Origin: Arachidicoccus terrestris
Lineage (GTDB): Bacteria; Bacteroidota; Bacteroidia; Chitinophagales; Chitinophagaceae
Reading direction: 5' to 3'
DNA length: 64,000 nucleotides
Assembly (NCBI RefSeq): GCF_020042345.1
Contig: NZ_CP083387.1
Coordinates: forward strand, 930,001 to 994,000
Made by a program: the position numbers and the translations under genes. Shown piece by piece: positions 1 to 64,000 of the stretch. Within the stretch, counting starts at the first letter, position 1, and every line of letters starts with the position of its first letter. The notes below the pieces were generated by a model. That model was not told where the DNA came from, did not search any database, and saw only the letters and a list, made by a program, of their open reading frames with translations.

Positions 1-675
1 AAGATCCGTCAGGGTTATCCGGACCTTCCTGTTCAGATAGGCCAGTTCTCTCAATCTTGCTTCCAGGATATCTTTCTGATAAATCGTTGTCTGGAAAATA
101 GTATTATCGGGCCAGAAGTGGATATAGGTACCGGTCTTTTCAGAGAGGCCCGTTTCCGCAACGGCAGCATCCGGCACTCCCTTATGGTAATCCTGTTCAA
201 AGACCTTGCCTTCTCTTTCGACAACGGCCTTCAAACGGGAGCTCAGTGCATTAACGCAACTCACCCCCACACCGTGCAAGCCACCCGAAACTTTATAAGT
301 GTCCTTATCAAACTTGCCCCCTGCATGAAGTACCGTCATGACGATTTCCAGGGCGCTTTTCTTTTCTTTTGTATTGATGCCCGTGGGGATACCGCGGCCG
401 TTATCCTGTACAGAGATAGAATTATCTTCATGGATCTTTACATCGATGGTATCACAAAATCCGGCCAGCGCTTCATCAATGGAATTGTCCACGACTTCAT
501 AAACCAGATGATGCAATCCTTTTACGCCCACGTCGCCGATATACATGGCGGGTCTTTTTCTCACGGCTTCCAGCCCCTCTAATACCTGAATACTGTCTGC
601 CCCATAGGTTTTTGGTTGATTTCCTTTATCAGCTGCATTTACATTGTCCAAATCCGGCGTATTTTCCTGACTCAT
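1..675 (-). CDS. gyrB: DNA gyrase subunit B, N-terminal part (cut by window start)
   Basis: This is the first 225 codons of GyrB, the ATPase subunit of the type II topoisomerase that introduces negative supercoils. The reading frame runs off the left edge of the window. The GHKL ATPase fold is plain: the N-box segment [11 protein letters not shown] contains the conserved E60, D63 and N64. It is followed by the DNGRGIPTG box and the ATP-lid segment [15 protein letters not shown]. The start is ATG at 675-673 ([10 protein letters not shown]). The motif [19 protein letters not shown] is typical of Bacteroidota GyrB; ParE is the less likely alternative. Confidence 0.95.
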
Positions 676-911
676 ATGATTGTTTAAAATTACGTTTTAG
701 GCTTTTAAAAAAGTGTAGCGAAGTTACGGTTTTTTAGGGGATTTGCCCCTTTTTAAACCGTGTATTTTAATGAGGGCTGCATGCCTCCGCAAGGCAAAAG
801 CGATCCGCTTTTTTCCTCTTGCAATTAACTGAAAACAAGTGAACAATATATAAAAATTTTAATTTATTTAGCAAAGATGCACATGCGGCATTTAAAATGG
901 CGCATTTACCC

Positions 912-919
912 TATTTTTG
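912..919 (+). promoter_or_regulatory. Bacteroidota -7 element of the ureohydrolase gene
   Basis: TATTTTTG fits the TAnnTTTG -7 consensus of Bacteroidota promoters. It lies 22 bp upstream of the ATG at 942, so transcription would start near 926. This argues against the longer reading frame that opens at 897. No clear -33 TTTG was found. The rest of the 676-941 gap shows nothing else recognisable. Confidence 0.5.
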
Positions 920-941
920 TCTAAAATTTTACGCTTACACA

Positions 942-2087
942 ATGTCATCATTTAACGAACAAACCATTATTGATTTTCTAGAACCCGTACATCTTTTTGA
1001 ACTCTCCCAGGACGAAGGCTTTAAAACCTCCCAGATTGGCTATTATATTACCAGTTATGAAGAAAGCTTCCCGGATTTAACCGATGCCGATCTGATTATT
1101 GTAGGTATCGGAGAATACAGAGGCAAGGGCTTTCCAAACAGGGGTACCCCTTCAGCAGATGTTTTCCGTACAGAATTCTATCAACTCTATCAATGGCATA
1201 AAAATGTCAAAATTGCTGACATCGGTAATATTGTTCTTGGTAAAAATCTTTCTGACTCCTACGCTGCCTTAAAAATTGTTTTATCAGAACTGCTTTTATT
1301 GCAAAATGCGAAAATTCTGATTATCGGCGGCTCCCATGATCTGACGACCGCTCAGTGTGCCGCCTATGGCAAACTGGATCGTACCTTCGATCTTTGCTGT
1401 ATTGATGCTAAAATGGACATGGACACAGATAGTCAGGCGCCTGCTGACAGATTCTTGCTGGATATGTTTACCCAGTCACCGAATTATCTGAACCATTATA
1501 ATCACCTTGGGTTTCAGAGTTACTTTGTACACCCGGAAATGCTGGAAGTCATTGACCGCCTTCGTTTTGATTGTGTACGGGTCGGAAGGGTCAAGGAAAA
1601 AATCGAAGAAGTAGAGCCACCTATCCGGCACTCGGATGCGATCAGCCTGGATATTTCTGCTATTCAAAGCGGACACGCGCCGGCCAATCTGATGACCCCT
1701 AACGGTCTTAACGGGGAAGAAGCCTGTCGTTTAATGCAGTTTGCCGGTATGAGCAGTAAGGTCAGCAGCATCGGCTTCTATGATTATCAGCAACACCTGG
1801 ACAGAAACTTTCAGACGGCCAAACAATTAAGCCATCTGGCCTGGTATCTGGTTGATGGGATCCATCAGGGCAAACAGGAAGCCGATCCCCAGACCCGTCA
1901 GAATTTTAATGAATTTCATCTGGCTTTCGCAGAGATGGAAACCACTTTTTTGCAAAGTAAAAAGACCGGTCGCTGGTGGATGGAACTGCCCGATGGCCAT
2001 TTCCTCCCATGCAGTTATACCGATTATATTCTGGCTACGCAGAATGAAATTCCCGAACGATGGCTCAGGGCTATCGAAAGAAGCTAA
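942..2087 (+). CDS. Arginase/formimidoylglutamase-family protein with degenerate metal site
   Basis: A 381-residue ureohydrolase-fold protein. Bacteroidota homologues are usually annotated as formimidoylglutamase, which hydrolyses N-formimidoyl-glutamate in histidine breakdown. The three metal motifs are recognisable but altered. GGSHDLT keeps the first histidine (H132). IDAKMD keeps D155 and D159 but has lysine (K157) where the canonical DAHxD has a ligand histidine. SLDIS keeps D237 but has serine (S239) for the last aspartate. Four of six canonical ligands therefore remain. The start was set at the ATG at 942 because the upstream frame covers the likely promoter. No hut genes are nearby. 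The fold is secure; the activity is not. Confidence 0.8.
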   Translation: MSSFNEQTIIDFLEPVHLFELSQDEGFKTSQIGYYITSYEESFPDLTDADLIIVGIGEYRGKGFPNRGTPSADVFRTEFYQLYQWHKNVKIADIGNIVLGKNLSDSYAALKIVLSELLLLQNAKILIIGGSHDLTTAQCAAYGKLDRTFDLCCIDAKMDMDTDSQAPADRFLLDMFTQSPNYLNHYNHLGFQSYFVHPEMLEVIDRLRFDCVRVGRVKEKIEEVEPPIRHSDAISLDISAIQSGHAPANLMTPNGLNGEEACRLMQFAGMSSKVSSIGFYDYQQHLDRNFQTAKQLSHLAWYLVDGIHQGKQEADPQTRQNFNEFHLAFAEMETTFLQSKKTGRWWMELPDGHFLPCSYTDYILATQNEIPERWLRAIERS

Positions 2088-2105
2088 AAGATGGCCGGGA
2101 AAAAG

Positions 2106-2167
2106 TAAAATAAAATGGGCTGATTACCGTTTATAGAAAGAACAGGCAGACAGCCCATTTTATTTTA
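2106..2167. terminator. 17-bp perfect hairpin after the ureohydrolase gene
   Basis: The arms at 2106-2122 (TAAAATAAAATGGGCTG) and 2151-2167 are exact reverse complements, separated by a 28-nt loop. The A/T-rich outer part supplies a U-rich tail on either strand. It lies 18 bp after the stop at 2087 and ends just before the next reading frame. Confidence 0.7.
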
Positions 2168-2168
2168 A

Positions 2169-3026
2169 ATGTTTTTAATGATAAAAACCACCCATAACAG
2201 CAACAGACCGGACTGCCAAAAAGAGACATTATCACGAGCAAATACCTATCCGGTGTCTGCTGAAAAAAAACATCTGCTTTTACACAGCGTACGCAGCTAT
2301 CTGAGCCTGACGGTGTGTTTACTGATATTGCTAAGCGCCTGTTCCAAACAACAGTTGGAGGATTATGGCAGTACACTGACTTCCTTTCGCACTTATTTAC
2401 CAACTCAGGCCGGAGATATCAGCTATTATACATTAGATTCTATTGTGGCGGCACCGTTTGGCGTGTCCATGGATACGGTCCGCTACTATGCCAAAGACAG
2501 CGTGGGCATACCGGAGATAACTGACCAGGATACGAGCTATCCTGTTTACAGATATCTAACGGCTGCTTCAATGCCCGGCAGCTGGGCCTACCAGTTGACA
2601 TACCGCCTGGTATTTAACCGGCATACGGCTGCTTTAATTGACCAGCATAACCGCCGTTTCATCATTCTGACCGATCCGGTCCGTCAGGATTATAGCTGGG
2701 AAGGGAACCGCTATTTCAGTTCTGACTTAGATCCGGGTGATTTTTATTACGGCTGGTCCTATACCTATGATCTCAGCACCGGAGATGACCTGTTAACTGT
2801 CCATCAAATAGATCAGACCAACGGTAATTCGGGAGACTTTGACCCCAGCCTTTATCAGGAAAAACTATTTGCCCAGATGCGTTTTAAAAAAAATATCGGC
2901 CTATTCACCCAGGCCGTTTCGCATGTCATCTATCAGGCCAATCAAAACAGCCCCGGCTCCTTTGGTTACTATGAACAGGAGAGTTACGGTATCCGGTTAA
3001 TCAGATTGGATCAGCCGCCCCGTTGA
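2169..3026 (+). CDS. Putative lipoprotein of unknown function
   Basis: The function is not recognised. The product has a hydrophobic segment ending in the lipobox LLSAC, with the modified cysteine at about residue 58, so it is probably anchored in the outer membrane. The mature part (about 230 residues) is rich in Tyr, Asp and Ser and has no visible catalytic motif. An unusually long stretch of about 45 polar residues precedes the hydrophobic core. No later ATG exists, so either the n-region is long or translation begins at a non-ATG codon nearer the signal. The frame opens 2 bp after the terminator hairpin, so its promoter must overlap or follow that hairpin. It converges with the gene ending at 3054. 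Confidence 0.65.
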   Translation: MFLMIKTTHNSNRPDCQKETLSRANTYPVSAEKKHLLLHSVRSYLSLTVCLLILLSACSKQQLEDYGSTLTSFRTYLPTQAGDISYYTLDSIVAAPFGVSMDTVRYYAKDSVGIPEITDQDTSYPVYRYLTAASMPGSWAYQLTYRLVFNRHTAALIDQHNRRFIILTDPVRQDYSWEGNRYFSSDLDPGDFYYGWSYTYDLSTGDDLLTVHQIDQTNGNSGDFDPSLYQEKLFAQMRFKKNIGLFTQAVSHVIYQANQNSPGSFGYYEQESYGIRLIRLDQPPR

Positions 3027-3053
3027 TAAACGAGCGCTGCTGACCTACGCCCC

Positions 3054-6000
3054 TTACAATATCGCCCGTATGCTGGCGCGGCCGATCTGGATAAATTTAG
3101 CATCCCCCGATTTACGCCCTTCATACTGAAAGCTTAATTCCAGGCTGCCCATCAGCCTTTTATTGAGCTCAATCACAAACCGGTAGTTTTTTCCGGGCAA
3201 CAAACCTTCCAGCATATTATAGCTGACCGTACTGGCCTCGTCGCCGTCAAAATCTATATGACTATATTGGAACCTGGCGGTTATACTGGTTTGTTGTACG
3301 GCATTGTATTTACCCTCCATCTGCAGCGTGCTGTTGGTTGCGGACTCTCCGCCATAGACCGGTTGGTTGCTTATTTTCTCATATTCATAACCTCCCATCA
3401 GGCGCCATTTGGTCCGGTTAGTGTATGTCAGCGTGGGATTGGCGCTCATGGAACGTAATGCAAAATTACGGCTGGTGAAAGCTGGTGTGGTCAGGTCATG
3501 GGTCCCGAACTGCTGTTCCCATTGGAAGTTATAGGCCGGTGAGATCTGCCAGCGACCTTTCAGATCCCAGGTAGTCATTTTAGTTGCTTCTGAGCCATAG
3601 GTCAATAACGATTTATTGTAGTTGATCAGCCGGGTAATATCCAATCCCCATTTGCTGCTCATCTGTCCGAAACTGAGTGTATTGCTGAAGATATAATTGA
3701 AGTTGAGCAATGCCGAATCTGCCACACCTGTGGCAAAGGGATTAAAAACCGGCCCGCCGGAAGCAAACTGTTTTTTTGCCGATTGCAATGAAGAACGTAG
3801 CTGCAGTTTACGTAACCAGCCTTTAAAACCGCCAATGGAATCCCCGATAACTCTTCTGGGGCTCAATTGCACGCTATAGTTAAACTGTGTATAATTTGCC
3901 TGGATAAATTCGTTGGTCGGCGTGTAGATCTTTATAAAAGTCGCTTCATCTGAAAAGACGGCCAGCTCAAATTCGTTCAGCTGCTGAATGCCGTCACCGT
4001 TATAATCATTCCAGGTATATTGCCCCTGCCCGGGAGAGACTTCATAAAAGCTGTAATCTCTTTTCTGCTCCTGTCCTGCACCTGTCTCATAAAGCGCATT
4101 GCCCGTCAGAAAACCGCTTTTGCTATGTACATTATAGGCAACCCTACCCAGGAAACTCTTGTCAGGCACGGAACCGCTGGTTAATTTTTCATTATCTAAC
4201 ATCAGTTCCCTATAGGTTGCCTTGACTTTTACCTGTTGATAACGATTCTTAAGTAAACTCAGATCAAAGCTCAGATTACGGCTGTGATCAGACCCCACCA
4301 GGTCTGTTCCCAAGGGCAGCTTATTCTTTCTGGCGGTATAGGTCAGCGCCCAACTATTCATAGAAGCGGGATCTGACCTAAGATAGGCTGTCATGGTTTC
4401 AAAAGCAAAGCTGGTCAGCTGCATGGAATCCGTCCGGTTGTCCTGGATCTGATTATGCTCCGCCTCATATCTCGCGCCCAGTGTAAGGTTATGGAAAGAC
4501 TTGACGGTTTTACTGATCTCTACCTGAGGTTTCCAGTAATAACCGCCGGCTGTAAACAAGTGGATATTCGTATAAGAAAACTGTTCGTTAAAGTTCCAGC
4601 CACTGACACTGGTATAGCGATATCCCAATTCGTGCCTGAACCCCTTATAACCATCCTCTCTGAGATAAGTCTGAAATCCATAATCCAGATCGCCCAGCTT
4701 TTTCTGTGTCAGTAAGAAATGTAAGGTCCCTAGTTTATCCGCGCTGCTTTCCGGAATCAAGTCCAGTCCCCAGCTGCGGGCAAATTCTACCGGCCTTAAA
4801 ATCTCCACCGTCCGGAAACCATCCGTCTGAAACTCATAGCCGGCAGTCGCCTGAAGCGAGTAGGGATTTTCTTTTCGCTTTCCCCGCCAGATAATGTCTT
4901 TATGCGCGGTGATTTTGCCTGCGTAACCTGTATTGTCCCCACCATCCAGTGCGGAAAAAGTATTGATGTCCGTATTACTGGTAGCCAATTCAGTACTTAA
5001 TAAAAAACTGCTGTCCGGATGATAGTCCATTTTTACGGAAAATAATTGCTGCTTTTTAGGCGTTGCCAGAAACTGAGCCGGCTCATAGCTGCCCTGCGGC
5101 TGTCCGTCAACCGGTGCCACCCAGATAAATACCTTTCCATTAGCCGCATTCATTAACGGCACATAATTACCTTTTCCCTGCCCGACCTGGGCAAAATAAA
5201 GCTGGTACCTGGCACTGTCCGGACTGGTCGAATAAACATAAATTGAATCATGACTATTTCCATAGACGGTATCTATTTTTTTATACATGATCTTACTGGT
5301 GGAAAAAGTGTCCTTCTCTGCAAAAGGATAGAAAGCGTTCTGGATGCTGTCACCGATGCCGGCCAAAAAAGACCTTTTGTCGGCATCCAGTGTCTGGTTG
5401 ATGGGCTGTGACTTAGCATCCTGATTATTGTAAGCGGAGACCGTCAGCGTAAACTTATCAGAGAAATCAGTCCTGTTCTGCGCGTAAAGCATGGTGTTCA
5501 GATAATTTCTGTCCGCATACTCAAAACTAACCTGTATCCGACTGTCTCTGGTGATCATGTGTTTGGGCGTGAAAGTGATCTGCGCCTGATTATAGTCAAT
5601 GGTATAATCCTGATCTTCCCCCCGCATAAGCAACGATCCGTCTAAATATACTTTTTCTGTACCGGCAAGCACAACAAAATAAAGTTCATTATTATTGCCT
5701 TGCAGCCGGTAAGGGCCCTGATTGCCTTCTGTAACAGCTAATACATTGCGGGCAAACTTACCTTTGGCAATGGCACCGCTTACCGTGGTGCTGGTTTTCA
5801 CTCTGGAACCCAGCTGTATATCCTGGCGGTAGCTCGCTCCCTGCAATCTTTTATAGAAGTTCAGATAATAAGAGCCCGTGGTTCTCAGATCAATATCACC
5901 GAGATTGATTTCCCAGTTCTTTTTGCTGAACTGCAATAATATCTTATCAAATTCATTGAGTTGCTGAGTAGTACCATCTGGCTGAATCGGAATATTATCA

Positions 6001-6548
6001 TCGGTCAGTGCGGCGCTCAGGTGAATACTGTCCCCGATAAAACCGTTCATTTGCAGGTTAAACTCAGAATTAAACACAGCATTTTGGTTATTACCGATGC
6101 TCATAGACCTCCCGAAACTCCCGTTGTAATCTATTTTACCAAACTTAAACAGCGTATTTTGCTCTGACCGGTATGCTGCTTCCATCTGTGGCCGGACCAC
6201 GGCAGCTCTGGCCGTATCTAATACATATCTGGCCGTTTCTTTTTCCAGAAGAAAAGGAAAGACCCTGTATGTAACGCTGATACTGTCCATGGGAAGCGGA
6301 CGCAGCCAGGTCAATGTTCCCGCAGCTTCATTGATCCGGTAGCTGCCGGGGGGAGCCGCCAGCTGCACGCTGCCCGGTATGATACTAAGACTATCCAGCT
6401 GAATAGGATGATGTCCGGCGAGATTAGCAGTAGCGATAACACTACGACGTAAATTGCTCACGGACTGTGCGTGCGTAACGGCAGGCAGCAGTACGAGCAG
6501 CAACAGTAACACTTGCGAACAAAAAAGTATAATCAGGTGACGGCGCAT
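3054..6548 (-). CDS. Very large secreted, probably outer-membrane protein of unknown function
   Basis: A 1164-residue protein with a clear signal peptide (MRRHLIILF..., cleavage near THAQ). The pattern of short alternating strands rich in Tyr, Asn and Thr suggests outer-membrane localisation or a beta-barrel C-terminal part. The segment around residues 270-350 (VLAGTEKVYLDG, then FEYADRN) resembles a conserved Bacteroidota family that I know only as uncharacterised. Near residue 850 there is a single EF-hand-like loop, DYNGDGIQQLNE, with Asp, Asn, Asp and Glu at calcium-ligand positions. The protein ends in a basic segment, not the usual C-terminal aromatic of a porin. It is much shorter than SprA (about 2400 residues). 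The gene stands alone between convergent and terminated neighbours. Confidence 0.7.
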   Translation of the reverse strand: MRRHLIILFCSQVLLLLLVLLPAVTHAQSVSNLRRSVIATANLAGHHPIQLDSLSIIPGSVQLAAPPGSYRINEAAGTLTWLRPLPMDSISVTYRVFPFLLEKETARYVLDTARAAVVRPQMEAAYRSEQNTLFKFGKIDYNGSFGRSMSIGNNQNAVFNSEFNLQMNGFIGDSIHLSAALTDDNIPIQPDGTTQQLNEFDKILLQFSKKNWEINLGDIDLRTTGSYYLNFYKRLQGASYRQDIQLGSRVKTSTTVSGAIAKGKFARNVLAVTEGNQGPYRLQGNNNELYFVVLAGTEKVYLDGSLLMRGEDQDYTIDYNQAQITFTPKHMITRDSRIQVSFEYADRNYLNTMLYAQNRTDFSDKFTLTVSAYNNQDAKSQPINQTLDADKRSFLAGIGDSIQNAFYPFAEKDTFSTSKIMYKKIDTVYGNSHDSIYVYSTSPDSARYQLYFAQVGQGKGNYVPLMNAANGKVFIWVAPVDGQPQGSYEPAQFLATPKKQQLFSVKMDYHPDSSFLLSTELATSNTDINTFSALDGGDNTGYAGKITAHKDIIWRGKRKENPYSLQATAGYEFQTDGFRTVEILRPVEFARSWGLDLIPESSADKLGTLHFLLTQKKLGDLDYGFQTYLREDGYKGFRHELGYRYTSVSGWNFNEQFSYTNIHLFTAGGYYWKPQVEISKTVKSFHNLTLGARYEAEHNQIQDNRTDSMQLTSFAFETMTAYLRSDPASMNSWALTYTARKNKLPLGTDLVGSDHSRNLSFDLSLLKNRYQQVKVKATYRELMLDNEKLTSGSVPDKSFLGRVAYNVHSKSGFLTGNALYETGAGQEQKRDYSFYEVSPGQGQYTWNDYNGDGIQQLNEFELAVFSDEATFIKIYTPTNEFIQANYTQFNYSVQLSPRRVIGDSIGGFKGWLRKLQLRSSLQSAKKQFASGGPVFNPFATGVADSALLNFNYIFSNTLSFGQMSSKWGLDITRLINYNKSLLTYGSEATKMTTWDLKGRWQISPAYNFQWEQQFGTHDLTTPAFTSRNFALRSMSANPTLTYTNRTKWRLMGGYEYEKISNQPVYGGESATNSTLQMEGKYNAVQQTSITARFQYSHIDFDGDEASTVSYNMLEGLLPGKNYRFVIELNKRLMGSLELSFQYEGRKSGDAKFIQIGRASIRAIL

Positions 6549-6635
6549 GAACGTTTCAATAACGTAAAAAAGCCCTCCTTTATTTAACAGCTAGCCATCT
6601 ATTCTGAAATATCCCTCATTTTTAAAAAAGACAAA

Positions 6636-6678
6636 CCCTTGCGATACGGGCCGGAAGCACCGGTCCGTTTCACAAGGG
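6636..6678 (-). terminator. Terminator of the GlsB-like gene
   Basis: Arms of 19 nt (6636-6654 and 6660-6678) enclose a 5-nt loop with three imperfect pairs. On the minus strand the hairpin is followed by a T-rich run. It lies 25 bp after the stop of the 6703-6969 gene. Confidence 0.75.
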
Positions 6679-6702
6679 CTTTGCCCAATGCAATGAAATG
6701 CG

Positions 6703-6969
6703 TTAGGTTTTAGCAGATTTGCGTTTGATCATGCCATATATCCATAAAAGGATAACGGCGCCAACAATGGCCAGTGCAAAGCTTTTGAAATTCCAGCCGC
6801 CGATTTCGCCCCAGCCTAATACAGCTGATCCGATCCAGCCGCCGACAACACTGCCTAAAATACCGATAATGATGGTCACAATCCAACCTCCGGGATCTTT
6901 ACCCGGATGAAGGGCTTTGGCGATTACTCCCGCAATCAAGCCAAACAAAAGCCATGAAATAATACCCAT
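6703..6969 (-). CDS. GlsB/YeaQ/YmgE-family stress-response membrane protein
   Basis: An 88-residue inner-membrane protein with three hydrophobic segments separated by glycine-rich turns (LIAGVIAKALHPGKDPGGW, then GILGSVVGGWIG). This is the pattern of the transglycosylase-associated (PF04226) family. The length is normal for the family and the C-terminus is basic (IKRKSAKT). Members are often induced by envelope or osmotic stress; the biochemical role is unknown. The gene has its own terminator and is monocistronic. Confidence 0.9.
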   Translation of the reverse strand: MGIISWLLFGLIAGVIAKALHPGKDPGGWIVTIIIGILGSVVGGWIGSAVLGWGEIGGWNFKSFALAIVGAVILLWIYGMIKRKSAKT

Positions 6970-7142
6970 AATTATAAGATTTTGTTATCTACATACCCTT
7001 AAAAACCATACCAATTATAACATTTACAATAGGGTTGTGCAAAACACGTGCTTAAAAAGCCGGGACTATTATCCCCAGCCTTCCACGAACACCAGAGAAA
7101 GAAACAAATATAACAAATTAATAATCAATATATTATATATAC

Positions 7143-7188
7143 ATAAAGCCCGATTGTAGCTGGTTAGTCAGTTACAATCGGGCTTTAT
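7143..7188 (-). terminator. Terminator of the phosphorylase-like gene
   Basis: 18-nt arms (7143-7160 and 7171-7188) are complementary except for one G-U pair and enclose a 10-nt loop. The hairpin lies 60 bp after the stop of the minus-strand gene ending at 7248. The remainder of 6970-7247 is A+T-rich with no gene seen. Confidence 0.75.
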
Positions 7189-7247
7189 TGGCGGGTTTTA
7201 CGACCAGCAGCTATCCTGTTAATAATATTAACAGCAAAAACACGTGA

Positions 7248-8897
7248 TCAGTAAAGAGATTCATAATATTCATGTGTCATTCGATTACTGTCAAACTGAT
7301 AGCGCACATCCCGCATAGCATTTTTCATGATCTGACGCCAGGTGTCATATTCATCATAATAAGTGGGCAATATCTGCCCTTCCAGGATTTCATAGAGTTT
7401 ATTCAGATCATAGCTATCTTGCTCATGTTGCTGCATATGGGTATACGCTACAGGAGGCACGACAAAACCGTTATGGCCATGGTTAATAAATTCGGGAATC
7501 CAGCCATCGTGCGTCGAAAAATTAATAGCGCCGTTCATGGCGGCAGTCATGCCGCTCGTGCCGGAGGCCTCTCTGGGCACCCGGGGGTTATTGAGCCAGA
7601 CATCTGCGGCCTGCTTCAGCCGCTTGCTGAGCGTCAGTTCATATCCCACAAGTACGGCAATATTCTTATATTTTTTACTCTCGTTAACCAGACGGTCAAA
7701 AGTGCCAATGGCCGCGTAATCCATAGGATAGGGCTTACCCGCGAAAATAATCTGTACCGGGTAACGGGTATTTTCTATGAGTTTTAAAAACCTGGCTTCA
7801 TCCTGCAAAAGCAAATCTGCCCTTTTATACCCAGCGAATCTTCTGGCCCATACGATGGTCAGGACTTTGGGGTCAAATATTTTTCCTGTCTGGTCTGCCA
7901 CGATCTCGAAGGCTCTTTTTTTCAGGTATTGTTTACGGTCATCCAGCAACCAGTCTTCTCCCTGATTGAAAAAGCGGTATAGTTGTTTATCTGCCCAATA
8001 TGTCCAGTTTTGTGCATTGGTAATTGAGATGATTTTACAGGTATCCGCGTAATGCCCCCACATTTCGCTGGCCACGCGACCATGTAAGGCAGAAACGCCG
8101 TTGGCCAGCCTCGCATACCTCAGTGCGACCAGAGAATGATCGAATTGATCTCCCTCAATGCCGGTTAACTGCCTGACTTCCTCCAGTGGCAAACCGCAAA
8201 AATAGGACATCTTCTCACAAAGATAAATGCTATGCTTTTCATTGCCCGCCTCCTCCGGCGTATGGGTGGTAAAGACCAGTTTTTCCTTAACGGCCTGCTT
8301 GCTTCCAAGTTTTTGCTGAAGATAAAAGGCAGCCGGCAGCCCGTGGGCTTCATTCAGGTGATAGACTTCAGCGTCATATTCCAGCAAATCCAGCAACTTA
8401 GCCCCCCCTACTCCCAACAGTATATACTGGGCGACCTTGGTCGCCTCATTGGCATCATAGAGCCTGTGGGTAATGGTCTGGCTGACATAATCATTTTCCG
8501 GCAGATCCGTACTGAGTAAAAACAGCGGTGCCGTTTTAAAAACCTCCGGTGCCAGATATAAAACTTTTACCCAGACATCGGCGTCATGTATTTTGATGGT
8601 ATAGCGAATGCCGGTATCTTGCAAAAAACTATAATGTTTCTCTGACCAACCGGCCTGCATGGTCTGATCTGCATTGCGGCTTTGGTCATAATACCCGAAT
8701 TTCCACAGTATGCCGATACCGACCAGGTGTTGGCTGAGTTCATAGGCACTGCGTAGATGTGATCCTGCCAAAAAGCCCAAACCACCGCTATATATTTTCA
8801 GGGGTTGATGAATCGCAAATTCCATGGAGAAATATGCCGCACGTTTACTATACTTTTCACTGATAGGATAAAATGATCCTAATTTAAAATTGCTCAT
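7248..8897 (-). CDS. Alpha-glucan phosphorylase-like protein lacking the PLP lysine
   Basis: A 549-residue GT35-type protein related to the short alpha-glucan phosphorylases. Recognisable parts are AAYFSMEFAIHQPLKIYSGG near residue 20, the substrate region HLNEAHGLPAA and HTPEEAGNEKH, ARRFAGYKRADLL in the C-terminal domain and REASGTSGM near residue 445. In active phosphorylases this last motif continues with the lysine that binds pyridoxal phosphate (GTSGMK or GTGNMK). Here the codon is ACT, giving T451 in GTSGMTAAMNG. The product may be a non-phosphorolytic transferase, a glucan-binding protein or inactive. It is much shorter than classical glycogen phosphorylase (about 800 residues). It is a single gene with no glycogen-synthesis genes nearby. 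Confidence 0.85.
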   Translation of the reverse strand: MSNFKLGSFYPISEKYSKRAAYFSMEFAIHQPLKIYSGGLGFLAGSHLRSAYELSQHLVGIGILWKFGYYDQSRNADQTMQAGWSEKHYSFLQDTGIRYTIKIHDADVWVKVLYLAPEVFKTAPLFLLSTDLPENDYVSQTITHRLYDANEATKVAQYILLGVGGAKLLDLLEYDAEVYHLNEAHGLPAAFYLQQKLGSKQAVKEKLVFTTHTPEEAGNEKHSIYLCEKMSYFCGLPLEEVRQLTGIEGDQFDHSLVALRYARLANGVSALHGRVASEMWGHYADTCKIISITNAQNWTYWADKQLYRFFNQGEDWLLDDRKQYLKKRAFEIVADQTGKIFDPKVLTIVWARRFAGYKRADLLLQDEARFLKLIENTRYPVQIIFAGKPYPMDYAAIGTFDRLVNESKKYKNIAVLVGYELTLSKRLKQAADVWLNNPRVPREASGTSGMTAAMNGAINFSTHDGWIPEFINHGHNGFVVPPVAYTHMQQHEQDSYDLNKLYEILEGQILPTYYDEYDTWRQIMKNAMRDVRYQFDSNRMTHEYYESLY

Positions 8898-9050
8898 GTA
8901 AGTTGAAAAAATACACTTGGGTTGTTAAATATAGCGCCGAAGATAATACAAAATCATCGGCAGTCCCAGGCTATATAAGTTCTATTTATTCACATTTTCC
9001 TGCCGGCTTCACTAACGAGTATTCATAATTATACTATACAAATAAAAAAA

Positions 9051-9069
9051 TTAGGTTAACCAAATTTAA
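9051..9069 (+). promoter_or_regulatory. DtxR/MntR-like operator upstream of the Nramp gene
   Basis: TTAGGTTAACCAAATTTAA matches 15 of 19 positions of the classical DtxR-type box as I know it (TTAGGTTAGCCTAACCTAA). Its core TTnGGTTAACCnAA is a perfect dyad. It sits just upstream of the -7 element and would cover the -33 region. Repression by a metal-sensing DtxR/MntR-family protein is inferred; no such regulator gene lies in the window. Confidence 0.55.
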
Positions 9070-9074
9070 AGCTG

Positions 9075-9082
9075 TAATTTTG
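9075..9082 (+). promoter_or_regulatory. Bacteroidota -7 element of the Nramp gene
   Basis: TAATTTTG fits TAnnTTTG. Transcription would begin near 9089, giving a leader of about 44 nt before the ATG at 9133. The -33 element is not clear, and its expected position is occupied by the putative metal-regulator box. Confidence 0.5.
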
Positions 9083-9132
9083 TAGGTCAATACATAAAAA
9101 ACATTAGAAGCACCTCTTTGCGGGCAAGCACT

Positions 9133-10611
9133 ATGAAAAGTCATACAACCAACCATTCTAATCATAAACATCAGGTACATAAATCTCTGAGTGATGTCCA
9201 CCAAAGTATAGACACCACTAGTAGCCGTGGCCGCGGATGGAGAAAGGTGATGGCCTTTATCGGTCCGGCCTATCTTGTCAGTGTCGGGTATATGGATCCG
9301 GGCAACTGGGCTACCGATCTACAGGGCGGGGCTCAGTTTGGCTATAAACTGATCTGGATTCTGTTATTAAGCAACTTAATTGCTCTCTTACTGCAGAATA
9401 TGTGTGCCCGTCTGGGTGTCGTACGCCAGCAGGATCTGGCACAGGCCAACCGCCAGACCTATCCTAAAGGAGTCAATCTCTGTCTTTACGTTTTAGCAGA
9501 GCTGGCCATCGCCGCCTGTGATCTGGCAGAGGTGCTGGGGATGGCCATCGGTATTAACCTGCTCACAGGATTGCCGATCCTATGGGGCGTACTGATTACC
9601 GTTTTGGACACTTTCTTACTATTTTATCTGCAACGCCTCGGCATGCGTAAAATGGAACAATTTATTATAGGACTGATCGCGATCACAGGGCTTTCCTTTC
9701 TGATTGAACTTTTATTGGCCAAGCCGGATATGGCAGAAGTAGTGACGGGCTTTATCCCCACCGCTTTAAATCAGGCTGAACTCTATATTGCCATTGGCAT
9801 CATCGGAGCAACCGTTATGCCACATAACCTGTACCTGCATTCAGCGCTGGTACAGACACGTAAGATCAAAAGAACGGAAAAAGGCATCAAACTCGCATTA
9901 AAATTCAATGCGATTGACAGCACCATTGCCCTAAACCTGGCATTTTTTGTCAATGCCGCTATACTAATACTGGCAGCCAGTGTATTCTATACATCAGGCA
10001 ATACATCTGTAGCTAATCTGGAAGATGCGCACCGGATGCTCGAACCCCTGCTGGGTTCAAGACTGGCACCTACGTTATTTGCGATTGCGCTCATTGCTGC
10101 AGGCCAGAGCTCTACTATCACCGGCACACTGGCAGGGCAGATCGTTATGGAAGGTTACCTGAACCTCCACATGAATCCCATGCTCAGAAGACTCATTACC
10201 CGGATGATTGCTATCGTACCCGCCGTAAGCGTGATTTTAATCTATGGAGAATCAGAATTAGATAAGTTACTCATCTTTAGTCAAGTCATTTTAAGCCTGC
10301 AGCTCGCATTTGCAATCATTCCGCTGATCTATTTTGTCAGTGACACCTATCAGATGGGAAAATTTGCTATAAAAAAAAGAACGCAAATCCTGGGCTGGCT
10401 CATCGCGGCTCTGTTGATTTATTTGAATCTAAGGATGGTATATGGAGAAATTGCCGTGCTTTTCAGCGGCGCCGGACAGCTGGGCTGGAAGATCATAGCC
10501 ATTGCAGGTTGCCTTGGATACATCGCTTTACTGATCGCTACCCTCTGGTATCCGATGCGGGAGAGAAAAAACAAGAGGCTGGCAATTACTCGCCAACCTC
10601 CTACTTACTAA
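9133..10611 (+). CDS. mntH: Nramp-family divalent metal (Mn/Fe) transporter
   Basis: A 492-residue proton-coupled metal importer of the inner membrane. The two family signatures are intact: MDPGNWATDL in the first transmembrane segment and MPHNLYLHSAL in the sixth, which supply the metal-binding Asp, Asn, Met and His. About eleven hydrophobic segments follow a polar, histidine-rich N-terminus of some 45 residues (MKSHTTNHSNHKHQVH), which could also bind metal. I start at the ATG at 9133, because the upstream TTG at 9118 lacks support. The promoter carries a DtxR/MntR-like box, so repression by excess metal is likely. A strong terminator follows and the gene is monocistronic. Confidence 0.93.
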   Translation: MKSHTTNHSNHKHQVHKSLSDVHQSIDTTSSRGRGWRKVMAFIGPAYLVSVGYMDPGNWATDLQGGAQFGYKLIWILLLSNLIALLLQNMCARLGVVRQQDLAQANRQTYPKGVNLCLYVLAELAIAACDLAEVLGMAIGINLLTGLPILWGVLITVLDTFLLFYLQRLGMRKMEQFIIGLIAITGLSFLIELLLAKPDMAEVVTGFIPTALNQAELYIAIGIIGATVMPHNLYLHSALVQTRKIKRTEKGIKLALKFNAIDSTIALNLAFFVNAAILILAASVFYTSGNTSVANLEDAHRMLEPLLGSRLAPTLFAIALIAAGQSSTITGTLAGQIVMEGYLNLHMNPMLRRLITRMIAIVPAVSVILIYGESELDKLLIFSQVILSLQLAFAIIPLIYFVSDTYQMGKFAIKKRTQILGWLIAALLIYLNLRMVYGEIAVLFSGAGQLGWKIIAIAGCLGYIALLIATLWYPMRERKNKRLAITRQPPTY

Positions 10612-10682
10612 CTCATTAAAATCTGCTGCTAAGTTAGGGGTTTGCCTTAAATTCTAAAAATAAATTTCTGGGTATGTGCATA

Positions 10683-10713
10683 AAAATAGCCCCCTCTGAG
10701 AGGGGGCTATTTT
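10683..10713 (+). terminator. Terminator of the Nramp gene
   Basis: AAAATAGCCCCC pairs with GGGGGCTATTTT around a short loop (10683-10713), with a following T-rich stretch. It lies 71 bp after the stop at 10611. The A-rich left arm means it could also act on minus-strand transcripts. Confidence 0.8.
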
Positions 10714-10855
10714 ACTTTTAATAATCTTTATTAATAATTGATTATCAATATATTAAAAATTTACAATTATGATTTTCATTTATATATAATGGATCTTTTG
10801 ACTAGCCGTCCAAGGGCTGATTGCCAATAATTTACCCCTGATCGTCCGGAGCCAT

Positions 10856-12406
10856 TTAGATTTTAATTTCTTCCATTTCCTGGTTGTAAAATTTAACGTC
10901 GATAAAGTTCAGATTATTATTTTTAATAATATTAATAGGCACTTTAAATTTCTTTTTCCACTGCTTTTTGATAGAGTTAAACACCCCTTTGGTCAGATGT
11001 GAGTAAACGATGGGGTGGACTTCCACCGTTATATTTTTATGCAGGTGGGTAATCAGATAACCCAGTTTATTTTCAATCTCATCTTCCAGCAGGAAGGTAG
11101 AGGTAACCTTACCGGTTCCGTTACAAGTGGGGCAGATTTCAGCCGTATTGATTTTGATCTCCGGACGCATCCGCTGACGCGTCAGCTGCATGACACCGAA
11201 TTTGGAAATAGGCACCAGGGCGTGACGTGCACGATCATTTTTCATCTGTTCATTCATGGCTTCCTGAACTTTCTTACGGTTTTCGGGGCTTTTCATGTCA
11301 ATGAAATCTACTACGATGATCCCGCCGATATCCCGTAATCTTAACTGACGGGCGATTTCCTCAGCCGCCTCCAGATTAGTGGCCAGCGCATTCTCTTCCT
11401 GACTGTTACTGATGCTCTTGTAGCCGCTATTCACGTCAATCACGTGCATAGCTTCTGTATGCTCAATGATCAGATAAGCCCCGCTGGGAAGATTAATGGT
11501 CTTCCCAAAGGAAGCCTTAATCTGTTTGGTGATGCCATAAGCGTCGAAAATGTTTTGTGGCTCCTGGTAATGTTTGACGATATCTGCTTTAGACGGTGCG
11601 ATCTTTTTAATATACTTCAGGGTGTCTTCGTAGATATCCTTATCATTGAGTACAATCCGGTTAAAGTCCTTGGTAAGCAGGTCCCGCAGTATACTGGTGG
11701 TCTTATTTTCCTCTGATAATACCTTGGTGGGTGTCTTGGCAGTTCGCAGGCTCAACTGGATTTCTTTCCAGCTTTCCAGTAGGCTGCGTAAATCCTCATG
11801 TAATTCCGCGGTGTTCTTTCCTTCTGCGGCGGTACGTACGATTACGCCAATATTATTGGGTTTGATCGACTCTACAATTTTGTGAAGCCTTTTGCGCTCG
11901 TCAGCGGAATGAATCTTTTTAGACACCGCAACCACATTATTAAAAGGTGTCACGACAATGAACCTGCCGGGCAATGATATTTCGCAACTCAGCCGTGGCC
12001 CTTTAGACGCAATAGGCTCTTTTAAGATCTGTACCAGCAGATTAGGTCTCCCATTGAGTACTTCTGTCACCTTACCCGTCTTGACAATTTCCGGCTCTAC
12101 ATTAAATTTATAAAAGTCGAATCCGCCGGGTGTTTTATCATGCTGTGCCTTCTGTGTAAATTTGATTAAACTCTTAATATACGGACTCAGGTCTGTATAA
12201 TGTAAAAAAGCATCCTTATCATGACCTACGTCTACAAACGCAGCATTCAGGCTGGGCATTAATTTCTTGACTTTTGCAAAAAACAGATCGCCTACAGCAA
12301 AGCCCGCTTCTGCCTGTTCGCTATGCAATTCGACGAGCTTTTTATTTTCCAGTAATGCCAGCTCCACCCCTTTTGAGGTGCTTCTGACAATCAATTCTTT
12401 ATCCAC
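10856..12406 (-). CDS. rng: Ribonuclease E/G family endoribonuclease (RNase G)
   Basis: A 516-residue endonuclease that processes rRNA and mRNA. An S1 RNA-binding segment lies near residues 35-120 (FFAKVKKLMPSLNAAFVDVG). The DNase I-like catalytic part contains both magnesium-binding motifs, HVIDVNSG and IIVVDFIDM. The zinc-link is CPTCNGTGK, near residue 430. The length and absence of a long C-terminal degradosome scaffold indicate the RNase G type rather than full RNase E. The start MDKELIVRS matches Bacteroidota homologues. The short COX24-like, TPR and HU genes lie upstream on the same strand, separated by about 550 bp. Confidence 0.93.
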   Translation of the reverse strand: MDKELIVRSTSKGVELALLENKKLVELHSEQAEAGFAVGDLFFAKVKKLMPSLNAAFVDVGHDKDAFLHYTDLSPYIKSLIKFTQKAQHDKTPGGFDFYKFNVEPEIVKTGKVTEVLNGRPNLLVQILKEPIASKGPRLSCEISLPGRFIVVTPFNNVVAVSKKIHSADERKRLHKIVESIKPNNIGVIVRTAAEGKNTAELHEDLRSLLESWKEIQLSLRTAKTPTKVLSEENKTTSILRDLLTKDFNRIVLNDKDIYEDTLKYIKKIAPSKADIVKHYQEPQNIFDAYGITKQIKASFGKTINLPSGAYLIIEHTEAMHVIDVNSGYKSISNSQEENALATNLEAAEEIARQLRLRDIGGIIVVDFIDMKSPENRKKVQEAMNEQMKNDRARHALVPISKFGVMQLTRQRMRPEIKINTAEICPTCNGTGKVTSTFLLEDEIENKLGYLITHLHKNITVEVHPIVYSHLTKGVFNSIKKQWKKKFKVPINIIKNNNLNFIDVKFYNQEMEEIKI

Positions 12407-12954
12407 AAATATCTTTTTTAATAGTGATTCCCATGACTATGCTGCTTGAAATATGACAGGTGGAAATTCCTTTGGCCACATGATCATATACAATAAAACC
12501 ATGGAAAAAAATACTGCATAATGGACAGCGGGTCATCTGGCGACTTATTGAACAATACGCCGGATGGAAACCGGGCTCAACAAATCGTTGCTCCAATGAC
12601 AAATATTTGGCGCCGCCTTATTTTATGCAATCATACTATGCGTCAGTAGCACCGGCAACACTGAAAGCGTTTGCTGCCAGCAACGACTTATGCACAGCGT
12701 GAAAACGGATAATTGATGTAAGATGCAATCTTTCAGCCGAAACGGATTGTTTATCATCCGGACATAAAAATGCACCTACCATTAAGCCGCCATTTATTAA
12801 TGTTTGGGAAAGGAATAAAAGCTGCAGGAAGGTAAAGGTGTGTACTTTTCAAGTAAGCTAAGTAAGCCTTTTATAGGCTACCAATGCCAGGAAGGACTCC
12901 TGGCATCAATAGTATATAAGGTAAACGCCAATAAGAAATATGGACCTTTAAAGG
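12407..12954. other. Intergenic stretch without a recognised gene
   Basis: About 550 bp between rng and the small COX24-like gene. A minus-strand frame at 12399-12602 overlaps the start of rng, has no family resemblance and is not called. No tRNA, repeat or convincing hairpin was seen. The promoter of rng must lie here, but no clear TAnnTTTG element was found. Confidence 0.5.
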
Positions 12955-13044
12955 TTATTTTTTCTTATGACGATTCTTTCTTAATCTCTTTTTGCGTTTG
13001 TGCGTCGCTATTTTATGACGTTTTCTTTTTTTACCACAAGGCAT
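12955..13044 (-). CDS. 29-residue basic AURKAIP1/COX24-domain protein
   Basis: A very short gene. It starts at ATG 13044-13042 and stops with TAA at 12957-12955. The product begins MPCGKKRKRHKIATHKRKKR and ends LRKNRHKKK, so over half of its residues are Lys, Arg or His. This is the pattern of the AURKAIP1/COX24-domain proteins found throughout Bacteroidota, believed to be small ribosome-associated proteins. The third residue is cysteine where I recall serine in most relatives. It lies 33 bp downstream of the TPR gene on the same strand and may be cotranscribed with it. Confidence 0.85.
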   Translation of the reverse strand: MPCGKKRKRHKIATHKRKKRLRKNRHKKK

Positions 13045-13077
13045 AGTTGTAAATAAATTTTATAGTTTTAAAAAAAA

Positions 13078-13938
13078 TTATGATGATTGCTGCTGCAATG
13101 CTTCAATTCTTTGCTGGATCTCTTTTTTAGCTTCAGGCACTTGAATCATGTCCTTCGCCTTTTGATACCATTTAATGGCATTTCCCTTATCCCCCATCCG
13201 ATCATAAACATCTGCCAGATTAAAGATCGCCTCCAGATTACCCGGTTGATGTTGTACGACAATCAGAAAACGTTCCGCCGCCTTATCATACTGTCCTGTT
13301 TTGACAGCACCTAATGCCAGCATCATTTGTGCATACAGGTTATCCGGATGCTCTTCTGCTACCTTGCGCACCTTTAGAATCTGTTCCATCGGATTACCAG
13401 ACAGGTTGCCAAACATATAACAACCACCCAGGCCTACAATAGCAGAATCATTCTTGGGGTTAATTTCCAATGCCTTTTCAAATAACTCTTTCGCGTTGGT
13501 CGCCATCCAGGTTTGCATGGGCTGACTTTGCTCCACAAACACATAGGACAACAACTTTCGGGCTGCAAAGGTAAGATTTTGTTCTGAACTTTCCAATTTT
13601 GCTGCCTGCCCTAAATAATAAGAACTTAGAGGCATATTGCCGACGGTATCTCCCCAGAACCTGGAGAGTTGGGTATATTGTTTGATTTTCAGGTCTTTTA
13701 TATCTCCCCGGTCGACATTATTTTCCAGCGTGGTAATTCGGGTCTGTTCACCTGGGGGCAACTTGGACTTGGCTGCGGATAAAACATCATGGGTGGTCAG
13801 TGCGGGCACTTCTGCGCCAACATCCGGACCACCCATGCCAGCTGTACTACTTTTAGGAGGGATCGTATTACCGAAGATATACATCAACAAAATAATGACC
13901 AGACCACTTCCCACAAGTATTAACTGCTGTTTTTTCAC
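13078..13938 (-). CDS. Membrane-anchored tetratricopeptide-repeat protein
   Basis: A 286-residue protein with one N-terminal transmembrane segment (LILVGSGLVIILLMYIFG), a low-complexity Pro/Gly/Ser linker and then TPR-type helices. The clearest repeat units are LFEKALEINPKNDSAIVGLG, FLIVVQHQPGNLEAIFNLA and DKGNAIKWYQKAKDM in the C-terminal half. TPR domains mediate protein contacts; the partner is unknown. The stop lies 21 bp downstream-side of the HU gene (13960), so the two are probably cotranscribed with HU first. Confidence 0.85.
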   Translation of the reverse strand: MKKQQLILVGSGLVIILLMYIFGNTIPPKSSTAGMGGPDVGAEVPALTTHDVLSAAKSKLPPGEQTRITTLENNVDRGDIKDLKIKQYTQLSRFWGDTVGNMPLSSYYLGQAAKLESSEQNLTFAARKLLSYVFVEQSQPMQTWMATNAKELFEKALEINPKNDSAIVGLGGCYMFGNLSGNPMEQILKVRKVAEEHPDNLYAQMMLALGAVKTGQYDKAAERFLIVVQHQPGNLEAIFNLADVYDRMGDKGNAIKWYQKAKDMIQVPEAKKEIQQRIEALQQQSS

Positions 13939-13959
13939 ACTTAAAAAATTTGTGCGAAG

Positions 13960-14250
13960 TTAGTTCGTTTTAAGCTTTTCTTTGACATCATTAACGAATT
14001 CTTTTGAAGGCTTAAACGCCGGAATATAATGTTCCGGAATTTCTACCGCAATATTCTTTTTGATATTGCGTCCGATTTTTGCTGCCCTTTTTTTGGCAAT
14101 AAAACTACCAAAGCCCCTGATGAAAATATTGTTGCCTTCGGCCAGGTTCTCTTTAACTTCTTTAAGGAAACCTTCGATGGTCACCAGTACATCCACTTTT
14201 GGGATTCCGGTCTTCTCGGAAATGTTGTTTACCAGATCTGACTTTCTCAT
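13960..14250 (-). CDS. HU/IHF-family DNA-binding protein
   Basis: A 96-residue histone-like protein that bends and compacts DNA as a dimer. It begins MRKSDLVNNISEKTGIPK. The conserved beta-arm region IRGFGSFIAKKRAAKIGRN contains the GFG(S/T)F signature. The C-terminal helix FKPSKEFVNDVKEKLK is normal. Several HU paralogues are usual in Bacteroidota, and sequence alone does not decide between HU and IHF. It heads a likely transcript with the TPR and COX24-like genes. Confidence 0.93.
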   Translation of the reverse strand: MRKSDLVNNISEKTGIPKVDVLVTIEGFLKEVKENLAEGNNIFIRGFGSFIAKKRAAKIGRNIKKNIAVEIPEHYIPAFKPSKEFVNDVKEKLKTN

Positions 14251-14415
14251 TTTTTAGCATTTTAAGATGAAGATTCAGAGATAAAGTTAAACAAATCCTA
14301 TATACAAACCAAAGAAAATGAACAAATTAAAAGAATTATAATAAAAAATAATTCATAGTCTGAGAATCATTTAGCATTTTGGTTAACAAAATTTAGTTTT
14401 GAAAAATCAAAAATA

Positions 14416-14973
14416 CTAATTATTTTTGCTTTTCAAGCCTTTTTTAACTTTTTCAACCGGAACCGCCGCGCTGTCTTTAACAGTCGGATTTACAGGCTTT
14501 TTTGGAGGTGCTACGGCGGGCCTTGCTGCCGGTTTTACCGAATGAGGTTGAATAGCCGGTTGATGGCCGGAATCGGGCATGGCAAACCTTTTTTTCTGCA
14601 AAGAATCCTGCAATCTATTTCCATAAGCACGTGTAGAATCAAGCAGGTTTTTCAAATAATCTGGATGTGCTTCATAAAAAGCCATGCTTCTGAAGTACAG
14701 TGAATCGTCTATTTTATGCGCTGCCAGTACCCGGTGAACTTCCAGGGTGATACTGTCTCTGATATGTTGCTTTGTCGCAGTCGTGGTATCCATTTGCCTG
14801 ACGGCGGTAGCTACCATTATATCGAAAAGGACAGGTTTGATCTCTTCAGGCTTGAGGATATCGGGCGGATACTTACTCTTACAGCCTGTCGACAGCAAAA
14901 TGAGCAAGCCCAGACTGATGGAAAAGCACAGGGCTTTTCCATTAAAACCAGATTTTAAGAGAAAACGCTTCAT
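14416..14973 (-). CDS. DUF4296-domain lipoprotein
   Basis: A 185-residue lipoprotein: a hydrophobic signal ends in the lipobox LSTGC at about residues 27-31. The helical DUF4296 domain follows (ILKPEEIKPVLFDIMVATAV, then FYEAHPDYLKNLLDS). The last 50 residues are a Pro/Lys/Ala-rich tail. The domain is widespread in Bacteroidota and its function is unknown. The gene lies just downstream of porD on the same strand, with 44 bp between them. Confidence 0.85.
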   Translation of the reverse strand: MKRFLLKSGFNGKALCFSISLGLLILLSTGCKSKYPPDILKPEEIKPVLFDIMVATAVRQMDTTTATKQHIRDSITLEVHRVLAAHKIDDSLYFRSMAFYEAHPDYLKNLLDSTRAYGNRLQDSLQKKRFAMPDSGHQPAIQPHSVKPAARPAVAPPKKPVNPTVKDSAAVPVEKVKKGLKSKNN

Positions 14974-15017
14974 GTAGTTCTTTCTATTAGGATGTATGTC
15001 TTTAAATATTATTCAGG

Positions 15018-15968
15018 TTAATTCTTTAGCGCTTCATTAAACTTTGAGGCGCCATTGGGATTGAGTTCTGTCAGTATGGCCAGTGCCTGGTTTTTAATAT
15101 CTGGTGGCGCTTCCTTGAAAATGCCAACAAGTTCATCGGTTCTGCTCTCCATAAAAAATTGTTCAATCATTGAACCCGCATGCGCCTGATTAAATTTCTG
15201 GAGGTCCGAAAGTGCTTTCATTACACTATTTCTGGCTTCTTTGGGATGACTGTATAGGCTATCCAGCCCGCCCCTGAAATAGGTGTAGAATATCTGATGA
15301 ATGTCTTCCATATTACCTGCCGTAAGATTACTGGATAGGTAATAACGGTTGCGCTGTCCGTCAAAAGCCTGCCATCCTTTAATATTACCAGCCTTAGGTG
15401 CTCCCAGTACGATATTATGCGCATTTTTGAAAAAAGGCTTGCCCTTTCCCAGCCCGAAGGAATCATAGTCCATGCCCAGAATAATATTGATATAATAGGC
15501 GATCGTAGCTGTCAGATTCGCTGAGAGCGCTTCCGTTCCTGCCACCTGAGAAGGATTGAACTCCAGTTTCTGAAAGGGCCGGAATTTAAAGATGAACTGC
15601 GGATCCTGATAGTTGACTAAAACGGATTGGTAAACGGAGTTGTAAACCGGTCTGGCCGCCTGTACGGTCAGACGCGCCTCATACACGTCCTGGGATGCAA
15701 TGCTGGTAAGCGCGATAGCAAAGTTGCAGTTAATTTTTTCTTCGGTTGCAAATTGATCGTTAGACCATTTACGTTGATTGATAAAATCCGTTAATTGCTT
15801 TTCCAGGTCTTTGACCATCGATGCATCTACCGCCGTACCTAACTGTGGGGCAATAACGGTCACCTGGGCATTCAACTCCTGTGCATAGCTGCTATGCGTA
15901 TCTAAAACAAGGAATAGGCACAGGACCAGGCCTAAAAGGCTATGTGTATATTTTTTTAATATTGACAT
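15018..15968 (-). CDS. porD: DUF4835 family protein, type IX secretion-associated PorD
   Basis: A 316-residue exported protein with a signal peptide (MSILKKYTHSLLGLVLCLF, cleavage near SYAQ). The DUF4835 family is annotated as PorD because it was linked to type IX secretion in Porphyromonas. The usual start of the mature chain (ELNAQVTVIAPQL) and the later region YYINIILGMDYDSFGLG are present. The position directly downstream of coaBC is typical of Bacteroidota genomes and supports the assignment. Its molecular role in secretion is not established. Confidence 0.88.
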   Translation of the reverse strand: MSILKKYTHSLLGLVLCLFLVLDTHSSYAQELNAQVTVIAPQLGTAVDASMVKDLEKQLTDFINQRKWSNDQFATEEKINCNFAIALTSIASQDVYEARLTVQAARPVYNSVYQSVLVNYQDPQFIFKFRPFQKLEFNPSQVAGTEALSANLTATIAYYINIILGMDYDSFGLGKGKPFFKNAHNIVLGAPKAGNIKGWQAFDGQRNRYYLSSNLTAGNMEDIHQIFYTYFRGGLDSLYSHPKEARNSVMKALSDLQKFNQAHAGSMIEQFFMESRTDELVGIFKEAPPDIKNQALAILTELNPNGASKFNEALKN

Positions 15969-16038
15969 GCGATATATACTTGATCATATCGATCAAGGCT
16001 GATTTAATAACGCCGATATGCTGCCTTTATTGAGTGTA

Positions 16039-17238
16039 TTACTTGTCAGATTCCAGCGCTGTCTCAATAATAAAATTGGCAATTTCTGCTTTGCTGGCCA
16101 GCGTACTTTCACTGATTTGCCCCTTGCTGGAAAGAATGCTGACTTTATTGGTATCATAACCAAACCCGGCGCCAGGTTCCTGCATCGAATTAAGCACAAT
16201 AAAATCTGCTTTCTTCTCCTCCAGCTTTTTACGCGCATTTTCCAGGGAATTATCTGTTTCCAGGGCAAACCCTATTAACAGTTTACCTCCTTTATTTTCG
16301 CCAAGGGTCTTTAAAATATCTTGGGTTTTAATAAGCGGTAATGTGAAACTGGCTTCTTTCTTTTTTATTTTTTTATCGGCTACCGTTTCCGGTGTATAGT
16401 CCGCTACCGCGGCTGCCAATACCGCAATATCCACATCTGAAAATCCTGCGACCGCCGCCTTGTACATCTCCGCTGCGGTATGCACGGCCACCTTAGTAAT
16501 CTCCGGATACGTCGGCAATTTGCTGCCGGGCCCATGGACAAAAAGGACGGTCGCCCCTTTTTCATAAAACGCGTCTGCCAGGGCTGCTCCCATTTTACCG
16601 GTGGAATGATTGGCGATGAAACGGACCGGGTCCAGCGGCTCACGAGTGGGACCTGAAGTGATCAGCACTTTTTTGCCTTGCAGTGTCTTTGCCCTGAGCG
16701 CAGTACGTATCGCACTAAGCAACTGTTCCGGCTCAGCCATTCGCCCTTCACCGACCAGTCCACTGGCCAACTCCCCCGCCCCTACCTGTAAAACGGTATG
16801 TCCATATTCCTTCAGGCGTTCTATGTTAGCCCGCGTGGCAGGATGATGCCACATATCCTCATCCATTGCCGGCGCCACAAGTACGGGACAGGTAGCTGAA
16901 AGGTAAACAGCCATCATAAGATTATCACATAAACCACTGGCCATCTTGGCCAGGGTATTACAGCTCAGTGGTGCGACTACCATAAGATCCGCCCAACGGC
17001 CGAGAGCTACATGATTATTCCAGCTATCCCCTTCTGTCAGATCCCTGTAGACGGGATGCTTGGACAGCGTCCCCAATACCAGCGGAGAAGCGAATTTCGT
17101 CGCTTCTTTTGTCATCACAACCTTTACTTCCGCACCCGCCTTTATAAGCAACCGGGTCAGGGTAATGATCTTATATGCGGCAATACTGCCGGTAACAGCC
17201 AGTAGTATCTTCTTTCCTTGTAACACAGATGTTAACAC
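16039..17238 (-). CDS. coaBC: Bifunctional CoaBC (PPC decarboxylase / PPC synthetase)
   Basis: A 399-residue enzyme for two steps of coenzyme A synthesis: ligation of cysteine to 4'-phosphopantothenate (CoaB) and decarboxylation of the product (CoaC). The flavoprotein half begins GKKILLAVTGSIAAYK, contains the active-site histidine in WNNHVALGRWAD and carries APAMDEDMWHHPAT, the usual Bacteroidota form of the PxMNxxMW motif. The synthetase half begins near residue 188 (KKVLITSGPTREPLDPVRFI) and has NHSTGKMG and LLIGFALETDN. Length and order are normal. It lies 70 bp upstream of porD. Confidence 0.95.
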   Translation of the reverse strand: MLTSVLQGKKILLAVTGSIAAYKIITLTRLLIKAGAEVKVVMTKEATKFASPLVLGTLSKHPVYRDLTEGDSWNNHVALGRWADLMVVAPLSCNTLAKMASGLCDNLMMAVYLSATCPVLVAPAMDEDMWHHPATRANIERLKEYGHTVLQVGAGELASGLVGEGRMAEPEQLLSAIRTALRAKTLQGKKVLITSGPTREPLDPVRFIANHSTGKMGAALADAFYEKGATVLFVHGPGSKLPTYPEITKVAVHTAAEMYKAAVAGFSDVDIAVLAAAVADYTPETVADKKIKKKEASFTLPLIKTQDILKTLGENKGGKLLIGFALETDNSLENARKKLEEKKADFIVLNSMQEPGAGFGYDTNKVSILSSKGQISESTLASKAEIANFIIETALESDK

Positions 17239-17353
17239 GGGGTAAATGATTTTATGGTTGATAATGATCGCTTAAAGATACGTTATAAAGAGCACTCTGC
17301 TCACCAGCTTTCGGGCTTTAACGTACTCCGATTACCTACCTGCCGTACGCACG

Positions 17354-17385
17354 AAATGCCACCGGGACAAGTCCGGGTGGCATTT
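17354..17385 (-). terminator. Hairpin after the bamD-rpoZ operon
   Basis: 15-nt arms (17354-17368 and 17371-17385) pair at 14 positions around a tight turn. The hairpin lies 33 bp after the stop of the omega gene. The tail on the minus strand is not T-rich, so termination may be partial. Confidence 0.5.
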
Positions 17386-17417
17386 AGGTAATTATATTAA
17401 AGATCTGTCTCTTGTGA

Positions 17418-17759
17418 TTACTCAAACAGATCAGCATCGCTGTCACGGTAGTATACCTTATCAGCCATAAATTCTTCAGTAGCCAGAATCGCCGGATTGG
17501 GCATACGTTCGTAAGCTTTAGAGATCTCAATCTGCTCTTTGTTTTCATGGATCTCTTCCAGGCTATCGGTGTGGCTGGCAAATTCATCTAATTTTGAATG
17601 CAGTTCCTCACGAATACCGATGTTGATCTGACCTGCTCTGCGGGCAACAATGGCAATGGACTTATACAGATTGCCTGTTTTACCCTTTATGGCTACTAAA
17701 CTTCTGGTTTCGATGACGTTAGGAATACTTGGACTAACTTGTCTTCTGAGTTTGCTCAT
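17418..17759 (-). CDS. rpoZ: RNA polymerase omega-subunit family protein
   Basis: A 113-residue Bacteroidota-type omega subunit, which helps assemble RNA polymerase. The core SIPNVIETRSLVAIKGKTGN and SIAIVARRAGQINIG corresponds to the omega helices. An extended C-terminal tail ending SDADLFE is typical of this phylum. Its start overlaps the last 26 bp of bamD in another frame, so the two genes are very likely translationally coupled. This bamD-rpoZ-coaBC-porD order is common in Bacteroidota. Confidence 0.9.
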   Translation of the reverse strand: MSKLRRQVSPSIPNVIETRSLVAIKGKTGNLYKSIAIVARRAGQINIGIREELHSKLDEFASHTDSLEEIHENKEQIEISKAYERMPNPAILATEEFMADKVYYRDSDADLFE

Positions 17760-18567
17760 TTTGAAGTTTTTTAAATTTTGCTAATTGCTGTTCGGCGTCA
17801 CTTTTCATTTGTGTCGCCTTATCTTTAAATTGACTGTCTGGGAACTGACCTAAAAAGTTGGTACAGTCCTCAACTGTCTGTTCATATCTCTCCTGTTGTG
17901 CTGAAGGAATACTCACTTTTGCGTATTCGTAGCTGGATTTTGCGATCATAAACATATACTGGTCTGCTTTTGCAGAAGCCGGGTAATCGCTCAACAACAA
18001 ATCGAAATACAGGTGGGATGCCTTAAAATACCCAAGATCATAATAAAGCTGTGCAGAAAGATACTCTTTTTCCTCCAGTTTCTGATTACACTGCCCGATC
18101 AATTTCTGCGCCTCTGCCGCCTTTTCCGATTTAGGATAATTATTAACAAAGGCTTTTAAAAGTCCCATGGCTTTATGCGTGGCTGTCTGGTCCAGTTCCG
18201 CTTTTGGTGAACTCAAAAAAAGGCAGTAAGCCTGCATATAACTTGCATTGGGTACCAGTGAACTGTTTGGAAAATTCTCCATAAAGGTCTGATAAGCCAA
18301 AGAAGCACTCTGATAATCTTTTAAGTAGTAGGCGCTATACGCGAATTTATAAAAAGCATCTTCATGACGAGGTGTACCTCTTAAATAGGGAAATAATTCC
18401 TGATACAACTCCTGGGCATGAGCATATTTTTTTTCTTCATAATACTTGTTGGCCATCTTTATACGATATTCATTGTCCTTGCTATTCAAAACTTTGGAAT
18501 ATTTTGAAGCACAGGAAGATACCAGCAAAATCAGACCCACCAGGGAAAATTGGAAGATTCTCTTCAT
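17734..18567 (-). CDS. bamD: Outer membrane assembly lipoprotein BamD
   Basis: A 277-residue lipoprotein of the BAM complex that inserts beta-barrel proteins into the outer membrane. The signal MKRIFQFSLVGLILLVSSC ends in the lipobox LVSSC. TPR-like helices follow (ANKYYEEKKYAHAQELYQEL, SASLAYQTFMENFPNS). I start at the ATG at 18567 rather than 18597 because the signal peptide then has normal length. A TAATTTTG -7 motif on the minus strand (18576-18583) lies immediately upstream and would give a nearly leaderless transcript. This is weak evidence and the promoter may instead lie farther up. Confidence 0.92.
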   Translation of the reverse strand: MKRIFQFSLVGLILLVSSCASKYSKVLNSKDNEYRIKMANKYYEEKKYAHAQELYQELFPYLRGTPRHEDAFYKFAYSAYYLKDYQSASLAYQTFMENFPNSSLVPNASYMQAYCLFLSSPKAELDQTATHKAMGLLKAFVNNYPKSEKAAEAQKLIGQCNQKLEEKEYLSAQLYYDLGYFKASHLYFDLLLSDYPASAKADQYMFMIAKSSYEYAKVSIPSAQQERYEQTVEDCTNFLGQFPDSQFKDKATQMKSDAEQQLAKFKKLQNEQTQKTS

Positions 18568-18762
18568 AAAGAGTGCAAAATTACGTTTATTCGGCAATAT
18601 ATAAAGGATTATTTTCTACCCTTGGAATCATTAGTTAATTAAACTTTAAAAACAAGGCAATCAAGATAGTTTGGTATTAATTTTTCCTTTTATACTTGAA
18701 TACCGGAGCAGCTATTTAAACGTAAGAACTGCTTTAAAGTCCAAATTTGTAATAATTACTTG

Positions 18763-18770
18763 TAATTTTG
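18763..18770 (+). promoter_or_regulatory. Bacteroidota -7 element of the LolA-like gene
   Basis: TAATTTTG fits TAnnTTTG and lies 36 bp before the ATG at 18807. It supports that start over the longer frame from 18768, which would overlap the element. The spacing to the nearest upstream TTTG (18746-18749) is too short to be a normal -33. Confidence 0.5.
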
Positions 18771-18806
18771 CAACCTGAATTTAGATCGCACATTAAAATT
18801 AAATAT

Positions 18807-19433
18807 ATGATCAAGAAGATGATGACCGCAGCATTTGTTTCTATTGCCTTGATAGGCAGTAGCTTTGCGCAGAGTTCTGCCAATGCTGTATTACAAAAAG
18901 TAAGCAATACCCTGAAAGGCTCGAAGGGTGCTACCGCTAATTTCACCTATTCCACAACGGATAAAAACCAACATAATTTAGGTACAATTAAGGGGACAAT
19001 CGCGCTCAAAGGCAGCAAATATTATATAAAACAAGGTGAGATCGAGATCTTTTCCAATGGCCAAAAAACCTGGAATTTTAACGGTAGTGACGAAGTAACT
19101 GTAAGTGCCGCCAACAGTGGAAGTGGCACGCTCGATCCCCAAAAATTGCTTTCGGGCAATTTTGTGCAGACAGATTTTAAATCCAAGATGGTTTCTTCCA
19201 ACGGCAGTTTTTATGTAATTGAACTGACACCGGTAGATGCCAGAAAGAATTTTACTAAAGTAACGGTCTATGTCGATAAATCTAAAAACATGATCACTAA
19301 GGCTAATGTATTAGAAAAACGCGGCAATACTATATCTTTTAAAATGACAGATATAAATACCAGTGCCAGTTTACCCGACAGTAAGTTTGTCTTTAATCCC
19401 GCTGCGCATCCCGGTGTTGAAGTAATTAATTAA
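18807..19433 (+). CDS. LolA-like outer-membrane lipoprotein carrier
   Basis: A 208-residue periplasmic protein of the LolA/DUF2092-type half-barrel family, which shuttles lipoproteins from the inner to the outer membrane. The signal peptide MIKKMMTAAFVSIALIGSSF ends at FA-Q. The conserved course follows: VLQKVSNTLKGSKGATANF, IKGTIALKGSKYYIKQGEIE and NGQKTWNFNGSDEVTVS. The start ATG at 18807 gives a normal signal peptide. The gene diverges from bamD, an assembly partner in outer-membrane biogenesis. No lolB is seen, as usual in Bacteroidota. Confidence 0.87.
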   Translation: MIKKMMTAAFVSIALIGSSFAQSSANAVLQKVSNTLKGSKGATANFTYSTTDKNQHNLGTIKGTIALKGSKYYIKQGEIEIFSNGQKTWNFNGSDEVTVSAANSGSGTLDPQKLLSGNFVQTDFKSKMVSSNGSFYVIELTPVDARKNFTKVTVYVDKSKNMITKANVLEKRGNTISFKMTDINTSASLPDSKFVFNPAAHPGVEVIN

Positions 19434-19440
19434 ATTAAAC

Positions 19441-19531
19441 ATCGCCGTTCGCCTTGAAGCGAACGGCGATCACAATATAAAAGCACCGCTCCTTTTTCAG
19501 TATTGGCCACTGTTAAAGGAGCGGTGCTTTT
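19441..19531. terminator. Two tandem hairpins between convergent genes
   Basis: The first hairpin has 12-bp arms (19441-19452 and 19459-19470) and a 6-nt loop. The second has perfect 17-bp arms (19479-19495 and 19515-19531), A-rich on the left and T-rich on the right, so it can act in both directions. They separate the LolA-like gene from the minus-strand holin-fold gene. Confidence 0.85.
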
Positions 19532-19556
19532 TATTGTATCACAAGTATCCGGTTAG

Positions 19557-19916
19557 TTAGCTATCTTTTTCCACCTTACCGATCAGTGCTTCAATGAGCC
19601 AGGTCACGACCGACAGGACAATGCTGAACCAGAAGGCTGCCCACCAGGTCGTCACCACGAAATGAGACGGCCCCAGTATCATGGCCGCCCATTTGATAAT
19701 CAAAGTATTAATAATGAGCAAAAATATCCCCAATGTCAATATGGTAATGGGAATGGTGAGTATGACCAGTAAGGGCTTGATAAAGGTATTCAGCAGTGAC
19801 AGCACCAGCACCAACAGCACTGCAGAAAATCCTCCATACAGCGTAACGCCTGGCAGGAGATTAGCCGCAATGATCGCTGCAAGGGCCGTTACGAGAAGCT
19901 TACCTATAAATCGCAT
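19557..19916 (-). CDS. Phage-holin-superfamily-IV membrane protein
   Basis: A 119-residue integral membrane protein with four hydrophobic segments. It begins MRFIGKLLVTALAAIIAANL and contains the family turn LSLLNTFIKPLLVILTIPI. This PF04020-type protein is chromosomal and widespread. The name comes from fold similarity, and no lysis role is implied. There are no phage genes nearby. It lies 32 bp downstream of the M16 peptidase pair and may share their transcript. Confidence 0.88.
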   Translation of the reverse strand: MRFIGKLLVTALAAIIAANLLPGVTLYGGFSAVLLVLVLSLLNTFIKPLLVILTIPITILTLGIFLLIINTLIIKWAAMILGPSHFVVTTWWAAFWFSIVLSVVTWLIEALIGKVEKDS

Positions 19917-19948
19917 ACGATACGCTTTTGGTTCATACCATGAATATA

Positions 19949-21235
19949 CTAAAAAACAGTCAACTGGTAAAATAAGGACTCCTCTAAATACTTTTCAGCC
20001 AGCTCTTTTAACGCCATTGGCTGTATGGTCTTTACGATTTCCACATGCCGGTCGAAATGATCCATGGGTAAATCATGTATGATATAGCTTTTCCAGCGAT
20101 TGATAATCTGAAAAGGGCCGTCGAGGCTGCCCAGCACACTTCCTACAACATAGTTTTTAACCAGCTGCAACTCTTCCGGATCTATCAGCGTCGTTCTGAG
20201 TAAGGCGGCTTCTTTCCAGACCTCTTCAATCGTCGCGGGACAGACGTCCCGGCCGGCTTCTGTGGAGATCACCCAGGCACTTTCATGTACATGATTCTGT
20301 AAATAAGAATGGATGCCATAAGTATATCCTTTATCTTCTCTGATATTACTCATGAGCCTGGATCCAAAATAGCCGCCAAATACGGTGTTGAGTACCATAA
20401 GTCCGGACCAGTCGGGGCTTTTACGCCCAGGCATCAGTCTTTCCAGGCGAATGGCTCCCTGTACACTGTTATTATCGTTGATCACGCTATGGACTTTTTC
20501 CCAGTCAGGATCATGACTATAATCAATGCTGCCCAGCAAAGACGCACCCTGATTAAACGGCAGGTTACCTAAACTATTATCCAGTAAACTGAAAATATCC
20601 TTAGGCAGTTTACCTGCAACAAAGATTTTTAGACGGCCATGTGTATAATAGCCTTTATAGAAATCAAGCAGTTCCTGTCTATTTAAGGCCACCAGGTCTT
20701 CTTTGTGTGTATATTTACCATAAGGATGCTTAGGCCCGTATGCATAGGCATCAATAAGTCTACCTGCCACAAATTCTCCTTTCTTCAGATTCATTTCCAG
20801 GCTTTGCAGACTATTTTGTTTATAAATGTCCAATTCCTGCTGCGGGAACTGACTTTCCGTAAGCAACTCGACCAGTAAAGGCAATAAGTTAGGCAACTGG
20901 CGGCTCAGGCAGCTCAGCGTTACACTGCTATATTCGGTTCCGCAATTCGTATTCAGGTAGGCTCCATAAAAATCGACGGTTTCCGCTATCTGAAAAGCCG
21001 TTTTATTTTTCGTGCCGTTTTTTATAAGCCGGTTAACCGCAACAGCCACTTGGGGCCTGGGTTCGAGTCCGGAGCCAGCCTCAAATAATAACTCAAGTGA
21101 CATCACGTCTTCTGCGCCGGCATCGATGCTGTACACAGGTGTCTTATTCTTTAATTCCTGTATGGAAACAGGCTTTAATTGAAGGTCAAAATCTACCGGA
21201 TCGGTTATATGGGGTGCTGTTTTTCTATCTAACAT
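19949..21235 (-). CDS. M16-family peptidase-like subunit without the zinc motif
   Basis: A 428-residue insulinase-fold protein. Where catalytic members have HxxEH, this one has AVNRLIKNG, so zinc cannot be bound in the usual way. The C-terminal half retains the R/Y region of the fold (SRLMSNIREDKGYTYGIHSY), which in two-subunit M16B peptidases contributes to the active chamber. It follows the catalytic gene by 26 bp, as expected for the non-catalytic partner of a heterodimer. It lacks a signal peptide, which suggests a cytoplasmic complex. Confidence 0.88.
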   Translation of the reverse strand: MLDRKTAPHITDPVDFDLQLKPVSIQELKNKTPVYSIDAGAEDVMSLELLFEAGSGLEPRPQVAVAVNRLIKNGTKNKTAFQIAETVDFYGAYLNTNCGTEYSSVTLSCLSRQLPNLLPLLVELLTESQFPQQELDIYKQNSLQSLEMNLKKGEFVAGRLIDAYAYGPKHPYGKYTHKEDLVALNRQELLDFYKGYYTHGRLKIFVAGKLPKDIFSLLDNSLGNLPFNQGASLLGSIDYSHDPDWEKVHSVINDNNSVQGAIRLERLMPGRKSPDWSGLMVLNTVFGGYFGSRLMSNIREDKGYTYGIHSYLQNHVHESAWVISTEAGRDVCPATIEEVWKEAALLRTTLIDPEELQLVKNYVVGSVLGSLDGPFQIINRWKSYIIHDLPMDHFDRHVEIVKTIQPMALKELAEKYLEESLFYQLTVF

Positions 21236-21261
21236 GGGAAATCAAATATTTGAGATGATCG

Positions 21262-22503
21262 CTATTGATGCTTGCCTTTATACCGGAGGATATTACAATT
21301 GCCCGCCCGGAAAATTTCTCCGGCCACTTTCTGAATATCGCCTGCCGTGACAGCCTGATATTTTTCCAGCTCCTTGTTGATCAGACTGGCATCACCAAGG
21401 AGTTCATAGAACGCGAGGCTATTGGCCCGGTTTAACACGCTCATGTCTTCAAAAGCGATCATGCTTTCTGTTTTATTAATAACGGCCCTGAGTTCTCTGT
21501 CACTAACCGGCTCTTCCATGATACGCTTAACTTCCTCACGGATGGCTGCTTCAGCGGTTTCCATAGTAACACCGCTGACGAGTTTGCCGTCAATTACGAC
21601 CAGTCCGGGATCCAGGGTGCCAAGATGATAACAGGATATGCTGGCAAAAAGCTGCTTTTCCTTGACGAGTTTCTGATGAAGCCTGCTGGAAGCGCCGCCT
21701 CCCAGAATATCTGTCAACAAGTCTGTTGCAAAATACCTGGGATCAAGCCGGTCACACATATGCCAGGCCATATATAATGCATCTACCGGCACATCAGCAC
21801 TGACGTCAAGATAACGGTCTTCTTGCTGAACCGGTTCCTCAGGTAAATTTCTTTTATAAGGGGTGCCGCTTTCTATAGGGCCAAACCATTTTTCAGCCAG
21901 CCTTCTGACCTCGTCCAGTTGCACATTTCCGGCTACTACTAAAATGGCATTGCAGGGTCTGTAATGTTTAAAGAAAAAACTTTTAACATCACTCAACGTG
22001 GCATCTTCCACATGTTTGAGCTCTTTACCAATGGTCATCCATTTATAGGGATGGGTGCTGTAGGCCAGTTCTCTGAGTTTATGCCAGACGTCCCCATAAG
22101 GTTTATTGATATAATGTTCCTTAAACTCTTCAGAAACAACTTTGCGTTGTACTTCCAGGGATTTCTCTCCAAAAGCCAGGCTTAGCATACGGTCACTTTC
22201 CAACCAGAAGGCAGTTTCAAGATTCTGGGCCGGTAACTGTAAGTAGTAATTGGTCAGGTCATTGGTGGTGTAGGCGTTATTCTCTCCTCCAGCCAATTGC
22301 AACGGTTCATCATAATCCGGAATATGCACACTACCGCCGAACATCAAGTGTTCAAAAAGATGGGCAAATCCCGTTTTCTCAGGATCTTCATCTCTGGCTC
22401 CGGCATCATACATAATATTTACGACAGCCATGGGTGTGGTATCATCCGGATGAACGAGGACACGCAGGCCGTTATCGAGGACAAATTTGGTATATTGTAT
22501 CAT
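21262..22503 (-). CDS. M16-family zinc metallopeptidase, catalytic subunit
   Basis: A 413-residue peptidase with the inverted zinc motif HLFEH (H48, E51, H52) and the downstream acidic pair in VVSEEFKEHY. The general course matches processing-peptidase or PqqL-like M16B enzymes (VLDNGLRVLVHPDDTTP, then AGARDEDPEKTGFAHLFEH). No signal peptide is visible. It is the first gene of a pair with the non-catalytic subunit. It probably degrades peptides or processed leader sequences; the substrate is unknown. The gene is transcribed away from the tRNA. Confidence 0.92.
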   Translation of the reverse strand: MIQYTKFVLDNGLRVLVHPDDTTPMAVVNIMYDAGARDEDPEKTGFAHLFEHLMFGGSVHIPDYDEPLQLAGGENNAYTTNDLTNYYLQLPAQNLETAFWLESDRMLSLAFGEKSLEVQRKVVSEEFKEHYINKPYGDVWHKLRELAYSTHPYKWMTIGKELKHVEDATLSDVKSFFFKHYRPCNAILVVAGNVQLDEVRRLAEKWFGPIESGTPYKRNLPEEPVQQEDRYLDVSADVPVDALYMAWHMCDRLDPRYFATDLLTDILGGGASSRLHQKLVKEKQLFASISCYHLGTLDPGLVVIDGKLVSGVTMETAEAAIREEVKRIMEEPVSDRELRAVINKTESMIAFEDMSVLNRANSLAFYELLGDASLINKELEKYQAVTAGDIQKVAGEIFRAGNCNILRYKGKHQ

Positions 22504-22609
22504 AGTCTAAATACTGTCAAAAGAGCGTAAAGGTATAAAGAAAATGGGTACTGTGTTCAGGGAGTTTTTGTCGCTGAAAAATAATTTTTCAAAAATCCCT
22601 TTAAAAAAA

Positions 22610-22640
22610 TTTGGAGATAAAAAATATCACTCTATATTTG
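22610..22640 (+). promoter_or_regulatory. Promoter of tRNA-Val
   Basis: TTTG at 22610-22613 and TATATTTG at 22633-22640 are separated by 19 bp, which exactly fits the Bacteroidota sigma factor consensus. Transcription would begin about 10 nt before the mature tRNA. Confidence 0.75.
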
Positions 22641-22656
22641 CACTCCAATTACGGCA

Positions 22657-22731
22657 GGGAGTTTAGCTCAGTTGGTTCAGAGCATCTGCCTTACAAGCAG
22701 AGGGTCGGGGGTTCGAGCCCCTCAACTCCCA
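22657..22731 (+). tRNA. tRNA-Val (anticodon UAC)
   Basis: The cloverleaf folds completely. The acceptor GGGAGTT pairs with AACTCCC, and the D-arm is GCTC...GAGC. The anticodon stem TCTGC/GCAGA encloses the loop CTTACAA, with TAC at positions 22692-22694. The T-arm holds TTCGA. The discriminator is A and CCA is not encoded. Val(UAC) reads GUA and, by wobble, other GUN codons. Confidence 0.97.
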
Positions 22732-22735
22732 CAAC

Positions 22736-22776
22736 AAAAGGACTTGAAAACTAGATTTTTAAGTCCTTTTTTATTT
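22736..22776 (+). terminator. Terminator of tRNA-Val
   Basis: AAAAGGACTT (22736-22745) pairs with AAGTCCTTTT (22761-22770), and a T run follows to 22776. It begins 5 nt after the tRNA. Confidence 0.8.
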
Positions 22777-22888
22777 CAAGTTATCTGGTGTTTTTGTGGA
22801 TCACCTCAAAACTTGGATCCTGGATCAGCCCTATTTTCGCGAAAACCTTTATTTTATATACTCCTTACCCTTCGAGAAAAAGGAGTTT

Positions 22889-24415
22889 CTATAATTCTTG
22901 TATAAGATATTCGGCGACTTTTCTCTTTGCAGAGGAAAACGATATCCCAACAGCCAGTTTTTCCCTAGTATCTGTCATATAAGGCTCCAAGTATCCTTTG
23001 GCCATAATTTGCTGCAAAGCTTCTTCGGCAGCTCCGTCCAGTTTCAGCTCAATTACGTATATCAAGCTGTCTGTCATTACACGTAAATCACATCTTCCTT
23101 TGGAACTATGTATTTCTGTTTGGACATCCATTCCTGCTATCTTAAATGCCAAAAAGGTAATGATATTAAATATAGATTCCGTGTCAGCATTCCAATGATC
23201 ATAAGGAATACTTGCTATCAATAGATTCAGCTGATTTATTAGTCCGGGGATATCTTTATTTTTAAGGCTCGATTTTATAAAGGAAACAATTTCTGTGGAT
23301 TCGCCTGCGCGTACTTCTCGGTATCCGCTCAGAAGACCTTCTAATAGACTAATTTTTACTTCCTTGTTAGGATATCCTAATTCATAAAGGTTGCCGTTAT
23401 TGATAATCTTTTTGATAGTTAAATACCCTGTTTGAAACAGCACAGAACTGATACTTGGATCCTCAGGCTCAAACATTGATAATGCAGATTCGCCTATCCT
23501 TATATTTTCTACATCGTATATTTTCCGATTTTTAAGGAGTTTGATTAAAAAAGTAGGCGTCCCTGTTGTATACCAATAATTTTTAAAGACGGGATCTTTC
23601 ATAAATTTGAGTAGTGAAAAGGGATTATACACCCAATCCTTCAAATTCCAAGTGTAACCATTATACCAATCTTTTATTTGACTAAGTATATCAGGCTGTT
23701 TTTTTTGGAGTTCCCTAATTTCAACAGCGAAATAATGATCAAGTTCAGCCTGGGTAATGCCAACCACTGCGCCATTCTGAGTAGATAAAGTAATATTATC
23801 CAAATTATTCAGGTCGAAAAAAATACTCACATGACTAAATTGACTTACCCCTGTAATTAATAACAGCCGAATATGATTACCACTGTCTTTCAAAATAGAG
23901 TAAAAACTCTTCATGATTGAACGGTTTTCCACCATAACCTCGGGCTTGTCTATAAAATCTATAATGGGTTTATCATATTCATCTATTAAAATAACGACAT
24001 TGCCTTTTTTCGCCGCTTTTTCTATCAGTTCTCTGAACTGTAAGTCAATGGAGGGCTTCGTTAAGGATATGCCTAACCGAATTGCGTTATCCTGTAATGC
24101 ACCAAAAAGTGCTGCCTCAATGCCATTGGTGGTCACACCAATATTAGAAAAGCTAAACCTGATAACAGGATTAATTTTTTCAAAGTCCCAATGATCATAT
24201 ATCCATAGGCCTTTAAAAAGCTCATTGCTTCCGCTAAAAAGCTCCGCAAGGGTGTCCACCAGCAGACTTTTACCAAATCGTCTGGGCCGGCTTAAAAAGT
24301 AATATTTGCCGGTTTCAACCAATTGGTGAATGATCTTGGTTTTATCAACATAGAGGTAGCCTTCCTCCCGCATTTCCCGAAAATGTTGTATGCCGATGGG
24401 GTATTTGCGTATCAT
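22889..24415 (-). CDS. AAA-ATPase-like / PD-(D/E)XK nuclease (DUF1703) protein
   Basis: A 508-residue two-domain protein. The N-terminal AAA-ATPase-like domain begins MIRKYPIGIQHFREM. It has the YVDKT box at residues 22-26, the Walker A-like RPRRFGKS (43-50) and the acidic VVILIDEYDKPI strand. The C-terminal DUF1703 domain has the nuclease pattern GRCDL...YVIELKLDG. The family is frequent in Bacteroidota and often present in many copies. A role in defence or mobile DNA has been suggested, but no function is established. The gene is visibly more A+T-rich than its neighbours and sits between a tRNA and an IS, which suggests horizontal acquisition. Confidence 0.88.
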   Translation of the reverse strand: MIRKYPIGIQHFREMREEGYLYVDKTKIIHQLVETGKYYFLSRPRRFGKSLLVDTLAELFSGSNELFKGLWIYDHWDFEKINPVIRFSFSNIGVTTNGIEAALFGALQDNAIRLGISLTKPSIDLQFRELIEKAAKKGNVVILIDEYDKPIIDFIDKPEVMVENRSIMKSFYSILKDSGNHIRLLLITGVSQFSHVSIFFDLNNLDNITLSTQNGAVVGITQAELDHYFAVEIRELQKKQPDILSQIKDWYNGYTWNLKDWVYNPFSLLKFMKDPVFKNYWYTTGTPTFLIKLLKNRKIYDVENIRIGESALSMFEPEDPSISSVLFQTGYLTIKKIINNGNLYELGYPNKEVKISLLEGLLSGYREVRAGESTEIVSFIKSSLKNKDIPGLINQLNLLIASIPYDHWNADTESIFNIITFLAFKIAGMDVQTEIHSSKGRCDLRVMTDSLIYVIELKLDGAAEEALQQIMAKGYLEPYMTDTREKLAVGISFSSAKRKVAEYLIQEL

Positions 24416-24649
24416 ATATCAAAGATACCCACGTAATTTCTAAATACTGTTGGGGATTGCATGTAAATGCCTTGAAATCGTTATTGGGTTACAAGCAGAC
24501 ACCCTTCTCGTCCAGCTAATTGTTCCTCTTACCGGGCCCAATGGAAGTCTTCACCTCTTAGAAATGCACCATGCCTGACGCAACTTGTATCGTCCTAAAA
24601 AAGGTTGACCGATTAAATAATAGATGTCGAAGGTAAGAAACAATCAGAA

Positions 24650-25534
24650 TTATGAAAGAATTCTAAAGTTTGTTTTGTGCCAGGACTTGGGTGTAATTTT
24701 ATTTTGTTGGTGCATTTGATCAGGAGTCAAAAGGTAATTGCTCATATGAGGTCGTATGCGGTTATAGAGTGCAATAGATTGATCTACTTGTATATGAGCC
24801 TCTTGTAGGTTTTCGAAAACCTCATCCAGTCCAAATTCTTGCTTCAGAATCCCATTTATTCGCTCAGCAATAGCGTTATCATAAGGGCTCCCGTTTTGAG
24901 TCATACTAATGGAAATATTATTATGTGTCAGCAGGTCGGTATATTCTTTACTGCATTACTGTAGCCCACGATCAGAATGGTGAATGAGGGGTTGTCTGTA
25001 GGATCGTTGCGCCAAAGCCATTTTTAAAGCTTGAATAGTTGAGCTGGCTAACAAATCATCGCTGAGTTTATAGCCCATTATTTTTTTAGAGTAGGCGTCT
25101 GTCACCAGGTGTAAATAGCAATGACTTTCTTGCGTTGTCAGGTAGGTGATGTCTGCTACCCATAGCTGCTCTGGACGGCTCAGCTTCAGTTCCTCAACGA
25201 GATTAGGGTGCTGCCGCATCCAACCTCGGCTATCGGTTGTTGTTACATATTTGCGCTTGCGAACTATTAATAAGGATTCCTGTCGTAATAGGTCAAATAA
25301 TCTGTCCCGTCCTATTTTTAAACCTTGTTTTCTAAGCTCTTCTTTCAATACCCAGTATAGTTTGCGCGTTCCCAGCAACGGCAATTGATGGCGGATGGTC
25401 AGTACTTTTTGTTTTATTTGTTGCCGGAAATCGGCATCTTTCATTTTGCGAGATAAGGATTTATAGTAAGCCTGCTTACTATAGCCAAGTTGTCGGCATG
25501 CAGCCGTAATATTTACTTTTTCTTCTGTTGCCAA
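24650..25534 (-). pseudogene. IS3-family transposase orfB interrupted by an in-frame stop
   Basis: This is the DDE integrase half of an IS150-like transposase. An HTH_21 region (YWVLKEELRKQGLKIGRDRL) precedes the rve domain. The catalytic residues are present: D in WVADITYL, D in HHSDRGLQ and E in NAIAERINGILKQE. Directly after HHSDRGLQ a TAA (24958-24956) stands where relatives have tyrosine. The frame continues without shift through 17 codons to the next methionine and on to the true stop at 24650. One base change therefore separates it from an intact gene. Expression would need -1 frameshifting from orfA (AAG AAA AAG TAA at its end), since no ATG precedes it. Confidence 0.88.
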
Positions 25535-25905
25535 TTCCCGGACAACTTGGCCTCGATTTTTTTTATAATATCGGCGTCTAATTCCCGATTCGTGACTTCG
25601 ATCAGTTTATCATAAACTTTTAGCTTTTGCTCAGCAGCCTTAAGTTTATTTTCTAATTCCTTAATTCGTTGTTTTTGAGGGTCTTTCATAAATCCTATTT
25701 TTTGAGAAGGGCTATCGTAGGCAAATTTACCGTATTTCCGACACCACTCTAAAACACGACTTTTTCCGCCAATACCAAATTTCTTCATTACCTGTTTCTT
25801 ATTAAGTCCCCCTTGCTCATATTCCCGTACAACTTGTCGTTTAAAGGCTTCACTATAGAATCGTTTGGGGCCCTTTGGTTTTAATACAATCTTTACCTGT
25901 GTCAT
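25513..25905 (-). CDS. IS3-family transposase orfA (helix-turn-helix)
   Basis: A 130-residue DNA-binding subunit. The HTH lies at residues 15-60 (FYSEAFKRQVVREYEQGG, then KKQVMKKFGIG). A leucine-zipper-like coiled coil follows (RIKELENKLKAAEQKLKVYD). I start at the ATG at 25905, inside the right inverted repeat; the longer frame from 25986 would begin outside the element. Its end overlaps orfB by 22 bp in the -1 frame with an A-rich slippery stretch, the usual IS3 arrangement. Confidence 0.9.
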   Translation of the reverse strand: MTQVKIVLKPKGPKRFYSEAFKRQVVREYEQGGLNKKQVMKKFGIGGKSRVLEWCRKYGKFAYDSPSQKIGFMKDPQKQRIKELENKLKAAEQKLKVYDKLIEVTNRELDADIIKKIEAKLSGNWQQKKK

Positions 25906-25956
25906 TTCGTTGATTTTGTGGTCAACTTTTTCCAGGACTACACAACTAAAAAAATT

Positions 25957-25978
25957 GGCCCCTATGGATATAGGGGCC
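25957..25978 (-). terminator. Orphan intrinsic terminator beside the IS
   Basis: GGCCCCTA (25957-25964) pairs perfectly with TAGGGGCC (25971-25978) around a 6-nt loop. On the minus strand it is followed by a run of T, ending at the IS target site. No minus-strand gene is found upstream of it, so what it terminates is unclear. Confidence 0.6.
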
Positions 25979-26359
25979 GCAACCAAAACTAACTGCTTAT
26001 GAGATAATATCTAAAGCAAAACCTATGCCAAAAGAAATAGATCATTATGTTATCAAAGGCAATAAAAAAAGGCTCAATTAAAAATCAATTGTTTATATTT
26101 TACAAAAGAAAAAATATAGAATAGCAGAAGATTAGATGGGGATCTGCATTGCAATTAGGCAGACATTCAAACTCTCCGGATTGTTCAAAAACTTGAATAC
26201 AAAATACCTATTCAGCCATAATGCTGGTCAAAAATGCTTGTTGAATGCCTCTGCGGGAAGAATAACTGGTTTCAGCGGGTAATATTCCGGGCTAAACTGT
26301 ACCTTTGCACCCTTTTTAAACGGTGAATTTTATAATCCCGGTCCAAGCTCACAAATATT
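25979..26359. promoter_or_regulatory. Leader region of the SulP gene with a -7 element
   Basis: No gene is seen in this 380-bp A+T-rich stretch. TACCTTTG at 26300-26307 fits the TAnnTTTG -7 element and would give a leader of about 46 nt before the ATG at 26360. A minus-strand frame at 26272-26472 runs antisense to the SulP start and is not supported. Confidence 0.5.
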
Positions 26360-27889
26360 ATGGCTACTTTTTCTTTCCTCAAGACCCTTAAAAACATCAA
26401 TTTAAAAACAGAGATGCTCGCTGGAATGACCGTCGCCATGACAATGATTCCTGAGTCCCTTTCTTTCGCCATTTTAGCCGGGCTTGCTCCTTTGATTGGC
26501 CTTTATGCAGCATTTCTGATGGGACTGATCACTGCCATATTTGGCGGCAGGCCCGGGATGGTATCCGGCGGAGCCGGCTCTACCGTTGTCGTTTTAATTG
26601 CGCTGGTCTCTGCGCATGGTCCTGAATACTTATTTGCAGCGGTGGCGCTGGCCGGTATCTTTCAGGCGCTGGTAGGCATATTTAAGTTAGGCAAGTTCGT
26701 CCGGCTGATTCCCCAGCCTGTGATGTACGGATTCCTAAATGGACTGGCGATCATCATTTTTATGGCACAGGTGGAACAGTTCAAAATTACCACTTCGGGT
26801 ATTACCAGCTGGCTTCATGGAACACCCTTGCTTATAATGGCCGCACTCACATTACTGACCATTCTTATCGTTGTACTATTCCCGAAGTTTTCAAAGGCAG
26901 TTCCTTCTTCATTAATTGCCATTATTATCACTTCACTTTTAGTTTATTTTCTGGGAATCCACACAAAAAAGGTGATAGATATCGCGGCTGTAAGCGGTAA
27001 GTTCCCTGCTTTCCATATCCCTGCCATTCCCCTGACATGGGAAACTTTACAAACCATCCTCCCCTATTCCTTACTCATGGCGGGCGTCGGCCTGATTGAA
27101 ACGCTGTTGACGCTGAACATGGTCGATGAAATGACCGAGACCAAAGGTAATGCCAATAAGGAGGCCGTCGCACAAGGTGCGGCAAATGTAGTAAATGGTT
27201 TTTTTGGTGGCATGGGCGGTTGTGCGATGGTCGCACAGACCCTGGTGAACATTGAAGCAGGCGCCAGATCAAAGCTCTCAGCATTTATAGGCGCGATTAC
27301 AATCCTGATGATCATCCTTATTGGCGGGTCGGTGATTGAACAGATACCCATGGCAGCACTGGTAGGGGTTATGATGATGGTAGCCATCAGCACTTTTAAA
27401 TGGGGCTCTTTGCGCATCATACGGAAAATGCCGAAGACAGATATTTTTGTCGGGATACTGGTTGCAGCCATCACAGTCATCATGCAAAATCTGGCTTTGG
27501 CAGTGCTCATAGGAGTCATTATCTCAGCCCTGGTATTTGCATGGGATAATGCCAAAAGAATCCGCGCCAGAAAGCACCTGGATGCCGAAGGCAATAAAAT
27601 ATATGAAATCTATGGCCCCCTTTTCTTTGGCAGCACAACGGCGTTCCTCGAAAAATTCGATGTTGCCCAGGACCCGCAACGTATCATTATCGATTTTAAA
27701 GAGTCGCGCGTTGCTGATATGTCGGCTATTGACGCCCTGAAAAATATTACAGAGAAATACACTGCAGTAGGAAAACAAGCCGTACTCAGGCACCTGAGCG
27801 CAGACTGCCGGAAAATCCTGAAAGATGCTTCAGGTTTTATTGAAGTGGATATTCAGGAAGATCCCACTTATGCTGTGATGCCCAAATAG
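26360..27889 (+). CDS. SulP-family inorganic anion transporter with STAS domain
   Basis: A 509-residue inner-membrane transporter of the SLC26/SulP family, which moves sulfate, bicarbonate or related anions. The family signature is near the N-terminus (GMTVAMTMIPESLSFAILAG, then PLIGLYAAFLMGLITAIFGG). About eleven further hydrophobic segments follow, including GFFGGMGGCAMVAQTLVN. The last 95 residues are a STAS domain (IIIDFKESRVADMSAIDAL) that regulates transport. The length is normal. The substrate cannot be predicted; no sulfate-assimilation or carbonic-anhydrase gene is adjacent. Confidence 0.92.
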   Translation: MATFSFLKTLKNINLKTEMLAGMTVAMTMIPESLSFAILAGLAPLIGLYAAFLMGLITAIFGGRPGMVSGGAGSTVVVLIALVSAHGPEYLFAAVALAGIFQALVGIFKLGKFVRLIPQPVMYGFLNGLAIIIFMAQVEQFKITTSGITSWLHGTPLLIMAALTLLTILIVVLFPKFSKAVPSSLIAIIITSLLVYFLGIHTKKVIDIAAVSGKFPAFHIPAIPLTWETLQTILPYSLLMAGVGLIETLLTLNMVDEMTETKGNANKEAVAQGAANVVNGFFGGMGGCAMVAQTLVNIEAGARSKLSAFIGAITILMIILIGGSVIEQIPMAALVGVMMMVAISTFKWGSLRIIRKMPKTDIFVGILVAAITVIMQNLALAVLIGVIISALVFAWDNAKRIRARKHLDAEGNKIYEIYGPLFFGSTTAFLEKFDVAQDPQRIIIDFKESRVADMSAIDALKNITEKYTAVGKQAVLRHLSADCRKILKDASGFIEVDIQEDPTYAVMPK

Positions 27890-27893
27890 AAGA

Positions 27894-30290
27894 TTACTCG
27901 ACCTTCAGGCTTTTTACCGGATTCCTTGAAGCGGCCTGTACCGCTTTAAATCCAATGATGAGCCAGGTTATCATCATCATAAGTATAATTACCTGAACGA
28001 ATACCCAGGGTCCGACCGTAACCTTATAGGCAAAATTATTTAGCCAACGATGCATCATCCACGACCCTATGGGCAGCGCTATCAGTGTAGACAAAAGAAT
28101 CAAAAAAACAAAATCTTTTGTAATAAGGCTAATGATGTGTTTTTTAGAGGCGCCCATCACCTTTCTGATGCCAATTTCTTTTGTCTTTACCTCTGCCGTA
28201 TACGTGGCAAGGCCGAAGAGTCCCAGACCGGAAATAATGACGGCAACCAGAGAAAAGATGTTTAACAAGGATAACGTCCGGTTGGTGGACGCATAGGCGC
28301 TATTGAAGTTTTGGTCTAAAAAGTCGTACTTAAAAGGAAGTTCGCCTGCATATTTTTTATACACTTGTTCAGCATTGCTGATAGCTTGGCCCAGCGCGCC
28401 ATTCTCCGCCCTCACATACAATACACCGCCATGCCTTCCATTTTCCCTGGGAACACTGGAAATGATGATAGGGCTGATCTTTTCCTTTAAACTCTGAAAA
28501 TTAAAATCCCGTACGATACCGATCACTTTCCCTTTCCGTCCATTGTATGTTACCTGTTGTCCGATAGGTCTGGCCAGATGTAAAATTTTCACCGCTGTCT
28601 GGTTTAATAGAAAAGCGGCCGAATCCCCCGGCGTTCCACTAAACCCGCTTCCTTTAATTAGCTGCATCTGCATGGCAGACAGGAAGCCCGGCGCAATCTC
28701 CATATCATTGAAAAGAAGATCTATGTCTGATCTTCCGGGTACCCCGAAACTTCCCGAGGTTCTACTTACCTGACTTATATTGGCATTGGCCGAACTGACC
28801 GCTGCTATTGCATTACTACGCCTCAGTTGATCAATGACGGCATCACTGTGCTTTTCCATTGACAGTGGCATATTGACGGTAAAAACCAGTGAGCGGTTAT
28901 ATCCGACATCCTTTGTTCTAACATAATGCATTTGCCTGATCATCACCAGGGACGCAAAAACAATCATAACAGAAATGGAAAACTGAAATACAACCAGAAG
29001 CCGCCGGGAGGCATATTTACCGTGCTTTATACTCCTTGTGCCGCGCATAAACTGCAGCGGCCTGAAATTCGACAGCAAAATGGCCGGATAAACAGCCGTT
29101 GCCAGAAAGGTCCCCAATAGCACCAAAGCTATATTTACTAAAAACCCGCTATCAAATGTTCTTACAGAAAACGGCTGTTTTGTAAGCTGCGTATAGAGAG
29201 GCATACATATAATGATCAGGACTAAGGCGACAAGCAGCGCTACCATTAAAATCAGTGCAGTTTCAGACAAAAACTGCAATATTAATTTACGTCTGCCTGC
29301 ACCCAGGATCTTCCTGACACCGACCTCCTTAATGCGCACAAGCGCTCTGGCCGTAGACAGATTCACATAGTTGATACAGGCGATCAAAACGATCAGAAGT
29401 CCGATCCATCCAAAAGCATCCACCAAATGAAGCATAGATTTACCGCCATACTCGTCGATCAGGTGCATGGTCTCTAATGACTGTAATTTAAACAAGTTCC
29501 CGCTGACACCCGGTCCTCCAAGATCAGAATAAACCTTCGTAATCTGATCTTCAATCTGTTTAATATCACTGTTTTTAACGGTACTCAGATAAACGCCGTA
29601 ATCAAAATTACCGTATTCATCATCAATTGTATGTTCTTTCTCTCCCTTGCCGGTGCTATTATAGGGTCCGGCAATAAACGTCATGGGCAGATACACATCT
29701 ATGCGTGGCAAAGATGTGTTAGAAGGCATATCTTCCGCAACAGCCGAGACAACAAAAGGGTCTTTACCATGAAGAGTGATCGTCTTTCCAATGGGATTTT
29801 CACGCCCGAATATTTTCCTGGCCATTTCAGCGGACAGAACCACACTGTTGCTATTTTCCAAAGGCGACTGCGGATCTCCTTTTATAATCGGCAGGGAAAA
29901 GAAACTGAAAAAGCCGGCATCCACATATCTGGTCTGTTCCTGTATGTCAAAAATCTTTTTGCCCTTATAAACGATTACTGAAGCGCCATAATCCCGGCCG
30001 ATGCGTACGCACTGATCTACCTGTTTATTCATCAGTGCAATTTTTCTGATTGGAGCAGGTGAGGAAATCCAGATCGTGTTATGACCATCAGAGGTTGCAT
30101 AGGCATTATTTACCCGGTAAATATGACCGGCATTCGCGTTAAAACGGTCAAAGCTCTTCTCATATTTAACCCAGATAAAAATAAAAATGGCGGTTGCGAT
30201 GCCGATACCAAGCCCCATAATATGCAGCAGGCTGTAAAAACGATGGGTCTTGAGATTTCTCCAGGCAGATTTTATATTATAAAGAACCAT
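27894..30290 (-). CDS. MacB/FtsX-type ABC transporter permease
   Basis: A 798-residue permease with the duplicated FtsX layout common in Bacteroidota. The N-terminal helix is followed by a MacB-like periplasmic domain (residues about 50-240). Three transmembrane segments come next, ending in the conserved VRIKEVGVRKILGAG coupling motif. After a second periplasmic domain and three more segments the motif recurs as KTKEIGIRKVMGASKKH. No ATPase gene is adjacent; such orphan permeases usually pair with a distant MacB-like ATPase. They may export peptides or lipids or act as mechanotransmitters. It converges with the SulP gene, 4 bp apart. Confidence 0.88.
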   Translation of the reverse strand: MVLYNIKSAWRNLKTHRFYSLLHIMGLGIGIATAIFIFIWVKYEKSFDRFNANAGHIYRVNNAYATSDGHNTIWISSPAPIRKIALMNKQVDQCVRIGRDYGASVIVYKGKKIFDIQEQTRYVDAGFFSFFSLPIIKGDPQSPLENSNSVVLSAEMARKIFGRENPIGKTITLHGKDPFVVSAVAEDMPSNTSLPRIDVYLPMTFIAGPYNSTGKGEKEHTIDDEYGNFDYGVYLSTVKNSDIKQIEDQITKVYSDLGGPGVSGNLFKLQSLETMHLIDEYGGKSMLHLVDAFGWIGLLIVLIACINYVNLSTARALVRIKEVGVRKILGAGRRKLILQFLSETALILMVALLVALVLIIICMPLYTQLTKQPFSVRTFDSGFLVNIALVLLGTFLATAVYPAILLSNFRPLQFMRGTRSIKHGKYASRRLLVVFQFSISVMIVFASLVMIRQMHYVRTKDVGYNRSLVFTVNMPLSMEKHSDAVIDQLRRSNAIAAVSSANANISQVSRTSGSFGVPGRSDIDLLFNDMEIAPGFLSAMQMQLIKGSGFSGTPGDSAAFLLNQTAVKILHLARPIGQQVTYNGRKGKVIGIVRDFNFQSLKEKISPIIISSVPRENGRHGGVLYVRAENGALGQAISNAEQVYKKYAGELPFKYDFLDQNFNSAYASTNRTLSLLNIFSLVAVIISGLGLFGLATYTAEVKTKEIGIRKVMGASKKHIISLITKDFVFLILLSTLIALPIGSWMMHRWLNNFAYKVTVGPWVFVQVIILMMMITWLIIGFKAVQAASRNPVKSLKVE

Positions 30291-30380
30291 TGCTTAATCA
30301 TTTTATTACAGGTAAGCCAAGGGTATGCCAGACAAGCACAAGCCTGGTAATCAACAATGTATACTTCATCTAAGCTAAAA

Positions 30381-30422
30381 GGGTGTCCGCTTTTGAGACA
30401 CTGTACTCAAAAGCGGACACCC
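30381..30422 (-). terminator. Strong hairpin ending the susC-susD-fucosidase operon
   Basis: Perfect 17-bp arms (30381-30397 and 30406-30422) enclose an 8-nt loop, with TTTT next on the minus strand. It lies 43 bp after the GH29 stop and insulates the permease gene from the operon. Confidence 0.8.
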
Positions 30423-30465
30423 GCAATAAGCCATTCACATCGATTGTAGATAGACTACTCCATAC

Positions 30466-31944
30466 CTAGGCATCACCGGTAACCTTCAACACCAGAGCAT
30501 ACCGGACCGCTGATTTTCCTTTTTGCCTGATCTGTAATGTATGCGTATCTGCATTCAATTTTATCTTCCATGAAGGATACCCCATCACACTAATTTTACT
30601 TCTGGACGATACCAACCCTTCGGGAAGGGTAATGCTTTCAGGGACTTGCAACTCACCGCCGGTCTGTTTATCCTCTGAAAGAATAAAGATATAGGTAGAT
30701 TTGCCATCCTCAGATTGGGTAAAAACAAGGTTATCCTTCGCATAAGGCGCGACAGGCCTGGAGTCATAAATGGCAGATCCATTCACCTTCATCCAGGAGC
30801 CAATCTCTTTTAACCGGGCATAGGCTGTATCGCTCCAGTCACCTTTGGGAGAGGGTCCGATATTCAGCAAAAAATTCCCGCCCCTTGAAACGATCCTGAT
30901 CAGCAGATGGATCAGCGTATTTGTCGGTTTATAATGATCGTCAGGCACATAACTCCACGAATTTCCCATTGTCATGCAAGTCTCCCAGGGGTGATCCAGC
31001 GGCTTATCAGGCACCTGCTGTTCCGGTGTCTGATAGTTTTCGTAAGGACCTCCCACCGCCCGGTCTACCACCAGAATACCGGGCTGATATTTTCTGGCCA
31101 TGGCGGCGATCTTAGGCATATCAATATCCTGATTATAGACGTGATTCTCCTTTTGTTCTTCCAGTGTATGAGGCCTGACCCATCCGCCATCCAGCCATAG
31201 AATATCTACGGAACCATAGCCTGTCATCAATTCTTTGATCTGATTATAAGTAAACGTTTTAAACTGATTCCATTTTTTTGGATACTTGGCCGGATCATAG
31301 TTGACATTCCGGTCTTTTGGGGGAAAGTAAGGCCACCAGTAATACGGCGTATTCCAGTCAGGTTTGGAAAAATAAGCACCGATCATCAGCCCTTCTTTTC
31401 TAAAACTATTAAACACCTCTTTGGCAATATTAGCTTTCGGATTGGAGGAAAAAGGCGTTTTAGACGAAGTCACCTTATAATCCGTCTGCTTCGTGTCAAA
31501 CATGCAAAATCCGTCATGGTGCTTCGTGGTAAACACGACGTATTTCATGCCCGCATCCTTAGCGGCTTTAGCCCATTTATCGGGGTTAAAATCCGTCGGA
31601 TTAAAAGTTGTCTGCAGGTTCTCATAGGCTTTTTTATAAGCAAAATAATTATCTGCATAAGGCCCTTTACGCTGTGTCCATCCCTCATCCTCCGGGCAAA
31701 GAGACCAGCTTTCTACAATACCCCATTCACTATAGGTTCCCCAGTGCATCAATAACCCGAATTTCTCACCTTGCCAGTGATGCAGCTTTTGCAAAACCAG
31801 CGAATCCGTTGGCCAGACGTAGTCGTTTTTCTCTTCCTGTGCATATGTCCTGAGCAGTGTTGCACAGAACAGCAATAACAATAACGCCACACGGCAGACT
31901 GGTTTAACGATTCCTCTTGCTATTAGTCTTCGCTGTAGGTTCAT
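30466..31944 (-). CDS. GH29 alpha-L-fucosidase
   Basis: A 492-residue secreted glycosidase that releases alpha-linked L-fucose. The signal peptide runs from MNLQRRLIARGIVKP to about TYAQ. GH29 motifs in order are GLLMHWGTYSEWG, KYVVFTTKHHDGFCMFDT, GAYFSKPDWN and DILWLDGGW, whose aspartate (D252) corresponds to the catalytic nucleophile. A short beta-sandwich ends the protein. I start at the ATG at 31944; the longer frame from 31989 adds residues before the signal. The gene follows susD by about 200 bp on the same strand, so it probably serves the same locus. Relatives can also act on other galacto-configured sugars. Confidence 0.9.
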   Translation of the reverse strand: MNLQRRLIARGIVKPVCRVALLLLLFCATLLRTYAQEEKNDYVWPTDSLVLQKLHHWQGEKFGLLMHWGTYSEWGIVESWSLCPEDEGWTQRKGPYADNYFAYKKAYENLQTTFNPTDFNPDKWAKAAKDAGMKYVVFTTKHHDGFCMFDTKQTDYKVTSSKTPFSSNPKANIAKEVFNSFRKEGLMIGAYFSKPDWNTPYYWWPYFPPKDRNVNYDPAKYPKKWNQFKTFTYNQIKELMTGYGSVDILWLDGGWVRPHTLEEQKENHVYNQDIDMPKIAAMARKYQPGILVVDRAVGGPYENYQTPEQQVPDKPLDHPWETCMTMGNSWSYVPDDHYKPTNTLIHLLIRIVSRGGNFLLNIGPSPKGDWSDTAYARLKEIGSWMKVNGSAIYDSRPVAPYAKDNLVFTQSEDGKSTYIFILSEDKQTGGELQVPESITLPEGLVSSRSKISVMGYPSWKIKLNADTHTLQIRQKGKSAVRYALVLKVTGDA

Positions 31945-32145
31945 ATTCTTTGTTCGGTTTAGATCTGTTATGGGTTTTAGCTGGCACATTCGCTAAAATA
32001 AGCAATCTAATGCAAATCGTAAAAATATCCTTGCAGCTGGCTTCCCGGCACCTGCACCCTAAAAATAACAAGAGCAGCCAAATCTATGCGGTTGCACGAT
32101 TTGACTGCCCTGTTATTTCTCTACCACTACCGTTCGGGATACCTT

Positions 32146-34044
32146 CTAATTCGTGTAACCCGGATTCTGACCCAGCAATGGATTCTTATTGATCTCATCT
32201 CTGGAGAAAGGACGGAAATACATCTTATTCAACCAGGTTCTGTTTTCATGTGCATTATCAACGACGGGCGTATACGTATAGTCATAGATCGTCTCATCAT
32301 GATGATAAGGCTCCTTCATCGTCTTTCCTGACTTAAATTTACCCGTTACCTTAATAAAAGTAATCTTCCGGCCCAGGGTTGTTGGCGCAATCATCCATCT
32401 TCTGGCGTCATGATAGCGATGCTCTTCGTAGGCCAGCTCAATACGTCGTTCATTACGGTATTCATCCATGAGCGCGGCACCTGTAGCCGTAATAGCTGGC
32501 ATTCCGGCGCGATAACGAATCTTGTTCAGCCAGGTTTTAGCTTTATCCTCCTCGCCTGTCTCCAGGCAGGCTTCCACATAATTGAGCACAGCTTCTGTAT
32601 ATCTGAAAAATGGCCAGGGAACAAACTGTTTGTCATTTGCATCAATCTGATTCGGATCCGGGTCAATGAACTTACGCATATAATAACCGGTGCGGGATCC
32701 GTTCCAGTCTTCAATGGAGCTACCCCTGGTATCCAGCCCAGCGAAAGCGATCTTAACGCCTTTTGAATTCAGCAGATCATAACTACCTGTCTGGATCTGG
32801 TTAGCGGGGTCAACATCCCCAGAAATTTTATTACGGGGCTTCCAGTCAGCACCATCAAACAGAATGGTGGCATATAAACGGGGGTCCCTGTTTTTATAAG
32901 GGTGGGCTTTCTCTTCGCCAGTCCATTGAAATTTGCTGCCGTCAGCCATTTCATAATCATCAACCAACAGACCGATCGGCGTATTGCCTGACCAGTTATG
33001 ATACCCGTTGGGACCATTATATTTCCCTATATACTCACCGCCTTCATCCTTGGCAGGCACAAAATAGCGCGCAAACAACAACTCTGATTCTGCAGATGCA
33101 TCTACGCCCGGCGCTTTGCTACCCCCTCCCATAGAGATTGAAATATAATTGGCAGTACCATCTTTAGCGGTTTCTGGCTTTGTAAGATTTAGCTTATACC
33201 CCCCTCCACCTTTGGTAATCACTTCTAAGGCAGCGGCCTTGGCCTTCTCCCAGCGCTCCTGTTGGGAGCCGCTGGTATACGCAAGCTGATCAATTTTATA
33301 ATTAGGGTCATTGTCGGCAAAATCAGACAATTTCTCCAGATTGGCAGCTACATGCAGATCGCTGGCCGCATAGAGCAATATCCTGGACTTGAGCGCCAGT
33401 GCAGCAATATTGGTCGCCTGGCCCTTGGACATGGTTTTCCCTTCCAGCAAAGCAGCAGCACTGTCGCAGTCTTTGACAATAAAATCCACACAATCCGCAA
33501 AACTGCTTCTGGCGATGGCGAAACTGTCATTGAGCTCATAATGCTTTGTAATAATAGGCACCCCGCCATAATAGCGAACCAGTTGGTGATAAAAATAAGC
33601 TCTCAGGAAATAGGCCTGCCCGCGCAGCATGGCATTTGTATTCTCGTCTGTTATCTCGTTGGTTGCACTGGTCAGATTTTCAATAGTCAGATTGCAGGCG
33701 CGGATGCGCTGATACATGGATGCATAGGCATAAGTACCCGATACCCAACCTAAATTAGTCGGACTTAAGCTTCCCTCATTAATGGTATTGATATTGCGTC
33801 CCGTATGCGTAAATACCGCTTCATCTGAGAGCGAAGCCAGCATCTGCTCATCAAAGCCGCCCTGGCCCAGGCCGTTATAGATCTCGGTAACAAAAGCGGA
33901 AGCCAGTGCCGGATCCTTCCAAATCTGATCGGATGGGATCGCATCGAGTGGTTCCTGATTCAGAAAATCCTTGCTGCAGCTGACCGTGCAGATCAGGCCG
34001 GTCGCTATGAGCAGGTGTAGTATATATTTCATTGAATTTTTCAT
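32146..34044 (-). CDS. SusD/RagB-family outer-membrane glycan-binding lipoprotein
   Basis: A 632-residue surface lipoprotein that captures oligosaccharides and forms the lid of the SusC transporter. The signal ends in the lipobox TVSC (MKYILHLLIATGLICTVSC). Family features are FLNQEPLDAIPSDQIW, the TPR-like segment NAMLRGQAYFLRAYFYHQLV with GGVPI and the C-terminal RYTEAVLNYVEACLETGEED, IRYRAG and RNERRIELAYEEHRYHDARRW. Either ATG at 34044 or 34032 could be the start. It follows susC by 48 bp. The ligand is probably a fucose-bearing glycan, judged only from the adjacent GH29. Confidence 0.95.
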   Translation of the reverse strand: MKNSMKYILHLLIATGLICTVSCSKDFLNQEPLDAIPSDQIWKDPALASAFVTEIYNGLGQGGFDEQMLASLSDEAVFTHTGRNINTINEGSLSPTNLGWVSGTYAYASMYQRIRACNLTIENLTSATNEITDENTNAMLRGQAYFLRAYFYHQLVRYYGGVPIITKHYELNDSFAIARSSFADCVDFIVKDCDSAAALLEGKTMSKGQATNIAALALKSRILLYAASDLHVAANLEKLSDFADNDPNYKIDQLAYTSGSQQERWEKAKAAALEVITKGGGGYKLNLTKPETAKDGTANYISISMGGGSKAPGVDASAESELLFARYFVPAKDEGGEYIGKYNGPNGYHNWSGNTPIGLLVDDYEMADGSKFQWTGEEKAHPYKNRDPRLYATILFDGADWKPRNKISGDVDPANQIQTGSYDLLNSKGVKIAFAGLDTRGSSIEDWNGSRTGYYMRKFIDPDPNQIDANDKQFVPWPFFRYTEAVLNYVEACLETGEEDKAKTWLNKIRYRAGMPAITATGAALMDEYRNERRIELAYEEHRYHDARRWMIAPTTLGRKITFIKVTGKFKSGKTMKEPYHHDETIYDYTYTPVVDNAHENRTWLNKMYFRPFSRDEINKNPLLGQNPGYTN

Positions 34045-34092
34045 AATGTTTATTTTTTGCGTTCCGCCGTTCTTGATGGGAACAACTGTGGG

Positions 34093-37000
34093 TTAAAACT
34101 GCACACTTAATCCAAAATTGATGATTTTGGCCTGCGGATAATACTGTCCGTTAGAGGAAGTAGATTCCGGATCCCAGATCTTGATCTTATCCCAGGTAAT
34201 TAAGTTAAGCCCGTTGACAAAAAACCGCAACCTTGAAATCCCGGCTTTCTCTAATAGATCAGCAGGCAATGTATAGCCGAGTTCCAGGTTTTTCAGGCGA
34301 ACATAGTTATTGTTGCGCAGCCAATAAGTATTGTTACCAGCTACTGCCATATCGGTATAATAGGTATTATTACGATTGGCCAGCCTTGGATACTCTGAAC
34401 TATGGTTATCTACTGTCCAGCGATGGTCATAGGCGTATTTGGTGAAGTTACCGATATCACCGGATTCCGTCAGCCCGATATACTGTAGTCCGCCGAAGGC
34501 GCCCTGAAACAAAACGGACAGATCAAAGCCCTTATAATCCACGTTAAGGTTGAGGCCCGTAGTGAACGAAGGATCGCCTGTCTTATCCAATCTGACCTGA
34601 TCGTCTCCGTCAATTCTGCCATCACTATTAACATCCTTGAACTTCATATCACCCGGGCGGATTTGTCCGGTAATATCGTTATAGTCGATCTTATTGGCAT
34701 CAACGGCCGCCTGATCAGCGAATACGCCATCATACTGATAGGCCAGAAAAGCGCCTACAGGGGCACCGGTAGATTTCTGATAATCAGGTGCTCCCGGTGT
34801 CTCGTCCCAGTATATGATCTTATTTTTGGCATAGCCTCCATTCACACTGGCACTGTAATGCCAGTCGCCTGCATCCCCCACATAACCTACTTTAAATTCC
34901 CATCCTTTATTCTCTACTTCTCCAAGGTTCACCGGCGGCAATTTGTCGGTAATACCGGAGCTCTCAGGAATAGAATTTCTCTGATCAATCAAGATATTGG
35001 TCCTTTTATTATGGAAATAATCGAACTCAACACTGACATGGTTATTTAACAGGCTCGCATCAAAACCGATATCCATATTATTGGCGGTTTCCCAGGTAAA
35101 ATTCGGGTTATTCACGACCCACTCAAATAAAGACTTAGTTTCTTCCCCGCCCAGAATATAGCTACCATAACGCATAGATGCCATATACTGGTACTCTGCC
35201 AGATTACTGGTGCCTGGAATATAGGCTTCGGCCCCCATCCTACCCCAAGATCCGCGCAGCTTGAAATTATTGATAAAGGACAGGTTATTTTTCCAGAAAT
35301 TCTCTTCGGAAATACGCCAGGCCAGGCTCACACCCGGAAAGAAACCAAACCTTTTGTCCGGCGGGAAAATATAGGAACCGTCAGAACGCCAGAGGAATTC
35401 CGCAATATAACGCTCTTTATAGTTATAGCCCACTCTGCCAAAATAACTCAATCTGGCTCTCTGGTAAAGACCATAGGGATTTCCTGTCGGGCCATCATTG
35501 CCAAGGTCTTGCTCTCCCGATCCACCGGCATTAAACTGATCCAGATAAGCAGAGATAAAATACCTGCGAAACGCATAGAAGTCATCATTATCCACTTTTT
35601 CACGGCTAACGCCCGCCAGAAATGTCACTTCATGTGCATCACCGAAGGTGCGCTGATAATCGACCAGCCCTGTCAGGTTAACGGCCAGCTGGCTGGCTGC
35701 CCACTGCTTCAGCCGGGGATCTGTATATGGGGAGCGAATATGACCTGTAAGGTCAGGTGTCTTACCATCTTCCAGAAAATCGCCGCTTTCCCAGAAATAC
35801 AAAGTCCATGGAATCTGCCAGAGTTTCCGGCGGCCATGCATTTTATCGATAGAAGCAGTTCCTGTTACTTTAAGACCTTCGACACCGGGGATCTTAATTT
35901 CCAGTTTACCATTGGTCTGAAAATAATCTCTTTTATCACGGTCGTAACCCGTAAGGTCAGTGGTGATCACATAGGGGTTCTGACCATATTCAATATCAGG
36001 TCCGGGTAATCCGTTAGGCCACACCTCTATTTCGGTCGGTTTACCACGCATCAACATTCTGAAGATATCGCCCGCCCCTAAAGTGGGAAAATGACGATAC
36101 TCTTCTCTGGCCGTGACACCCAGACTGACTTTCACATATTTATTGATATTCGCTTCCAGATTGATACGCATATCATATTGCTGATAGCCGGTCGCGGAAT
36201 TCTTATAATAAGCATCCTGATTAAGATAACCCAGTGAGGCCAGATAATGAATATTATCGCTTCCGCCACTTAACTGTACATTATGCCTGGTTTGTGGCGA
36301 CCAATTTTTAAGGGTCGTACCAAACCAGTCTGTATTGGGATAATGCAAAGGGTCGGAACCGTCCGCATATTTTTTCAGCTCTTCTGTTGTAAAAGCAGCC
36401 TCGACCTTGTTATGGTCATCCTTAGTGATATATTGCCCGTCGCTGGCAAATGCAGCAGAGGCGGCGGCCCATTCATCAGTAGGAACATTATCATAGATAT
36501 TCAGCTCATTGCGGATCTTGCCATATTCCACGGCATCTGACATTTCGGGCGTTCTGGTAGGGCGCTGCAGGCCATAACTAAAATCATAGGACAAGCGCGG
36601 CTTACCTGTCTTACCCTGTTTGGTGGTAATCAGGATAACGCCGTTTCCCGCTCTGGAACCATAGATGGCAGCAGAGGCGTCCTTTAACACAGAAACACTC
36701 TCAATGTCAGCAGGATTCAGTCTTTCCAAACCACCTGCACGGTTAGGGACACCGTCAATAACGATCAAGGCATCACTATTGCCGAGGGAGTTGGTTCCGC
36801 GGATTCTGATTTTAGACCCGTCGTATCCAGGTTCACCGGTGGATTGTACCGCCGTTACCCCAGGCAGACGGCCCGCCAGAGAATTAGAAAGATTGGTCAC
36901 AGGGGCTTTTTGCAGATCAGTCCCCTGGACAGAGGCGACGGCTCCCGAAATGGTTACCTTCTTTTGCGTACCATACCCGACTACCACAATATCCTGCAGC

Positions 37001-37323
37001 GTCTTATCCGCCGCCTTCAAATTGACAGTAATGTCGCCGGATTGGCCGGCCAAAGGCAAGGTGACTACTTCAAAGCCAACATAACTGACGGTAATCCGGG
37101 AAACTGTATCCGGAATCCGTAAGGAAAAATGCCCTTCGGCATCTGTCAGGGTACCGATTTTCGTGCCGGTTGCCTGGACGGAAGCGCCCGAAATAGGCTG
37201 CTGAGTTCCTCCGTCTTGGACAATCCCTTTAATTTCCTTTTGATTTTGCGCTTTTGCACTCCCGACAAGCATAAACAAGCATGCAATGGGTAGTAGCGCT
37301 CTGATTTTTGTCAAACAATTCAT
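34093..37323 (-). CDS. SusC/RagA-family TonB-dependent outer-membrane transporter
   Basis: A 1076-residue TonB-dependent importer of oligosaccharides. A signal peptide (cleavage near AKAQ) is followed by a carboxypeptidase-like regulatory domain (IKGIVQDGGTQQPISGASV). Next comes the TonB/plug start DIVVVGYGTQKK with the plug GTNSLGNSDALIVIDGVPN. The large barrel contains KDVNSDGRIDGDDQ and ends FGLSVQF with a terminal aromatic. I start at the ATG at 37323, which gives a normal signal peptide. It heads an operon with susD and probably the fucosidase. No anti-sigma/ECF pair is adjacent; control may come from the GntR-type regulator upstream. Confidence 0.95.
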   Translation of the reverse strand: MNCLTKIRALLPIACLFMLVGSAKAQNQKEIKGIVQDGGTQQPISGASVQATGTKIGTLTDAEGHFSLRIPDTVSRITVSYVGFEVVTLPLAGQSGDITVNLKAADKTLQDIVVVGYGTQKKVTISGAVASVQGTDLQKAPVTNLSNSLAGRLPGVTAVQSTGEPGYDGSKIRIRGTNSLGNSDALIVIDGVPNRAGGLERLNPADIESVSVLKDASAAIYGSRAGNGVILITTKQGKTGKPRLSYDFSYGLQRPTRTPEMSDAVEYGKIRNELNIYDNVPTDEWAAASAAFASDGQYITKDDHNKVEAAFTTEELKKYADGSDPLHYPNTDWFGTTLKNWSPQTRHNVQLSGGSDNIHYLASLGYLNQDAYYKNSATGYQQYDMRINLEANINKYVKVSLGVTAREEYRHFPTLGAGDIFRMLMRGKPTEIEVWPNGLPGPDIEYGQNPYVITTDLTGYDRDKRDYFQTNGKLEIKIPGVEGLKVTGTASIDKMHGRRKLWQIPWTLYFWESGDFLEDGKTPDLTGHIRSPYTDPRLKQWAASQLAVNLTGLVDYQRTFGDAHEVTFLAGVSREKVDNDDFYAFRRYFISAYLDQFNAGGSGEQDLGNDGPTGNPYGLYQRARLSYFGRVGYNYKERYIAEFLWRSDGSYIFPPDKRFGFFPGVSLAWRISEENFWKNNLSFINNFKLRGSWGRMGAEAYIPGTSNLAEYQYMASMRYGSYILGGEETKSLFEWVVNNPNFTWETANNMDIGFDASLLNNHVSVEFDYFHNKRTNILIDQRNSIPESSGITDKLPPVNLGEVENKGWEFKVGYVGDAGDWHYSASVNGGYAKNKIIYWDETPGAPDYQKSTGAPVGAFLAYQYDGVFADQAAVDANKIDYNDITGQIRPGDMKFKDVNSDGRIDGDDQVRLDKTGDPSFTTGLNLNVDYKGFDLSVLFQGAFGGLQYIGLTESGDIGNFTKYAYDHRWTVDNHSSEYPRLANRNNTYYTDMAVAGNNTYWLRNNNYVRLKNLELGYTLPADLLEKAGISRLRFFVNGLNLITWDKIKIWDPESTSSNGQYYPQAKIINFGLSVQF

Positions 37324-37719
37324 AGGGTCAAATAATAATGGATGAAGAAATAGATTTACCAAAGCAACAATTTCTCTTAAATGTTAAGAGATGGATAAAG
37401 ATAGAGAAAGTCTATTGAAATTTAACAGAATTTAAGAAAATAGCAACCGATTGCAATTTTTTGCATAGCAGATCTGAATAATATATCTGGCCAAGGTTTG
37501 CGAGAAAGAAAAAAGAACATTCGGCCACAATCAAGCCATAATGATGCTATCTAAAAAGAAGCAGAGAAAGTAAAGAAAAGTCCGCACCTCATAATCGGTC
37601 TAAAAACCGGCTGGATTTTTTTGAAAAAAAATCAAGAAAATGCAAAATTTGCATCGAATAGATAGATTAATTCATAGTTATTAATCGTTAGATTGACACT
37701 CGAAATATCAGCAGCCTTT
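37324..37719. promoter_or_regulatory. Upstream region of susC with dyad elements
   Basis: No gene is seen in this A+T-rich 396 bp. Three dyads stand out. ATGCAAAATTTGCAT (37640-37654) is a perfect 7-1-7 palindrome. TGCAATTTTTTGCA (37452-37465) is a related 5-4-5 dyad. TCTCTTAA-ATG-TTAAGAGA (37373-37391) is an 8-bp hairpin in the susC leader. The first two share TGCAA half-sites and are candidate operators for a local regulator. No good TAnnTTTG was found on the minus strand. Confidence 0.4.
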
Positions 37720-38199
37720 TTAAACAAACTTTCCGCTGCGGATCATTTTCTTTAACAGAACAATCTGCCCCATATGATAATAAGCATGTTCAACGATTCC
37801 CTGTATGTTGTAAATATTATTACCGTACTGACGGTCCTGAAAATCGTTTAATAACTGATCGTCATTCATCAACCGGATCGTAGCAGCAAACTTCTCCGCA
37901 TGGTTATAAAACGACTCCAGTAGCTGTTGCCAACTGTCCACCGACGGCAAGGTCTCGATATCAAAACCATTTTTTGCATTGGAGGGCAGCATCTCACCCT
38001 GAAGCCGCTTCAAAACGATGGAGACATAATAATCCAGATGATATATGATACCGGCAATGGTATTGAGCGGATCGATCTTCGTATTTGCTTCCTCCAGCGT
38101 AACATCTGAAAGCACATGCTTAAAATCTACTTCCGTCCAGTTTTTCCCAAAATAGGCATTCATCATAAATTGACCTAGTTGATCTGCGGTGTTTTCCAT
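37720..38199 (-). CDS. DinB-family putative metal-dependent enzyme
   Basis: A 159-residue four-helix protein of the DinB/YfiT-like fold. The metal-site histidines are visible in GIIYHLDYYVS (about residue 54) and EHAYYHMGQIVLLKK (two histidines near 136 and 140). Bacteroidota have many such proteins; known members are thiol transferases or have no known role. It stands between the susC leader and the GH2 gene on the same strand and has no obvious functional tie to them. Confidence 0.85.
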   Translation of the reverse strand: MENTADQLGQFMMNAYFGKNWTEVDFKHVLSDVTLEEANTKIDPLNTIAGIIYHLDYYVSIVLKRLQGEMLPSNAKNGFDIETLPSVDSWQQLLESFYNHAEKFAATIRLMNDDQLLNDFQDRQYGNNIYNIQGIVEHAYYHMGQIVLLKKMIRSGKFV

Positions 38200-38265
38200 A
38201 ATTTCTAAGCTTTATATTCACCTAAGGTAGGAACAAATACGGTTCCTGCCCCATTTTGCCACTGC

Positions 38266-40863
38266 TTATTCTCCCACCAGAATAGAATGGCGGACTTGTT
38301 CCAATCCATCTGCTTTCATATCCAGTTCAATATGTCCTTTACTAACTTTAGGTTCAATGATAGCCACGATCTTTCCTTTCCACGTTTTATATACATTCCC
38401 TTTGGGAGATAATAATCCAGCCTGGTACCCGTTACTAAGGCCAACAAGTGTTGCAGGACCTTTAACTGAAAATACAACATTTTGGTCGTCGTTTGGGACT
38501 AAAACACCATTTTCATCCGTTAACCGGACAGTTACAAAGATTAAATCACCGATAATGCCTCTGAAATAAGCCTGGTCCACACTGGCAACGAGTCTCGCCG
38601 CAGGCCCACCTGTCTTGATTTCCTGGGTGAGTACCGTAACACCGTCTTTTCTGGAAATCGCTTCCAGTTTACCCGCCTTGAACGGTACGCGCCAACTGAC
38701 ATGTAACGGTGTGTCACCTGCCTTTCCATCCCCTTTACTTCTCTTACCCAGGGACTGGCCATTCAGCAATAACTCCACTTCATCCGCCTGACTATAGTAG
38801 GCCCATACATTTACCGTATCGCCTGGTTTCCAGTTCCAGTGCGGGAAGACATGCAAAACCGGCTTATCGGCCCATTCGCTCTGATACATGTAATACACGT
38901 CTTTATGCAAACCCGCCAAATCGATAATGCCGCAATAAGCACTTCTGGCAGGGAAAGGATATGGCAAAGTTCCACCCATGTAGTCAAAACCGGTCCATAC
39001 AAAGCCACCGGCAATAAAATCTCTACTCCTGATGCTTTGCAGGGCAGTCTCGTGAGTCATGCCCCATGGCGCGGCATATCTGTCGTAGGCACCGACGGCC
39101 CAATGGGTACCAGTCGTATCCGCATACCGCCGGCGCGGATTTTTGGGTAAATACACGGTAGAATCGGGAATCTTGACATCGTATTCATTCCGCGTACCCA
39201 GTGCATCTGCCGTTTCTGTTGCTAGAAACGGGCGGCCGGGGTAGAAATGCGGTAAAGAATCATAGCCTTCGCTATGATAATTAAAGCCCAGTACATCCAA
39301 AATACCGGAACCGGCCAGCTTATTCTCCCCCGGTTCAAGTATACGCATAGCTGCCGTGACGGGTCTGGTGCTATCCAGATTTTTAATAACGGCCACCATC
39401 CCCTTTGCCATGCGAACGCTTACGATATCCGATTCCAAATGTCCTGTATTGCCCAGTGACCATAACATCACACTCGGGTGTGAACGGTCTCTTTTAATAA
39501 AGCCGGCGAGTTGCTGCAGGTAAATATGAGTGGCGTTGGAATCTTTATCCGCCTCAGCAGCCAGCGATCGCCAGTCATCAAAAGCTTCGTCCATTACCAA
39601 AAAACCCATCGAATCACATAAAGAGAGCATCTCCGGAGCAGGTGGATGGTGAATCGTCCTGATGGCATTACAACCCATTTCTTTAAGTATCCTGAGCTGG
39701 CGGGCCATAGCGCTGTAGTTATAAGCTGTCCCCATCGCCCCCCAATCGCTGTTCATACAGACACCTCTGATCTTCGTATAAATTCCATTGAGCTGAAAAC
39801 CTTTCGCGGAGTCAAACCGGATATCACGTATACCCAAGGGCTTTCTCAGGCAATCTATCACCTGACTGCCCTGCCTGAGTTCAATTTCCCATGTGTATAG
39901 ATAAGGGCTTTCCGGTGACCAGGGTTTAATGTCTTCTAATGTAAGTTTCCAGTTAATGCGTTGTCTGCCGGGACGAGGTTTTATTGAACCTCTTTTTTGA
40001 GCTACCTGAAAATTATTCTCATCAAAAATGGTCGTTTTGACCTGAATCGGCAGGGTCGACAAGTGGCGTTGCGCTTCCAGTTCTTTTTTCTCATATGGAT
40101 CCGTTATCTCCTTAATAGCCGGCATACCAATATTATCTATCACGAGCTCCTGTGTCAGCTCAGCCACTGCTCCAGCCATCCTTTTTGAAGGTGTCACTTC
40201 ATCCCGGGAAGGCATTTTAATGGTTGCATATAAATAACTTTCATTATCGTCTACTGTAATGGGCTTTTTTTTCACCAGCCAGACATTACGGTTAATGCCT
40301 GAACCCGTATACCAGTCCGCAACAGGTTGCTGACTGTTATCCACACGCACCACTAATACATTGGGCCTTTCATCAAAATGCAGGTATTTGGAAAGTTCAT
40401 AGGTAAATCCCAGCACACCGTCCGGCTGATCCCCTAATGCATGACCGTTGATCCATACTGTGCTATTGCGGTAAACGCCATCAAATTCTATATAAACATG
40501 CTTATATCTGTCCGAAGAAGGCAGGTTAAAGGTTTTCCTGTACCACCCTGTCCCCATTGGAAGAGCACTTCCCCGGTTTCGTTCGGCATGTTCACGGGAA
40601 AATGTCCCGAATATGCTCCAGTCATGTGGCAGCATAACCGGATGCCAGTGTGTAGTGTCCAGTTTACCGTAAAAGGGCAATTCCGCTCCCACAAAAACCT
40701 GGGCACTGTCCAGCTTTCCATAATGGAAATTCCAGCGTTGATTAAAGCTGATTTTTTCGGTTCCGACACTATGACCAAAGTCATGCGAAGTGCACCCGCT
40801 TATACAAGCCAGCCCAAAAACAATAATAAAAACATGAATATGTATAAATGTATTATGCCGCAT
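38266..40863 (-). CDS. GH2-family glycosidase-like lipoprotein without the acid/base Glu
   Basis: An 865-residue lipoprotein (lipobox ISGC near residues 21-24). The GH2 layout is complete: sugar-binding domain (GTGWYRKTFNLP, then DGVYRNSTVWING), immunoglobulin-like domain, TIM barrel and C-terminal DUF4982-like and Big-like domains. In the barrel the nucleophile region FLATETADALGTRNEYD is intact (E550). The acid/base motif, normally WSxGNE, reads VMLWSLGNTGHLES with T473 from codon ACA. Most GH2 enzymes depend on that glutamate, so the protein may be inactive, use another residue or bind only. I start at the ATG at 40863 to give a normal signal. It lies 144 bp downstream of the GntR-type regulator. 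Confidence 0.88.
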   Translation of the reverse strand: MRHNTFIHIHVFIIVFGLACISGCTSHDFGHSVGTEKISFNQRWNFHYGKLDSAQVFVGAELPFYGKLDTTHWHPVMLPHDWSIFGTFSREHAERNRGSALPMGTGWYRKTFNLPSSDRYKHVYIEFDGVYRNSTVWINGHALGDQPDGVLGFTYELSKYLHFDERPNVLVVRVDNSQQPVADWYTGSGINRNVWLVKKKPITVDDNESYLYATIKMPSRDEVTPSKRMAGAVAELTQELVIDNIGMPAIKEITDPYEKKELEAQRHLSTLPIQVKTTIFDENNFQVAQKRGSIKPRPGRQRINWKLTLEDIKPWSPESPYLYTWEIELRQGSQVIDCLRKPLGIRDIRFDSAKGFQLNGIYTKIRGVCMNSDWGAMGTAYNYSAMARQLRILKEMGCNAIRTIHHPPAPEMLSLCDSMGFLVMDEAFDDWRSLAAEADKDSNATHIYLQQLAGFIKRDRSHPSVMLWSLGNTGHLESDIVSVRMAKGMVAVIKNLDSTRPVTAAMRILEPGENKLAGSGILDVLGFNYHSEGYDSLPHFYPGRPFLATETADALGTRNEYDVKIPDSTVYLPKNPRRRYADTTGTHWAVGAYDRYAAPWGMTHETALQSIRSRDFIAGGFVWTGFDYMGGTLPYPFPARSAYCGIIDLAGLHKDVYYMYQSEWADKPVLHVFPHWNWKPGDTVNVWAYYSQADEVELLLNGQSLGKRSKGDGKAGDTPLHVSWRVPFKAGKLEAISRKDGVTVLTQEIKTGGPAARLVASVDQAYFRGIIGDLIFVTVRLTDENGVLVPNDDQNVVFSVKGPATLVGLSNGYQAGLLSPKGNVYKTWKGKIVAIIEPKVSKGHIELDMKADGLEQVRHSILVGE

Positions 40864-41007
40864 AAATTGCTGCTCAGATTGTTTGTTTCTATCTTTATCC
40901 TGAATAAAGGCAAATTTAAACAAAATCAGGCAGCCAGCATCCGTTTAAAGTACACTGCCGGTTTTGGATACCAGGCATACGGTCCATCGTACGCCATCCA
41001 GACATTC

Positions 41008-42036
41008 TTATAAAGAGTCCCTTAAATGAATCTTAAAAGGAACCGGTATCAACGCTTTTTTGCCCTCAGATATTAACGCAGCCGCCTCTTTGCCCATGGC
41101 AATAAAGTCCGTCGAAATAGTTGTAATGCCGCTCAGGATAATTCTTTTGATAGGGGTTTCGTTATAGGATATCACACCAATATCCTTCCCTGTCACAAGT
41201 TGCCGGTCTTTAGCAATCTCAATCAACCTGACCAGGTCATCTTCCATCACCGTGATATAAACATCTCCGGTCTGTATCTGTACAAATTTTGTATTTGGAA
41301 AAATATCATATTCAAAACCCGTCTCTTCACAGAACTTCTTAAACCCGCAGATAATCTCCTGTGGATAGTAGCTCTTATCCGGAAAAATTAAAACGAGTCG
41401 CCTGTAGTTTTTGATCCTGGGAAGCGCGGCCTGTAAGGCACCGCGGATATCTTCTTCAAAACGTTCATAAACAGCGCTGTAGCCCATATCGGGCTCCATA
41501 AAAGGCATCTTTTTATCCAGCATGATCAATTTGTCTTTTGGGATCTGTTCCACCAATTCCTGTACCGGCGGATCGCCTTCCAAAAAATGAGTGATCAATA
41601 CATAGTAAGAATATTGATCCAATCTTTCCAACAAGATCTTTTTAAACAAATTAAAATCATTGTTATAAATATAAAAGTCGATCTGGGATTCCGGATCCAG
41701 CGCTGCCACAAAAGCATCATAGAGTATTTTCTTATGGGCACTGAGTTTATTAAACAATAACAGGATCTTGTGCCGCTTTTTCTGGACTTTTGAAGCAATA
41801 AAAAAACCTTTACCGGGCACGGAATCCAATACCCCTATTTTTTTTAAATGCCGATAGCCCTTTTCAGCGGTATCTCTGGAAATTTCCAGCGATGCACTGA
41901 GTTCATTGATGGAAGGTAAAACATCATCTTTTCGCAAAACACCGGACTCTACAGCCGTAATAATACTGCTGGCGAGCTGCGTATATTTTGGCGTCGCTGA
42001 ATATGGATCTATTTTAATTAATTCAATAACATTCAC
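41008..42036 (-). CDS. GntR-type regulator with LacI-like sugar-binding domain
   Basis: A 342-residue transcription factor. A GntR winged helix occupies residues 15-75 (YTQLASSIITAVESGVLRKD, then ELSASLEISRDTAEKGYRHL). A periplasmic-binding-protein-like effector domain of the LacI/GalR type follows (HKILLLFNKLSAHKKILYDA to GVISYNETPIKRIILSGITT). Bacteroidota regulators of this type control sugar pathways such as fucose or rhamnose use. Its place upstream of GH2 and the susCD-fucosidase genes suggests control of this locus, with TGCAAA-type dyads as possible targets. The effector is unknown. Confidence 0.88.
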   Translation of the reverse strand: MNVIELIKIDPYSATPKYTQLASSIITAVESGVLRKDDVLPSINELSASLEISRDTAEKGYRHLKKIGVLDSVPGKGFFIASKVQKKRHKILLLFNKLSAHKKILYDAFVAALDPESQIDFYIYNNDFNLFKKILLERLDQYSYYVLITHFLEGDPPVQELVEQIPKDKLIMLDKKMPFMEPDMGYSAVYERFEEDIRGALQAALPRIKNYRRLVLIFPDKSYYPQEIICGFKKFCEETGFEYDIFPNTKFVQIQTGDVYITVMEDDLVRLIEIAKDRQLVTGKDIGVISYNETPIKRIILSGITTISTDFIAMGKEAAALISEGKKALIPVPFKIHLRDSL

Positions 42037-42116
42037 GTCTCAATCAATTCATTATTTTTTAAAAGATCAACCCCTTCAAAAATAATGAATTTTATCCGCT
42101 TGCACTGTTTTTAATC

Positions 42117-42270
42117 TCTAGCTCTTAGGAGCTGACAGGATTTTTATCTGGGTCATGGTCTGTTCCCTGGTAACGGGATAGGGCGAACCTGTATGAAGGG
42201 TCTGATAAACAACATCAAACAAGCCCAGATAATTGGAAGAAAGCTCAGCGATTTTAGTTTGTGAGAATGC
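42117..42270 (-). pseudogene. 3'-end remnant of a Gfo/Idh/MocA oxidoreductase gene
   Basis: This encodes SSNYLGLFDVVYQTLHTGSP and PYPVTREQTMTQIKILSAP. These closely match the C-terminus of the gene at 43072-44091 (PSNYLGLFDAVYQTLSTGAP and the same ending). At the DNA level 42117-42247 and 43071-43201 differ at about 15 of 131 positions by eye, including matching stop codons. Nothing of the N-terminal 290 residues remains. It is a direct-repeat fragment left by duplication, deletion or insertion. Confidence 0.8.
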
Positions 42271-42371
42271 TAGCCACTTCATCATTGTCAACATGAACAC
42301 CCTGGAGCTTTAATATTCCGATTACATGTTTAGCAGAAACCTTTTTATCGATAAAGGTAAAATAAAGTATG

Positions 42372-42848
42372 TCAGGGGTGGGTTCCACCAAACTCCTCAA
42401 TCATTCTATCAATAACGGCTTCATTAATATCTTTAACCATAAACATCTTCACAATTACATTGGCTTGATATTTAACTTGAAAAAAAAGCACCCTTCCATA
42501 AATCTTATACCATACACTCCCTTTTTCAAATACAAAGGACTTTTCGTCACCTTCAATGTTAAATTCTTTGTCTTTAACAAAATAAGTAATCAGTACTTTC
42601 CCATCCTGCTTTTCAATGCTCGTAATATAGCCTCTTGCCCAGGATCTATATTCAACAATATTTAGGATAACAATAAAAAATAGAATAATGAACACACCTA
42701 TCATAGAAATTCTTAAAAATGCCGAACCAATTATAAGGATAATATAAAAAACTAATGCGCTTTTAAATCGATCCGCTATTCTATTAGCATAAGATATATA
42801 GGCAGCCTTAAATTCATTACTATACAGGGTCAAAACAAGTTTAGACAT
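42372..42848 (-). CDS. Small membrane protein of unknown function (YcxB-like)
   Basis: A 158-residue protein with two adjacent transmembrane segments (residues about 30-65) and a beta-rich C-terminal domain with YRSWARGYITSIEKQDGKVL. The layout resembles the YcxB-like family, but the assignment is tentative. The gene is clearly more A+T-rich than its surroundings. It lies between the 131-bp direct repeats formed by the oxidoreductase 3' end and its remnant, which suggests insertion of foreign DNA. It is separated from both neighbours by noncoding A+T-rich DNA. Confidence 0.6.
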   Translation of the reverse strand: MSKLVLTLYSNEFKAAYISYANRIADRFKSALVFYIILIIGSAFLRISMIGVFIILFFIVILNIVEYRSWARGYITSIEKQDGKVLITYFVKDKEFNIEGDEKSFVFEKGSVWYKIYGRVLFFQVKYQANVIVKMFMVKDINEAVIDRMIEEFGGTHP

Positions 42849-43071
42849 AAATATTATTTATTACCGCATATAATTTTCAAAAAACTCCAACTTCTTTTCA
42901 GTATCACTAATCGATTTATTATCCTCGGTTGTCCGGGCAGTGATGGACCGAGCAAGGAGCCAGAAATATTGCATGTCTTAGAGCGAATATGAAAAGCATG
43001 ATGAACGGTGAACTACACAAAATTATCAAAGTAGCATAAATTGGAATATTATCTTACACCAATTTTAATGT

Positions 43072-44091
43072 CTAGCTCTCGGGAGCTGACAGAATTTTTA
43101 TCTGGGTCATGATCTGTTCTCTGGTAACGGGATAGGGCGCACCTGTACTGAGCGTCTGATAAACAGCATCAAACAGACCCAAATAATTGGAAGGAAGCTC
43201 AGGCACCTTTAATTGTGTTAATGTAAAATCCTGTTCTACCGTAATGAGTCCGGGCATATTTGCGGGAGGATTGCCAAAGTCAGCATCTAAAGGCCTGATA
43301 CCTGCCTTTAATTGATCTTCCTGCACATCACTGCGCCACTTTTCGTAACTGCCTTTCTGCGCATAGAACCTAAAAGCGGCCGGCAGTTCCGCCGTCACAA
43401 GGCTGGCCACTACATACACTTCCAGATTATCACGATAACTCAACTGAATACTGCAAAAATCATCTACCTGACTTTCCGGTCTTAATTTGGAAAGTCTTTT
43501 ATAAAACTTCTCCGGTATACCAAACAAAGCGATTGCCTGATCCAATACATGGGGGATCAGATCATACTGTATCCCGCTGGCATCTATGGGCGTTTCTTTG
43601 AAAGTTTTGGGACTTAGCTTCAGATTATAGCGATCGAACCTGAAATGCGCTTCATGAATGTGGCCAAAGTCGTATTCATTTATCGCCGAAAGCATATTTT
43701 GATAATCACTGTCCCAACGTCTGTTCTGATAAAATAAAATTTGTTTACCGACTTTGTCAGCCACTGTAAATAAAGTTTGCAGTTCCTCAGCACGGGTACA
43801 GATCGGCTTTTCGACAAGCACATGCTTACCTGCCTCCAAAGCAGCTTTTGCCTGTTCATAATGTAAATTATTGGGTGTATTTACAACGACCAGCTCAATG
43901 GATGCATCGGCCAGCAGATCTTCTATTCTGTCATAACTGCGAATGCCCGGGTAATCATTTTGGGCATTCTTGTGATGCCGCTCAAGCACAGCAGTCAGTT
44001 CAAAACCTTTATGCGCTGCTAAGAAAGGCGCATGGAATACTTTGCCTGACATGCCGTAAGCGAGTAAGGCAGATTTGATAGGATTATGCAT
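43072..44091 (-). CDS. Gfo/Idh/MocA-family NAD(P)-dependent oxidoreductase
   Basis: A 339-residue sugar or inositol dehydrogenase-type protein. The Rossmann N-terminus is ALLAYGMSGKVFHAPFLAAH. The catalytic EKP motif is in LVEKPICTRAEE. The C-terminal substrate domain contains FRFDRYNLKLSPKTF and SGIQYDLIPHVLDQA, whose aspartate and histidine positions are typical. This subgroup (FHAPF type) includes scyllo-inositol- and galactose-dehydrogenase-like proteins. I start at the ATG at 44091; the longer frame adds 38 unsupported residues. The extreme 3' end is duplicated at 42117. Confidence 0.9.
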   Translation of the reverse strand: MHNPIKSALLAYGMSGKVFHAPFLAAHKGFELTAVLERHHKNAQNDYPGIRSYDRIEDLLADASIELVVVNTPNNLHYEQAKAALEAGKHVLVEKPICTRAEELQTLFTVADKVGKQILFYQNRRWDSDYQNMLSAINEYDFGHIHEAHFRFDRYNLKLSPKTFKETPIDASGIQYDLIPHVLDQAIALFGIPEKFYKRLSKLRPESQVDDFCSIQLSYRDNLEVYVVASLVTAELPAAFRFYAQKGSYEKWRSDVQEDQLKAGIRPLDADFGNPPANMPGLITVEQDFTLTQLKVPELPSNYLGLFDAVYQTLSTGAPYPVTREQIMTQIKILSAPES

Positions 44092-44276
44092 AAGATGACC
44101 ATTTTTATCCGGATAAGTATCTGTTGAATTAATGAGCAACAGTACATCTGAGTTTATTTCTGCAAAATAATGAAAACCAGTGAAATACAAAAAGACTTTA
44201 TTCACTGTTCACACCAGCTTTCATTATGGAAACTAACTACCCGATATAATTTTACATTTCATATAGATACTTACAA

Positions 44277-44306
44277 TTGTTACTGCTATACGCCATAGTA
44301 CCTTTG
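44277..44306 (+). promoter_or_regulatory. Promoter of the AraJ-type exporter
   Basis: TTG at 44277-44279 and TACCTTTG at 44299-44306 are spaced by 19 bp and fit the Bacteroidota consensus. The leader to the ATG at 44359 is about 46 nt. Confidence 0.65.
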
Positions 44307-44358
44307 CAGCTGTTTAAACGTTCGGGCAGAACGATTTAGACAAATTAACCCTTAGTAC

Positions 44359-45525
44359 ATGGAAAATAAAAGATTATTAACGCTTACACTCGGCGGTCTT
44401 AGCATCGGCACCACAGAATTCGTGATGATGGGCATGCTACCCGAAGTTGCCAGAGATTTCTCAATTTCTATACCGGAAGCCGGACACTTTATTGCCGCTT
44501 ATGCTTTAGGTGTGGTCATAGGGGCCCCTCTATTTGCCATCATTGGTTCGAAGTATCCGCCTAAGAAGTTATTACTTATTTTAATGGCGATTTTTACCCT
44601 GTTTAACGGCCTGACCGCTTTATCAACCGGACATACCATGATGGTTATTACCCGGCTCATGAGCGGCCTCCCACATGGTGCATTTTTCGGAGTCGGCTCT
44701 GTAGTCGCTGCCAAATTAGCCGCAAAAGGCAAGGAAGCAGCCGCCATGTCCATCATGTTTGCCGGACTGACAGTGGCGAATATCGTCATGGTACCTTTGG
44801 GGACATATATAGGTCTGCATTTTAGCTGGCGTTATGTTTTTGGAATGATCGCTTTATTAGGATTACTGACGGTCATTTTCATTGCAAAAGTGCTGCCGGC
44901 ACTACCCGCCAATACATCCGGTTCTATTGATAAAGAGCTGGGCATTTTCAAACGCCCTGTGGTATGGATCATGATATTGATTACAGCGATCGGCACCGGA
45001 GGTCTGTTTGCCTGGATCAGTTATATCGCGCCGATGCTGACAAGCATTACCCATTTCAAGGAAACGGCTGTCCCCTATGTAATGATTGTTGCAGGACTGG
45101 GGATGTTTATAGGTAATATTTTAGGAGGCAAACTGGCCGATAAACTGGCACCGGCCAATGCCTTGCTGATCGCGCTCATGGCTGTGGGTTCCAGCCTACT
45201 GTTGGATTATTTCTTTGCGGCGAATCAGACCCTCACATTGGTAGGCACCTTTTTAACCGGTGCATCGTCATTTGCCCTTATCGCACCGATTCAGATCCTG
45301 ATGATCCGGATCGCTTCTGAAGCAGAGATTCTGGGTGCATCAGCCACGCAGGCTGCCTTTAATATCGGTAACGCTATCGGGGCATTCGCCGGCGGGCTAC
45401 CCATCGCGGCAGGATTTGGCTACAGCTCTCCCATACTAATCGGTGTGCTCATGGTCCTTATCGGTATTGGACTAACCATGATACTGATCCAGATGCAGCA
45501 ACGCCAACAAGTCTGCGCAGTCTGA
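44359..45525 (+). CDS. AraJ-type MFS transporter
   Basis: A 388-residue inner-membrane major-facilitator protein with twelve hydrophobic segments. The start MENKRLLTLTLGGLSIGTTE followed by FVMMGMLPEVARDFSISIPE is characteristic of the AraJ/YdhP group of DHA1 exporters. The motif A-like loop PLFAIIGSKYPPKKLL and the motif C-like TM5 are present. These proteins export sugars or drugs; the substrate is not predictable. It has its own good promoter and runs divergently from the oxidoreductase gene. Confidence 0.9.
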   Translation: MENKRLLTLTLGGLSIGTTEFVMMGMLPEVARDFSISIPEAGHFIAAYALGVVIGAPLFAIIGSKYPPKKLLLILMAIFTLFNGLTALSTGHTMMVITRLMSGLPHGAFFGVGSVVAAKLAAKGKEAAAMSIMFAGLTVANIVMVPLGTYIGLHFSWRYVFGMIALLGLLTVIFIAKVLPALPANTSGSIDKELGIFKRPVVWIMILITAIGTGGLFAWISYIAPMLTSITHFKETAVPYVMIVAGLGMFIGNILGGKLADKLAPANALLIALMAVGSSLLLDYFFAANQTLTLVGTFLTGASSFALIAPIQILMIRIASEAEILGASATQAAFNIGNAIGAFAGGLPIAAGFGYSSPILIGVLMVLIGIGLTMILIQMQQRQQVCAV

Positions 45526-45579
45526 GTGTAATTGAGTGTTAATTTGAGATATCAGAATGGAGCAAAGCTTTGGGGAAGT

Positions 45580-46671
45580 TTATTTACCCTGGAGTTTTTT
45601 TACTTTATCCTCTACTTTGTCGAGTTGCTTATCCACGGGATTGAATATCTTTTTACGCATCTTGTGGCCAACGCTAAATCTTCTGGCTACCGTAATACGA
45701 AATTGCTGATCAAATAAATTGTAATTCTCCCCCGCAGCACTATGGGCAGGAACGCTGTTGTTGAACATAGAAGCATTGATATTATACAGGCGGCTGTTAT
45801 AACCGATGCTAAGGCGATAACTGATATTAGGTGACACCGCATTCACGCCCTTAAAGTCCTCCCCACGGGACTCCCGGGTGGTCGCATAATCCAGAATGCC
45901 GGTTACGCCTCCGGAAACAAAAAAGTGCTTCTGAAAAACGTACGTATATGCATAGCCTATTCCTGCACCGATCCTGAAAAAACGTATATTGTCGATACCC
46001 GACTGTGGATAGACCTCAGCCAGGGCAGCCGGTACCAGGGTGCTGTCTGCCTTAGAATTGCCATAATATATTTCTCCGCCCAACAACAGGGACCCGGCAG
46101 ATTTAATCTGCCACTCATTTTGCGTCATCACCGCGCGATAAGAAAACCTGTCGGAGTTTAAAATGCGCCAGAAGTCCCCGCCGACGAGCGTTGAGCGAAC
46201 ATCAGGCCGTAGATAATAATTCCCATCCTTATTGTATAGCTCCTTGGGCGACAGATACATTCCCTTGAAATGCTGATAGACAAAATCATATACCCACTGC
46301 TGTTTATATAAGGAAGTCTGCAGGGATAAAGAATTTGTTTTACCCTTTTGCTTGTCTGTGCCAAGCAGTCTAAACGACAGATTCAGCGTTAAATACCGAT
46401 AACTAAGGCCCAGACCAAGGCCTTTAGAATTGTTCGGTTTGTAGTCAAAAGAAGGTTGCCCGGAGGAACGGAACGTTAAACCGGTATTTTCCCTGGTATA
46501 ATACATCCTGCCGGTAATGTCATTACCGTAATCCAAAATATAGCTGGAATCCCGCTGGTCATGAGAACGGCCCAGATAACTCCAAAAAGAATGCTGGGCT
46601 TTTACCTGACTGGCGCATATCATCAGGCAGCTGATCCAAAACATTTTTCGTAGCGTAGTTTTGCGACTCAT
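45580..46671 (-). CDS. DUF4421-family outer-membrane protein
   Basis: A 363-residue exported protein (signal ending near VKAQ). Regular amphipathic strands indicate an outer-membrane beta barrel, and the course YGNDITGRMYYTRENTGL with PNNSKGLGLGLSYRYL is the DUF4421 pattern. The C-terminal 20 residues (NPVDKQLDKVEDKVKKLQGK) form a charged helix instead of the usual barrel-ending aromatic. The function is unknown. It converges with the AraJ-type gene. Confidence 0.82.
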   Translation of the reverse strand: MSRKTTLRKMFWISCLMICASQVKAQHSFWSYLGRSHDQRDSSYILDYGNDITGRMYYTRENTGLTFRSSGQPSFDYKPNNSKGLGLGLSYRYLTLNLSFRLLGTDKQKGKTNSLSLQTSLYKQQWVYDFVYQHFKGMYLSPKELYNKDGNYYLRPDVRSTLVGGDFWRILNSDRFSYRAVMTQNEWQIKSAGSLLLGGEIYYGNSKADSTLVPAALAEVYPQSGIDNIRFFRIGAGIGYAYTYVFQKHFFVSGGVTGILDYATTRESRGEDFKGVNAVSPNISYRLSIGYNSRLYNINASMFNNSVPAHSAAGENYNLFDQQFRITVARRFSVGHKMRKKIFNPVDKQLDKVEDKVKKLQGK

Positions 46672-46836
46672 CGGCTGGTGTTTTTAAGGGTACTGTGAAT
46701 ATCGGTATTCTTTGACTAATTCAGACAAATCCCCCCAATTCTTTTCCGCTTCAAAGTATGTGCTATAGTTCAATTTTCTCTGGCTATTTATGAATATCCG
46801 CTTGATTTATATTATTTTTAAGGATAATTTTTGCTC

Positions 46837-47322
46837 ATGAAAATCAATTATCTGAAAAACCGGGTCTCGGGGATCGCTGTTTTGCTGCTGAGTCCTTTCG
46901 TGCTGCTTTTTTCCTGCGGGTCTGGTAACAGTCCTGAAATACCGCAAGACGCCAATCCGCTAATCGGCACCTGGAAGCTTATTGAAGGCCGATTGACAGA
47001 AAACGGGCAGACTACAGTTACCAGCTATACCGGCGACACCAGCTTTATTAAGATCATCAATCCCACCCATTTTGCTTTCCTGCAACACGACTCAAAAAAA
47101 GACAGTACGGGCTTTTTCTCTGCCGGTGGCGGACATTATACTTTACAGGACAGTATCTATACAGAGCATCTGGAATATTGTAATGCCAGAAGCTGGGAGG
47201 GGCATGCATTTCCGTTTACGGTTAAAATAAAGGGCGACACCCTCACTCAGTCCGGTGTGGAGAAAATTGACAGTTTGGGCATTAACCGGGTGAATACGGA
47301 AGTATACGTCAAGGTACAATAA
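46837..47322 (+). CDS. Small lipocalin-like lipoprotein
   Basis: A 161-residue lipoprotein with lipobox LFSC (signal MKINYLKNRVSGIAVLLLSP). The mature chain starts with the lipocalin-like motif NPLIGTWKLIEGRLTENGQ, followed by strands typical of an eight-stranded barrel ending NRVNTEVYVKV. Similar short Bacteroidota lipoproteins have no known ligand. The ATG at 46837 gives a normal signal; the earlier TTG at 46831 is unnecessary. Confidence 0.75.
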   Translation: MKINYLKNRVSGIAVLLLSPFVLLFSCGSGNSPEIPQDANPLIGTWKLIEGRLTENGQTTVTSYTGDTSFIKIINPTHFAFLQHDSKKDSTGFFSAGGGHYTLQDSIYTEHLEYCNARSWEGHAFPFTVKIKGDTLTQSGVEKIDSLGINRVNTEVYVKVQ

Positions 47323-47462
47323 CACTCGCATAGTATATAATTTTCGGGATGAATTAAAGGTCAGATCTTACCAGAGAAATTATACGTTCTATACAACCCT
47401 TCTTTGTTTAATGGATGTTCCTGTGTGAATTGCACGGCAATTTGTATTTTCGTTGCATTAAG

Positions 47463-49871
47463 ATGAAAAGCAAATTTAATTCATACCGGAATCTGGCCCT
47501 ATGCCTTATAGGTGCACTATTTTTTACCGGCACATTTGCGCAGCTATCCGGTACATTCCCCGATAAAGATGATATCACCTGGCATAGCTTCAGCAAGGAT
47601 GCATCCGGTTCCATGCCCTGTGGTGGCGGAGATATCGGCTTGAATGTCTGGGTGGAGAAAGGAGATGTACTGTTCTACATCGCCAAAAGCGATGCATTTG
47701 ATGAAAATAACACCTTACTTAAACTGGGAAGAGTCCGTATTCACTTATCTCCCAACCCATTCACCAACGCAGCCTTCTCACAAACCCTGCACCTGGCCGA
47801 TGGGAGCATTTATATAAAAGGCATGCTCGATCACCAACCCGTGCAGCTCCATTTATGGGTCGATGTCCACCGGCCGGTTATCCACGGAAGCGTCCGGTTT
47901 ACAGGTATCGGACACAAGATCCGTTCCCATGCATTTAATGCGCAGATAACTTATGAGTGCTGGCGGGATAAAGACCATATTGTCAAAGGCAAAGAAAACA
48001 ATCAGAACTCCTATAAATTCGGGCCTCAGGGTATCATTAAAGTCAAAAAAGATCATATTGAACTGGGTCAGGATAAGGAGTTGGGGGGTCAGGTTGTTTT
48101 TTATCATGCCAACACGGGCCCTACTGTATTTGACGCTGCCGTCCACCAGCAAGGGTTAGATAGCATCAAATCTGAATTATATGATCCGCTGGGTGGCAGG
48201 GTCTCCGGAGGTATCCTTTATGCTAAACAGTTAGTTCCGGCCGGCACCTTAACAGGAAAATATCAAAGCACACCCTTTACCGGATATCAATTAAAGACGG
48301 TCAAGCCCGTACATACCCTGCAGTTCACTGTTGCTTTGGCAGTCAGCCAGTCTTCAGATCTGGCCGGCTGGACATCAGATTTAAAAAAATCAGAGCGGAC
48401 GTCCAGCCAAATTAAAACAGACTGGACCGCGACCAGGTCCTGGTGGGCATCATTTTGGGACCGCAGTTTTATTGATATTAATCCATCGCAGAAAAAAGAC
48501 AGCATAAACACACAGGCCTGGACCATGGGCAGGAACTATCAGCTATTCCGGTATATGCTGGGCTGCAATGCCTATGGTAAATTCCCTACCAAGTTCAATG
48601 GAGGGCTTTTTACTTATGATCCGGTATTGGTGGACAGTAGCTATCCGTTTACACCGGATTTCAGAAACTGGGGCGGTGGCACCTTTACCGCGCAGAACCA
48701 GCGATTAGTGTACTATCCTATGCTCAAAAGCGGGGACTATGATCTGATGCAATCCAGCTTTGACTTCTATAACCGGCTCTTAAAAACCGCAGAGCTTCGG
48801 TCAAAGACCTACTGGCACCATAAGGGCGCTTCCTTCACCGAGCAGCTGGAGAACTTTGGCCTACCCAACCCCTCTGAATATAGCTGGAAAAGACCTGCCG
48901 GTTTTGATCCCGGCATGCAGTATAATGCCTGGCTCGAATATGAGTGGGATACGGTTTTAGAGTTCTGTGACATGATCCTGCAGTCCAGACTTTATAACGG
49001 CACAGATATCCGGCGGTATATGCCGCTGATCAAAAGTTGTCTCAGTTTCTTTGATGAGCACTATCAATATCTGGCAAAAAAAAGAGGGGCCAGGATACTG
49101 GACGGTCATGGCCATCTGATCCTGTATCCCGGCTCAGCTGCAGAAACCTATAAACTGGCCTATAACGCCTCCTCCACCGTTGCCGCCTTATCCACGGTAA
49201 CTAAACATCTTTTAGCACTTCCGGAAGGTATGCTCGACTCATCTGATCGAAGTTATTTCCGTCAGTTGGCCAAGAGAATTCCACCGCTTGCATTTGGGGA
49301 GATCGACCATCACAAAGTTATTTCGCCGGCCGTTACCTGGGCCAGGATCAACAATGTGGAATCCCCGCAGCTCTATCCGGTATTTCCATGGGGCATCTTC
49401 GGCGTTGGTAAACCAGATCTGGACGTGGGTCTGAACACCTGGCGGTTAGATTCCAGTGTCATCAAAAACAGAAGCTTTGTAGGCTGGAAACAGGATAATA
49501 TATTCGCGGCGCGTCTGGGGCTCAGTCGGGAAGCATTTCAGCTCACGATGGACAAATTTAGAGATGGCCCCCGGAGATTCCCCGCTTTCTGGGGTCCGGG
49601 ATTTGACTGGGTTCCGGATCATAACTGGGGCGGATCGGCCATGATCGGTCTTCAGGAAATGCTGCTTCAGACTCGTGGGGACAGTATACTGCTTTTCCCG
49701 GCCTGGCCCGGGGAAATTGACGTACACTTTAAATTACATGCACCTCATCATACCACCGTAGAAGCCTGGTTAAAAAACGGACAGCTCAGTCGGCTGACGG
49801 TTTTACCTAAGTCCAGGGAAAAAGATGTGATCAACTATCTACATCTGTCAAGCACCATTTTGGAAAATTAA
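47463..49871 (+). CDS. DUF5703 / six-hairpin glycosidase-like secreted protein
   Basis: An 802-residue exported protein (signal ending GTFA-Q). The N-terminal DUF5703 domain is recognised by SGSMPCGGGDIGLNVWVEKG, DVLFYIAKSDAFDENN and LKLGRVRIHLSPNPF. The C-terminal half has the alternating helices of an alpha/alpha toroid as in GH95-type glycosidases (GPGFDWVPDHNWGGSAMIGL). This suggests action on a fucosylated or rhamnose-bearing glycan, but no characterised member is known to me. I start at the ATG at 47463. It is a single gene converging with iclR and may feed the RhaT operon beyond. Confidence 0.8.
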   Translation: MKSKFNSYRNLALCLIGALFFTGTFAQLSGTFPDKDDITWHSFSKDASGSMPCGGGDIGLNVWVEKGDVLFYIAKSDAFDENNTLLKLGRVRIHLSPNPFTNAAFSQTLHLADGSIYIKGMLDHQPVQLHLWVDVHRPVIHGSVRFTGIGHKIRSHAFNAQITYECWRDKDHIVKGKENNQNSYKFGPQGIIKVKKDHIELGQDKELGGQVVFYHANTGPTVFDAAVHQQGLDSIKSELYDPLGGRVSGGILYAKQLVPAGTLTGKYQSTPFTGYQLKTVKPVHTLQFTVALAVSQSSDLAGWTSDLKKSERTSSQIKTDWTATRSWWASFWDRSFIDINPSQKKDSINTQAWTMGRNYQLFRYMLGCNAYGKFPTKFNGGLFTYDPVLVDSSYPFTPDFRNWGGGTFTAQNQRLVYYPMLKSGDYDLMQSSFDFYNRLLKTAELRSKTYWHHKGASFTEQLENFGLPNPSEYSWKRPAGFDPGMQYNAWLEYEWDTVLEFCDMILQSRLYNGTDIRRYMPLIKSCLSFFDEHYQYLAKKRGARILDGHGHLILYPGSAAETYKLAYNASSTVAALSTVTKHLLALPEGMLDSSDRSYFRQLAKRIPPLAFGEIDHHKVISPAVTWARINNVESPQLYPVFPWGIFGVGKPDLDVGLNTWRLDSSVIKNRSFVGWKQDNIFAARLGLSREAFQLTMDKFRDGPRRFPAFWGPGFDWVPDHNWGGSAMIGLQEMLLQTRGDSILLFPAWPGEIDVHFKLHAPHHTTVEAWLKNGQLSRLTVLPKSREKDVINYLHLSSTILEN

Positions 49872-49884
49872 TCTTTCAGCAGTC

Positions 49885-50673
49885 CTAGGAATCCAATCCC
49901 AGATTCACGGAAATCCTCCGAGCGGTCTCTTTGGCCTTAGCAGCTATTTCCTCCAGCCCTACCTCTTCTTTTAGCTGAACAGATAAAATGGCAATGGTGA
50001 GACAGGCTACCGCTTTATCACCATTCATGACCGGGACGGTAACATCCATGATGCCTTTTGCCAGATCACTGCCTGTTATATAGTGCCCGTCCGCCTTGAT
50101 TTCCTGTAAAGAGCTGATAAACTTCTGCTGCTTTCTCAAAGGATATTCATTAAAGAGCTCATTTCTTTTTAAAAGTTCCAGCCGCTCATTTTCGTCCATG
50201 TAGGCCAGCAAGACTTTTCCTGAAGCTGTCAGCATCACCGGGAAAGTACTTCCCTCTTCAATAGATAAGGCAATGGGCACCGGGCTCCTGGATTGAGAGA
50301 CGACAATCAGCTTATCCTGATAGAGGACACCCAGGTGGCAGGACTGTTTGATGCTGTCGGCCAGGTCATCCATAGGATAATGAGAGGCGCGCCTGATTTC
50401 ATCTATCGGGGAATGGCGGTGTGATAAATTAAATAATTTCAGGGACTGTTTGTATTTGCCGGATATTTCGTCCCGCAGCAAATATCCCCGTTGCTCCAGG
50501 CAAACCAGCATTCGATAGATCTCACTGGGGTTCTTATCGATTCCCTGGGCGATATCTGCCTGAGAAAGCGGTCTGCCTTCTGCAGATATAAATTCCAGAA
50601 TATCAAGCCCCTTTTCCAGGGCGGGTGCGTGATATTTCACTTCAGCTTCGTCGACAGTCTTCTTTTTTACCAT
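49885..50673 (-). CDS. IclR-family transcriptional regulator
   Basis: A 262-residue regulator. The winged helix lies at residues 15-75 (ALEKGLDILEFISAEGRPLS, then IAQGIDKNPSEIYRMLVCLE). The IclR effector domain follows, with YQDKLIVVSQS, GSTFPVMLTASGKVLLAYM and the YITGSDLAKGIMDVTVPVM region that binds small organic acids in relatives. I start at the ATG at 50673 (MVKKKTVDE); the longer frame to 50751 would run through the promoter region. It is divergent from the seven-gene operon at 50806 and is its probable regulator. Confidence 0.92.
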   Translation of the reverse strand: MVKKKTVDEAEVKYHAPALEKGLDILEFISAEGRPLSQADIAQGIDKNPSEIYRMLVCLEQRGYLLRDEISGKYKQSLKLFNLSHRHSPIDEIRRASHYPMDDLADSIKQSCHLGVLYQDKLIVVSQSRSPVPIALSIEEGSTFPVMLTASGKVLLAYMDENERLELLKRNELFNEYPLRKQQKFISSLQEIKADGHYITGSDLAKGIMDVTVPVMNGDKAVACLTIAILSVQLKEEVGLEEIAAKAKETARRISVNLGLDS

Positions 50674-50685
50674 TCTTTCTATCAG

Positions 50686-50735
50686 TTGTTCGTATATAAA
50701 TTGTGAATTTACGCCAATAAGGGCGAACAAAAATA
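50686..50735. promoter_or_regulatory. Inverted repeat and possible -7 element of iclR
   Basis: TTGTTCG (50686-50692) and CGAACAA (50724-50730) form an inverted repeat with a 31-bp spacer upstream of the iclR start. The right half overlaps a minus-strand -7 candidate, TATTTTTG (complement of 50728-50735). This is a plausible operator for the IclR protein, but the spacing is wide. Confidence 0.35.
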
Positions 50736-50752
50736 ATATTTTTAAGGCCATT

Positions 50753-50785
50753 TTTGTTTATTTGTGAATATTATATTTATATTTG
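50753..50785 (+). promoter_or_regulatory. Promoter of the seven-gene operon
   Basis: TTTG at 50753-50756 and TATATTTG at 50778-50785 are spaced by 21 bp and fit the Bacteroidota consensus. The leader would be only about 12 nt before the TTG start at 50806. Confidence 0.6.
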
Positions 50786-50805
50786 AATAATTAAACTCAG
50801 AAAAC

Positions 50806-51945
50806 TTGGCTCAGATTTTATTAAAAGGGATTACCTGGGATCATAGTCGGGGATATACGCCGCTTGTTGCTACTGCTCAGCGGTTTATGGAACGGCATAA
50901 AGAAGTAGAAATTATTTGGAGCAAACGTAGCTTGCAGGATTTTGCCGACAAACCGATTGGCGGGTTGGCGGAGGAGTATGATTTACTCATCGTTGATTAT
51001 CCATGGATTGGATACAGTGCCGAAGAGAAGCAATTTCTTCCCCTAAATACCTATTTACCGGGCAGTTTTTTAAAAGATCAGCTGCAGGGCAGCGTGGGCG
51101 CCTCTTATGAGAGCTACACCTATTCAGGGCAGACCTGGGCAATACCTATGGATGCGGCTACACCTGTAGCCAGTTACCGGCCGGATATTTTTCAGAAAAA
51201 TAACTGGGCGATGCCCAAAAACTATGAAGACGTTTTGGATCTGGCAGCCCGGGGACAAGTCATATTGCCCGGCATTCCGGTAGACACATTGATGAACTTC
51301 TACATGTTTTGTTGCTCACTCGGTGAAGCGCCTTTTCAAATGGACAACAAAGTCATCAGTGAAGCCACCGGATTACAGGCGCTCACTTTATATAAATCAC
51401 TTACAGACAAAGTTGACCCGGTTTGCTTTACACTCAACCCCATCAAAGTCTACGAACAACTTTCTACAACGGACGCGTACAGTTATTGCCCCTTCGCCTA
51501 TGGCTACTCCAACTATGCCCGACCGGGGTTTTCGGACCATGTGCTTCATTTTGCCGATTTAGTCAACCTGAATGGCCAACCGCTGATCTCGACAATCGGC
51601 GGTACGGGGCTGGCAGTTTCCCAGCACTGTCAATATAAATCAATTGCGGTCAAATACCTGGAATACGCCACTCACCCTGAGACGCAGGCACATCTCTATT
51701 TTGAGGCCGGTGGACAGCCTGCGCATTTAAGTGCCTGGACATCCCGCGCCAATAATGCGGCCACACATCAGTTTTTTCAACGCACTTTACCCACACTCAG
51801 GCGCGCCTATCTGCGGCCGCGATATAAGGGTTATATCCACTTTCAGGATAATGCCGGAGATATCATCCGGTCATATCTTATGAGCGGCGGCAATCCAAAA
51901 AATGTATTATCTCAGTTAGATCAACTCTTAAATCATTCCCATTAA
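50806..51945 (+). CDS. Solute-binding-protein-like protein without signal peptide (A)
   Basis: A 379-residue protein with the type 2 periplasmic-binding fold of ABC sugar-binding proteins (family 1). Recognisable parts are KGITWDHSRGYTPLVATAQR, WAIPMDAATPVASYRPDIF and YLEYATHPETQAHLYFEAGG. Unlike exported binding proteins it has no signal peptide or lipobox, and a stop codon lies in frame just upstream (50788-50790). Translation appears to begin at TTG, since the first internal ATG (50887) would remove a core strand. No ABC permease or ATPase is present. It opens the operon and overlaps the next gene by 1 nt (TAATG). It may act in the cytoplasm as a substrate or acyl carrier; this is inference. 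Confidence 0.82.
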   Translation: MAQILLKGITWDHSRGYTPLVATAQRFMERHKEVEIIWSKRSLQDFADKPIGGLAEEYDLLIVDYPWIGYSAEEKQFLPLNTYLPGSFLKDQLQGSVGASYESYTYSGQTWAIPMDAATPVASYRPDIFQKNNWAMPKNYEDVLDLAARGQVILPGIPVDTLMNFYMFCCSLGEAPFQMDNKVISEATGLQALTLYKSLTDKVDPVCFTLNPIKVYEQLSTTDAYSYCPFAYGYSNYARPGFSDHVLHFADLVNLNGQPLISTIGGTGLAVSQHCQYKSIAVKYLEYATHPETQAHLYFEAGGQPAHLSAWTSRANNAATHQFFQRTLPTLRRAYLRPRYKGYIHFQDNAGDIIRSYLMSGGNPKNVLSQLDQLLNHSH

Positions 51946-53078
51946 TGGCTCCATTAGAAAATCTGATTGTACTGGAATTCTGTCAATATATGTCTGGTCC
52001 GTCTGCCGGACTGAGAATGGCAGACCTGGGAGCAACTGTCATTAAAATAGAAAGACCGGGCAGCGGGGAAGGCGGCAGGCAATTAGCGATAAAAAACCTG
52101 TTTGCCGGTAATAACAGCGTACTGTTCCATACTATAAACCGCAATAAACAATCGTACAGTGCCAATCTAAAAAACCCGGAAGATCTGGAGAGGATCAAAA
52201 AGCTGATCGGGAAGGCTGATGTACTCATCCATAATTTTCGGCCCGGTGTCATGGAAAAACTGGGACTGGGCTATAAAGAGGCAGCAGCCCTGAATGCACG
52301 GCTTATATACGGAGAGATCAGTGGTTACGGGAAGCAAGGTAAATGGAAACATAAACCGGGACAAGATCTGCTATTGCAGTCTGTATCAGGATTAACCTGG
52401 CTTTCAGGCAACAAGAATGATCCGCCCATCCCGTTCGGATTATCTATCGCTGATTATATGTGCGGTACGCATCTGGTTCAGGGCGTTCTCGCTGCGCTCG
52501 TCGCAAGAGCAAAAACAAATAAAGGCATGTTGGTAGAAGTCAATTTACTGGCTTCGCTTATAGATTTCCAGTTCGAAGTGATCACGACCCATTTAAACGA
52601 CGGCGGCAGGTTACCTGACAGAGCCGCGTGGGGCAATGCGCATGCCTATCTGAGTGCTCCTTACGGTGTCTATGCTACCAAAGACGGCTATCTGGCCATG
52701 GCTATGGAGAATCTGGAATATTTAACGAGGGCGCTGGCGATCCCCCACATTAAGCCGTTAATCAAAGACGGCTTTGCCCATCGGGAGGAGATCATGGAAG
52801 CTATTGCAGGCGCCCTGAAAAAGCAAACGACTAAGCAGTGGCTGGCCATCTTTGAACCGCAGGATATCTGGTGTGCAGAAGTGCAAAATTATCATCAATT
52901 TACAGGGCACCCCGGTTACCAGGCCATGCGCCTGGAGCAGGAGATCCAGCTTCCTGACGGAATGATGCTGACAACGACGCGCTGCCCGATCCGCATTGAC
53001 GGAGAATTATTTACCAGCATGCGCCCTGGCCCTGAAGTCGGAGCGCATAACAGGATAGTGGAAACAAACTTATTATAA
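51945..53078 (+). CDS. Class III CoA-transferase (CaiB/BaiF), paralogue 1
   Basis: A 377-residue CoA-transferase that would move CoA from an acyl-CoA to a carboxylic acid. The family course is complete: LEFCQYMSGPSAGLRMADLG, TVIKIERPG, NRNKQSYSANLKNPED and HNFRPGVMEKLGLGY. The catalytic aspartate is D141 in KPGQDLLLQSVSGL. It overlaps the previous gene by 1 nt and is followed after 30 bp by a close paralogue. Class III enzymes act as homodimers of interlocked rings; two adjacent paralogues could form a heterodimer or act on two substrates. Confidence 0.93.
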   Translation: MAPLENLIVLEFCQYMSGPSAGLRMADLGATVIKIERPGSGEGGRQLAIKNLFAGNNSVLFHTINRNKQSYSANLKNPEDLERIKKLIGKADVLIHNFRPGVMEKLGLGYKEAAALNARLIYGEISGYGKQGKWKHKPGQDLLLQSVSGLTWLSGNKNDPPIPFGLSIADYMCGTHLVQGVLAALVARAKTNKGMLVEVNLLASLIDFQFEVITTHLNDGGRLPDRAAWGNAHAYLSAPYGVYATKDGYLAMAMENLEYLTRALAIPHIKPLIKDGFAHREEIMEAIAGALKKQTTKQWLAIFEPQDIWCAEVQNYHQFTGHPGYQAMRLEQEIQLPDGMMLTTTRCPIRIDGELFTSMRPGPEVGAHNRIVETNLL

Positions 53079-53108
53079 TATTAAAACCCTTATTTAACCT
53101 AGCAGCAG

Positions 53109-54278
53109 ATGAATAAACCCTTGGACGATATATTGGTAGTGGATTTCAGCCAATTTCTTTCTGGTCCTTCAGCCAGCCTCCGGCTCGCTGACCTGGGCGC
53201 CAGGGTAATAAAGATAGAAAGACCTGTAACAGGTGATATCTCCAGACACATGTATATTTCCGATGTAGACATGAATGGAGCTTCCTCTGTCTTTCATGCG
53301 ATTAACCGTAACAAAGAAAGTTATTCGGCCGATCTCAAAAACCCGGATGACCTGGCCAGGATTTTATCGCTGGTTCAAAAAGCAGATATCGTGATGCACA
53401 ATTTCCGGCCGGGCGTCATGGAACGATTAGGGTTGGATTATGCCACCGTAAAAAATATCAACAACTCCGTTATCTATGGAGAGATCAGCGGTTATGGCAC
53501 TGAAGGCCCCTGGAAAGACAAGCCCGGGCAGGATCTGCTCTTGCAGGCACTCTCAGGCATGTGCTATCTGAGTGGCAATGGCGATATGGCACCGGTTCCA
53601 ATGGGAATATCTCTTGTCGATATAGCCACTGGCGGGCATCTGGTACAAGGTATTCTGGCCTGTCTGGTGCGCCGGGCCGTTACCGGCCAGGGAGGCCTGG
53701 TGCAGGTCAGTATGCTGGAATCCGCCTGCGACCTTCAGTTTGAATCAATTACCTGTTATTTGAACGATGGACGTGAACTTCCCGAGCGAGGATTAAAAAA
53801 TAATGCCAATGCATACTTGGGAGCGCCTTATGGTATCTACAAAACAGCTGACGGGTATTTAGCGCTCGCCATGACGGCTGTGGACCAGCTGGGCGCACTG
53901 ATTAATTGTAAAGAATTATGTAAATACACCGACACACAGCAATGGTTTACGCTTCGTGAGGAAATAAAAGCTATATTGAGTGCGCATTTACTTACAGCCG
54001 TAACGCGCCATTGGCTGGACATACTGGAGCCTGCCGATATCTGGTGCGCAGAAGTATTAAACTGGCGGGACCTGTTGGCAGATACGGCGTTAAACAATAA
54101 TAAAATCACTCAGTCAGTGACCATGCAGGATGGCTACACTTTTCAGACGACACGTTGTCCGATCAATTTAAACGGAGAGGCACTACTGTCAGACAAAGGC
54201 ACACCGGCACTCGGTCAGGACAACCAGATAATTGACGGCACCCTCCTTAAGGAAAATATGAAGGGCCTATTAAAATAA
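53109..54278 (+). CDS. Class III CoA-transferase (CaiB/BaiF), paralogue 2
   Basis: A 389-residue paralogue of the preceding gene, similar along the whole length (VDFSQFLSGPSASLRLADLG, NRNKESYSADLKNPDD, HNFRPGVMERLGLDY). The catalytic D142 in KPGQDLLLQALSG is kept. Both end with a QTTRCPIN or TTTRCPIR segment. The two differ most around residues 40-60, where the acyl substrate or CoA loop is expected, which hints at different specificities. It is followed after 6 bp by the second binding-protein-like gene. Confidence 0.93.
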   Translation: MNKPLDDILVVDFSQFLSGPSASLRLADLGARVIKIERPVTGDISRHMYISDVDMNGASSVFHAINRNKESYSADLKNPDDLARILSLVQKADIVMHNFRPGVMERLGLDYATVKNINNSVIYGEISGYGTEGPWKDKPGQDLLLQALSGMCYLSGNGDMAPVPMGISLVDIATGGHLVQGILACLVRRAVTGQGGLVQVSMLESACDLQFESITCYLNDGRELPERGLKNNANAYLGAPYGIYKTADGYLALAMTAVDQLGALINCKELCKYTDTQQWFTLREEIKAILSAHLLTAVTRHWLDILEPADIWCAEVLNWRDLLADTALNNNKITQSVTMQDGYTFQTTRCPINLNGEALLSDKGTPALGQDNQIIDGTLLKENMKGLLK

Positions 54279-54284
54279 TTTACT

Positions 54285-55529
54285 ATGCGGGCAGACCAGT
54301 TTCATTTTGCGATACGAAAATTCGAGCCATTTGAAACCTTTCTCAAATTGCGCTGGGAGGAATACTGCCAATTGAGCGGCTGCAAACTGCAGTTAATCGC
54401 TGAGGCGATGGACCTGCCAGAGTTACACGCGAGCCTGCTGACAGAAAATGGGCTCAAAAACGGCAAATGGGATCTTGCGCTGGTCAGCTCTGACTGGATG
54501 AGTGAAGCCTGTGACCGCGAAGCGGTACGCCCCGTAGAATCGTTGATATCCGACAAGGATTTTTTTAATGCCTGGCCCTCCTCTTTACTCAGGTCACAAA
54601 AACATCAGAACAAACACTATGGCGTGCCATTTCACGATGGCCCGGAATGTCTGATCTACCGTAAAGACCTTTTTGAAGATCCGGCACACTGCACGGCATT
54701 TCTTGCTCGTTACGGTTACATATTAGAACCGCCCAAAAACTGGCAGAGCTTTCATGATGTGGCCCGTTATTTCCAGCAGGCTGATACAAATCTATATGGT
54801 ACCGCGCTGGCGGCCTTTCCCGATGGCCATAATGCGGTCTATGATTTTTGCATTCAGGCGTGGACAAGATCAGGAGAGTTTATGCAACCGGACGGCAATG
54901 TGAATTTTCAATGCACCGCCATTGAGGATGGCCTGTCTTTTTACAGAAAACTGAGTCACGATAGCTCAGCCTTACATAGAGATTCACGGGAGATGGATTC
55001 CGTAAAACTGGGCATGGCCTTTACCCGTGGCGAGCTGGCTATGATGATCAACTGGTTTGGATTTGCGACCTATGCTGCGCTTCTTAAGAACAGTCCGGTA
55101 GCCGGGAAAATAGGTATTGCACCTATCCCCCATCAACCCAATGCACAGCCCGTAGCACCGAATTCCTACTGGGTATACGCAGTCGGCAGCGGCAGCACAC
55201 ATGCGGCCGTTGCGATGGATTTTATCCAGTTTGCGACACAACCGTTAAATGATGTAGCGCTGACGCTTGGCGGTGGTATCGGATGTAGAAAATCCACCTG
55301 GAGTGATGACAGCGTCAATGAACAAATACCTTTTTTTAACGACCTCGAGTCATTACATGATCATGCCAGGGAACTACCGGATCTGGCCCAGTGGCCTGCC
55401 ATTGCGGGGATCATTGATGAGATCATGATCAAAGTAGCTAGTACCACACAGCCGATAGCGGAAATCCTTTTGGCCGCACAGTCAGCGGTAGAAGAACTTC
55501 AAAAAAATACACAGCCAAAAACAGTTTAG
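54285..55529 (+). CDS. Solute-binding-protein-like protein without signal peptide (B)
   Basis: A 414-residue protein with the family 1 binding-protein fold. Characteristic parts are WDLALVSSDWMSEACDREAV, HYGVPFHDGPECLIYRKDLF, FTRGELAMMINWFGFATYAA and NSYWVYAVGSGSTHAAVAMD. The N-terminus MRADQFHFAIRKFEPFETF is charged and directly enters the fold, so there is no export signal. It is a distant relative of gene A at 50806, and the two flank the CoA-transferase pair. It ends with TAG immediately followed by the ATG of the next gene. No transporter partner exists nearby. The role is unknown. Confidence 0.82.
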   Translation: MRADQFHFAIRKFEPFETFLKLRWEEYCQLSGCKLQLIAEAMDLPELHASLLTENGLKNGKWDLALVSSDWMSEACDREAVRPVESLISDKDFFNAWPSSLLRSQKHQNKHYGVPFHDGPECLIYRKDLFEDPAHCTAFLARYGYILEPPKNWQSFHDVARYFQQADTNLYGTALAAFPDGHNAVYDFCIQAWTRSGEFMQPDGNVNFQCTAIEDGLSFYRKLSHDSSALHRDSREMDSVKLGMAFTRGELAMMINWFGFATYAALLKNSPVAGKIGIAPIPHQPNAQPVAPNSYWVYAVGSGSTHAAVAMDFIQFATQPLNDVALTLGGGIGCRKSTWSDDSVNEQIPFFNDLESLHDHARELPDLAQWPAIAGIIDEIMIKVASTTQPIAEILLAAQSAVEELQKNTQPKTV

Positions 55530-56654
55530 ATGCAAATCGACAACCATTCAAATATAGAACTAAGCATAACAGACCAGGTGAAGGTAAAACTAAGAACCTC
55601 CCCTCCCGAGCAGCCGGTACCTATCATCATTATCGGTGCCGGCGGCATCGTCCGGGATGCCCATCTGCCTGCCTACAAGGCGGCAGGGCTGCCCGTATTT
55701 GGCATTGTTAACCGTACAGTGGCAAAGGCGCAGGGTCTGGCTGCTGATTTTGATGTACCTAACGTATTTGCAACGATTGAGGAAGCTGTTGCTAAAGCAC
55801 CTGAACAGGTCGTATATGATATCGCGCTGATGCCGGACCAGTATATGCATACCCTCGCTGCATTACCGGACGGCGCTACAGTACTTATTCAAAAACCAAT
55901 GGGCGAAACACTCGCAGAGGCAAGTGCACTGCTTACGCTGTGCCGGCAAAAAAAATTCAAGGCAGCCATCAATTGTCAGCTCCGATATGCGCCTTATGTA
56001 CACGTAGCGCGCCAAATGATCGAACAAGGATTGCTTGGTGATATCTATGATATGGAAGTCCGCCTGACAACCTATACACCCTGGGAAATATTTCCGCATG
56101 TAGCGGTCAATAAAAGACTGGAAATACTCTATCACTCTATTCATTACATGGACCTGATCCGAAGTTTTCTGGGGGAACCGGCCAGTATTGTCAGTAAAAC
56201 TTTCGGCCATCCCAAGAAACAATTTTCTTCTACAAGAACAACCACCATCCTGGAATATGGCCCTAATAAACGAGCGGTCATCAATACGAACCACGATCAT
56301 AATTTTGGCCCGGACCAGCAGGAAAGTTTTATCAAATGGGAAGGCACCCGAGGTGTCATAAAGGCCAAAATGGGCTTATTGCTGGACTACCCCAAAGGCA
56401 CTGCCGATCAGTTTGACTACTGTCTTCTAGAGGAAGGACATCCGCCGGCCTGGCAACAACTGGATCTCAAAGAGACCTGGTTTCCGGATGCATTCAGAAA
56501 TATTATGTTCGCGCTTCAAAGGTTCCGGGAAGGCAGCGACCATTTTCTTTCTAATCATGTTGAAGACGTCTATCACACGATGGAACTGGTGGAAGCCGCC
56601 TATCAGTCCAACAGGCTGGATGGGCGCCATGTGCCGGTTTCCGCGCTGATTTAA
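55530..56654 (+). CDS. Gfo/Idh/MocA-family oxidoreductase in the operon
   Basis: A 374-residue NAD(P)-dependent dehydrogenase-type protein. The Rossmann motif is PVPIIIIGAGGIVRDAHLPA. The EKP motif reads LIQKPMGETLAEA, with glutamine in place of glutamate but the catalytic lysine kept. The C-terminal domain has YHSIHYMDLIRSFLGEPASI, with the expected histidines. The first 28 residues are a polar extension. It starts at the base after the preceding stop, so translation is coupled. It would oxidise or reduce a sugar-like or hydroxy-acid substrate before or after CoA activation. Confidence 0.9.
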   Translation: MQIDNHSNIELSITDQVKVKLRTSPPEQPVPIIIIGAGGIVRDAHLPAYKAAGLPVFGIVNRTVAKAQGLAADFDVPNVFATIEEAVAKAPEQVVYDIALMPDQYMHTLAALPDGATVLIQKPMGETLAEASALLTLCRQKKFKAAINCQLRYAPYVHVARQMIEQGLLGDIYDMEVRLTTYTPWEIFPHVAVNKRLEILYHSIHYMDLIRSFLGEPASIVSKTFGHPKKQFSSTRTTTILEYGPNKRAVINTNHDHNFGPDQQESFIKWEGTRGVIKAKMGLLLDYPKGTADQFDYCLLEEGHPPAWQQLDLKETWFPDAFRNIMFALQRFREGSDHFLSNHVEDVYHTMELVEAAYQSNRLDGRHVPVSALI

Positions 56655-56676
56655 ATCATTTTAACCCATTAATTCT

Positions 56677-57135
56677 ATGCATATACATCAACAGTTCTAC
56701 GAAGATTACCATATCGGCGATAGCCGGACCAGTCTGGGACGGACGATAACGGAAACAGATATAGTATTACATGCCGGACAGACAGGCGACTTCTTCCCGC
56801 ACCATATGGATGCGGAGTGGTGCCAAACGCAGCCCTTCGGCAAAAGGATCGCGCATGGCACACTTATCTTTAGTGTTGCAATCGGGCAAACAGCTACCCA
56901 GATCAATCCGGAAGCGTTTTCCAAAGGCTACGACCGTTTACGCTTTATCAAACCCGTGTTTATCGGAGATACCATTCATACCAAAGTGACCATCACAGAA
57001 GCCGCCCAGGATAAAAAACCCGGTTATGGTAAGATAGTAGAACACGTGGAGGTATTTAATCAGCATAATATACTGGTTATGGTTTGTGACCACATATTGC
57101 TGGCCAGACAAAAAACAATCACTTCAAATTCATAA
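56677..57135 (+). CDS. MaoC-type hot-dog hydratase/dehydratase
   Basis: A 152-residue single hot-dog enzyme of the MaoC/(R)-specific enoyl-CoA hydratase family. The hydratase 2 motif is intact: [20 protein letters not shown] with catalytic D38 and H42, followed by [15 protein letters not shown]. The enzyme adds or removes water on an acyl-CoA. With the two CoA-transferases it makes acyl-CoA chemistry in this operon likely, for example on a branched or dicarboxylic acyl-CoA. The gaps to its neighbours are 22 and 3 bp. Confidence 0.92.
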
Positions 57136-57138
57136 ATT

Positions 57139-58215
57139 ATGATGGCACCTAATCCGATTGAAGGCATTGGCTTGCACGCCATTGGCGCCACTTCTGCCTC
57201 GACCTGTTATCTGCCTTTTCATAAGACCCGTAAATGGTCCTGGGTTTCTTACTGGCTGGTCCAGTCATTATTTGCCTGGATTCTGACGCCGCTTATTCTT
57301 GCATTAGTTACGATTCCTGATTTCTTCGGCATTATCAGTCAGGCGCCATCCGGCGTGCTTTGGTTAACCTTTTTGTTTGGCGGCTTGTATGGATTTGGCG
57401 GCATGTCCTTTGGCTTCGCCACGCGCTATATAGGCTACTCCCTTACCTATGCCATTTCAATTGGAATTTCCGCGGTACTGGGCACGATCCTGCCACTGCT
57501 GATGGAGGGAACAATTGGAGCCTACTTCCGTCAGCCAGGCGGCCAGACGATCGGCATCGGCATGATGATCGCTATTATCGGTGTCGGACTTTGTGGCTGG
57601 GCTGGATTTAGAAAAGAACAGGAAATTAAAACGAAGACCCCGGCCGCACAGACCCAATCATTCAATATGCGGATCGGGCTATTGCTGGCAATCGCTGCCG
57701 GCATTCTCTCCGGCATATTCAATATCGCCCTCGAATATGGCCAACCCATATCTGATATGGCTGCCAAAAAAGGCGCCGGCATTTTTGAGGGAAATGCCAA
57801 GCTAATTATCGCTACCAGTGGTTGCTTTGTCGTAAATTTTATCTGGTTTACCGTTCTCGGCCTAAAACAAAAACGATTTAAAGAATTCTCCGCAGAAAAC
57901 TACAAGCCGGAAGTTGAGGCGGCCCGACGCCCAAGTGGCGTCCCGCAATTAATTAAAAATCTTTTGTGGTCTTCTCTGGGCGGCATTCTGTGGTGCATGC
58001 AATTCTTCTTCTATGGGCTAGGTCACGTTAAAATGGGAAAACTTCAATTCGCCAGCTGGGTCATACATATGTCTATGCTGATATTCTTTAGCTTTCTGGT
58101 GGGACTTGCAATGAAAGAGTGGAAAAATGTCTCACGCAAAACCTATGCTACACTTCTGACAGCCCTCGTTACCCTGGCCATCTCTTTTGTTATCATGAGC
58201 TATGCCGGCATGTAA
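57139..58215 (+). CDS. RhaT-type sugar/proton symporter
   Basis: A 358-residue inner-membrane protein with ten hydrophobic segments and the L-rhamnose-proton symporter (RhaT) pattern: GLHAIGATSASTCYLPFHKT, SYWLVQSLFAWILTPLIL, GGMSFGFATRYIGYSLTYAI and YFRQPGGQTIGIGMMIAIIG. In Bacteroidota this family imports several deoxysugars and sugar acids, so rhamnose is only one candidate. It is the last gene of the operon, and its presence suggests that the substrate enters by proton symport rather than by an ABC system. Confidence 0.92.
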   Translation: MMAPNPIEGIGLHAIGATSASTCYLPFHKTRKWSWVSYWLVQSLFAWILTPLILALVTIPDFFGIISQAPSGVLWLTFLFGGLYGFGGMSFGFATRYIGYSLTYAISIGISAVLGTILPLLMEGTIGAYFRQPGGQTIGIGMMIAIIGVGLCGWAGFRKEQEIKTKTPAAQTQSFNMRIGLLLAIAAGILSGIFNIALEYGQPISDMAAKKGAGIFEGNAKLIIATSGCFVVNFIWFTVLGLKQKRFKEFSAENYKPEVEAARRPSGVPQLIKNLLWSSLGGILWCMQFFFYGLGHVKMGKLQFASWVIHMSMLIFFSFLVGLAMKEWKNVSRKTYATLLTALVTLAISFVIMSYAGM

Positions 58216-58810
58216 CAACTCGTATTAATTTTCGATTGTATATCCCACACTTTAAACACCTGAAATGCCCTGTTTATACGCCTCAGACGGTTATATAAGT
58301 GGCGCATCATTGCCTGTTAACGCCACGAACAATGACAGTTTTTGTCAATGCGTTTTAAATTTCCCTACCTAAATGAATAATAATTACAATAGTTTAAAAA
58401 CTATTCTCTAATTTTATTAAAAATATTTAAGCTGTCATACAGGTATGAGTAGCTTGACCTTGTGACAAAACAGGCAGTACTAAATATTGGAATGCTATTT
58501 TCTCTGCTGTAAGTGAATTGTGATTGATCGGTGGTAAATTATTTACCCACATCTTCTTGTTTTTTTTGCGCAATTATCCATAGGATACGGATGACAGCAC
58601 ACAGCCACCCATTCAAGTTGGATTCGCTGATGTGATGCTATGTGCCCGATGGTGGCTTCAATACGAAACTGAACCGTAAAAGACTGTGTTCAATACCCAT
58701 CCGGATTATCAGACCAGCACGCTGTTTATGCATCGTCTGCAAATCTGGAATAGTATCTTAAAATACCTATTTAAATAATATTACAATTAATCTCATCTAA
58801 AATTCCTCCC
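58216..58810. other. Long noncoding gap between the two accessory operons
   Basis: About 595 A+T-rich bases. AATAGTTT-AA-AAACTATT (58388-58405) is a perfect 8-bp dyad followed by a T-rich stretch and may end the upstream operon. An imperfect dyad around GTCATAC/GTATGA lies at 58429-58455. From 58686 a frame reads TVFNTHPDYQTSTLFMHRLQ and then IWNSILKYLFK before a stop, with a stop just upstream. It could be a degraded gene end, but I cannot identify it. No TAnnTTTG promoter was found before 58811. Confidence 0.4.
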
Positions 58811-59233
58811 ATGAAATCAATTGACAATGGCATAGCGATATTCCGGGACATTTCTGTCCACTTAACGGGTTTCACCTCTATGGAGTTAACAGGGACCGGG
58901 ATGCTGGAGACCTATTATCACGTCATGGTGAATAAAAATAACCTGGGCGTCGTGGAAGATTTTCTGGCAGCTGCTGCAAAGATCCTGGCTGAAAACAGCA
59001 AGGATCCGGCAAAGCTAAGATCAGCGATCCTAAACAATCTCATGCCTGACGGGCTGTATAGCGGACTCGCCCAAAATATCATTACCATGTGGTATTTAGG
59101 CAGCTGGGTAAATGAAATCATCAGTCCTCAATCATACGTGCAGGGAATGATCTGGTCTGTTGCCAACGCGCACCCGCCCGGAGCCAAACAGCCCGGCTTT
59201 GCTTCCTGGAACGTAGCCCCTCCCCAGCTATAA
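58811..59233 (+). CDS. FAD-SLDH-type small subunit of a GMC dehydrogenase
   Basis: A 140-residue helical protein resembling the small subunits of membrane-bound sorbitol/fructose dehydrogenases (PF12318), which assist folding and export of the FAD subunit. The conserved course is SVHLTGFTSMELTGTGMLET, then IITMWYLGSWVNE. The known relatives carry a Tat signal before the LTG motif; here only about 18 residues (MKSIDNGIAIFRDI) precede it and no twin arginine is present. It is 26 bp upstream of the GMC gene, so it is very likely its partner, acting in the cytoplasm. Confidence 0.75.
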   Translation: MKSIDNGIAIFRDISVHLTGFTSMELTGTGMLETYYHVMVNKNNLGVVEDFLAAAAKILAENSKDPAKLRSAILNNLMPDGLYSGLAQNIITMWYLGSWVNEIISPQSYVQGMIWSVANAHPPGAKQPGFASWNVAPPQL

Positions 59234-59259
59234 TCATCCATTTTCAAAATAATTAAACA

Positions 59260-61233
59260 ATGACGCAGAACAAGACTTACGATGTAGTCATCGTCGGATC
59301 TGGTATATCAGGCGCTGTTATTGCCAAAACCCTGACGCAGGCAGGTAAGCGTGTTTTATTGCTGGAAGCCGGATTAACGGCAGGCATGAATTTAGACCGC
59401 AATGGCAATTACCTCAATTATGTAGACTACCTGAATACCTTTTATCAGGCCGAGATAAAAGTACCGAATTCACCCTATCCCAATATAAAAGACGCACCTT
59501 CAATCAATGTAATAGACATGCAGCCCATCACTGCAACCAATAGTCCAAGTACGACGGGCTATCTCGTTCAGGCCGGGCCACTGCCATTTGCGAGTGATTG
59601 TTTGCGCGGCCCCGGCGGCACTACCCTGCATTGGCTGGGATCCACTCCCCGGATGCTGCCCAATGATTTTAAAATGAAAAGCCTTTATGGAGTTGGGGTG
59701 GACTGGCCGATCAGTTATGAGGACCTGATGCCTTACTATGAAATGGCGGAATTTGAAATAGGCGTCTCAGGCAATGTCGACCAGATCAAATGGCCGGAAG
59801 CTAGCACAGAAAAGCAGCAAGTAGCACTAAAAAACAAATATTACGGAAAAAACTATGTCTTTCCGATGCAGGAGATCCCGACCAGTTACCTGGATAGTAT
59901 ATTCACCGGGCTGGTCAAAGAAATCAACAACAACGATCCGGTAAAGTTCAACGGAAAGAAAGCGACCATAGGTTTCTCTACAACGCCCCAAGGCAGAAAT
60001 TCTGTGCCTAACCCGCAATATCCCTATCGGGACATCCTGTGGAACCCCAAGAAGAAAAAACTGGAGTTCCAGACGAAAAAGCGCTGGAATATTCAACTAA
60101 ACGGTGTCGTAGATATCCCCGAGGATGAAAAATACGAGTATCTGCCGGTGGGATCCACCTGGGATCCCAACACGGGCCTGAGATGTGAAGGCAATGCCAG
60201 TTGTGTGCCCATATGCCCTGTACAGGCTAAATACAATGCTTTAAAAACACTATTCAAGGCTGACCGTACAAAAACAACCATCAAGACACAGTCTGTTGCT
60301 TCCAAAGTGCTGTATGATGAAAAGACAAAAGAAATCACGGGTATCGAATACAAGACCTATAATACGGCCAATTCACTCACCTATGAGACGCATGTAGCCA
60401 AAGGTAAGATATATGTTCTGGCCGCAAGTGCTATAGAGAATGCAAAAATATTACTTGCATCGGGCATTGCTAATTCCAGCGATCAGGTCGGGCGCAATTT
60501 AATGGACCATTTATGCCTTTTGACCTGGGGATTACTGCCGGAGAAAGGCTATCCGTACCGCGGTCCGGGCTCAACTACCAATATGTCTTCATTCAGAGAC
60601 GGGCCTTTCCGCAAAGAGCATGCCGCCTGGATCTGCCCCATAGACAACTGGGGCTGGGCCTGGCCCGTTTTTTCACCGGGATCTGATCTGGCCGTCGCCT
60701 TAAGTAAAAACATATTTGGTCAGGAACTGCGGGCGCTGCTTGCCGATTCAATACCCAGACAATTATTACTTCATTATGAATGTGAGCAGGCACCAGAGCC
60801 TGGTAACCGGGTCACCATCGATCCTAACTACCGTGATGCGATCGGCAATTACCGGCCCGTGATTCATTACGACGCATCTGATTATATGAAAAAAGCGTTC
60901 AAGGCTGCAAAAGACCTGAACAACCAGATATTCAAGGACGCCGGCATTCAGGACTATACGGTCTACAGCCCGACCATTGCCCAGGACTATGTAGGGTATG
61001 AAGGGCAAGGATATAATTTCTGGGGAGCCGGTCATATTGTCGGCACGCACCGGATGGGGAGCTCTAAAAAAGATTCCGTGGTGAATGCGGACTGCAGAAC
61101 CTGGGATCATGACAACCTCTACCTGGTCGGCTGCGGTAACATGCCTACGCTCGGTACTTCCAATCCGACACTTACCACAACCGCACTTACTTTTAAAGCG
61201 GCTGAAGCTATTCTTAAACAATTAGAAAAATAA
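59260..61233 (+). CDS. GMC-family FAD oxidoreductase with Fe-S motif
   Basis: A 657-residue flavoenzyme of the glucose-methanol-choline family. The FAD-binding motif is VVIVGSGISGAVIAK at residues 9-23. The catalytic pair is in HIVGTHRMG (H592/H597) and SNPTLTT (N635). C309, C315 and C319 in CEGNASCVPICPVQAKYNA follow the C-X5-C-X3-C spacing that binds a 3Fe-4S cluster in FAD glucose dehydrogenase. The known enzymes oxidise sugars or polyols and pass electrons through the cluster to a cytochrome c subunit. No cytochrome gene follows here, and neither this protein nor its small subunit has a visible export signal. The substrate and electron acceptor are unknown. Confidence 0.9.
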   Translation: MTQNKTYDVVIVGSGISGAVIAKTLTQAGKRVLLLEAGLTAGMNLDRNGNYLNYVDYLNTFYQAEIKVPNSPYPNIKDAPSINVIDMQPITATNSPSTTGYLVQAGPLPFASDCLRGPGGTTLHWLGSTPRMLPNDFKMKSLYGVGVDWPISYEDLMPYYEMAEFEIGVSGNVDQIKWPEASTEKQQVALKNKYYGKNYVFPMQEIPTSYLDSIFTGLVKEINNNDPVKFNGKKATIGFSTTPQGRNSVPNPQYPYRDILWNPKKKKLEFQTKKRWNIQLNGVVDIPEDEKYEYLPVGSTWDPNTGLRCEGNASCVPICPVQAKYNALKTLFKADRTKTTIKTQSVASKVLYDEKTKEITGIEYKTYNTANSLTYETHVAKGKIYVLAASAIENAKILLASGIANSSDQVGRNLMDHLCLLTWGLLPEKGYPYRGPGSTTNMSSFRDGPFRKEHAAWICPIDNWGWAWPVFSPGSDLAVALSKNIFGQELRALLADSIPRQLLLHYECEQAPEPGNRVTIDPNYRDAIGNYRPVIHYDASDYMKKAFKAAKDLNNQIFKDAGIQDYTVYSPTIAQDYVGYEGQGYNFWGAGHIVGTHRMGSSKKDSVVNADCRTWDHDNLYLVGCGNMPTLGTSNPTLTTTALTFKAAEAILKQLEK

Positions 61234-61238
61234 TTTAA

Positions 61239-62474
61239 ATGACTACTCCATTCAAGCAACCCAATGATTCAAAGCGCCAGAAGCTAATACCGGACAATGC
61301 ATTTCCTGAATTGCAGGCAAAAGCAGTTATGGCCGTCAATAGTATAGAAAGCGAAGTCGTCGCGGCCGACGATGATACGATATTTGATGCAAAACTGGCG
61401 GAGCTAAAACGCATGTTGCAAACAGCACTGGAATTAGAGCATTCAACCATCCCTCCTTATCTGTGTGCTCTATACTCTATAAAGCCAGGCACCAACCTGA
61501 CGGCTACCGAAATCATAAAAAGTGTCGTTTTGGAAGAGATGCTACATATGATCATGGTGGCCAATCTGATCAATGCTGTTAATGGCAAGCCATGTATCGG
61601 CGCCAAAGAAACGGATAACGACGGAAATTTCATTCCTGATTATCCTACCCCTTTACCCGGCAATGTAGACCCTAAGCTCAATGTCAGCCTCGCCTGCTTT
61701 TCAAAAGAGTCGATCAGGACATTCTGGAAAATCGAACATCCCGAGGGCGGGTTTGCCATCCCGGAAGAACTGTTGCAGAAAGGTGAGAAGAGCTACCCCT
61801 CTATCGGCGCATTTTATGAAGCATTGGTAAAAGATATCACGGCGCTGGAAACCATGGCCAGTCAAAAAGGCAAGACCATCTTCACCGGCGACCCCGCCAG
61901 ACAAGTCCCTTCCGAACATTATTACGGAGCCGGAGGCAAAATCATTACCGTATTTAACCTTGAAGATGCTAAAAACGTAATCGGAGAAATAGTCGGCCAG
62001 GGGGAAGGTACGCTCGGCTCTATCTTCTCCGAACCATTTAATCCCGGAGATGAAAGATACCTTATGTTTGGCCCCACCGTTGAAGAGTATGCCCATTACT
62101 TTAGGTTCAAGGAGGTGCACTATGAGCGCTACTACGCGCCCACCGATTCGGCACACAGGGACAGTCCCAACCACGGCCTGCCTACCGGAAAGAAGTTCGA
62201 AGTCGACTGGGAAGCGGTCTGTAAGATGAAACCGAATCCCAAAATGTCGGATTATCCCAAAGGCAGCCCACTGTATGAAAAAACATACGATTTTAATAAA
62301 ACCTATTCTGCCCTGCTGGATAATATTAACGAGGCCTGCAACGGCAGACCGGCCGCGCTGAGAGACGGCATCATGTTAATGTATGATCTGAAATATAAAG
62401 CGATCGAATTAATGAATATCCCCCGCGAAGACGGTTTAATGGCAGGGCCGAGTTTTGAATATGTAAAAAGCTAG
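61239..62474 (+). CDS. VioB/RebD-type ferritin-like domain protein
   Basis: A 411-residue protein with the ferritin-like domain (PF12902) of iminophenyl-pyruvate dimer synthases, which couple oxidised amino acids in violacein and rebeccamycin synthesis. Likely metal ligands are visible: E65/E67/H68 in ALELEHSTIPPYL, E99/E100 and H103 in VVLEEMLHMIM, and the later EEYAHYFRFKEVHYERYY. VioB itself is about 1000 residues, so this is the stand-alone domain type. It starts 5 bp after the GMC gene. A role as an iron-dependent oxidase working on the dehydrogenase product is possible but unproven. Confidence 0.85.
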   Translation: MTTPFKQPNDSKRQKLIPDNAFPELQAKAVMAVNSIESEVVAADDDTIFDAKLAELKRMLQTALELEHSTIPPYLCALYSIKPGTNLTATEIIKSVVLEEMLHMIMVANLINAVNGKPCIGAKETDNDGNFIPDYPTPLPGNVDPKLNVSLACFSKESIRTFWKIEHPEGGFAIPEELLQKGEKSYPSIGAFYEALVKDITALETMASQKGKTIFTGDPARQVPSEHYYGAGGKIITVFNLEDAKNVIGEIVGQGEGTLGSIFSEPFNPGDERYLMFGPTVEEYAHYFRFKEVHYERYYAPTDSAHRDSPNHGLPTGKKFEVDWEAVCKMKPNPKMSDYPKGSPLYEKTYDFNKTYSALLDNINEACNGRPAALRDGIMLMYDLKYKAIELMNIPREDGLMAGPSFEYVKS

Positions 62475-62568
62475 TTGAGTGTCCGTCCAAAACATTACCA
62501 ATAGTATCCTACGCTTTGCTTAACAGATGACAAGCATAAATGATCACATCACCATTAAAAATTAGAAA

Positions 62569-63567
62569 ATGCCTGATAAAAATCCATTAGATTTACTAAA
62601 CCTTGGCGGTTTAGATAAAATAGAAGAAAAAATAGATAAAGCCGCCTTGAGCAAGGCCACCACCGAACCTACCTTGGGCAATATCGCCACATTGCCGGGC
62701 ACTTGGGTGGGAACAGGTTTTAACATCATTGAAGTGCCCAACATGAATCAGGCTAAACCCGGCCCTCCGCCACCTGACAAATTCAAGGTCATACTTAATG
62801 CAACTTCCGAAACATTAATATTCAGCCCGATTTCGGGAGACATTATAAACCGGGGCAACGCGCAACAAGATATCAGTTTTCTGGGGCTGCACTACCTGCA
62901 GAATGTATCTGACGTAAATCTTCCCGCAGGCAATAACGGGATTCATCTGGAGACCGGACTATTTCTCAACCTTGTAGCCTCCAAGGACCCCTTACAGGGG
63001 CCAACGATTACGCGGCTTGGCTCCATTCCACACGGGGATTCCATATTGGCGCAGGGCAAATCCTTTGTCGTGGATGGGGGGGGGCCGCAGTTTGATATAG
63101 CGGATCCGACTCCGTTTACCATCGTGGACGGAAAGCGGGTCAATGATACGAGCGAAAACTACCTTAGTATTCTCAAGAACACCCCGCCGCCGCCTGGCAT
63201 TTCTCCTGAAATAGTCATGAACCCTAACCTACTTTTATCAGAGGCCATCAAAGGACAGAACATTATCAAGACGGTGGTGATTTTGCTGGATGCCAATCCG
63301 ATAGATGGTGTCAGTAATGTCCCTGCGTCTGATCCGGTGGGCGGCATCACGAATATCCCCTTTGTCAACGTAAATGCAAATGCCAGCACGGTCTCCGCGA
63401 TATTTTGGATAGAAACAGTACAAAATGCCGATGGCAGCACTTTTCTTCAATTGCAATACACGCAAACGGTGATCCTCGACTTCCCGGTATTCGGGGCAGA
63501 TCCCAGCCAGGTGGTCAATATTAAATGGCCTCATATTTCCGTGGCGACGCTTCTGTTACAACCCTAA
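62569..63567 (+). CDS. Unassigned protein with a lipocalin/nitrobindin-like motif
   Basis: A 332-residue protein without signal peptide. After a 40-residue helical start, ATLPGTWVGTGFNIIEVPN resembles the opening G-x-W motif of lipocalin-like and heme-binding (nitrobindin-like) barrels. The remainder is strand-rich with proline and glycine turns (NTPPPPGISPEI; VDGGGPQFDIADPTPF). Similar proteins are sometimes labelled heme-binding; I cannot confirm a heme ligand. It follows the ferritin-like gene by 94 bp and is probably in the same operon. Confidence 0.6.
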   Translation: MPDKNPLDLLNLGGLDKIEEKIDKAALSKATTEPTLGNIATLPGTWVGTGFNIIEVPNMNQAKPGPPPPDKFKVILNATSETLIFSPISGDIINRGNAQQDISFLGLHYLQNVSDVNLPAGNNGIHLETGLFLNLVASKDPLQGPTITRLGSIPHGDSILAQGKSFVVDGGGPQFDIADPTPFTIVDGKRVNDTSENYLSILKNTPPPPGISPEIVMNPNLLLSEAIKGQNIIKTVVILLDANPIDGVSNVPASDPVGGITNIPFVNVNANASTVSAIFWIETVQNADGSTFLQLQYTQTVILDFPVFGADPSQVVNIKWPHISVATLLLQP

Positions 63568-63592
63568 CCTTTTACTTTTAAAATTGGGGACC

Positions 63593-64000
63593 ATGGAAAC
63601 TGCAATGCCTATGCTGATGCATAGCACTTATTTTAACCTGGGCGTCAATAATACGCCCGATATTACTTCCGCGTATATGGCGGAAGCCCTTGAATATTTG
63701 TCCATCTCACCCGGGCTGGTCAGCTTTTGGATCGGTACCCGGGCTGTGGATATGGACCGCCCGGAAAATGACCTGGCCTTTGATATTGCCATGCATCAGA
63801 TATTCAGGGACGAGACTTCTTTTAACCTCTATAATTCAAACGATACCAGTCATCAACAGTTTGTAACGGATGTGGACCGCTGGGTACCTAGTACGACCAG
63901 ACGGGTGATGGACACGTACCTGACTCATCTGACATTCGGCGGCAACACGTCAGCTATACAGGATGTTGCCCGGGACAGGAATTTTCCGCAGAGCCTGTTT
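63593..64000 (+). CDS. Dabb-like alpha/beta-barrel protein, cut by window end
   Basis: 136 codons are visible from the ATG at 63593. The pattern MLMHSTYFNLG, LEYLSISPGLVSFWIGTR, LAFDIAMHQIFRDETSFNLY and SHQQFVTD resembles the stress-responsive alpha/beta-barrel (Dabb) or EthD-like ferredoxin folds, where a histidine and a hydrophobic pocket bind small aromatic substrates. The protein continues beyond the window with an extra C-terminal part. It lies 25 bp after the preceding gene. The family call is tentative. Confidence 0.55.
   Translation, partial: METAMPMLMHSTYFNLGVNNTPDITSAYMAEALEYLSISPGLVSFWIGTRAVDMDRPENDLAFDIAMHQIFRDETSFNLYNSNDTSHQQFVTDVDRWVPSTTRRVMDTYLTHLTFGGNTSAIQDVARDRNFPQSLF

Follow-up and report, generated by a model that had tools for sequence, protein, structure and literature searches.

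In Arachidicoccus terrestris, seven predicted open reading frames lie on the plus strand at 50806–58215 of the window, the 64,000-nucleotide stretch of DNA analysed here. They encode two solute-binding-protein folds, two class III CoA-transferases, a Gfo/Idh/MocA-family dehydrogenase, a MaoC protein and a RhaT-family transporter, and all seven Pfam assignments exceed gathering scores. SBP1 and CoAT1 overlap by one base (51945); the intergenic gaps that follow measure 30 (CoAT1–CoAT2), 6 (CoAT2–SBP2), 0 (SBP2–dehydrogenase), 22 (dehydrogenase–MaoC) and 3 bases (MaoC–RhaT). An IclR gene diverges from the operon on the minus strand. Its start is very probably at 50673, which fits its relatives, rather than at 50751 as in the list of reading frames. 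Coordinates and families thus confirm the original prediction of seven closely packed genes with a divergent regulator. The functional locus is larger, taking in the GH139 gene upstream (47415–49871) and a hydrolase gene set that starts about 2.5 kb beyond the window end and includes relatives of other hydrolases of side chain B of rhamnogalacturonan-II (RG-II). Elsewhere in the window, a GH29 alpha-L-fucosidase gene occupies 30466–31989.

47415–49871, plus: GH139-family (DUF5703) glycoside hydrolase, predicted 2-O-methyl-alpha-L-fucosidase (Pfam DUF5703_N, 345 bits)
49885–50673, minus: IclR-family regulator (Pfam IclR_C and HTH_IclR; relatives accompany the module in several further genera)
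50806–51945, plus: SBP1, solute-binding-protein fold, probably cytosolic (Pfam SBP_bac_8/SBP_bac_1, E 2e-12)
51945–53078, plus: CoAT1, class III (CaiB/BaiF) CoA-transferase (Pfam CoA_transf_3, E 8e-93)
53109–54278, plus: CoAT2, class III CoA-transferase (Pfam CoA_transf_3, E 6e-94)
54285–55529, plus: SBP2, solute-binding-protein fold, probably cytosolic (Pfam SBP_bac_8/SBP_bac_1, E 4e-20)
55530–56654, plus: Gfo/Idh/MocA-family dehydrogenase (Pfam GFO_IDH_MocA)
56677–57135, plus: MaoC-type (R)-hydratase/dehydratase (Pfam MaoC_dehydratas)
57139–58215, plus: RhaT-family sugar-proton symporter (Pfam RhaT, E 5e-56, 190.8 bits against a cut-off of 27)

Products of the operon

CoAT1 and CoAT2 (CoA_transf_3, 312–316 bits) are the only class III CoA-transferases detected in the complete 4.9 Mb genome. 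Each keeps an aspartate that we take to be the catalytic residue, with the role it has in formyl-CoA transferase (Asp170 of CoAT1 in 48/48 aligned sequences, Asp171 of CoAT2 in 65/65, window included). Both fall below the NCBIfam cut-off of every named enzyme, the best score being 192 bits versus 750. CoAT2 is 47–63% identical to ten compared relatives outside Arachidicoccus, and the single-copy CoA-transferases of other phyla score higher with CoAT2 than with CoAT1. A single CoA-transferase is found in Chloroflexota, in Acidobacteriota and in most of the alphaproteobacterial loci examined, which, together with the tree, indicates that the pair is a Bacteroidota duplication and CoAT1 a Bacteroidota-specific paralogue. 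The original prediction, which named the pair, missed this duplication.

The other enzymes, too, have intact catalytic-type residues. In the dehydrogenase, Lys122 and His205, presumably the catalytic Lys and His of Gfo/Idh/MocA proteins, are each kept in 62 of 63 aligned sequences and the glycine-rich nucleotide site is present; its scores lie below the NCBIfam cut-offs of named enzymes. Asp38 and His43 of MaoC, conserved in 63/63, are assumed to form the Asp/His dyad of the GDxxPxH motif, and the closest PDB chain is 4ffu (189 bits). The transporter is assigned to the RhaT family by its Pfam match; specificity for rhamnose is not supported, as the NCBIfam L-rhamnose RhaT equivalog scores 310.4 against a cut-off of 468. 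These families bear out the proposal of one catabolic operon that combines acyl-CoA chemistry with a transporter of deoxysugar type and a dehydrogenase of sugar type.

The two binding proteins have confident AlphaFold models (pLDDT 93.2 for each). Foldseek matches of SBP1 are sugar-binding ABC proteins, with TM 0.77–0.85 among the 50 matches listed, and the closest folds to SBP2 are trehalose/maltose-binding proteins. Folds this clear would suit ordinary uptake receptors, had their signal peptides or ABC partners escaped notice. In addition, the reading frame allows a longer N-terminus in three SBP1 and five SBP2 relatives, and a Croceibacterium SBP2 relative lies directly behind an ABC permease gene, although that transporter has its own receptor gene. 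We nevertheless regard this reading as highly improbable. The first strand already starts at residue 4–5 in both models, and among the genes of the window operon Pfam finds no ABC permease. Hydropathy of the N-terminus, taken from a point ten residues ahead of the first conserved motif, reaches no more than 1.53 in SBP1 relatives (n=57) and 0.93 in SBP2 relatives (n=55), with 0.99 and 0.07 for the window proteins, all below the 2.18–2.35 of three true ABC receptors from rhizobial operons. Neither hydropathy nor alignment revealed a signal peptide or lipobox in SBP1 or SBP2, so both are probably cytosolic. The fold originally predicted for these proteins stands; a function in uptake is improbable, a point that the prediction missed.

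Conservation of the module and its link to GH139

Using SBP2 to locate related loci and BLAST to define their gene clusters, we found 47 long loci, every one of which has SBP1, a CoA-transferase and MaoC, and 46 of which have the dehydrogenase. The gene set is not a chance grouping: further Bacteroidota genera repeat the order SBP1-CoAT1-CoAT2-SBP2-GFO-MaoC, and other phyla have versions in which the CoA-transferase is single. Far from being conserved nowhere else, an outcome that would have told against the original prediction, it is widespread in other genera and phyla. RhaT, correctly predicted here, is an exchangeable component, found in 3/47 long loci versus 42/47 for an MFS cluster. GH106 and GH127 clusters accompany 44/47 and 39/47 of these loci, and the window's own genome has both. 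In alphaproteobacteria a reduced module lies in or near L-fucose-type operons, adjoining L-fuconate dehydratase; in two such stretches fuconate dehydratase, KDF dehydrogenase and an FAH-family hydrolase are all annotated. Sinorhizobium meliloti 1021 carries on pSymB relatives of the IclR, CoA-transferase (in two reading frames), SBP1, dehydrogenase and MaoC genes.

The product of the upstream gene matches PDB entries 9HYQ (845 bits) and 9HMB (329 bits), both deposited as GH139 structures (PMC12282258), and is thereby kin to BT0984/SDT91673.1. According to that report, the characterised activity of GH139 is that of a 2-O-methyl-alpha-L-fucosidase on RG-II chain B, and the residue targeted, 2-O-methyl-L-fucoside, is described as absent from any other plant cell-wall complex glycan (PMC12282258). 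Alignment shows that the catalytic acid E561 and base N412 are kept (window E577 and N428), as are the catalytic/−1 subsite residues Q411, W683, D723, N729 and E641 (Q427, W691, D731, N737 and E649). The Trp triad of BT0984 (W162/W403/W490), a mark of specificity for chain-B 2-O-methylfucose, is incomplete: W419 and W506 are kept, and Phe202 stands in place of W162. This position is Trp in 8/13 aligned GH139 rows, a count that includes the window and several partial rows; in the published work W162 occurs in 45% of family members, and the W162A variant suffers a 20-fold loss (PMC12282258). The window gene is predicted to encode a 2-O-methyl-alpha-L-fucosidase.

GH139 adjoins the module in Arachidicoccus, Rufibacter and one Chloroflexota metagenome-assembled genome. 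Across 119 genomes of the genus Pedobacter, it was present in 51/51 SBP2-positive versus 2/68 SBP2-negative genomes (Fisher 1e-31, uncorrected for kinship or linkage). A class-wide set of 395 genomes gave 5/5 versus 8/390; of these five positives, one is the window's genome and two (G407, G501) match Pedobacter-sample genomes (G288, G314) place for place, leaving as new only G393 and G428, from one genus, with GH139 about 30–45 kb from SBP2. As 8/13 GH139-positive genomes of the class are without SBP2, GH139 is not dependent on the module. Conversely, GH139 was not found in 6/17 module- or SBP2-bearing genomes or records, namely a Chloroflexota genome (G207), a planctomycete (G217), Granulicella (G229) and three plasmid records whose chromosomes lay outside the search. 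In another planctomycete (G212) the GH139 match is distant. The original reading of a coherent catabolic operon holds up, but it overlooked the GH139 neighbour and the RG-II-type hydrolases, both of them pointers to one particular substrate.

Candidate substrates and a possible route

By our estimate the chances are roughly even that the locus serves RG-II side-chain-B utilisation as its intracellular catabolic part, most likely handling 2-O-methyl-L-fucose. The GH139 link, the GH106 and GH127 relatives of chain-B hydrolases, the fuconate-dehydratase neighbours and the intact catalytic-type residues all speak for this sugar; the Phe at W162 and the GH139-less genomes and records speak against it. 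Moreover, several chain-B-type hydrolases share the loci, and linkage by itself therefore cannot pick out one sugar among them.

One other chain-B sugar is L-aceric acid (3-C-carboxy-5-deoxy-L-xylose), a branched acidic deoxysugar to whose carboxylate CoA would naturally be transferred. The module-adjacent GH127 of Pedobacter insulae scores 850 bits with PDB 5mqo and 398 with other GH127 chains; we take 5MQO to be BT1003, which is an aceric acid hydrolase. Such a GH127 (E <= 1e-180) occurs in 46/51 SBP2-positive and 0/68 SBP2-negative genomes of the Pedobacter sample, and a same-cluster GH127 sits in a Granulicella locus (L051) whose genome has no detected GH139. At that threshold, however, 5/51 SBP2-positive genomes lack it whereas GH139 is in all 51; in one genome (G322) GH127 is about 375 kb from SBP2 and GH139 about 8 kb; in the stretch examined, GH139 occurs without such a GH127 at the Rufibacter and Chloroflexota (L054) loci; and alphaproteobacterial versions keep company with L-fucose-type genes. 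We therefore consider aceric acid an unlikely substrate, if one to be taken seriously.

It is also rather unlikely that the module serves an ordinary 6-deoxysugar (L-fucose or L-rhamnose) through a CoA-dependent route without demethylation. Such a sugar would fit the two rhamnosidase families found at the loci together with RhaT or MFS transporters, L-rhamnose mutarotase and L-fuconate dehydratase in those of relatives, the GH29 gene of the window, and alpha-L-fucosidases in Croceibacterium, Halostagnicola and Persicobacter loci. RhaA (PF06134), the one L-rhamnose or L-fucose isomerase type searched for, was not found in the window's genome, a further point in its favour. Yet two alphaproteobacterial operons already have a complete-looking fuconate route, which would make a second redundant, and GH139 accompanies the module throughout the SBP2-positive Pedobacter genomes. 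This near-exclusive association likewise makes a different substrate or chemistry of similar kind, such as some other sugar of RG-II or a lactone-CoA route, improbable, even though the GH139-less records and one short contig (L033), with SBP2 and without CoA-transferase or MaoC, suggest that the family has no tie to one polymer.

For 2-O-methyl-L-fucose, we infer both the substrate and the following order of steps. GH139, presumably located outside the cytoplasm, would free the sugar there, and RhaT (an MFS permease in Pedobacter) would bring it in. The dehydrogenase may oxidise C1 to give 2-O-methyl-L-fuconolactone or -fuconate, onto which the CoA-transferase pair would load CoA. MaoC could then remove water across C2-H/C3-OH, yielding a 2-methoxy-enoyl-CoA, an enol ether; the C3-OH of L-fuconate is configured as in (R)-3-hydroxyacyl-CoA, the type on which MaoC (R)-hydratases act. 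Adding water to the enol ether would liberate methanol and yield a 2-keto-3-deoxy-fuconyl unit, which may enter the ordinary oxidative L-fucose route. Sharing this intermediate would account for alphaproteobacterial module genes lying beside fuconate dehydratase, SDR and fumarylacetoacetate-hydrolase-family genes. The sugar acid, its lactone or its CoA ester is the probable ligand of SBP1 and SBP2, which probably act alongside the CoA-transferases, whether they serve as carriers or have become new enzymes, for instance in lactone opening or enol-ether hydration. Pfam detects in the window operon no lactonase and nothing acting past the keto-deoxy acid, and we know of no MaoC enzyme that hydrates an enol ether at C2. 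CoA-dependent demethoxylation of O-methylated sugars, by CoA charging, dehydration to the enol ether and hydration with methanol release, with two former ABC sugar receptors as cytosolic catalytic or substrate-presenting subunits, is put forward tentatively, as a rather unlikely possibility.

Relation to known systems

In line with the original prediction, our literature searches found no account of a pathway with this gene set, which is apparently undescribed. Rhizobia and other bacteria have an oxidative, non-phosphorylating pathway for L-fucose that employs fuconate dehydratase, a keto-deoxy-fuconate SDR and an FAH-family hydrolase. It concerns the same deoxysugar class, shares IclR, Gfo/Idh/MocA and MaoC genes with the module and, in alphaproteobacteria, its genomic place, and probably has the same end intermediate; unlike it, the window operon is without genes for fuconate dehydratase, lactonase, SDR and hydrolase, and has CoA-transferases and probably cytosolic binding proteins in addition. 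The RG-II loci of Bacteroides thetaiotaomicron (BT0984, GH139; BT1003, GH127; and BT0986, presumably their GH106) have homologues of their chain-B hydrolases at or near the window operon. To our knowledge, no CoA-transferase/MaoC/binding-protein module has been described for them; a Bacteroides ihuae control genome yielded no class III CoA-transferase, which 5/14 control genomes contain. Heteromeric class III CoA-transferases work with MaoC-fold hydratases in the 3-hydroxypropionate bi-cycle (SmtAB, succinyl-CoA:malate, and the mesaconyl-CoA enzymes) and as benzylsuccinate BbsEF, akin to the pair seen here. The window CoA-transferases, however, score 151.7 and 174.2 against an NCBIfam cut-off of 700 for the succinyl-CoA:mesaconate equivalog, and sugar-type partners and binding-protein folds are peculiar to the window operon. 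MqnA/MqnD and THI5, enzymes on the type II periplasmic-binding-protein fold, likewise put such a fold to work in the cytosol, whereas SBP1 and SBP2 match SBP_bac_8/SBP_bac_1 and sugar receptors, and catalysis by them is only putative.

The hydrolases that dismantle RG-II are known; the literature, as far as our searches reached into it, did not say what becomes of its unusual sugars in bacteria once they are freed. Since the conserved module tracks the 2-O-methylfucosidase family, it is a testable candidate for the fate of one of them, and S. meliloti 1021, with relatives of five module genes, offers a tractable organism. Sugar ABC receptor folds have apparently been relocated to the cytosol next to CoA-transferases, a use for which we know of no precedent in the literature. 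If true, CoA-dependent demethoxylation would be a new way of removing a sugar methyl ether, and the recruitment of SBPs to it a new use of the sugar-binding-protein fold.

The operon and its surroundings

The original prediction described seven tightly packed genes with a divergent IclR regulator. This arrangement is borne out, with all seven reading frames located on one strand at the predicted positions and separated, from SBP1 to RhaT, by -1, 30, 6, 0, 22 and 3 bases.

Features of the operon region (window positions, or C1 positions in the complete genome)
30466-37362, minus strand: GH29 alpha-L-fucosidase and SusC/SusD-type pair, about 13 kb upstream of the operon
47415-49871, plus strand: DUF5703 (Pfam) gene, beside IclR
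49885-50751, divergent: IclR reading frame
Operon, plus strand: SBP1, CoAT1, CoAT2, SBP2, Gfo/Idh/MocA dehydrogenase, MaoC, RhaT
58811-62474: 140-aa reading frame, GMC oxidoreductase and ferritin-like protein, between RhaT and the GH127/GH106 genes
C1:996450-1012999: relatives of GH127, GH106, LacZ, GH2 and GH78, some 8 kb past the operon

Across the complete 4.9 Mb genome, where the window occupies C1:930001-994000, CoAT1 and CoAT2 are the only class III CoA-transferases found. A start at position 50751 would give IclR 26 extra residues, which are absent from the relatives compared; the ATG at 50673 is the more likely start. A search for the IclR operator yielded AT-rich inverted repeats alone, of doubtful meaning. 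The GH29 region is possibly a second fucose-related locus.

In Pedobacter, the loci continue with GH78, GH2, LacZ-type GH2, GH106, GH127 and an esterase. The GH106 of P. insulae matches PDB entries 5mqm/5mwk with 1165 bits (next chain, 481), and its GH127 matches 5mqo with 850 bits (next chain, 398). We take 5mqm/5mwk to be BT0986 and 5mqo to be BT1003, both of the B. theta system for rhamnogalacturonan-II (RG-II). RG-II is reviewed in PMC12168206. The backbone of RG-II chain B is Rha-Ara-Gal-AceA-Rha, and the hydrolase set fits this backbone. In the window's genome, the corresponding hydrolases are separated from the operon by the GMC-oxidoreductase block, which looks like an insertion. RhaT directly adjoins GH127 in two Arachidicoccus relatives (L006 and L056).

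GH139 and the likely substrate

The best explanation for the operon is catabolism of 2-O-methyl-L-fucose, which the predicted GH139 glycosidase would release from chain B of RG-II. At E <= 0.001, the protein encoded at 47415-49871 has only two relatives in the PDB, 9HYQ and 9HMB, which are the two GH139 structures deposited with PMC12282258. The window's GH139 retains the catalytic residues tested in that study, with W162 of the triad replaced by Phe.

Among 119 genomes of the genus Pedobacter, SBP2 occurs in 51, MaoC in 52 and GH139 in 53; one of the two SBP2-negative carriers of GH139 (G259) has a copy interrupted by stops. Aceric acid was our initial hypothesis for the substrate, based on the BT1003-type GH127; BT1003 is an aceric acid hydrolase according to PMC10850190 and PMC5698469. 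The 5mqo-type GH127 is present in 46 of the 119 genomes, all of them among the 51 with SBP2. Because GH139 is found in 51/51 SBP2-positive genomes and GH127 in 46, aceric acid is now ranked second, behind 2-O-methyl-L-fucose. In genome G322, SBP2 lies about 8 kb from GH139 and about 375 kb from GH127. Judged by the first flanks, GH127 and GH139 seemed complementary in their distribution; this proved to be an artefact of cut flanks and was gone at the genome level.

In a sample of 395 genomes of the class, GH139 was found in 13 and SBP2 in five (alignment search, E <= 1e-60); all five SBP2 carriers have GH139, and 8 of the 13 GH139-positive genomes lack SBP2. This sample overlaps that of Pedobacter: one of the five SBP2 genomes is the window's own and two are repeats, so that the class sample adds a single new genus (G393 and G428), in which GH139 and SBP2 are some 30–45 kb apart. 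Our weighting of the substrates draws chiefly on the genus sample and the identification of GH139, and is not altered by this overlap. Fisher values for co-occurrence ignore kinship and linkage. Outside Pedobacter, thirteen of the 55 loci and four plasmid records were searched, and GH139 was not found in 6 of these 17 genomes or records. Both this result and the GH139 carriers of the class that lack SBP2 count against the proposed substrate.

In five loci (L011, L014, L027, L051 and L062), a RuBisCO-like protein and a four-carbon-acid kinase adjoin the module, a pairing that resembles D-apionate catabolism. Apiose/apionate catabolism was considered on this account and rejected. Of the 55 loci, 38 were used for this count; just 9 of these 38 genomes, each bearing the module or SBP2, have the RuBisCO-like gene, which is therefore an accessory.

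Conservation of the module and its enzymes

Searches with SBP2 yielded 55 loci in named genomes, and all locus counts are thus conditional on SBP2. Most of the loci are from Pedobacter, with others from Hymenobacter, Olivibacter, Parapedobacter, Desertivirga and Arachidicoccus, as well as from MAGs labelled Chloroflexi, Granulicella, Planctomycetota and Pirellulales. Among named organisms, the nearest relatives detected belong to Arachidicoccus (SBP2 identity, 65–66%). SBP2 itself is rare, occurring in 3/195 genomes of the window's family (E <= 1e-20). SBP1, CoA-transferase and MaoC are present in all of the 47 loci that span 18 kb or more, and the dehydrogenase in 46; the eight shorter loci, including planctomycete L024 (SBP2 alone) and L033, were excluded from these counts. 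The gene order from SBP1 to MaoC is kept in Bacteroidota loci of sufficient length, and the complete gene set is found on Rufibacter and Persicobacter plasmids. On the 11.6 kb planctomycete MAG contig L033, a relative of SBP2 (8335-9588) adjoins a Gfo/Idh/MocA gene, without CoA-transferase or MaoC. In Arachidicoccus ginsenosidivorans, GH139 (L006:709-3197) and the dehydrogenase (L006:11367-12472) are each split over two reading frames, possibly as broken genes or assembly errors.

In a midpoint-rooted tree, CoAT1 forms a clade of Bacteroidota only (14 rows, support 100/100) and the CoAT2 rows of Bacteroidota form a separate clade (14 rows, support 89/100); the CoA-transferases of other phyla fall outside both. 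The Chloroflexota loci L019 and L054 and the Granulicella locus L051 have one CoA-transferase each. In Hymenobacter sp. BT559 (L007), the two CoA-transferases are fused in frame; this fusion was excluded as evidence because its linker resembles read-through of the intergenic gap. Residues with functional roles in these families are conserved, namely the Asp of class III CoA-transferases (CoAT1, 48/48 rows; CoAT2, 65/65), the Asp/His dyad of MaoC (63/63), and the Lys and His of Gfo/Idh/MocA enzymes (each 62/63). All the operon enzymes score below the NCBIfam cut-offs of named enzymes, by which the CoA-transferases of the 3-hydroxypropionate bi-cycle and of carnitine/oxalate were ruled out. The nearest solved structure to MaoC is 4ffu, from S. 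meliloti. In Chloroflexota MAG L019 (L019:1-1926), a corrinoid-type protein (uroporphyrinogen-decarboxylase/B12-binding) adjoins the CoA-transferase; proteins of this kind occur in demethylation.

Binding proteins, an alphaproteobacterial version and a possible pathway

SBP1 and SBP2 are confidently predicted to adopt the fold of sugar ABC receptors (mean pLDDT 93.2 for each; folding alignments of 20 and 21 sequences, respectively), with Foldseek TM-scores by query length of 0.77–0.85 and 0.69–0.85 among the 50 matches listed. In both models, the first strand begins at residue 4–5. N-terminal hydropathy, counted starting ten residues ahead of the first motif, reaches maxima of 1.53 in 57 SBP1 and 0.93 in 55 SBP2 relatives, compared with 2.18–2.35 in three exported receptors of rhizobial operons; the frames of three SBP1 and five SBP2 relatives have space for a longer N-terminus. 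The SBP1 alignment contains 94 invariant columns in 20 sequences from three phyla. On these grounds, SBP1 and SBP2 most likely reside in the cytosol and are strongly constrained.

In alphaproteobacteria, plasmids carry a CoA-transferase and a leaderless SBP1 relative next to an operon. This operon comprises IclR, a sugar ABC transporter having its own receptor with a signal peptide, an enolase-superfamily gene and L-rhamnose mutarotase, together with the Gfo/Idh/MocA and MaoC genes known from the module. Operons of this type presumably serve L-fucose use, as judged here by annotations alone. Gene sets differ among the stretches, some of which end within the operon region. L-fuconate dehydratase and an FAH-family hydrolase are each annotated in part of them, including S. 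meliloti L067, and neither is seen in the Thalassospira stretch. Jannaschia has relatives of SBP1 and the CoA-transferase without this operon; stretch L067 contains no CoA-transferase and no SBP1. On pSymB of S. meliloti 1021, about 18 kb separate the CoA-transferase/SBP1 pair from MaoC, and the CoA-transferase match is split over two reading frames (L084:9301-10451). Relatives of the Shinella SBP1 (E <= 1e-40) occur in 145/72,556 plasmid records, 90 of the 145 being Sinorhizobium. In three alphaproteobacteria, a second, longer MaoC-family gene directly precedes the CoA-transferase/SBP1 pair (L065:11323-11979, L068:11425-11979 and L071:11395-11973).

From protein families and gene context, we infer a pathway. 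The sugar would be imported, oxidized at C1 by the Gfo/Idh/MocA enzyme and transferred to CoA; MaoC would then dehydrate it at C2/C3, hydration of the resulting enol ether would release methanol, and the product would enter keto-deoxy-fuconate metabolism. At C3, L-fuconate has the stereochemistry suited to an (R)-hydratase. A step that this scheme lacks, for example lactone opening, may be contributed by the binding proteins. A literature search without preprints and most subscription papers found no account of this gene set, nor of 2-O-methylfucose or aceric acid catabolism. Every part of the system belongs to a known family; the novelty lies in how the parts are combined, in the likely substrate and in receptors that are apparently cytosolic.
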